The notes below the pieces were generated by a model that did no database searches, was not told the origin of the DNA, and saw nothing but the letters and a program-made list of their open reading frames with translations. The position numbers were made by a program, and so were the translations under genes. A stretch of DNA of 21,928 bases from Spirochaetia bacterium (GTDB taxonomy: Bacteria; Spirochaetota; Spirochaetia; Treponematales; Breznakiellaceae): NCBI GenBank assembly GCA_025997655.1, contig BNUW01000024.1, positions 1-21,928 of the forward strand, written 5' to 3'. Shown in pieces: positions 1 through 21,928 of this stretch (position 1 is the stretch's first letter; the number at the start of each line of letters is the position of its first letter).

Positions 1-195
1 TCCTATTCGAAAACCAGGACGCAGAAGGAACGAAGCCTCCTGAACAGCACTGCGGCTCCGGTGATACTGGTCAATGAAGTTGTAGACGACTGGGGAGATA
101 CGATAGAACGGCTTGCCGTAGGACTAACCGTAAACTTTACCCAAAACACGATGTTGGACCTGACGGCGGGCATCGCGCTCCGGGGACAGGTTTAA
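1..195 (+). CDS. C-terminal end of an outer-membrane-type protein (partial)
   Basis: Reading frame 1 is open from the window edge to a TAA at 193-195, giving 64 residues with no start in view. The last 30 residues alternate polar and hydrophobic residues (RLAVGLTVNFTQNTMLDL, then TAGIALRGQV), as in the closing strands of an outer-membrane beta-barrel. This is a composition argument only; no family was recognised. The frame overlaps the 3' end of the convergent minus-strand gene by 72 bp, so one of the two C-termini may be a read-through tail. It could instead be a chance open frame, since 64 codons is short. Confidence 0.4.
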   Translation, partial: SYSKTRTQKERSLLNSTAAPVILVNEVVDDWGDTIERLAVGLTVNFTQNTMLDLTAGIALRGQV

Positions 196-1224
196 ATTAA
201 TGCCTATACCAATATCGGGGGTAATGGCTAGTTTTGCCTGGCTGCTGACATATTGCTGGTTATAATCCGTTGTATCAGCCTGGGGTATCCGCATTAAATC
301 AAAGCCGATATCTGCTTTTGCTTTAATGCCAAGGGTAAACCGCGGGTTAAAATCTTTGCTGAAGAGGAATGCGGGGCTTCCGCCTAAACGGAGATCGGTT
401 ATCGTTGAAGTCACGTATGCGGGGGTTCCGTTTTGAAGTATCCTAACGCCGGCTTTATCATCATTGTTATAGAACCGCAGAGCGCCGTCCGCATTGATAT
501 CAAATCCTATCCGGGTTTTTTCCGAACGGCCGAAATCAAACCCAAGGGTGATTCCCGCTGAGGGTTCAATAAAATTCTCAAGTTTTACTATTGAATCATG
601 ATCGTCCTTCGAGCGGTAATTGTGGATATCAACCGCCCCTCGGATTACCGGTTTAATCCGGATAGGACCGGAGGGCAGATTAAAGCCCAGTTCAAAGGAA
701 GGTTTCATACTGCTTTCCTGTACACCGCCTTCCTGATTCAGATACAGGTCGGAAAACCCTACTTTAATCCCCACCTTCCCGACGCCAATCAGTACGCTCA
801 GGGTATTATCCCAGGGCACATCCGGGGGATCCAAACGCAGCGCGATGGCCGCGTCTATTGGATTGCCGTTATAACCGATGCCGAAATATACCTTTCCAAA
901 ATTCCCGCCAAAGCCGCCGCTGAGTATTCCTGATACGGTTTCGTCTTTTATGGTTTCGTAGATACCCGCATAGCCAAACCGTTTAGACTGCATACGGCTC
1001 CATTCCAGGGCCGACATAAACCAGTCCGTATCCGTGCTGATAGTCCCCATGGTGGTTTTTGAAAGACCGGATTGGAAAGTAAATGCCGGACGTAAACCGG
1101 GCCGGTTCAGATCCTCAAAGCTAATCTTCGGGTCAACCGTCTGGGCGCCTACCCGGAATGCCGGTACTATGGCTAATGCAAAACAGGCGAGTATCAATAC
1201 CCTGGTATTCGTAGCAATTTTCAT
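124..1224 (-). CDS. Predicted secreted beta-barrel outer-membrane protein
   Basis: The product is a 366-residue protein of unknown function. The ATG at 1224 is chosen over the upstream in-frame TTG at 1239 because AGAGG lies 6 nt before it. Residues 1-28 form a typical signal peptide (MKIATNTR, a hydrophobic run, then VGAQ). The mature part is rich in Gly and aromatic residues and has many short amphipathic strands separated by polar loops (for example FGIGYNGN, KVGIKVGFSD, TRIGFDINADG, FTLGIKAKADIGFDL). This fits a 12-16 strand beta-barrel in the outer membrane, possibly a porin-like or surface-exposed protein. The final 20 or so residues (SPERDARRQVQ...) do not look barrel-like and coincide with the overlap with the plus-strand frame at 124-195. 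It lies downstream of the large lipoprotein gene on the same strand, separated by 161 bp of hairpin-rich DNA, so it may be transcribed separately. Confidence 0.8.
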   Translation of the reverse strand: MKIATNTRVLILACFALAIVPAFRVGAQTVDPKISFEDLNRPGLRPAFTFQSGLSKTTMGTISTDTDWFMSALEWSRMQSKRFGYAGIYETIKDETVSGILSGGFGGNFGKVYFGIGYNGNPIDAAIALRLDPPDVPWDNTLSVLIGVGKVGIKVGFSDLYLNQEGGVQESSMKPSFELGFNLPSGPIRIKPVIRGAVDIHNYRSKDDHDSIVKLENFIEPSAGITLGFDFGRSEKTRIGFDINADGALRFYNNDDKAGVRILQNGTPAYVTSTITDLRLGGSPAFLFSKDFNPRFTLGIKAKADIGFDLMRIPQADTTDYNQQYVSSQAKLAITPDIGIGINLNLSPERDARRQVQHRVLGKVYG

Positions 1225-1347
1225 TAAAGCCTCTTTCAAAAAAGTAAGTTTCTTCTCTCCGTCTTACAAAACCGGCGGCGCTTACCATAACCCGGCCAAG
1301 ATGCACGGGCAAGGCGGTGGGGTTTTAGCCCTCCCGCCGCCCGCAGT

Positions 1348-1369
1348 GCCCGGCTATGGTGCGCCGGGC
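1348..1369. repeat. GC-rich perfect inverted repeat between two minus-strand genes
   Basis: GCCCGGC (1348-1354) pairs perfectly with GCCGGGC (1363-1369) around an 8-nt loop. A second weaker stem (GGCGG at 1313-1317 with CCGCC at 1334-1338) lies beside it. The pair sits just after the stop codon of the large lipoprotein gene, where a transcription terminator or an RNA-stabilising hairpin would be expected. No T-run follows on the minus strand, so intrinsic termination is not shown. Confidence 0.4.
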
Positions 1370-1385
1370 TGCACGTGGGTACTCA

Positions 1386-3872
1386 CTAGGGGGTCAAAGC
1401 AGTTGAAGCCGTAAGGGTCTGATCTATAGTACCAAAGGCCGTCAGTGATGAACCACTGGCTTTCAAGACATAGTTTTCGTCCTTAGTGAAAGTTGCCCCC
1501 CCTAGTACAACTGTCGGATCAATCGTTTTGTAAGTACTATCTGAAGTCGCTCCGGGGCCGGTGAACGCACCAATTTTGGCTCCCAAAGTTAACGCAAGTG
1601 TACCTTTGCCGCCGGTACCATAGCCGAGCAGGATGCCATCCGTAGCGTGGATACCGGTACCAAAAACTATTCTGCCAACGGCGTCAACGGCGAGTTTTGC
1701 TCCTATGGTTGCACCTGTAGCACTATCGCCGCGGAGGCTTATGGCAGCCTCGCCATTGGACAGGATGACTGGTTTGCGGTTTGCAGGGGCAGTGGCGTCG
1801 GAACCCGTGAAGGCGAAGACTGCTTTAGTGCCGCTGGCATGCGCTTGAGCCTGGAGGCTGAGCGCCTTGGTGTCTGTACCGAGGAACAGACCGGAACCAT
1901 CTACGGTGAGGGTAGCTGAGGCGCTATCGTTAACCGTAATCGTAGCAATGTTAAGATCAATTGTGATTGGTTTGGCATAGTCTTTTACCACCGCAAGGAA
2001 GGTATTGTCACCGTTGCCGATCTGTAGGATAGGAATGCTTGATGCGCTAGTTGGGACACCAGCCAACACTTTGCCCGTACCTTTCGTAACGATAGAGGCG
2101 CCGTCAGCCAAAGTGATGGTATTACCAGCACCTGGACCAGCAGCAACACCAGCAGCACGAAGCGTCGCTCTTCTGTCCACCGTAAGGACAGCGCCTTCTT
2201 TAATTGCTATTGTTTCGTTATCCTTAAGCTTCCACTCTTTTCCTTCACGTACCACGATAAGTCCCGATAACAGTGCGGGATCATGCGACAGTTCGTAGGC
2301 AAAATAAGTCGAACCAACCGCAGGAGTCGAGGCATAGCTACCTTTGATAGAAACCGTGCCGTCTAAGGGCAGCCGTATGATGCTTTCGGTATCGGTTTCC
2401 GTGCCGATGAATATAGTGTTAGCTGCAGGAGTACCACCCCAAATATGATTAGCAACTTTCAATACACCGCCGCCTTTGACGATCGTTTTCCCTGTTGTTA
2501 AGAAACTAAGTGCGACCGTATGGTTATCTGTATAGGAACCGCCGTTTTCAACGGTAATAGTCCCCATACCGTCGGCGGTCACCATATTATCAATAATAAG
2601 GTCTCCCCGTACAATAATATCGCCGTTGATCACGTTATTAGGATAAGTATCAGTAAGGGTTAAAGACACACCATGCGGAATAGTAAGGGTTTGTCCTCTC
2701 CCTAGCTCCAGTGGGTTGGGGTCTGATGAGCCACTACCAGTAATGGTAACTTTATAACCGTCGACTTTAATCTCATGGGCTGTTAAATTGCTCAGTTCGA
2801 CCAGCATAACCCCCATTTCATTGTTGGCAGGGACCAGGATAATCGGCACTGAACCCGTTATGGAAGGATAGTCCAGTAACTTCGCCGTAATGACCAGGCG
2901 CGTCGCTATTTCGTCCAGGGAAACCTTCAATTTACCAAAGGTATCTATGGTGGTATCGACCCTCAGGGAGATCTCTTCCCAGGTGGCGCCCTTCCGCTGG
3001 AAGCCCGCTACGGACCAGGATGCTGCATATACATCGTTGCCGAGCTTCGCCTCGAACAACTGTTCCCCGCCTACAACCATGTTTTCAATAACCACATCGG
3101 GCGCTTTTTCGGAAGGTTTAGCCGTAACCTCCAAGCCCGACGTCTTCACCGCAATATCCACAAAATCTGACTTCCCGGTCGTCACAGAGCTTGCGGTGAT
3201 GGTCAGCACCAGGTCTTGCTCGTCCGAGGCAACCCGCAATTCCACGTCCGTCCCGGTACCGTAGAGTTTGGTCTCCGCTTTCTTTACCGCGGCAATAGGG
3301 GACTTAACCTTCAGTTCCCAGGTTACCCCCTTTTCAGCATCAGGTCCCAGGGCCTTAATATGGGCCTCACCGTTCGGGACGATGGTTGTGTGACCGCCTA
3401 CTACAAAGAGGGTGAGGTTCTCCTCGCGCTCTTTAATTTCAACAATCAAACTACCCACTATGCTGATATTACTTATTAACTCTGCTTTAATTCTTACAGA
3501 CCTCGGCACTTCGTCCGAGGCAACCGTCAGTTTGCCGCCGCTGCCGATGGTGGTTTCATCCTTTAGCGAAGTAGCCGACGCTACCCATTCGTCGTTCGCA
3601 TTCTTCTCAACAGGCTCTATGGTCCAGTATACCCTATCCGCCAGTCCTGGATCCTTAAACTCCAGCACGTAGGTCTTGGTCTCGCCCGGGAAGAGGCTGT
3701 CGGAACCTTTAACCGTAATTCCATCATTCCCCTCCCCGCTGGGCGTCTCCCCGCTGCCCGTCTCCCCGCTGACCTTCTCCACAGGGCCAAATATCTCGCA
3801 ACCGACCAAGGCCCCGCCGGATATCAATGCGAGCGCAAATACCCCCGCTAAAAACATGTTGAATCCCTTCAT
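1386..3872 (-). CDS. Large surface-type lipoprotein with Ig-like repeats and a beta-rich C-terminus
   Basis: The 828-residue product is probably surface or periplasmic and membrane-anchored; its function is unknown. The ATG at 3872 is preferred to the in-frame ATG at 3926 because AGGAGG lies 9 nt upstream and it starts directly at a signal peptide (MKGFNMFLAG...) ending in lipobox ALVGC, with Cys25 as the lipidation site. Residues 35-48 are a short SGET/GSGE linker encoded by three copies of a 15-bp repeat near 3731-3771. Residues 51-348 hold three ~98-residue degenerate repeats, each with a Trp strand (VYWTIEP, VTWELK, ASWSVAG) followed by a KLxVxxDE-type strand (GGKLTVASDE, VELRVASDE, GKLKVSLDE), resembling bacterial Ig-like domains. 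The rest is Gly/Thr/Val-rich and strand-like (GDIIVRGDLIID, TITVENGGSY), suggesting a beta-helix or adhesin-like stalk. A promoter lies at 4028-4056. Confidence 0.85.
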   Translation of the reverse strand: MKGFNMFLAGVFALALISGGALVGCEIFGPVEKVSGETGSGETPSGEGNDGITVKGSDSLFPGETKTYVLEFKDPGLADRVYWTIEPVEKNANDEWVASATSLKDETTIGSGGKLTVASDEVPRSVRIKAELISNISIVGSLIVEIKEREENLTLFVVGGHTTIVPNGEAHIKALGPDAEKGVTWELKVKSPIAAVKKAETKLYGTGTDVELRVASDEQDLVLTITASSVTTGKSDFVDIAVKTSGLEVTAKPSEKAPDVVIENMVVGGEQLFEAKLGNDVYAASWSVAGFQRKGATWEEISLRVDTTIDTFGKLKVSLDEIATRLVITAKLLDYPSITGSVPIILVPANNEMGVMLVELSNLTAHEIKVDGYKVTITGSGSSDPNPLELGRGQTLTIPHGVSLTLTDTYPNNVINGDIIVRGDLIIDNMVTADGMGTITVENGGSYTDNHTVALSFLTTGKTIVKGGGVLKVANHIWGGTPAANTIFIGTETDTESIIRLPLDGTVSIKGSYASTPAVGSTYFAYELSHDPALLSGLIVVREGKEWKLKDNETIAIKEGAVLTVDRRATLRAAGVAAGPGAGNTITLADGASIVTKGTGKVLAGVPTSASSIPILQIGNGDNTFLAVVKDYAKPITIDLNIATITVNDSASATLTVDGSGLFLGTDTKALSLQAQAHASGTKAVFAFTGSDATAPANRKPVILSNGEAAISLRGDSATGATIGAKLAVDAVGRIVFGTGIHATDGILLGYGTGGKGTLALTLGAKIGAFTGPGATSDSTYKTIDPTVVLGGATFTKDENYVLKASGSSLTAFGTIDQTLTASTALTP

Positions 3873-4027
3873 ACTAAATAACCTCCTGAATTCATCAAGC
3901 GGGGCAACATCCCGCACAAATACCATTTTTTCTACGTTTAGGCGCCCAACTTGGCACGGTATATGCTATATTCTGATCTACAAATAATCATACTATAGTA
4001 CACACCATTATCGGCCTATATCGCTAA

Positions 4028-4056
4028 ATCTTAATAGGGATTTGTCTTTGTGTCAA
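4028..4056 (-). promoter_or_regulatory. Sigma70-type promoter for the large lipoprotein gene
   Basis: On the minus strand a perfect -35 box TTGACA (4056-4051) is separated by 17 nt from TAAGAT (4033-4028), which matches 4 of 6 bases of the -10 consensus. Transcription would start near 4021, leaving a leader of about 150 nt before the ATG at 3872. The perfect -35 box and ideal spacing make this the best promoter match in the window. Confidence 0.6.
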
Positions 4057-4095
4057 GTAAAAAGAAAACAGTAATAAGGAATTCCAAATTTAACC

Positions 4096-4122
4096 ACTTT
4101 TCCACCTAAAGAGTGGAAAAGT
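4096..4122. repeat. Perfect 10-bp inverted repeat
   Basis: ACTTTTCCAC (4096-4105) and GTGGAAAAGT (4113-4122) are perfect inverted repeats around a 7-nt spacer. They lie about 40 bp upstream of the -35 box of the lipoprotein promoter. The symmetry and place fit an operator for a dimeric regulator; a hairpin in RNA is the alternative. No T-run follows directly on either strand, which argues against an intrinsic terminator. Confidence 0.45.
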
Positions 4123-4383
4123 CGACCACACGGACAACGCGGACAAAGACGATAGAAATAAAGGCAGTACCGGATTCACCGGCAAGCCTAGGCAGCAACC
4201 GGGCCTAAATTGGGTTTTCTGGTAAATTTTTGTGCGTTCCCAAAGGCGGAAATCATAAGGATAGTCCGTTAGTCTGTCGGTGAGGCTCCCCCGCGGGAGC
4301 GGGTTCTTGTGTGGTCGGTGGTTTTCGTCCTCCCGGGCGGCGCCAATGATGAGGTAAGGGCCATTTTTCTAAAGTAAAGGGAG

Positions 4384-4408
4384 AAAAAAAGCGCCCAGCG
4401 CCTTTTTT
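4384..4408 (+). terminator. Terminator-like hairpin before the small-gene duplication
   Basis: AAAAAAAGCGC, then CCA, then GCGCCTTTTTT forms a GC stem continued by A-T pairs (one A/C mismatch) and ends in six T on the plus strand. Read on the minus strand it also ends in a T-run, so it could act in both directions. No plus-strand gene was found upstream for it to terminate, so its function is inferred from shape alone. Confidence 0.4.
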
Positions 4409-4409
4409 G

Positions 4410-4418
4410 TGGTATACT
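4410..4418 (+). promoter_or_regulatory. Extended -10 promoter, copy 1
   Basis: TGGTATACT is an extended -10 element (TGn followed by TATACT, 5 of 6 consensus bases). It lies 27 bp before the first small-protein ATG and ahead of a GGAGG ribosome-binding site at 4435-4439. No -35 match is visible, as is usual for extended -10 promoters. The same motif begins the second copy of the duplication. Confidence 0.5.
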
Positions 4419-4445
4419 ATATAAAGAGCGTAATGGAGGCGCATT

Positions 4446-4739
4446 ATGATGGAAAACCTTGGTATTATGTGCGGTGTCATTCTGGGCCTCTTCGGGTCTG
4501 TTTTCTCGGTTGTCCAGTTTTTTTCCCAGCGGCAACAAGCCGCAAAGGACAGGGAGCTAGCCGCAAAGGAAGCTGCAAAGGAAGCTGCAAGGCAGGAACT
4601 GAGAGACCGTTTGACTATTCTTATGCAGGTGATTATTGATAAAGACATACCCCGTGAATCCCGCCAGCCCTTTTATGACGAGTATATAGCCAAGGGCGGC
4701 AATGGGACGGTTCTCAAATTCTGGCTGGAAAACAAGTAA
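4446..4739 (+). CDS. Small membrane-anchored coiled-coil protein, copy 1
   Basis: The product has 97 residues and no recognised family. GGAGG at 4435-4439 lies 6 nt before the ATG. Residues 5-27 form one hydrophobic segment (LGIMCGVILGLFGSVFSVVQFF), probably a membrane anchor. Residues 28-55 are Ala/Lys/Glu/Gln-rich with AAKE/AAKD repeats and should form a charged helix or coiled coil. Residues 60-97 are a compact conserved tail (IIDKDIPRESRQPFYDEYIA..., ending KFWLENK) that may be a small soluble domain. It has its own extended -10 promoter and is the first of a nearly identical tandem pair just upstream of the toxin-antitoxin array. The topology recalls small phage or accessory membrane proteins, but nothing specific can be assigned. 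Confidence 0.7.
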   Translation: MMENLGIMCGVILGLFGSVFSVVQFFSQRQQAAKDRELAAKEAAKEAARQELRDRLTILMQVIIDKDIPRESRQPFYDEYIAKGGNGTVLKFWLENK

Positions 4740-4767
4740 CGGCGTCAGCACATCGGCTCCGGGGATG

Positions 4768-4776
4768 TGGTATACT
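4768..4776 (+). promoter_or_regulatory. Extended -10 promoter, copy 2
   Basis: TGGTATACT recurs exactly 358 bp after the first copy. The sequence upstream of it differs completely from copy 1, while everything from the -10 element downstream is conserved. The duplicated unit therefore carries its promoter but no -35 region. Confidence 0.5.
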
Positions 4777-4803
4777 ATATAAAGAGCGTAATGGAGGCGC
4801 ATT

Positions 4804-5118
4804 ATGATGGAAAACCTTGGTATTATGTGCGGTGTCATCCTGGGCCTCTTCGGGTCTGTTTTCTCGGTTGTCCAGTTTTTTTCCCAGCGGCAACAGGCCG
4901 CAAAGGACAGGGAGCTAGCCGCAAAGGAAGCTGCAAAGGACAGGGAACTAGCCGCAAAGGAAGCTGCAAGGCAGGAACTGAGAGACCGTTTGACTTTTCT
5001 TATGCAGGTGATTATTGATAAAGACATACCCCGTGAATCCCGCCAGCCCTTTTATGACGAGTATATAGCCAAGGGCGGCAATGGGACGGTTCTCAAATTC
5101 TGGCTGGAAAATAAGTAA
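4804..5118 (+). CDS. Small membrane-anchored coiled-coil protein, copy 2
   Basis: This 104-residue paralogue is almost identical to the preceding gene. It differs by a 7-residue insertion (a second AAKDREL heptad) in the charged helix and one visible substitution (TILMQ to TFLMQ). The extra heptad preserves the helical register, consistent with a coiled coil that tolerates whole-heptad changes. The same promoter and GGAGG site precede it. Its stop codon is only about 35 bp from the start of homology to a truncated toxin gene, so the duplication end and the array end nearly coincide. The function is unknown. Confidence 0.7.
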   Translation: MMENLGIMCGVILGLFGSVFSVVQFFSQRQQAAKDRELAAKEAAKDRELAAKEAARQELRDRLTFLMQVIIDKDIPRESRQPFYDEYIAKGGNGTVLKFWLENK

Positions 5119-5154
5119 CGGCATCAGCACATCGGCGTCGGGAACGAATCCTGG

Positions 5155-5358
5155 GTTGCCCGGTCCGGGGGTGGTAAACGAAGAGGATATAGGTTTATAC
5201 TATTTTTTAGGAAAGGGGAGCGGTTGTTTTTTGACTATGCCTACCCCGAAAAGGAATTAAGGGATTTCAAGAACGTTGCAAAAATGTATTTTGAACTTGC
5301 CGACGATAGAATAAAAGCCCTTGTAAAGGAAGGGCGGCTAAAGGAGATAACGCCATAA
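5155..5358 (+). pseudogene. 5'-truncated HigB/RelE-type toxin remnant (unit 0)
   Basis: The frame from 5155 to the TAA at 5356-5358 encodes VARSGGGKRRGYRFILFFRK and then a toxin C-terminus ending GRLKEITP. This aligns with residues 48 onward of the intact toxins downstream, but the first ~47 codons are absent and no in-frame start exists before the core motif. The join to unrelated sequence is at about 5153. The C-terminal half is clearly more diverged from the other units and lacks a few residues around the NIDNDEL segment. The stop overlaps the antitoxin ATG (TAATG). It should be non-functional as a toxin. Confidence 0.8.
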
Positions 5359-5561
5359 TGAAAAAGTACAAAAGCCCGGCATTTAAGCATATCCACGAAA
5401 CGGCTTTAGACTTCTACAAAGACGGCCTTATAAGCGCCGCCGAAATGCGGGAATTTGACGAGGACTGCCTTGTACCAAAGGCTGATACTTCCACGCCCTC
5501 TGCCGGGGACCGGTCCCCCATGGTCGCCGCCGGTTCCACTCCCCATGAACCCTTAGTTTAA
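5358..5561 (+). CDS. HTH-less HigA-type antitoxin, unit 0
   Basis: This 67-residue protein opens with MKKYKSPAFKHIHETALDFY and continues to MREFDEDCL, the characteristic N-terminal segment of HigA-type XRE antitoxins encoded beside PF06296 toxins (known family pattern: MKYKS..., IHE, MREFDE.CL). In that family an XRE helix-turn-helix of ~55-60 residues normally follows. Here it is replaced by a Pro/Ser/Ala-rich tail ending GSTPHEPLV. The protein may bind toxin but should not bind DNA through an HTH. The start overlaps the stop of the toxin remnant, and AAGGAG lies upstream. It is the antitoxin of a unit whose toxin is dead. Confidence 0.7.
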   Translation: MKKYKSPAFKHIHETALDFYKDGLISAAEMREFDEDCLVPKADTSTPSAGDRSPMVAAGSTPHEPLV

Positions 5562-5605
5562 TAACCCACTAAAGCAAAATCCCCCGTCCCACCCTATAAG
5601 GCTTA

Positions 5606-5630
5606 TTCCGCCGGAAATTTAATTCCGGAA
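5606..5630. promoter_or_regulatory. Twin-palindrome operator candidate, spacer 1
   Basis: Two palindromes lie side by side: TTCCGCCGGAA (5606-5616) and TTCCGGAA (5623-5630). They follow TATAAG (5595-5600), a possible -10 whose start site would fall inside the first palindrome, and precede the toxin ATG at 5652. Toxin-antitoxin operons are commonly autorepressed from such sites. No good -35 box was seen. Confidence 0.5.
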
Positions 5631-5651
5631 GGTTGTAAAGAAAAGGGAACT

Positions 5652-6029
5652 ATGCGTATATTTAAGACAAAGCGGTTTGACCGGCTTTCCGATAAAGCGG
5701 GGATCACCGATGCGGATCTGACTAACGCCGCCCGGGAAGTGGACCGGGGGAAGTACGAGGCCGATTTAGGCAGTGAAGTCTTTAAGAAACGGGTTGCCCG
5801 GTCCGGGGCTGGTAAAAAGGGCGGGTATCGGGTTATTCTGTTTTTCCGTAAGGATGAACGGCTATTTTTTGAGTATGTTTTTGCCAAGTCAAGCCGGGCA
5901 AATATAGATAATGATGAATTAAAATGGCACAAGCAGGTTGCCAAGGAATATCTTGAATATACCGATAAGGAACTGGAAGCCCGTCTAAAAGAAGGGTGGA
6001 TTATAGAGGTAAAGCATGAGGAAGTATAA
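5652..6029 (+). CDS. HigB/RelE-family toxin, unit 1
   Basis: The 125-residue protein matches the RelE-like HigB toxin pattern (PF06296): N-terminal MRIFKTKRFDRL, then EADLGSEVFKKRVARSGAGK, KKGGYRVILFFRKDERLFF, an FAKS segment and a C-terminal helix KQVAKEYLEYTDKELEARL. Family toxins are ribosome-dependent mRNA endonucleases acting in the cytoplasm. The conserved Arg/Lys cluster around residues 45-60 (RVARSGAGKKGGYR) is intact, as is the length (usual range 105-125). AAGGGA sits 5 nt before the ATG. The antitoxin start overlaps its 3' end by 14 nt, so the pair is translationally coupled in the toxin-first order typical of higBA. A twin palindrome lies just upstream. Confidence 0.8.
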   Translation: MRIFKTKRFDRLSDKAGITDADLTNAAREVDRGKYEADLGSEVFKKRVARSGAGKKGGYRVILFFRKDERLFFEYVFAKSSRANIDNDELKWHKQVAKEYLEYTDKELEARLKEGWIIEVKHEEV

Positions 6030-6222
6030 AAGCGCTGGATTTAAGCACCTCCACGGGGAGATGAAAGACCTTTACGAGCGGGGAGATATAACCGCCGAAA
6101 AATTGAGGGAATTTGAACAGGACTGTTTCAAGCCCGCTGCCGATACCTCCCCGAACCTCAGGGGCGCCGCGTCAAATAAAACAACGCCGGCCGATGGCAT
6201 AGTGCATTTCCAAACCGACTAA
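6016..6222 (+). CDS. HTH-less HigA-type antitoxin, unit 1
   Basis: The 68-residue product begins MRKYKSAGFKHLHGEMKDLY and carries the LREFEQDCF motif, matching the N-terminal segment of HigA-type antitoxins. The expected DNA-binding domain is absent, replaced by a tail (KPAADTSPNLRGAAS, ending DGIVHFQTD) unlike that of unit 0. Its start lies inside the toxin gene, which points to coupled translation. It is the presumed partner of the intact unit 1 toxin. Whether this short form neutralises the toxin cannot be judged from sequence. Confidence 0.7.
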   Translation: MRKYKSAGFKHLHGEMKDLYERGDITAEKLREFEQDCFKPAADTSPNLRGAASNKTTPADGIVHFQTD

Positions 6223-6255
6223 AGCAAAATCCCTCTTTCCACCCTATAAGGCTTA

Positions 6256-6280
6256 TTCCGCCGGAAATTTAATTCCGGAA
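6256..6280. promoter_or_regulatory. Twin-palindrome operator candidate, spacer 2
   Basis: TTCCGCCGGAA (6256-6266) and TTCCGGAA (6273-6280) are identical to spacer 1 with the same 6-bp gap, again preceded by CTATAAG. The site lies just upstream of the unit 2 toxin at 6302. It stays unchanged although the neighbouring toxins differ at roughly a third of residues. Confidence 0.5.
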
Positions 6281-6301
6281 CGTTGTAACAGAAAGGGAAT
6301 T

Positions 6302-6670
6302 ATGCGTATATTTAAGACAAAGACATCCGGACGGGACTTAAAAAAGGCGAGCCTTACCGATGCAGAGCTGATTGGCGCCGCAGAGGAAGTAAACCGGGGA
6401 GAGTACGAGGCCGACCTGGGCGGAGATGTATTCAAGAAGCGGGTTGCCCGGTCCGGGGCTGGAAAGTCTGGCGGGTTTCGGGTTATTCTATTTTTTCGTA
6501 AGGATGAGCGGTTATTTTTCGGCTATGTTTTTGCTAAGTCGAACCTGGCAAACATAGCGGATGATAGACTAAAGTGGTTCAGGAAGGTTGCCAAGGAATA
6601 TCTTGAATATACCGATAAGGAACTGGAAGCCCGCATAAAAGAAGGCTGGATAGAGGAGATAGTACCATGA
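6302..6670 (+). CDS. HigB/RelE-family toxin, unit 2
   Basis: The 122-residue toxin is homologous to unit 1 over its whole length. It keeps the EADLGGDVFKKRVARSGAGK core, the GGFRVILFFRKDERLFF strand pair and the C-terminal helix (EYLEYTDKELEARIKEGW). The N-terminal helix (TSGRDLKKASLTDAELIGAA) and the FAKS region differ from unit 1, so the pair has diverged rather than being fresh copies. The predicted role is mRNA cleavage on the ribosome. AAGGGA precedes the ATG and the stop overlaps the antitoxin start as ATGA. Confidence 0.8.
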   Translation: MRIFKTKTSGRDLKKASLTDAELIGAAEEVNRGEYEADLGGDVFKKRVARSGAGKSGGFRVILFFRKDERLFFGYVFAKSNLANIADDRLKWFRKVAKEYLEYTDKELEARIKEGWIEEIVP

Positions 6671-6861
6671 AATATAAAGATGATACCTTTCGATACCTCC
6701 ATGAGGAGATGAAAAACCTTCACACCGCCGGGGACATAACCGCTGCAGAGCTGAAGGAGTTTGAGCAGGAATGCTTTAAGGGCTCCCCGTCCGCAGCGCC
6801 GGCCGACCGTACCGTACACGCTCCCGCCATGGCCGCAAGCCCCGAACCCCAGGGGCACTAA
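6667..6861 (+). CDS. HTH-less HigA-type antitoxin, unit 2
   Basis: The 64-residue protein opens MKYKDDTFRYLHEEMKNLH, has LKEFEQECF, and then a short Ala/Pro/Ser-rich tail ending PEPQGH. DNA after the stop still matches the 3' coding end of the unit 1 antitoxin (the ATGGCATAGTGCATTTCC stretch), so this copy ends earlier at an acquired stop. No HTH is encoded here or in the next 120 bp in any frame examined. It pairs with the intact unit 2 toxin. Confidence 0.7.
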   Translation: MKYKDDTFRYLHEEMKNLHTAGDITAAELKEFEQECFKGSPSAAPADRTVHAPAMAASPEPQGH

Positions 6862-6936
6862 ACAACCCCGGCCGATGGCATAGTGCATTTCCAAACCCAC
6901 TAAAGCAAAATCCCCTTTCCCACCCTATAAGGCTTA

Positions 6937-6961
6937 TTCCGCCGGAAATTTAATTCCGGAA
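6937..6961. promoter_or_regulatory. Twin-palindrome operator candidate, spacer 3
   Basis: TTCCGCCGGAA (6937-6947) and TTCCGGAA (6954-6961) again match spacers 1 and 2 exactly, with CTATAAG just before. The site precedes the deleted toxin of unit 3. Confidence 0.5.
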
Positions 6962-6982
6962 CGTTGTAACGGAAAGGGAATT

Positions 6983-7232
6983 ATGCGTATATTTAAGACA
7001 AAGGCGTTTGGACGGCTTTTAGAAGATGCAGGATTTACCGATGCGGAATTGATAACCGCAACGGAGGAAGTAAACCGGGGAGAGTACGAGGCTAACCTGG
7101 GCGGTGATGTATTCAAGAAGCGGATCGCCCGGTCCGGGGCTGGAAAGTCTGGCGGATTTCGGTTTATTCTGTACTTCTAAAGAGCTGGAAGCCCGTCTAA
7201 AAGAAGGGTGGATTAAGGAGATAATGCCATGA
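6983..7232 (+). pseudogene. HigB/RelE-type toxin with internal deletion (unit 3)
   Basis: The N-terminal 65 codons (MRIFKTKAFGRLL through SGGFRFILYF) are a good toxin start but end at TAA 7178-7180. From 7179, in a shifted frame, the toxin C-terminus resumes (KELEARLKEGWIKEIMP) and stops at TGA 7230-7232, overlapping the antitoxin ATG. Comparison with units 1 and 2 shows that about 40 codons, from RKDERLFF to EYTD, are missing with a frame change. A stable active toxin is unlikely. Confidence 0.8.
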
Positions 7233-7435
7233 AAAAGTATAAAAGCACCGCATACGAGCATCTCCACGAAGAGATAAAGAATCTTGTACAGGCCGGAGAT
7301 ATGAGCGCCGCCGATCTGAAGGAGTTTGAACAGGAATGCTTCAAGGGCTCCCCGTCCGCAGCATCGGCCGGCCGTACCGTACACGTTCCCGCTATAGCCA
7401 CCGCCGGTTCCACTCCCCATGAACCCTTAGTTTAA
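7229..7435 (+). CDS. HTH-less HigA-type antitoxin, unit 3
   Basis: The 68-residue protein begins MKKYKSTAYEHLHEEIKNLV and carries LKEFEQECF, followed by GSPSAASAGRTVHVP as in unit 2 and then by GSTPHEPLV as in unit 0. The tail is therefore a mosaic of two other copies. AAGGAG at 7215-7220 is 8 nt before the ATG. It remains open although its toxin is destroyed. As the last gene before the secretion operon, with no terminator seen after it, it may be co-transcribed with gspD. Confidence 0.7.
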   Translation: MKKYKSTAYEHLHEEIKNLVQAGDMSAADLKEFEQECFKGSPSAASAGRTVHVPAIATAGSTPHEPLV

Positions 7436-7482
7436 TACCCCACACTAAAGCAAAATCCCCCCGTCCCACCCTATAAGACTTA

Positions 7483-7505
7483 TTCCGCCGGAAATTTAAT
7501 TCCGG
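7483..7505. promoter_or_regulatory. Fourth, truncated operator copy directly before gspD
   Basis: TTCCGCCGGAA (7483-7493) is intact, but the second palindrome stops at TTCCGG (7500-7505), where homology to the other spacers ends. CTATAAG (7471-7477) is retained. The unit sits 27 bp before the chosen gspD start, so the array spacer, with its possible -10 box, forms the immediate upstream region of the secretion operon. Confidence 0.5.
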
Positions 7506-7531
7506 CCAACATGAGAACAACGGGTGGCGCC

Positions 7532-9508
7532 ATGAAGCACAAATACGGTTTTCTTATTCTGCTGGCGCTGGCCGTAAGCCAGGGCTTGTACGCACAGCGG
7601 ATGAAGAGTATGGATTTTCGGAATCAACAGATAACGGATATCCTTATGGCCCTGGCTGAAATTTCGGGGACCTCCATCATTGCGGATGAAACCGTGGAGG
7701 GCGCCGCCTCGTTTCACTTTACCGATTCTGACTTTGAGGATTCCCTGGCTGTTTTCCTTTCTTCCTACAATCTTTTTGCTGCACGGGACGGAACGGCAAT
7801 CCGGGTTTCCCGTATACAGAGCTCAATGAGCGGAGAAACCGGCCTGGTTACTCTGCGGGCCAGGGAGGTGGCGGTAGAAAAGCTGCTGCGAACCCTGGCA
7901 AAAATCTGGAACACTACGATCCTCCACGATCCCCTGCCCCGCCTTAATCTTTCGGTGGATATAGAGGGCCTGCGCCCGGAGCAGGTTCTGGATATTCTTA
8001 TCCAGCCCCTGGAAGAGTTTACCCTTGAAACAAAGGATGTTTACTATTATATCCGCCATACCGGTGCAGGCGCATCCCGTCAGGCCGCATCCCTTGCCCA
8101 GGGGATACGGCGGGAGGGGGAAACCTATGGCATCGCCCTGGAGAACACGCGGTTCCTTGAACTTCTCCCGGAACTTTTCAAGCAAGCGGAACGGGAATAC
8201 GCCATCCTTACCAAGGCCGACGGTATGCTGGAAAACCTGTACTACTCGGGAAAAGATTTCGACAGCCTGCTGCGGATCATTCTTGAACAGGGGAACGCCG
8301 ATTATGTGATCCACAACGATATCTACTATATTATTGAACTACCGCGCAGGGATATTATCAAAAAATTAAAGGGTACCAGGATTGTGCCCCTCAACTATTT
8401 CCCGGTACAGGATTTGCCCGCCCTGCTGCCGGCGGATTTAAGCGCGGGGAACAGTCTCAAGATTGATAAGAAAACTAACAGCGCCATTGTTAGTGGAACT
8501 GCGGAGGAAATAAACCCGCTCATTGCTTTTATTGCAGCCATTGACCGGCCCGGCGAAAACTGGCCCATCACGCTGAAGTACATAAAAACCGAGGAGCTTC
8601 TTAAGGCCCTGCCCCCTTCGGCGGCGAAGGAGGAAATTACCGATTCGGGGTTTCCCAACCTTGTTTTTTATACCGGCCCACGGGAAAAGCGGGAACTGTT
8701 CCTGAAGGACCTTGCGCATATCGACCGGCCTAAACCGCAGATACGCTACGAGCTGCTGGTCATCGAATACATGAAAAACAAGGAAGCCCGGATGAGCAGG
8801 GGGCTGCAGATTGGCCCCACCAAGGAAGGAGCCGGGGGCGCATCCTTTCTGGGAAACCTTTCCAATGTGATGAACCTGAGTTTTGACGTGGTTGCCCAGT
8901 TCGGCTACCAGTTTGCCGCAAACCTGAACGTTCAGCTTGGGGACAATACCGCCGAGGTGTATGCCAATACCACCCTGAACGGCCTGACGGGGCAGGAAAT
9001 TAAATTCCAGAACACCGAAACCTACCGTTACCAGGAATTTGAAGTGGACGCCGATACGGGGAATGTTTCCCGCACCGGGGTAACCAGGGAAATTACCTCG
9101 GGGCTCATCGTTACCCTGAACGGCTGGGTGTCCGGGGATGATATGATCACTATTTCTGTCGCCGCCACGGTATCGAAACAGAACAACAATTCTACCGATT
9201 CCAGCGCCCTGCCCTCAACCTCGGAGCGGGTGGTGAATACCCATGTCCGCACCCCCTCGGGAAAACCGGTGGTACTCAGCGGCCTGATGAAGGAGGACAC
9301 CAATAAAATGGTCAAGAAGGTTCCCCTGCTTGGGGACATACCTTTACTGCGGATGCTCTTCCGGGATCATGCGAATACAAAGGAGAAAACGGAGATCGTT
9401 ATCTACATCGTCCCCTACCTTACCCGGGACAATGGCAATGAAGAACAGGATGCATCCCTGCGGTTTGAACGGTACTACCACAGTTTAGTGGAGGGACACC
9501 TCAAATGA
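7532..9508 (+). CDS. gspD: Type II secretion secretin GspD
   Basis: The 658-residue product forms the outer-membrane channel of the type II secretion system. The ATG at 7532 is chosen because it starts a signal peptide (MKHKYGFLILLALAVSQGLYA) and has GGTGG 4 nt upstream; an in-frame ATG at 7511 would add seven residues. An N0 domain occupies about residues 25-92 (MDFRNQQITDILMALAEISG), followed by further N-type ring domains to about 400. The secretin core begins near RYELLVIEYMKNKEARM and ends with the hallmark VPLLGDIPLLRMLF and TEIVIYIVPYL. It is first in a tightly packed operon, and its stop overlaps gspE by 4 nt. The upstream region derives from the toxin-antitoxin array. Confidence 0.93.
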   Translation: MKHKYGFLILLALAVSQGLYAQRMKSMDFRNQQITDILMALAEISGTSIIADETVEGAASFHFTDSDFEDSLAVFLSSYNLFAARDGTAIRVSRIQSSMSGETGLVTLRAREVAVEKLLRTLAKIWNTTILHDPLPRLNLSVDIEGLRPEQVLDILIQPLEEFTLETKDVYYYIRHTGAGASRQAASLAQGIRREGETYGIALENTRFLELLPELFKQAEREYAILTKADGMLENLYYSGKDFDSLLRIILEQGNADYVIHNDIYYIIELPRRDIIKKLKGTRIVPLNYFPVQDLPALLPADLSAGNSLKIDKKTNSAIVSGTAEEINPLIAFIAAIDRPGENWPITLKYIKTEELLKALPPSAAKEEITDSGFPNLVFYTGPREKRELFLKDLAHIDRPKPQIRYELLVIEYMKNKEARMSRGLQIGPTKEGAGGASFLGNLSNVMNLSFDVVAQFGYQFAANLNVQLGDNTAEVYANTTLNGLTGQEIKFQNTETYRYQEFEVDADTGNVSRTGVTREITSGLIVTLNGWVSGDDMITISVAATVSKQNNNSTDSSALPSTSERVVNTHVRTPSGKPVVLSGLMKEDTNKMVKKVPLLGDIPLLRMLFRDHANTKEKTEIVIYIVPYLTRDNGNEEQDASLRFERYYHSLVEGHLK

Positions 9509-11010
9509 AACTGATGAGCATGAACGACTACAACCCCATTCCCGAAGGCTCATCCCAGTACCCCATAGAATTTATAGATGCCCGTGGCCTAATCAAACTC
9601 CGGGAGGATGAAAACCGTGTGGAGATTGGGTTTACCGAAAAGGCAGAGGAGTGCGTAAAAAACAGTCTTTATAATTTTCATCAGAAGCCGGTGGTGTTTA
9701 TACCCATCGACGCGGCGGAACTGTCCGCCTTTCTGGGAAATAAGATGGGGGAAGCGGCGGCGGACGAAAAGAAGAATATTCCCGCCGATGATCGGGTACT
9801 ATTGGACAAACTGGCCAACGACGCGCCGGTTATCAACCTGGTCAACTCCATCTGCATCGAGGGGATACGCTGCGGGGCGTCGGACATCCACCTGGAATCC
9901 GCAGGAACACTACGCGACAGTACCGGCGCAGGGGAATTGCGGGTCCGCTACCGGCAGGATGGGGTGCTGCGTACCGTGCGTACCATTGAGGGCAGCCGCT
10001 TCCCGGCAATTTCCTCCCGGATAAAAATAATGGCCAACCTGAATATCCTTGAACGGCGGCAGCCCCAGGACGGGCGCATCACCGTAACGCTGGGGAATGA
10101 TCAGGTGGACTTCCGGGTATCCATTGTGCCGGTGGCCGGCGGGGAATCCATTGTGCTGCGTATCCTGGGGAGAAAGGCCGCGGGTTCCCTGGAAGACCTG
10201 GGGTTCAATCAACCGCAGCTTGGGGTGTTACGCCAATTGCTCAGGATGCCCCACGGGCTGATCCTGTTGACCGGCCCCACGGGAAGCGGCAAGACCACTA
10301 CCCTGAACGCCATGCTGCGGGAACTGGTTTCGGACACCGTTAAGATTATTACCATTGAAGATCCGGTAGAGTTTCTGATGGAGGGGGTGAACCAGATACA
10401 GATTAACGAACAGATTGGCCTTGGTTTCGATGTGCTGCTCAGGCGGGTACTGCGGCAGGACCCCAATGTGATCATGATCGGGGAGATCAGGGATTCCGCC
10501 ACCGCGGAGATTGCCCTCCGTGCGGCTTTAACGGGCCACCTGGTACTGTCCACCCTCCACACCAACGATACTGCGTCTGTCATACCCCGCCTCTGTAATA
10601 TGGGCGTTGAACCCTACCTTATCGCATCGGTGCTGCGGGGGGCCGCTGCACAGCGCCTGGTCCGGCGGGTCTGCCCCCGGTGCGCGGAGGAGCGGCAGGC
10701 GGCGCCGGAGGAACAGCGGCTGCTGGATGCGGCAAACATAGCCGCGCAGCATCTCTACCGGGGACGGGGATGCCCTGCCTGCGGGCACACGGGATTTTCC
10801 GGGAGGATTGTGGCGGCGGAACTATTCACCTGCGACGCGGGGCTTGAGGAACTTATCCTGGGAGGGGCAAATATCACCGCCCTTTCGGCGCACCTCCGGA
10901 AACAGGGCATGAGGACCCTGCTGGAGGACGGGCTGGAAAAGGCGGCGCTGGGGATTACCACCATTGAGGAAGTGGAACGGGAAATTATACTTCCGGGGGA
11001 GGGGAAATAG
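9505..11010 (+). CDS. gspE: Type II secretion ATPase GspE
   Basis: This 501-residue cytoplasmic hexameric ATPase powers pseudopilus assembly. Visible motifs are Walker A GPTGSGKT (257-264), Asp box IEDPVE (284-289), Walker B VIMIGEIRD (322-330) and His box HLVLSTLHTND (345-355). The tetracysteine zinc element is reduced to CPRC (390-393) and CPAC (423-426) with ~30 residues between them, as in classical GspE. The N-terminal ~100 residues are a divergent N1E-type domain, and ASDIHLES near 125-132 marks N2E. The ATG overlaps the gspD stop. All catalytic motifs are present, so it should be active. Confidence 0.95.
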   Translation: MKLMSMNDYNPIPEGSSQYPIEFIDARGLIKLREDENRVEIGFTEKAEECVKNSLYNFHQKPVVFIPIDAAELSAFLGNKMGEAAADEKKNIPADDRVLLDKLANDAPVINLVNSICIEGIRCGASDIHLESAGTLRDSTGAGELRVRYRQDGVLRTVRTIEGSRFPAISSRIKIMANLNILERRQPQDGRITVTLGNDQVDFRVSIVPVAGGESIVLRILGRKAAGSLEDLGFNQPQLGVLRQLLRMPHGLILLTGPTGSGKTTTLNAMLRELVSDTVKIITIEDPVEFLMEGVNQIQINEQIGLGFDVLLRRVLRQDPNVIMIGEIRDSATAEIALRAALTGHLVLSTLHTNDTASVIPRLCNMGVEPYLIASVLRGAAAQRLVRRVCPRCAEERQAAPEEQRLLDAANIAAQHLYRGRGCPACGHTGFSGRIVAAELFTCDAGLEELILGGANITALSAHLRKQGMRTLLEDGLEKAALGITTIEEVEREIILPGEGK

Positions 11011-11012
11011 TA

Positions 11013-12044
11013 ATGCGAAACCATTTTGAAAAGGCGGTTCTGGAATTTACAGAGATGATGGAACTGCTCCTGGAATCCGGCTTGACCATCAGGGACGCGC
11101 TGGAGACCTTCACCATTATTGATAGTAATGATCTGGGGAGGAAGCTCCTGGGCTATATCCACAAGGGCGCTTCCTTTGCCCAGGCGGTAGAATTAATGGA
11201 TGACTGCTTCCCGCCGATTTACCGGGGGATGATTAGGGTGGGAAACGCGGTGGGTTCGGTGGAACGGATATTTCCCCGGCTCAGCAAGTATCTGCGGGAT
11301 AAGAAAAAATTGCGTGACAAAATTTCAGGGGCGCTGATCTATCCGGCGCTGGTGCTTATCGTTGCGTTTCTCTTAACCCTGGGCCTGGTACTCTTTGTCA
11401 TGCCAAAGATGGAACTTATCTTTGCCGGATTTGGGGGAAACGCCGGGACCGGCATACGCCGCAATGTACAGGCGCTGGAACTGGGGCTTCTCATCCCGGC
11501 ATCTATGCTCATCCTTATTTTCGGCGTACTTGGTTTCATCAGAAAAATGGAGAACAGGTATCCTGTGCTTAACCGCCTTATTGATCGCCTTCTCCTGCGC
11601 CTTCCCCCGGCAGGCGGATTTATCACTTCCTGGGAAACCTTTAACTTTGCCTTTGCCATGGAGGTATTGACCGGGGGCGGCATAGCCGTGGAGGACGCCA
11701 TCAAGGAAGCGGCGGGCCTGGTTTCCAACAAACTCTACCGCCAATCCCTGTTCCGGGTACGGGAGCGGGTATTAAACGGCGGGAGCCTTGCCCGTTCTTT
11801 TCTGGAGGACGCCATTTTCCCGCCCTGCCTGGGCCACTGGGTAGCCTGCGGAGAGCGGGCGGGAAAAACAGAAAGCGTATTCGCCCAGATACGGTCCTAC
11901 TTTCAGGATGATGTTGAACGCAGAAGTTCTAAGTTCATCCTGCTTATAGAACCGGCAATGATTGCGGTAATAGGGATAGTAATTCTCTGTCTGGTCACCG
12001 GCATTTTACTCCCCCTGTTTTCGGCATACGGAACTATTTTATGA
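11013..12044 (+). CDS. gspF: Type II secretion inner-membrane platform protein GspF
   Basis: The 343-residue polytopic platform protein couples GspE to the pseudopilus. It has two cytoplasmic helical repeats (about 10-105 and 205-305), each with the family pattern LLESGLTIRDAL / VLTGGGIAVEDAI and later RVGNAVGSVE / ACGERAGKTE. Membrane segments lie at 107-131, 156-176 and 308-334. It is shorter than the usual ~400 residues because it lacks the extra N-terminal region before the first repeat. It starts two bases after the gspE stop, with GAGGGG upstream. Confidence 0.92.
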   Translation: MRNHFEKAVLEFTEMMELLLESGLTIRDALETFTIIDSNDLGRKLLGYIHKGASFAQAVELMDDCFPPIYRGMIRVGNAVGSVERIFPRLSKYLRDKKKLRDKISGALIYPALVLIVAFLLTLGLVLFVMPKMELIFAGFGGNAGTGIRRNVQALELGLLIPASMLILIFGVLGFIRKMENRYPVLNRLIDRLLLRLPPAGGFITSWETFNFAFAMEVLTGGGIAVEDAIKEAAGLVSNKLYRQSLFRVRERVLNGGSLARSFLEDAIFPPCLGHWVACGERAGKTESVFAQIRSYFQDDVERRSSKFILLIEPAMIAVIGIVILCLVTGILLPLFSAYGTIL

Positions 12045-12057
12045 AAGGAGAATTTGT

Positions 12058-12483
12058 ATGAAACGAAAAAAAAGTGAAGAGGGCTGGACCTTTATCGAGA
12101 CCCTCATTGTAATCGCCATCATCCTGATCCTGACCTCTTCGGTGGGATTTACGGCGGTAAAGTACCTGGATAAGGCAAGGGCAGTCACCGCCCGAAGCCA
12201 GATAGAAACCTTCAGCCTGGCCATGGACGCCTACTTCTTCGACTGCGGCCATTACCCTCCGGACGGCCGGGGCCTTGCCGCTCTCTGGGAAAAACCGGAT
12301 GCCGAAACCGGTTTCTGGAACGGGCCCTATATCAATAAGCCCGTGCCAAAAGACCCCTGGGGGAATGAGTATGAATATCTCATGCCGGGGCAGAACAATA
12401 TGCCCTATGGTATCCGCTGTTTCGGCAGGGATGCTAAGGAAAACGGGGAGGGGAATGATGCAGACATCTGTTCCTGGGAATGA
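12058..12483 (+). CDS. gspG: Major pseudopilin GspG
   Basis: The 141-residue product is the main pseudopilus subunit, processed by a prepilin peptidase not encoded in this window. AAGGAG lies 7 nt before the ATG. The cleavage site is EEG|WTFIE (Gly9, Trp10), with the conserved Glu at +5 but Trp at +1 where Phe or Met is usual. A hydrophobic helix follows (TLIVIAIILILTSSVGF). The C-terminal domain has GspG signatures: HYPPDGRGLAALWEKP, PVPKDPWGNEYEYLMPG, and a calcium-loop end with GNDADICSW. It is the first of four pseudopilin genes in a row. Confidence 0.93.
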   Translation: MKRKKSEEGWTFIETLIVIAIILILTSSVGFTAVKYLDKARAVTARSQIETFSLAMDAYFFDCGHYPPDGRGLAALWEKPDAETGFWNGPYINKPVPKDPWGNEYEYLMPGQNNMPYGIRCFGRDAKENGEGNDADICSWE

Positions 12484-12676
12484 AAGCGGCTTTGTACTCT
12501 TAGATGCGCTCTTCTGCCTCTTTACGGCGGCACTGATACTGTTACTAATCTCCGGCGCCGTTTCGTCAGCCCTGAATCTTTCGTCAAAAACTTTTGCCGC
12601 CGGTATTAGTATTATTGAAGAAAGAAACGATACCGCCGCCCGTATCATTGACGGAGGGGAACTCCATGAAAAATGA
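12455..12676 (+). CDS. gspI: Short minor pseudopilin (GspI-like)
   Basis: This 73-residue protein starts at ATG 12455, inside the end of gspG (29-bp overlap), behind GGGGAGGGG. A prepilin-type site ESG|FVLLD is followed by a hydrophobic helix (ALFCLFTAALILLLISGAV), so it should enter the pseudopilus tip. The residue at +5 is Asp rather than the usual Glu. Minor pseudopilins of this class are normally ~110-130 residues; here the globular domain is almost absent. Identity as GspI is inferred from its place between gspG and gspJ; GspH is the alternative. Confidence 0.65.
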   Translation: MMQTSVPGNESGFVLLDALFCLFTAALILLLISGAVSSALNLSSKTFAAGISIIEERNDTAARIIDGGELHEK

Positions 12677-13169
12677 TGATGGATTTACCCTGATGGAAAC
12701 CCTTACTGCCCTTGCATTGGTCAGCCTTATCATGACCATCATTGCCCTTGCCCTGTCTTCTGCCGCCGGGGTTTGGACACAATCCAGGGACAGGGCGCTG
12801 TTCGCCGTGAGGCTCCTCCGGGCGGATTCCCTTGTCCGCAGCAGGATAGGCGCGGTGGCAATTCCGTACTGGGAAACACCGGTTCTCTTAGCCGCAGATT
12901 CATCGGTGACGATCCCCTGGTTCGAGGGGGAGCGCAGCGGCTTTGTGCGGCTCCGGGCGGAAGATGACCGCCTGATCATGGAAACCGGGGAAAAAAGAAA
13001 AACGGAACGGATTGTGCTGCTCTCGGGGCTTGAGGGGACGGAGCTTTCCATACTCCGGGACGAGCGGCATATCCCCGGCGGTATCGGCGTTACCTATTTT
13101 CATAAGCAGAAAAGCTACCATACCCGGTCGGCCTTTGCATCATTCCCCATCCGGAGGGGCAATCCATGA
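12666..13169 (+). CDS. gspJ: Minor pseudopilin GspJ
   Basis: The 167-residue protein begins at ATG 12666 behind GGAGGGG. It has a short leader and canonical site DDG|FTLME with Glu at +5, then the helix TLTALALVSLIMTIIALALS. The remainder is a strand-rich domain (IPWFEGERSGFVRL, ERIVLLSGLEGTELSILRD) typical of GspJ. With GspI and GspK it would form the tip complex. It overlaps the previous gene by 11 nt and gspK by 4 nt. The internal ATG at 12594 suggested by the longer frame is rejected because it would precede the prepilin leader. Confidence 0.82.
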   Translation: MKNDDGFTLMETLTALALVSLIMTIIALALSSAAGVWTQSRDRALFAVRLLRADSLVRSRIGAVAIPYWETPVLLAADSSVTIPWFEGERSGFVRLRAEDDRLIMETGEKRKTERIVLLSGLEGTELSILRDERHIPGGIGVTYFHKQKSYHTRSAFASFPIRRGNP

Positions 13170-14203
13170 AACAAGCGGTTGAAACTCATGAAGCAGGATT
13201 CGCATCAATGATATTTCTCTTTGCGCTATTCCTCGTATCGGCCCTCACCATTGGCGCGGCCTGTTATATTGCTCAAGCGACGGTGATCCTGGGGCTTGAA
13301 AAAAGCAATACTATTGTCATGCAGGAAATGGATGCCCTGCTGGATGATATAACCGGCGATCTTCTGTCCGACCCAAGCCCCGAAGTAAACGGCATTGATG
13401 ATCCGGTGTGGGCATGGAACGGAAAGACGATAAACGGGTATACCATATCCGTGTTACCAATTTCAGATCGTATCAATCCAAACCTGGTACGAAAAAACAT
13501 CTTCGATAAAACAGGGCTTTCCCGGCTTTTCCGTCCCGGACACACGGCGGATGATCTGCAGCAATTCAGGGAGGATGCGGGGTTATACCTTGCGGGGGAT
13601 GCTTTTCAGGATTTCTTTGAGGAAAGGGTTTTCACAAAATATTTTTCCCCCTATGGCTGGGCGAACATCAACCTTACCGACGAATTTGCCGCCCGGTCAT
13701 TGGGGACAGCCCTTACCGGTGATCCGCTCAAGGGGGAAGCGCTCCGGGACGCAATACGGCTGCTCCTCCTGGACCGGCGGCTCATGGACCGGGAAAATCT
13801 TCCGGCCTTTCTGGGGGCATCCTTCGGGGAACTCTATCCCTTCATAAATGCCGAACCCCTGATGAATATCAACTTTGTGGAAAAGCTGATCCTGGGGGAA
13901 CTCCTCGCCTACCCCGACTATCACATCCGGCGGCCGGAGACAATCTGCGCCGAAGTGGTGAGCAGGCGTTCAAGGGAAAGTATTGGCACAGAAGATCTGT
14001 GCTCAATTCTGGGAATAGATAAAACCAACCCGCTTTTTTACTATCTTGGCTGCATAACCTGGTTTTGGGAAATCACCATCCTAACAGAGCAGGGAGATAA
14101 GAAGGATCATTCCCTCAGAGCGGTGGTATGCAGACTGCCTCCGGGGACAAATCCGGCGGAGTCTTCGCCGGTGTATAAAATTATTGAACGGAGGTTTACC
14201 TAA
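13166..14203 (+). CDS. gspK: Minor pseudopilin GspK
   Basis: At 345 residues this is the large minor pseudopilin that caps the pseudopilus. The leader ends EAG|FASMI, so +5 is Ile: GspK proteins are the pseudopilins that lack Glu5. A hydrophobic helix (IFLFALFLVSALTIGAACYI) and a large alpha-rich domain follow. FSPYGWANINL resembles the GspK N-x-N segment before the second half of the domain, where saposin-like helices (ENLPAFLGASFGELYPFINA, NINFVEKLILGELL) repeat. It starts at ATGA overlapping gspJ, and its stop overlaps the next ATG (TAATG). Confidence 0.85.
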   Translation: MKQAVETHEAGFASMIFLFALFLVSALTIGAACYIAQATVILGLEKSNTIVMQEMDALLDDITGDLLSDPSPEVNGIDDPVWAWNGKTINGYTISVLPISDRINPNLVRKNIFDKTGLSRLFRPGHTADDLQQFREDAGLYLAGDAFQDFFEERVFTKYFSPYGWANINLTDEFAARSLGTALTGDPLKGEALRDAIRLLLLDRRLMDRENLPAFLGASFGELYPFINAEPLMNINFVEKLILGELLAYPDYHIRRPETICAEVVSRRSRESIGTEDLCSILGIDKTNPLFYYLGCITWFWEITILTEQGDKKDHSLRAVVCRLPPGTNPAESSPVYKIIERRFT

Positions 14204-14628
14204 TGCAGCCCATCGCCATATGTAAGGATCGCGGGTTTTTGATTTCTCCCCTGGACATACCGGTGTATATCCTGGAACTGCCGGCGACCCCTTCAGGTTC
14301 GTTGTTGAAGGAGCCGTTTCTTGAAGGAGAGATACTACATCAGTTAAAAGCACTTTACCCGGGAACGCCGGATACTACGCTTGTCGATTATAAAATATAC
14401 CGGAGCAAAAACCGGAACAAGGTGCAAACAGCAGCGGTATTCGTAAGCTCCCGCCCGCGCCATGCAGTTTACCTGAATCTTAAGCGGCCCCTTATTCCCG
14501 GGGTTACCATCATGTCGGCGGGCATGTGCCGCATGCAGCGAAGATGCGCGGGAAACTTCGGCGCAAACGGATTAGCTATCCTCTGTACCCCGCAATGGAT
14601 CGAGGCGGCTTTTTTGCGGACGGCTTGA
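14203..14628 (+). CDS. gspL: GspL-like cytoplasmic domain, N-terminal part (frameshifted)
   Basis: This frame encodes 141 residues starting MQPIAICKDRGFLISPLDIP. The position after gspK, and the actin-like-fold flavour of the first ~105 residues, fit the cytoplasmic domain of GspL, which binds GspE. The last ~35 residues (RRCAGNFGANGLAILCTPQW...) look out of frame, while the overlapping frame reads sensibly (RISYPLYPAMDRGGFFADGL). A one-base frame change somewhere between 14484 and 14628, most likely about 14520-14560, would join both parts into one ~380-residue GspL. A true mutation, a sequencing error and recoding are all possible. Confidence 0.6.
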   Translation: MQPIAICKDRGFLISPLDIPVYILELPATPSGSLLKEPFLEGEILHQLKALYPGTPDTTLVDYKIYRSKNRNKVQTAAVFVSSRPRHAVYLNLKRPLIPGVTIMSAGMCRMQRRCAGNFGANGLAILCTPQWIEAAFLRTA

Positions 14629-15344
14629 TCCGCCGGTATGAATCATGTCACCCGGATGCCGGTGAGCTGCCCCCCACCCTGCTGGCCCCCTTTCTGAACG
14701 GGCCTGAACCACGGGATATACCGGTGCTTCTTATCAATGCCGGTATTACCGAAAAACAGAAGGAAGAAACAGAAACGGTGTTGAATCAGCTTTTTAACCG
14801 GGTAATGCCTGTTGACATTGAAGAAATTCCCATAAAGGGGTCATTAAAAAACGCCGGGGTCTTTAACGATACAAAAAGCCGTTCCCTGATCCGCCGGAAG
14901 GGAAGCATACGGATACTGGCGGCCTTAAATTGTATTGCCCTGTTACTATCCCTGCATATAATCACCGTAAAAACAAATCGGGAACTGTACCGGTTGAAAG
15001 GATATTGTCAGGAGCAGGCTCAAAGACGAAACGAGGCGGAACGGTTGGAGGGGGAAATTACGGAATTAGTATCACGGCAAAGGGGGATCAAGGATACGCA
15101 GCGTAATCCCTATGGGATCATTTCCCAACTCCAATCCTGCCTAAAGGAGGCCTGGATAAAATCCCTGGTACTACAGGGGGATACCTTCAATCTGGAAGCC
15201 GAGGGGGACGATTCAATCGGGGTGTTACAATCACTACAGGGTTCCGGTTATTTTAGCGGGGTAACCCTGCACCAGGCTTCCCCGTCAAATGCTTCCGGGG
15301 AGCAGTTCACTATTTCAGGGAGGATAAGCGGCCATGAAAAATAG
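14526..15344 (+). CDS. gspL: GspL-like C-terminal part with membrane anchor (frameshifted)
   Basis: The frame starts at a GTG at 14526 without a convincing ribosome-binding site, supporting its being the second half of a broken gspL rather than a separate gene. It completes the cytoplasmic domain (GGFFADGLIRRYESCHPDAG, DIPVLLINAGI), then has one membrane helix near residues 128-150 (ILAALNCIALLLSLHIITV). The periplasmic part starts with a charged coil (REL...QEQAQRRNEAERLEGEI) and ends in a small alpha/beta domain (WIKSLVLQGDTFNLEAEGDD, FTISGRISG) of the ferredoxin-like type found in GspL and PilN. It overlaps gspM by 11 nt. Confidence 0.65.
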   Translation: MPHAAKMRGKLRRKRISYPLYPAMDRGGFFADGLIRRYESCHPDAGELPPTLLAPFLNGPEPRDIPVLLINAGITEKQKEETETVLNQLFNRVMPVDIEEIPIKGSLKNAGVFNDTKSRSLIRRKGSIRILAALNCIALLLSLHIITVKTNRELYRLKGYCQEQAQRRNEAERLEGEITELVSRQRGIKDTQRNPYGIISQLQSCLKEAWIKSLVLQGDTFNLEAEGDDSIGVLQSLQGSGYFSGVTLHQASPSNASGEQFTISGRISGHEK

Positions 15345-15819
15345 CAAAACTACTTTGTTGATTCCCCTTTTTCACCTGATCTTTTCCGCTGTTTTCATAT
15401 TTATTTTTATTGGCAGTATCCGGGAAATCCATAGCATCATTGAATCCATGGATCATTACCGGAATGCGGCAAGCGAAATACAGCCCCTTTCTCAAGGCTA
15501 TCTTTCCCGGTTGGAAAACCTGGCAAGGGATCTGCGGGACCAGGGTCCGGAATCAGCGGCGGAATTTTCTGCGGAGGACGGCTTTGCCATGATCCGCGAT
15601 TTACTGCGCACCCGGGACATCACGGTGGAACGGTTCAGGACCACCGGAAAGGGAAACACTGCGGCGGCAGAATTTATCCTGAACAGCAATGGCGTTGATT
15701 TCCTTAATTTTCTTAAAGGGGCCCAGGAATTTTCAATACCCCTAAGCTATATCGGCATCAAACCGGCGCCGAATTCTTCAACACTCAACGTTACGGTGAG
15801 GTTTAACCATGTACCGTAA
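15334..15819 (+). CDS. gspM: Type II secretion assembly protein GspM-like
   Basis: The 161-residue bitopic protein partners GspL in the inner membrane. Residues 8-28 form the anchor (LIPLFHLIFSAVFIFIFIGSI), followed by a helical segment (SQGYLSRLENLARDLRDQG) and a ferredoxin-like domain (FAMIRDLLRTRDITVERFRT, AAAEFILNSNGVDFLNFLKG). This layout matches GspM and PilO. The assignment relies on topology and on position after gspL, since sequence conservation in this family is low. It overlaps the next gene by 11 nt. Confidence 0.72.
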   Translation: MKNSKTTLLIPLFHLIFSAVFIFIFIGSIREIHSIIESMDHYRNAASEIQPLSQGYLSRLENLARDLRDQGPESAAEFSAEDGFAMIRDLLRTRDITVERFRTTGKGNTAAAEFILNSNGVDFLNFLKGAQEFSIPLSYIGIKPAPNSSTLNVTVRFNHVP

Positions 15820-16249
15820 ACTATTTTTCGCCGGCATTGCGCTTGCCATCGGGATTCCCCTCTTTCCGCTGGGCGCACTGTTTTTCCTTTCAAAGAACCG
15901 GACGCCCGTCCCTGTGGAGAAATTACCGGAAAGCATAATCATCCCGAATTATGTACCGGAAATACGGGAACCTGATCCGCCCCAAATCAGCGCGGAACAA
16001 TTGGCCCTTGTTTTCCGGCCCCCGGTTAATAAGCCGCCGCTGCGGGTGAAGGCATCTGAGAAAGCGGTGGATACACAATACAGCTATCTTGGTTTAATAC
16101 GGGAAAACAACGGACAGGAATGGCTGTACCTGAAGGAAAACGAAACCGGCAGGCTTATCTCAATTGGCGCCGGCGAGATGGTATCAAAAACGCAGGAATA
16201 CTGTGTAGTGAGCATTGACGGCACACATTATTTTATCAGGAGGAATTAG
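15809..16249 (+). CDS. gspC: GspC/PilP-like secretin-coupling protein
   Basis: The 146-residue bitopic protein has an N-terminal anchor (residues 6-28), a Pro-rich linker (about 33-75), then a small beta domain (YSYLGLIRENNGQEWLYLK, ENETGRLISIGAGE, YCVVSIDGTHYFIRR). That resembles the homology region of GspC, and equally PilP, which contacts the secretin N0 domain. The C-terminal PDZ or coiled-coil domain of classical GspC is missing. It lies at the end of the operon after L and M rather than at the front. The call rests on architecture and context. Confidence 0.6.
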   Translation: MYRKLFFAGIALAIGIPLFPLGALFFLSKNRTPVPVEKLPESIIIPNYVPEIREPDPPQISAEQLALVFRPPVNKPPLRVKASEKAVDTQYSYLGLIRENNGQEWLYLKENETGRLISIGAGEMVSKTQEYCVVSIDGTHYFIRRN

Positions 16250-16250
16250 C

Positions 16251-16925
16251 ATGAAAACCCGTTTGTTCTGTTTAGGCGTTATTATGACGGTTTTCTTTTC
16301 CTGCGCGTCCAACCCCGCTCAGAAAAAAACATCCCAGGGTTTGTACGGGATGATCTACGATGGAGACAACAGGCCGGTGATGGAGGTTAAAATATATGTG
16401 GGGGATAAATTCAGCGCCATAAGCGATATCCACGGCCATTTCTCCCTGGCAAAATTAAAGACCGGCAAAACGTATGACATCAGGGCTTACAAAGAAAACT
16501 ATGAAGAGGTAGGGCTGGAGATTTATTATACGGACCCCGCCAATGTTTTGTACATTAACATGTGCCATATGGATCAACTTTTAAGCCGGGCGGAACAGGC
16601 GCTGCGGGACAAGGACTGGGCACAAACAGCAGCATTGCTGTCCAGGGCCGAGGCTGCGGGGGGAGATTATCCTTCCATACAATACCTGCGGGGCGTCCTT
16701 GCGTTTCATAAGGGCGAATACGAAGAGGCCCTGAGAATCCTTACCACGGCGGCGGAAACGGAAAAAAACGCCCCCTACCTGGACCTGTTTATCGCCGACC
16801 TGTACCAATACTACGCGGAGGACAGGGAACGTGCGCTGTTTTTTCTGAATAGGTTTCTTGAATCACGGTATGAGGCGAAGGTTGCAAAGCGGGTTCGGGA
16901 ATTGAATGAGATAAAGGGGAGGTGA
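16251..16925 (+). CDS. TPR lipoprotein, candidate secretin pilotin
   Basis: The 224-residue lipoprotein starts at ATG 16251 with AGGAGG 7 nt upstream; the longer frame from 16215 is rejected. The signal peptide ends VFFSC with Cys18 lipidated. Residues ~30-105 form a carboxypeptidase-regulatory-like beta-sandwich (GLYGMIYDGDNRPVMEVKIY, FSAISDIHGHFSLAKLKTGK). Residues ~110-220 are tetratricopeptide-like helices (AEQALRDKDWAQTAALLSRA, YLRGVLAFHKGEYEEALRIL). It follows gspC by one base. TPR lipoproteins such as PilF/PilW serve as pilotins for type IV pilus secretins, so a role in GspD assembly is plausible but inferred. Confidence 0.7.
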   Translation: MKTRLFCLGVIMTVFFSCASNPAQKKTSQGLYGMIYDGDNRPVMEVKIYVGDKFSAISDIHGHFSLAKLKTGKTYDIRAYKENYEEVGLEIYYTDPANVLYINMCHMDQLLSRAEQALRDKDWAQTAALLSRAEAAGGDYPSIQYLRGVLAFHKGEYEEALRILTTAAETEKNAPYLDLFIADLYQYYAEDRERALFFLNRFLESRYEAKVAKRVRELNEIKGR

Positions 16926-16944
16926 AGGGGCATGCTGGCATAGC

Positions 16945-17081
16945 CGGGTGGAAGGGGGCATGTCGGGCGCTCATGCTGTTGGAGGAACCTGCTCCCGGAG
17001 CCCGGCCCCAGGGGGCCCGAATAGGTCTCCGTACGCAGGGACATCCAAATGCATTCGGCCCGGCACGCCCCCTTCCACCCG
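16945..17081. terminator. Long GC-rich inverted repeat between convergent operons
   Basis: The arms 16945-16968 (CGGGTGGAAGGGGGCA...) and 17058-17081 (...CACGCCCCCTTCCACCCG) match at 22 of 24 positions as inverted repeats, with an 89-nt loop. They lie between the end of the secretion operon and the end of the efflux operon, which converge. A transcript from either side could fold into a strong stem. The long loop and lack of a T-run make it unlike a standard intrinsic terminator, so transcript end protection or a dispersed repeat are alternatives. Confidence 0.45.
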
Positions 17082-17144
17082 CTGCGTCAGCATTATATCG
17101 CTAAATACCGCGGCCCGGCATGGCCCTTCCCTCCCGCTGCGTCA
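17056..17144. repeat. 34-bp direct repeat, two copies 55 bp apart
   Basis: Copies at 17056-17089 and 17111-17144 share 29 of 34 positions, beginning CGGCCCGGCA and ending CCCGCTGCGTCA. The first copy contains the right arm of the inverted repeat above, so both copies can in principle pair with the single left arm at 16945-16968. This looks like a small intergenic repeat element rather than coding sequence. Confidence 0.6.
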
Positions 17145-17168
17145 CCACGCACCGTCGGCTTTGCGCTG

Positions 17169-17552
17169 TTATTCTAACCCGGCCAGTCCCGCCAGTCCTT
17201 CAACCCCTTCCGGCAGCGGCTCAGGCTCGGGCTCCGCTTCGACGGCCGGGGCCGGCAGGGCGCCCTGTGCCAGGGAAGACCGCAGGCCGAAGAGCTTGAT
17301 CCCCTCATCAGGGAAACTTGCCTTAACCGTGGCAACCGCCCGCTCTATGCCCTGGGCTTCCGCTTCCTCACACCAGATCACCAGCACAAAGTTTTCCTCC
17401 GGCCAGATGGCATCCCCCATCTTGGGGCCGGCATGGCCGACCCCCATGGCCACGGGATACCGGGTGTAGTATTGGCCCACATGCTCTGCGGCCAGGGCCT
17501 CAAGGATGTTCTCCTCCACCGAGTGGTTCGCGATTATTTCTATCCGGATCAT
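17169..17552 (-). CDS. P-II-like protein associated with RND transporter (PG0541 type)
   Basis: This 127-residue cytoplasmic protein starts MIRIEIIANHSVEENILEAL and runs through VAMGVGHAGPKMGDAIWPEE and NFVLVIWCEEAEAQGIERAV. That is a ferredoxin-like alpha/beta pattern resembling nitrogen-regulatory P-II proteins. Small proteins of this type are encoded next to HAE1-family RND pumps in other anaerobes (PG0541 family), where the role is unproven; regulation of the pump is a reasonable inference. Residues after ~95 form an Ala/Pro/Glu-rich tail (EAEPEPEPLPEG, then GLAGLAGLE). It overlaps the pump stop codon by 4 nt (ATGA), so the two are translationally coupled. Confidence 0.75.
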   Translation of the reverse strand: MIRIEIIANHSVEENILEALAAEHVGQYYTRYPVAMGVGHAGPKMGDAIWPEENFVLVIWCEEAEAQGIERAVATVKASFPDEGIKLFGLRSSLAQGALPAPAVEAEPEPEPLPEGVEGLAGLAGLE

Positions 17553-20500
17553 ACCCCGGCCTCCTCAGCAACCCTACCGGGTTGAGCAATCCTACCGGGC
17601 TGAGCGATCCTCGCCGCGCTCTGAGTTTTGGCCTTAGCCTGCTTCTTGGTCAGGCCCTGGGCAATCCGCTCACGACGCGCTTCCGCACGGGCATCCCGCT
17701 CATCCGAATGTTTGTTCATGATGTAATACACCGTGGGCATCAGGAATAGTGTCATCAGGGTGCCGAAGGAAAGGCCGCCCAGTACCGTCTTGCCAATGGG
17801 GCCGGTCATTGCCGAACCTTCACCGGGGACAAATGCCATGGGGGCAAGCCCTAGTACGGTGGTCAGGGTGGTCATCAGGATGGGGCGGAGACGGTTCCGG
17901 GCGGCTTCCACGCAGGCTTCCTGTAGGCCGTAGCCCCGCTTGCGCAGCAGGTTGGTGTAGTCCACCAGGACGATACCGTTATTAACGATAACCCCTACCA
18001 GGACCAGCAGCCCCACCGCCGTCATGACGTTGAAGACTGTGCCGGTAACGAGATAAATTGCCACCACGCCGATAAGCGACAGGGGCAGGGTCATGAGCAC
18101 GATGAAGGGGTCCCGGAAGGATTCAAAGAGGCAGGCCATAACCCCGAATACCAGGAATATGGCTACCACCACTATCAGGAGGAACTTGGTCATCATCTCT
18201 ATCATATCCGCGTTGCCCCCGCCGTACTCAATGATCACATCCTCGTCCGCGGGGATTGACCCCTGGACGAGGGTACGGACCTTGTCGTCCAGGTCATTGA
18301 GCTTTGCGCCGGAGACGGCGGCGGCGGTAACATGGATTACCCGGCTCTGGTTTTCACGGCTGATAGACATGGGGCCCGTGCCTTCCTTATAGTCGGCAAA
18401 GTTGGAAAGCGCCATCCGGCCCCCCGCCATCTGGCTGTTCACAAAGATGTGGTCCAGCGCCGGCCTGGTACTCCGGTCCGCTTCCGCCAGAACAAGCACC
18501 ACATCGTAGGTGTTGCTGCCGTCCTTGTACTGGGTGGCGATGATGCCGTCCACTGCGGCCTTTATCTCGTTACCAATGGTGTAGGCGTTCAGCCCCATGG
18601 CGTAGATCCTATCCCGGTCAAGCTCTATCTCTATTTGCGGCATCCCGTCCTTGAGACTCACCTGGGGTTCCTTTACTTCGGGAACGTGGTCGGTCAGGAT
18701 CTGGGCTATCTGTTCCGCGATAGCCTTGCCCTTCACCAGGTCTTCGGTACGGAGAGTAATGTCCACTGCGCTACTGCTGCCGCCCATGCCCCCAAAACCG
18801 CCTGAAGAGAAATTAAAGGCGACCCCGGGGAAATCGTTGAAGTGCTTCCGCAGTTTGGCCTTGACCTCCTCGGCGGTGTCTATCCGTTCCTCGTATTTCA
18901 GGAGATTGATACGCAGGGAGCCTGAGTTGCTTGAGGAACTACTGAACAGATTGCCCCCCCCGGCGTTCAGGACGATCCGGTCATAACCCTGCACTTCCCG
19001 CTTCACAATCTCCTCAAGCCGGCGCAGGGCAGCCTCGGTGTCCGCCAGGGGGCTTCCCATGGGCAGGGTGGCGGTGATGTTCACATTATCCGCCTCCTCT
19101 TCGGGCATGAAGACCCAGCCGATTTTTGGGACCATGAAGATGCTTCCCACCAGAAGCAGCACCAGGAAGACTATCACGATGGCCTTGTGCCGCAGTACCC
19201 GGTCCACCGCTTTGGCGTAGGCATTATCAAGGGCGTTGAGCGCGTTGGCGAAGGCATTGTCAATGGCGGTGAGAAATTTGTTTTTTAAGGGTTTCTGCCT
19301 CCGGGTTACCAGTGGGAAGTAATGGCTGCCCAGCACCGGTACGAGGAATATTGCCACGAAAAGGGAAGCGGTCAGGGATATTACCACCGTAAAGGCCAGC
19401 CCGGCGAACATTTCCCCCGCCATTTCCAACAAGCCCTGGAACATGACCAGGGGTGCAAATACGCAGATGGTGGTCAGGGTGGATGCGGTAATAGCGACAA
19501 CCATTTCCGAGGTGCCGATAATGGCGGCGGGCTTGAGCTTGGCCCCCTTTTCCCGGTAATGGACGATATTCTCCAAAATAACGACCGAGTTATCCACCAG
19601 CATACCGATCCCCAGAACCAGCCCCGCCATGGTCATCAGGTTCAGGGTAAGGCCGCAGAAGTACATCAGCATGATGGTGATGACAATGGACACCGGAATA
19701 CTGATGCCGATAATCAGGGTCGGTTTAATGGACCGGAGGAATAGGAACAGCACAATCACCGCCAGGACCGCCCCGGACAAGGCGCTGTTGGTTACCTGGT
19801 TCAGGGAATTTTCTATCTGATCCGTATTGTTGAAGGTTTCCAGTATCTTGATATCCTGGGGAATCTCACGGGCTATCCGGGTAATCCGCTTCCGCAAGTC
19901 CTTCGCGGTCTGCACCGAATTCTTCCCGCTCTGCTTCTGAATCATGAGCATCACCGAAGGCTGCCCGTTCACAAATACGGCGGATGTCTGATCTTTGTAG
20001 CCTTCAAAGACATCGGCGATGTCCCGGAGGTATATGTTGCGGGGCAGTTCCGCCTGGCCGTTCACCAAGCCGCCGCCCTTGTAGGAAATCACCGTATTCT
20101 TGATCTGTTCCAGGGAGGTATATTCCCCCATGGTGGTGAGGATGTAGTTCATCCCCCCTTCGGTGATAGACCCGGCGGATATTTGCGCGTTGTTCCCCGC
20201 CAGCATTTGTTGGATCTGGGTTACGGTGAGGCCGTACGCCTCAAGCCGGTTCTGGGCAAGCTCCACCCGGATGACCTTCTCCCGCCCGCCGTTTACCGAT
20301 GCGGAGGCAACCCCGGGTGTCTGCTCGATCCGGGGAATGATGGTATCCTCGGCGATTTGCCGTAGTTCCTCCGGCGACCGGTTTCCCGTTACCTGCAAGC
20401 CCATGATGGGCATCATGGAGGGGTCAAGCTTGAAGATCATCGGAGAAACCGCCCCCTCGGGCAGATAGCGTCTGACCCGTTCCAGGGCGTCCCGGATAGA

Positions 20501-20818
20501 GTTGGCGGCGTCCGCAAGGTCTGTCCCGTAGTTAAACTCCAGCATTATCATGCTGGAACCCTTGGAGGAGGTTGAGGTCAGTTTTTTCAGGGCGGACACG
20601 CTGGAAAGGGCCGACTCCAGGTTACGGGTTACACTGCGTTCCACTTCTTCGGGACCGGCGCCGGTGTAGGAGGTCAACACCACCACATAGGGGGGGTTTA
20701 TTTCGGGAAGCAGATCAATGGGCATACTCGTAAGGGCAAAGATCCCTAAGCCGATGAGGAGCGCAAAAATGATAAAAAAGGTTGTCGGCCGACCGACCGC
20801 TGTTTTAGCAAAACTCAT
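17549..20818 (-). CDS. RND efflux pump permease, HAE1 family
   Basis: The 1089-residue inner-membrane proton-driven exporter is full length for the AcrB/MexB/BesB class. TM1 is at about 11-31, followed by the porter-domain start (MPIDLLPEINPPYVVVLTSY, GAGPEEVERSVTRNLESALS). TM4 carries the proton-relay segment GLVLGIGMLVDNSVVILEN with a single Asp409 instead of the Asp-Asp pair of AcrB. The TM10 region holds VLVGVIVNNGIVLVDYTN. GGGAGG lies 7 nt before the ATG. The cytoplasmic C-terminus is extended and ends with RIAQPGRIAQPGRVAEEAGV, from an 18-bp tandem repeat. Its substrate cannot be predicted. It lies between adaptor and P-II-like genes in one operon. Confidence 0.95.
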   Translation of the reverse strand: MSFAKTAVGRPTTFFIIFALLIGLGIFALTSMPIDLLPEINPPYVVVLTSYTGAGPEEVERSVTRNLESALSSVSALKKLTSTSSKGSSMIMLEFNYGTDLADAANSIRDALERVRRYLPEGAVSPMIFKLDPSMMPIMGLQVTGNRSPEELRQIAEDTIIPRIEQTPGVASASVNGGREKVIRVELAQNRLEAYGLTVTQIQQMLAGNNAQISAGSITEGGMNYILTTMGEYTSLEQIKNTVISYKGGGLVNGQAELPRNIYLRDIADVFEGYKDQTSAVFVNGQPSVMLMIQKQSGKNSVQTAKDLRKRITRIAREIPQDIKILETFNNTDQIENSLNQVTNSALSGAVLAVIVLFLFLRSIKPTLIIGISIPVSIVITIMLMYFCGLTLNLMTMAGLVLGIGMLVDNSVVILENIVHYREKGAKLKPAAIIGTSEMVVAITASTLTTICVFAPLVMFQGLLEMAGEMFAGLAFTVVISLTASLFVAIFLVPVLGSHYFPLVTRRQKPLKNKFLTAIDNAFANALNALDNAYAKAVDRVLRHKAIVIVFLVLLLVGSIFMVPKIGWVFMPEEEADNVNITATLPMGSPLADTEAALRRLEEIVKREVQGYDRIVLNAGGGNLFSSSSSNSGSLRINLLKYEERIDTAEEVKAKLRKHFNDFPGVAFNFSSGGFGGMGGSSSAVDITLRTEDLVKGKAIAEQIAQILTDHVPEVKEPQVSLKDGMPQIEIELDRDRIYAMGLNAYTIGNEIKAAVDGIIATQYKDGSNTYDVVLVLAEADRSTRPALDHIFVNSQMAGGRMALSNFADYKEGTGPMSISRENQSRVIHVTAAAVSGAKLNDLDDKVRTLVQGSIPADEDVIIEYGGGNADMIEMMTKFLLIVVVAIFLVFGVMACLFESFRDPFIVLMTLPLSLIGVVAIYLVTGTVFNVMTAVGLLVLVGVIVNNGIVLVDYTNLLRKRGYGLQEACVEAARNRLRPILMTTLTTVLGLAPMAFVPGEGSAMTGPIGKTVLGGLSFGTLMTLFLMPTVYYIMNKHSDERDARAEARRERIAQGLTKKQAKAKTQSAARIAQPGRIAQPGRVAEEAGV
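17568..17603 (-). repeat. 18-bp tandem repeat at the 3' end of the pump gene
   Basis: GCAACCCTACCGGGTTGA (17568-17585) and GCAATCCTACCGGGCTGA (17586-17603) are adjacent 18-bp copies with two mismatches, and a decayed third copy follows. In the pump reading frame they encode the repeated AQPGRI units. As 18 is a multiple of three, copy-number change would lengthen the tail without shifting the frame. Confidence 0.7.
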
Positions 20819-20830
20819 GACTGTCCTCCC

Positions 20831-21826
20831 TTAGTTGGCAGCGCTTGTAGGGCCTGCGCCCAGGGGCGCAACTTGTTCTATCACGTTGATCCGTGACCCG
20901 TCTTCCAGGTGATTTTGGCCTTTGAGGATAATTTCCTGATTGGGATTAAGCCCCGCCAACACTTCCAGCACCCCGTCCACCAGAACCCCCGGTGTTATCA
21001 CCTGCCGCTTGGCGACACGGAACGCCGGGTCACGGGGGTCCGTGGCTACGGTAAACACATAGCTTTCATCAAACCGCTGGATCATGGCGCCGCCGGGGAT
21101 CTTCACAATATTGTTTTTCTCGTCGGTGATGATCCGCACCTTGGCGAACATCCCCGCCTTGAGTTTTGAACCGGGGTTCTCCACATTGACCCGCACCTCC
21201 ATGGTCCGGGACGCAGGGTCCACGGTTGGGGAGATCTCCGTAATACTGCCGCGGAATATTTCCCCCGGCCACGCGTCCAGGGTAATCTGGCAGGGCTGCC
21301 GCAGGGCTATCTTGGAAATGAACCGCTCCGCCACGTAGAGCTTTATCTCCAGGGCATTCCCTCCGGCGATCCTCGCCAGGGGAATCGCCTGACTGATGGT
21401 CATCCCCACCTGTGCGGGCAGTGATGTTATCGTTCCTGAAATGGGCGCACGGGCTATATTGGCCTGGTAGGTCATCCCCGGCTTACTGGGGTCCACCGCC
21501 GCAATGGGATCGTTCCGGGCGACCCGGTCCCCGACGGAAACATAGACCCGGGTTATCTTCCCTGCGGCATCCGAATAGGTGTCCACCGAGGTGCCGGACA
21601 CAATGTCCCCGGAAAGGGCCAGGTAATCCAGGATCTGTCCCTGGACCGCTACGGTGGTATTCACCGCGAACACCGGAATTGCCGGCGCGTCACCGCCAGC
21701 CCCGCCACCCGGGCCGGCTTGGTTAGCCTGGCCCTTGCTGCAGCCCGGAAAACTCACCGCTACAATAACTGCTGCTATGGCGCTCAACACCACTGCGGCG
21801 GCGCCTCTGTACTGAACTTTTTTCAT
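20831..21826 (-). CDS. RND efflux periplasmic adaptor lipoprotein, hairpin-less
   Basis: The 331-residue membrane-fusion protein is anchored as a lipoprotein (signal peptide ends VSFPGC, Cys29), followed by a Gly/Ala-rich linker. The two lipoyl (barrel-sandwich) halves are at about 83-112 (AGKITRVYVSVGDRVARNDP) and 124-153 (ARAPISGTITSLPAQVGMTI), joined by only ~11 residues. The long alpha-helical hairpin of AcrA-type adaptors is therefore absent, as reported for Borrelia BesA. A beta-barrel domain (IKLYVAERFISKIALRQPCQ, GSITEISPTVDPASRTMEVR) and a membrane-proximal domain follow. It is 12 bp upstream of the pump gene and overlaps the outer-membrane factor stop (ATGA). Confidence 0.93.
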   Translation of the reverse strand: MKKVQYRGAAAVVLSAIAAVIVAVSFPGCSKGQANQAGPGGGAGGDAPAIPVFAVNTTVAVQGQILDYLALSGDIVSGTSVDTYSDAAGKITRVYVSVGDRVARNDPIAAVDPSKPGMTYQANIARAPISGTITSLPAQVGMTISQAIPLARIAGGNALEIKLYVAERFISKIALRQPCQITLDAWPGEIFRGSITEISPTVDPASRTMEVRVNVENPGSKLKAGMFAKVRIITDEKNNIVKIPGGAMIQRFDESYVFTVATDPRDPAFRVAKRQVITPGVLVDGVLEVLAGLNPNQEIILKGQNHLEDGSRINVIEQVAPLGAGPTSAAN

Positions 21827-21928
21827 TTCGTTCCCCCATTGCTCAGGGCGCCGAAGGGAACCCCGATGGAATATTCCAGGTCGATAAGACCGGTAAGATA
21901 GTTAAACTGTTGTTCCAGCATTTGAACC
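21823..21928 (-). CDS. Outer-membrane efflux protein (TolC family), C-terminal end
   Basis: The minus-strand frame from the window edge to TGA at 21825-21823 encodes 34 residues: VQMLEQQFNYLTGLIDLEYS, then IGVPFGALSNGGTK. The pattern of a helix followed by a short tail is like the end of TolC-type proteins, where tracts such as NYL..L.dLEYSIG close the last helix. The position as first gene of an outer-membrane factor-adaptor-pump operon supports this. The stop overlaps the adaptor start by 4 nt. The rest of the gene lies beyond the window. Confidence 0.75.
   Translation of the reverse strand, partial: VQMLEQQFNYLTGLIDLEYSIGVPFGALSNGGTK

Follow-up and report, generated by a model that had tools for sequence, protein, structure and literature searches.

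Mostly short putative antitoxins beside a HigB-type toxin in termite-gut spirochaetes suggest another control of the pair

How might a toxin-antitoxin pair be kept in balance when its antitoxin has no DNA-binding half? In the excerpts of PMC2701414, type II antitoxins are said to have two domains and to combine neutralisation with autorepression. The question is raised by an array at 5149-7435 of the window, which here means the whole analysed stretch of 21,928 nucleotides from a Spirochaetia bacterium of the Breznakiellaceae. The features of the array, all on the forward strand, are as follows.

5155..5349, + strand: toxin copy 1, a remnant with only the C-terminal part of the PF06296 toxin (profile 48-120, E 7.5e-9)
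5358..5561, + strand: short antitoxin 1, 67 aa, adjoining the toxin remnant
5576..5649, + strand: intergenic repeat and toxin leader of unit 2, with a CCGGAA-ATTTAA-TTCCGG inverted repeat
5652..6029, + strand: toxin copy 2, intact, full-length PF06296 (E 1.4e-39), HigB2-like
6016..6222, + strand: short antitoxin 2, 68 aa, with a 14-nt overlap with the toxin end
6226..6299, + strand: intergenic repeat and toxin leader of unit 3
6302..6670, + strand: toxin copy 3, intact, full-length PF06296 (E 1.8e-37)
6667..6861, + strand: short antitoxin 3, 64 aa, with an ATGA overlap with the stop of the toxin
6907..6980, + strand: intergenic repeat and toxin leader of unit 4
6983..7180, + strand: toxin copy 4, broken: just the N-terminal half, closed by a stop
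7178..7231, + strand: C-terminal remnant of toxin copy 4 after internal loss (repeat family D8 and sequence reading)
7229..7435, + strand: short antitoxin 4, 68 aa, adjoining the broken toxin
7452..7505, + strand: fourth copy of the intergenic repeat, 3′ of the last antitoxin

The earlier note had described a tandem higBA-like array, and this was confirmed, the four short antitoxin ORFs being present, with the correction that only two of the four toxins (copies 2 and 3) are intact. Toxin/antitoxin pairs 2 and 3 look functional, while antitoxins 1 and 4 look to have outlived their own toxins. As in the HigBA2 / HigA (XRE) family, a RelE-superfamily HigB toxin gene lies directly upstream of the antitoxin. 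Further copies in the same genome, on C39 and C99, are degenerate.

The four antitoxins, of 64-68 aa, resemble the antitoxin partners of PF06296 (HigB-type) toxins solely over the first ~40 residues of the latter. With an alignment of five HTH (helix-turn-helix) antitoxins as reference, from which the window copies were excluded, three of the four copies matched at E ≤ 8.3e-4 (antitoxin 1, E 3.7e-8; antitoxin 2, listed as 6019, 4.4e-4; antitoxin 3, 8.3e-4), bearing out the similarity to HigA-type N-termini that the earlier note had proposed, and antitoxin 4 was absent among the matches at E ≤ 0.01. A profile built from short forms likewise matched the N-termini of HTH forms. In Pfam and NCBIfam none of the four antitoxins came above the cut-off, with weak lines only (DUF4315, E 0.13; GdhA, E 0.19), and phages gave a single weak match, to antitoxin 2 (33% identity, E 3e-3). 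According to the excerpts of PMC11006873, HigA2 of V. cholerae binds its toxin through an N-terminus of this kind; by analogy with HigA2 and HigB2, the N-terminal segment of the short antitoxins would fold on the toxin and block it. Structure models of toxin plus antitoxin were made as single-chain fusions.

The claimed absence of the XRE helix-turn-helix was confirmed by a six-frame search of the whole window for the XRE type, in which a profile made from the XRE domains of 11 relatives gave a best E of 0.8. The same search gave no HTH of the XRE type restored in another frame. From the conserved Cys codon to the next gene there are only 171-208 nt, and full-length relatives continue ~66 codons further. 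No full-length antitoxin with the window-type N-terminus was seen in trans in the window's own genome (69.7% complete), G003 or G032. Several short antitoxins are labelled as HTH or YiaG-type regulators in the sources, though they have no HTH.

The short forms could be leftovers of HTH antitoxins in dying modules, and the two broken window toxins and the degenerate copies on C39 and C99 are consistent with such decay. Short antitoxins nevertheless stand beside intact toxins family-wide, being found at 74 of 77 readable strong-match toxin ORFs of the window's family and, in the named scan of spirochaetes, at 43 of 46 readable loci. Further, pN was well below pS between the N-termini of the window copies, an SD precedes 72 of 79 antitoxin starts, a tail motif is common within the clade, and the window antitoxins are still open where their toxins are broken. 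Decay is considered highly improbable; the adjoining intact toxins across the family, pN below pS and the homology of the N-terminus to that of HTH antitoxins support instead the stable lineage of short antitoxins that had been suggested. Another explanation is that the short proteins have ceased to neutralise the toxin of their own module and instead provide immunity against incoming modules. Antitoxins that lack an intact toxin do recur (window copies 1 and 4; L011, L024 and L030), but most surveyed short antitoxins, in a survey that began from toxins, adjoin an intact toxin that needs neutralisation, and we regard such an immunity role as the least credible of the explanations.

Outside the spirochaetes, an HTH antitoxin was found at 32/32 loci, and HTH_3 was shown in the antitoxin of L061, an HTH-type locus of the window's own family. 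The same family also has a sister HigBA group, whose loci match PF06296 weakly (E 1e-13 or worse) and lay outside the first survey; 16 were checked later, two of them in G003, and all carried HTH antitoxins. The sister HigA proteins have a different N-terminus, with no match to the segment. In the toxin tree the short label requires 4 changes, one change was obtained in 0/200 bootstrap trees, and the well supported branches alone would not call for more than one change. The toxin tree does not favour a single loss of the HTH.

A palindromic operator-like word was present in 24/27 HTH-type leaders vs. 0/75 short-type leaders, those of the window included; as the words were picked by inspecting the HTH set, 24/27 is descriptive and 0/75 shows only the absence of those words. 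When palindromes with arms of 7 were scanned without given words, they were found in 6/27 HTH-type vs. 4/75 short-type leaders. The window leaders hold a different inverted repeat. Sequestration of the toxin SD by the repeat leader was hinted at by a first fold and rejected after comparison with shuffles, which gave no significant difference (z 0.63, -0.12 and -1.30). SD pairing runs in 11 leaders of the clade, tested with the window's first toxin codons placed behind every leader rather than those of each locus, occurred mostly as chance expects, with the exception of L102, where an 8-nt run was found and predicted SD access was not low.

It is simpler to suppose that short-type modules have given up repression by their own antitoxin. 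Alternatively, repression may need another DNA-binding partner, as the earlier note had proposed, and be split or borrowed, a separate XRE protein binding the DNA. This protein could be encoded beside the module, like PaaR2 for PaaA2-ParE2, or be a sister HigA acting in trans. To survey neighbouring XRE genes, up to the two longest ORFs per side were taken at 69 loci, and clear matches lay near 5 of them (L126, L076, L109, L075 and L195), with E-values flattered because the neighbour profile was seeded with some of the genes it found; L103 was doubtful, and L096 and L097 were picked out by eye. In detail, L096 and L109, both of the window's clade, have an XRE-like ORF upstream of the toxin, of 79 aa with its end 47 nt away in L096 and of 91 aa with its end 56 nt away in L109. 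These genes, the HTH-bearing sister HigA proteins, which could act in trans, the inverted repeat of the window leaders and the precedent of PaaA2, which has no DNA-binding domain according to the excerpts of PMC8630535, all speak for such a partner. Against it, no XRE gene was found at most of the 69 loci and no XRE domain in the window, with both searches covering the XRE type, the genes that were found differ from one another, and the sister HigA N-terminus differs from the short antitoxin segment. A separate repressor is considered unlikely.

If autorepression has been given up, a safe ratio of the two proteins could come from translation. In a start survey that kept 102 distinct starts and dropped 23 matches (no start, late profile begin or contig edge), short-type toxins had a GTG start in 47/75 cases; in a separate control on BrnT toxins of the same family, GTG was found in 1/30. 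Among short-type ATG toxin starts, 9/27 also had a -10 box in the leaderless position (shuffle 2.6). The window's own toxins start with ATG and an SD-like sequence, and are not leaderless by the geometry test. Toxin starts look weak and antitoxin starts strong. A leaderless toxin mRNA as a mark of HTH loss was ruled out by the BrnT control, in which starts were placed by profile (31 rows, one without a start) and 15/30 showed the same geometry, with ATG; the leaderless layout is accordingly more widespread among the toxin genes of these genomes. What sets the short-antitoxin system apart is only the GTG excess and the absence of the operator word.

The short antitoxin tail is variable, with a median of 27 residues, and is probably disordered. 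The four window tails had been called unrelated, which was not borne out: antitoxins 1 and 4 both end in STPHEPLV, and a PA[MI]A motif occurs in 3 and 4 as well as in other members of the clade, many of which have SVK-like ends. The tail itself could be a working part that took the place of the HTH, either by marking the antitoxin for degradation or by extending it to bind a partner; the antitoxin level would then be governed by stability and not by repression. Consistent with this, some tail ends recur (TA in 18/91, A in 27/91, and SVK-like letters in several tails of the window's clade), and ClpAP and ClpXP degrade PaaA2, which likewise has no DNA-binding domain, according to the excerpts of PMC8630535. 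However, Ala makes up 16.8% of tail residues anyway, and the tails diverge between clades (identity 0.17), which argues against a universal tail signal; within the window's clade they are related. We consider a working tail quite improbable.

Our preferred reading, held with moderate confidence, is that these are tandem HigBA-like modules with a minimal antitoxin, made of a toxin-binding segment of ~40 residues plus a tail, that lack autorepression and whose ratio is set by translation. The array would have arisen by tandem copying of toxin-first modules of the kind prevalent in the window's spirochaete family. Short-type modules would have no transcriptional autorepression, and the safe ratio would result from poor toxin initiation, often at a leaderless GTG (in the window, at an ATG with an SD-like sequence), set against strong antitoxin initiation that is coupled to the end of the toxin. 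More tentatively, and at somewhat less than even probability, the HTH and the operator may have been lost together in one system and kept in its sister, the ratio now being translational, with a leaderless GTG toxin against an SD-led, coupled antitoxin. The prevalence of the short form as putative antitoxin of one HigB-type toxin in termite-gut spirochaetes, together with the apparent absence of the DNA site for the lacking half, suggests another control of the pair.

Such a natural, family-wide loss, affecting both the repressor half and the operator-like word and leaving the sister HigBA intact, offers a direct test of the need for autorepression; one can also ask what takes its place and what the smallest neutralising antitoxin would be. 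Among the literature matches listed, by title and abstract opening, nothing concerned HTH-less HigA-type antitoxins or toxin-antitoxin systems of termite-gut Treponema.

Among known systems, HigBA2 of Vibrio cholerae differs in the HTH domain of HigA2 (37-104) and in its operator, a single inverted repeat; the window modules have neither an HTH nor the operator-like word. For PF06296 loci outside spirochaetes (Proteobacteria, Desulfovibrio, Acidobacteriota and others), both genes are direct homologues and the antitoxins share the same N-terminal segment; there, however, the antitoxin is ~105 aa long with an XRE domain, a palindromic operator-like word is present and the toxin start is mostly ATG. 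The sister HigBA loci of the same family also have a HigB-type toxin followed by an antitoxin, but one with an HTH and another N-terminus. The paaR2-paaA2-parE2 system of E. coli O157:H7 shares an antitoxin without a DNA-binding domain (excerpts of PMC8630535), whereas its operon includes a dedicated regulator gene, PaaR2, and no conserved third gene was seen at short-type loci. Treponema denticola-type integrons resemble the window in genus and in having HigBA among their cassettes (excerpts of PMC4909258), and also in the repeats between units, but differ from it in that a genome search found the window repeat confined, within its own genome, to the array at 5149-7435.

The window makes up the entire contig C24 of its source genome, a 2.74 Mb draft that is 69.7% complete. 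Within 5149-7435, four short ORFs of 67, 68, 64 and 68 aa, each opening with a conserved segment, alternate with HigB-type toxins of family PF06296, two of which are full length:

5652-6029, + strand, toxin copy 2, full length (PF06296, E 1.4e-39)
6302-6670, + strand, toxin copy 3, full length (PF06296, E 1.8e-37)

Toxin copy 1 is a remnant retaining the C-terminal part only; of copy 4 there remain the N-terminal half, which ends at a stop, and, behind it, a short C-terminal remnant. A 53-74 nt repeat containing CCGGAA-ATTTAA-TTCCGG as an inverted repeat lies ahead of toxins 2, 3 and 4 and again behind the last antitoxin, and no further match to it was found in the draft. Pairwise comparison of the segment among the window copies gave pS of 0.61-0.91 and pN of 0.19-0.35. 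Three other loci of the family (L039, L043 and L055) are small arrays too, in which, like the window, the first toxin is truncated and its antitoxin open. Elsewhere in the same genome, a short antitoxin of 70 aa with an intact frame follows an apparent toxin remnant on contig C42, and contigs C39 and C99 hold degenerate pieces of the module. The array is preceded by a tandem duplication of about 360 nt (4408-5142) encoding two near-identical small proteins of 97 aa (4446-4739) and 104 aa (4804-5118), with a hydrophobic start, a KDRELAAKEA repeat and no Pfam match at cut-off. By eye, a type II secretion operon (7511-16249; secretin, ATPase, inner-membrane protein, pseudopilins) begins 75 nt downstream of the last antitoxin, and an RND-type efflux pump with a membrane fusion protein lies on the - strand at 17549-21826.

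The earlier note had stated that the XRE helix-turn-helix (HTH) is missing from all four antitoxins, and this was confirmed, as the four short ORFs matched no Pfam or NCBIfam family at cut-off and a six-frame search of the window with a profile built from the XRE domains of 11 relatives detected none (best E 0.8). For the window sequence, the same search excludes an HTH displaced into another frame by a frameshift, and the conserved Cys codon lies 171-208 nt from the next gene. Named genomes were then scanned with the toxin alignment, and the best 80 of 142 loci were read. In all 32 loci outside Spirochaetota (one record named only 'bacterium'), the gene after the toxin encodes an antitoxin that has the same segment (profile E <= 2.3e-4) and behind it an XRE domain, the XRE frame ending early in one (L156). 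The 48 spirochaete loci comprised 43 of the short form, including one nearly without a tail (L188), three of the HTH form (L132, L141 and L136, the last with toxin and antitoxin in one frame), and two at contig edges. An alignment of five HTH antitoxins matched three of the four window copies (E 3.7e-8 to 8.3e-4), in agreement with the proposed HigA/XRE-like N-termini. Because the segment is common to HTH-form loci and this alignment matches the window copies, the short protein is, as judged from this homology, an HTH antitoxin reduced to its N-terminal part.

PF06296 matches occurred in 71 of the 195 genomes of the family, and loci were taken for strong matches only (E <= 1.3e-29), which gave 76 loci (L037-L112). 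They contain 80 toxin ORFs (three shorter than 100 aa, one place read twice), of which 74 are paired with the short form, three with the HTH form (L061, L092 and the fused L066) and three lie at contig edges. The short antitoxins of L056 and L108 stop directly after the segment. At L066 (L136 of the named scan; genome G135), toxin and full HTH antitoxin form a single open frame of 236 aa. In a 392-genome sample of the phylum, the sole strong match outside the family was G385 (E 1.5e-31), whose antitoxin has an HTH by eye. Across the named scan and family sets, an XRE domain followed the segment within 600 nt at 36/36 HTH-type vs. 0/119 short-type places, these collections overlapping in records (79 of the short antitoxin starts are distinct). 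When 19 short forms were used as queries in a protein search, 485 proteins were returned; 60 taken from the best 120 were read (52-93 aa), and none had an HTH by eye, several being named HTH proteins or YiaG regulators in source databases. The pairing of toxin with short antitoxin is thus lineage-wide, and the suggested stable lineage of short antitoxins held up at 74/77 readable family toxin ORFs and 43/46 readable spirochaete loci; by sequence, the short form is a trait of the lineage. A contig filed as viral (IMGVR_UViG_3300002119_000219) also carries a toxin paired with this kind of short antitoxin.

On a tree of 111 toxins, the short label required four changes (shuffled mean 28.7). None of the well supported branches forced more than one change, and a single change occurred in 0/200 bootstrap trees. 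A weak branch placed seven short rows among HTH rows from outside the spirochaetes; the three HTH members of the family formed one clade (98/92) inside short rows. One loss, several losses and transfer cannot be told apart on the toxin tree.

Among 91 distinct short antitoxins, mean identity was 42% in the segment and 17% in the tail, which has a median of 27 residues and is 60% Pro, Ala, Ser, Thr, Glu and Lys. The tails, earlier called unrelated, are in fact related within the window's clade. In 73 one-to-one pairs, toxin identity correlated more strongly with that of the segment (0.52) than with that of the tail (0.38), both exceeding all 300 permutations, although shared ancestry alone would give the same. 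That the tail is a working part, as a degradation signal or a partner-binding extension replacing the HTH, is considered unlikely.

The weaker PF06296 matches of the family form a separate HigBA group, and in a sample of 16 loci from 15 genomes an XRE-domain protein followed the toxin in 16/16; the segment profile did not match the antitoxins of these 16 loci. HTH loss is therefore not general, as family genomes keep HTH antitoxins elsewhere. Since such sister HigA proteins are present, they could act in trans on short-type modules; their presence adds slightly to the weight of borrowed repression, that is, DNA binding by a separate XRE protein, adjacent or in trans, and takes slightly from that of the tail explanation. 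A survey of 69 short-type loci (up to two ORFs per side, within 0.9 kb) detected an XRE gene clearly at five, doubtfully at one and by eye at two more, ending 47-56 nt upstream of the toxin at L096 and L109. Some short-type loci may have a separate repressor; no general one was found in this survey, and borrowed repression is considered unlikely, if worth some weight. An operator-like word is absent together with the HTH: a 15-nt palindrome (TAGCTCTNAGAGCTA or an ACACTNAGTGT form) lies upstream of 24/27 HTH-type toxins at up to two mismatches, a descriptive count, the words being chosen from the HTH set itself; the same words preceded short-type toxins at 0/75 loci (shuffle 0.05).

The toxin profile was used to place toxin starts, of which 102 distinct ones were kept and 23 matches discarded. 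Short-type toxins start with GTG in 47/75, ATG in 27/75 and TTG in 1/75, and HTH-type toxins with ATG in 23/27. A -10 box ends 5-8 nt upstream of the start in 39/47 GTG short-type toxins (shuffle 7.4), with a complete promoter of 16-18 nt spacing there in 24/47 (shuffle 1.3), vs. 9/27 boxes for short-type ATG and 0/27 for HTH-type toxins. Given these positions, transcription of GTG short-type toxins should begin at the start codon or close by. Shine-Dalgarno (SD)-like letters precede 3/47 GTG starts. In E. coli, leaderless messages with GTG are described as far less efficient than those with AUG, and in some other bacteria as efficient (PMC9031893). Short-type antitoxins have strong starts, with ATG in 75/79 and SD in 72/79 (shuffle 22); where frames agree, the toxin stop is often part of the antitoxin SD, being TAG in 17/20 (by eye). 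BrnT toxins of the family (L238-L267) show the same -10 placement in 15/30, with ATG in 29/30, which weakens a causal tie between leaderless start and HTH loss; leaderless toxin messages may be common in the family's genomes. The window's own toxins have ATG and SD-like letters. In L054, L058 and L102, of the window's clade, a -10 box lies by eye about 6 nt before a small MNQFGRTMPSRPICKKGKYAYI-like ORF overlapping the toxin start, possibly a leaderless upstream ORF.

The best reading of these sequences is a minimal HigA-like antitoxin, made of a neutralising segment and a probably disordered tail, whose lineage would have abandoned autorepression of the module. Seen directly are the homology, the missing XRE domain and operator-like word, the lineage-wide pairing and the strong antitoxin starts. 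By inference, the segment would neutralise the toxin, a role known for the N-terminus of V. cholerae HigA2 (PMC11006873); the short-type module would lack autorepression, and control would instead operate at translation. A search of titles and abstract openings found, among the matches listed, no description of an HTH-less HigA-type short antitoxin. PaaA2 is a known antitoxin that, like the short form, is without a DNA-binding domain; a dedicated regulator gene serves it (PMC8630535).
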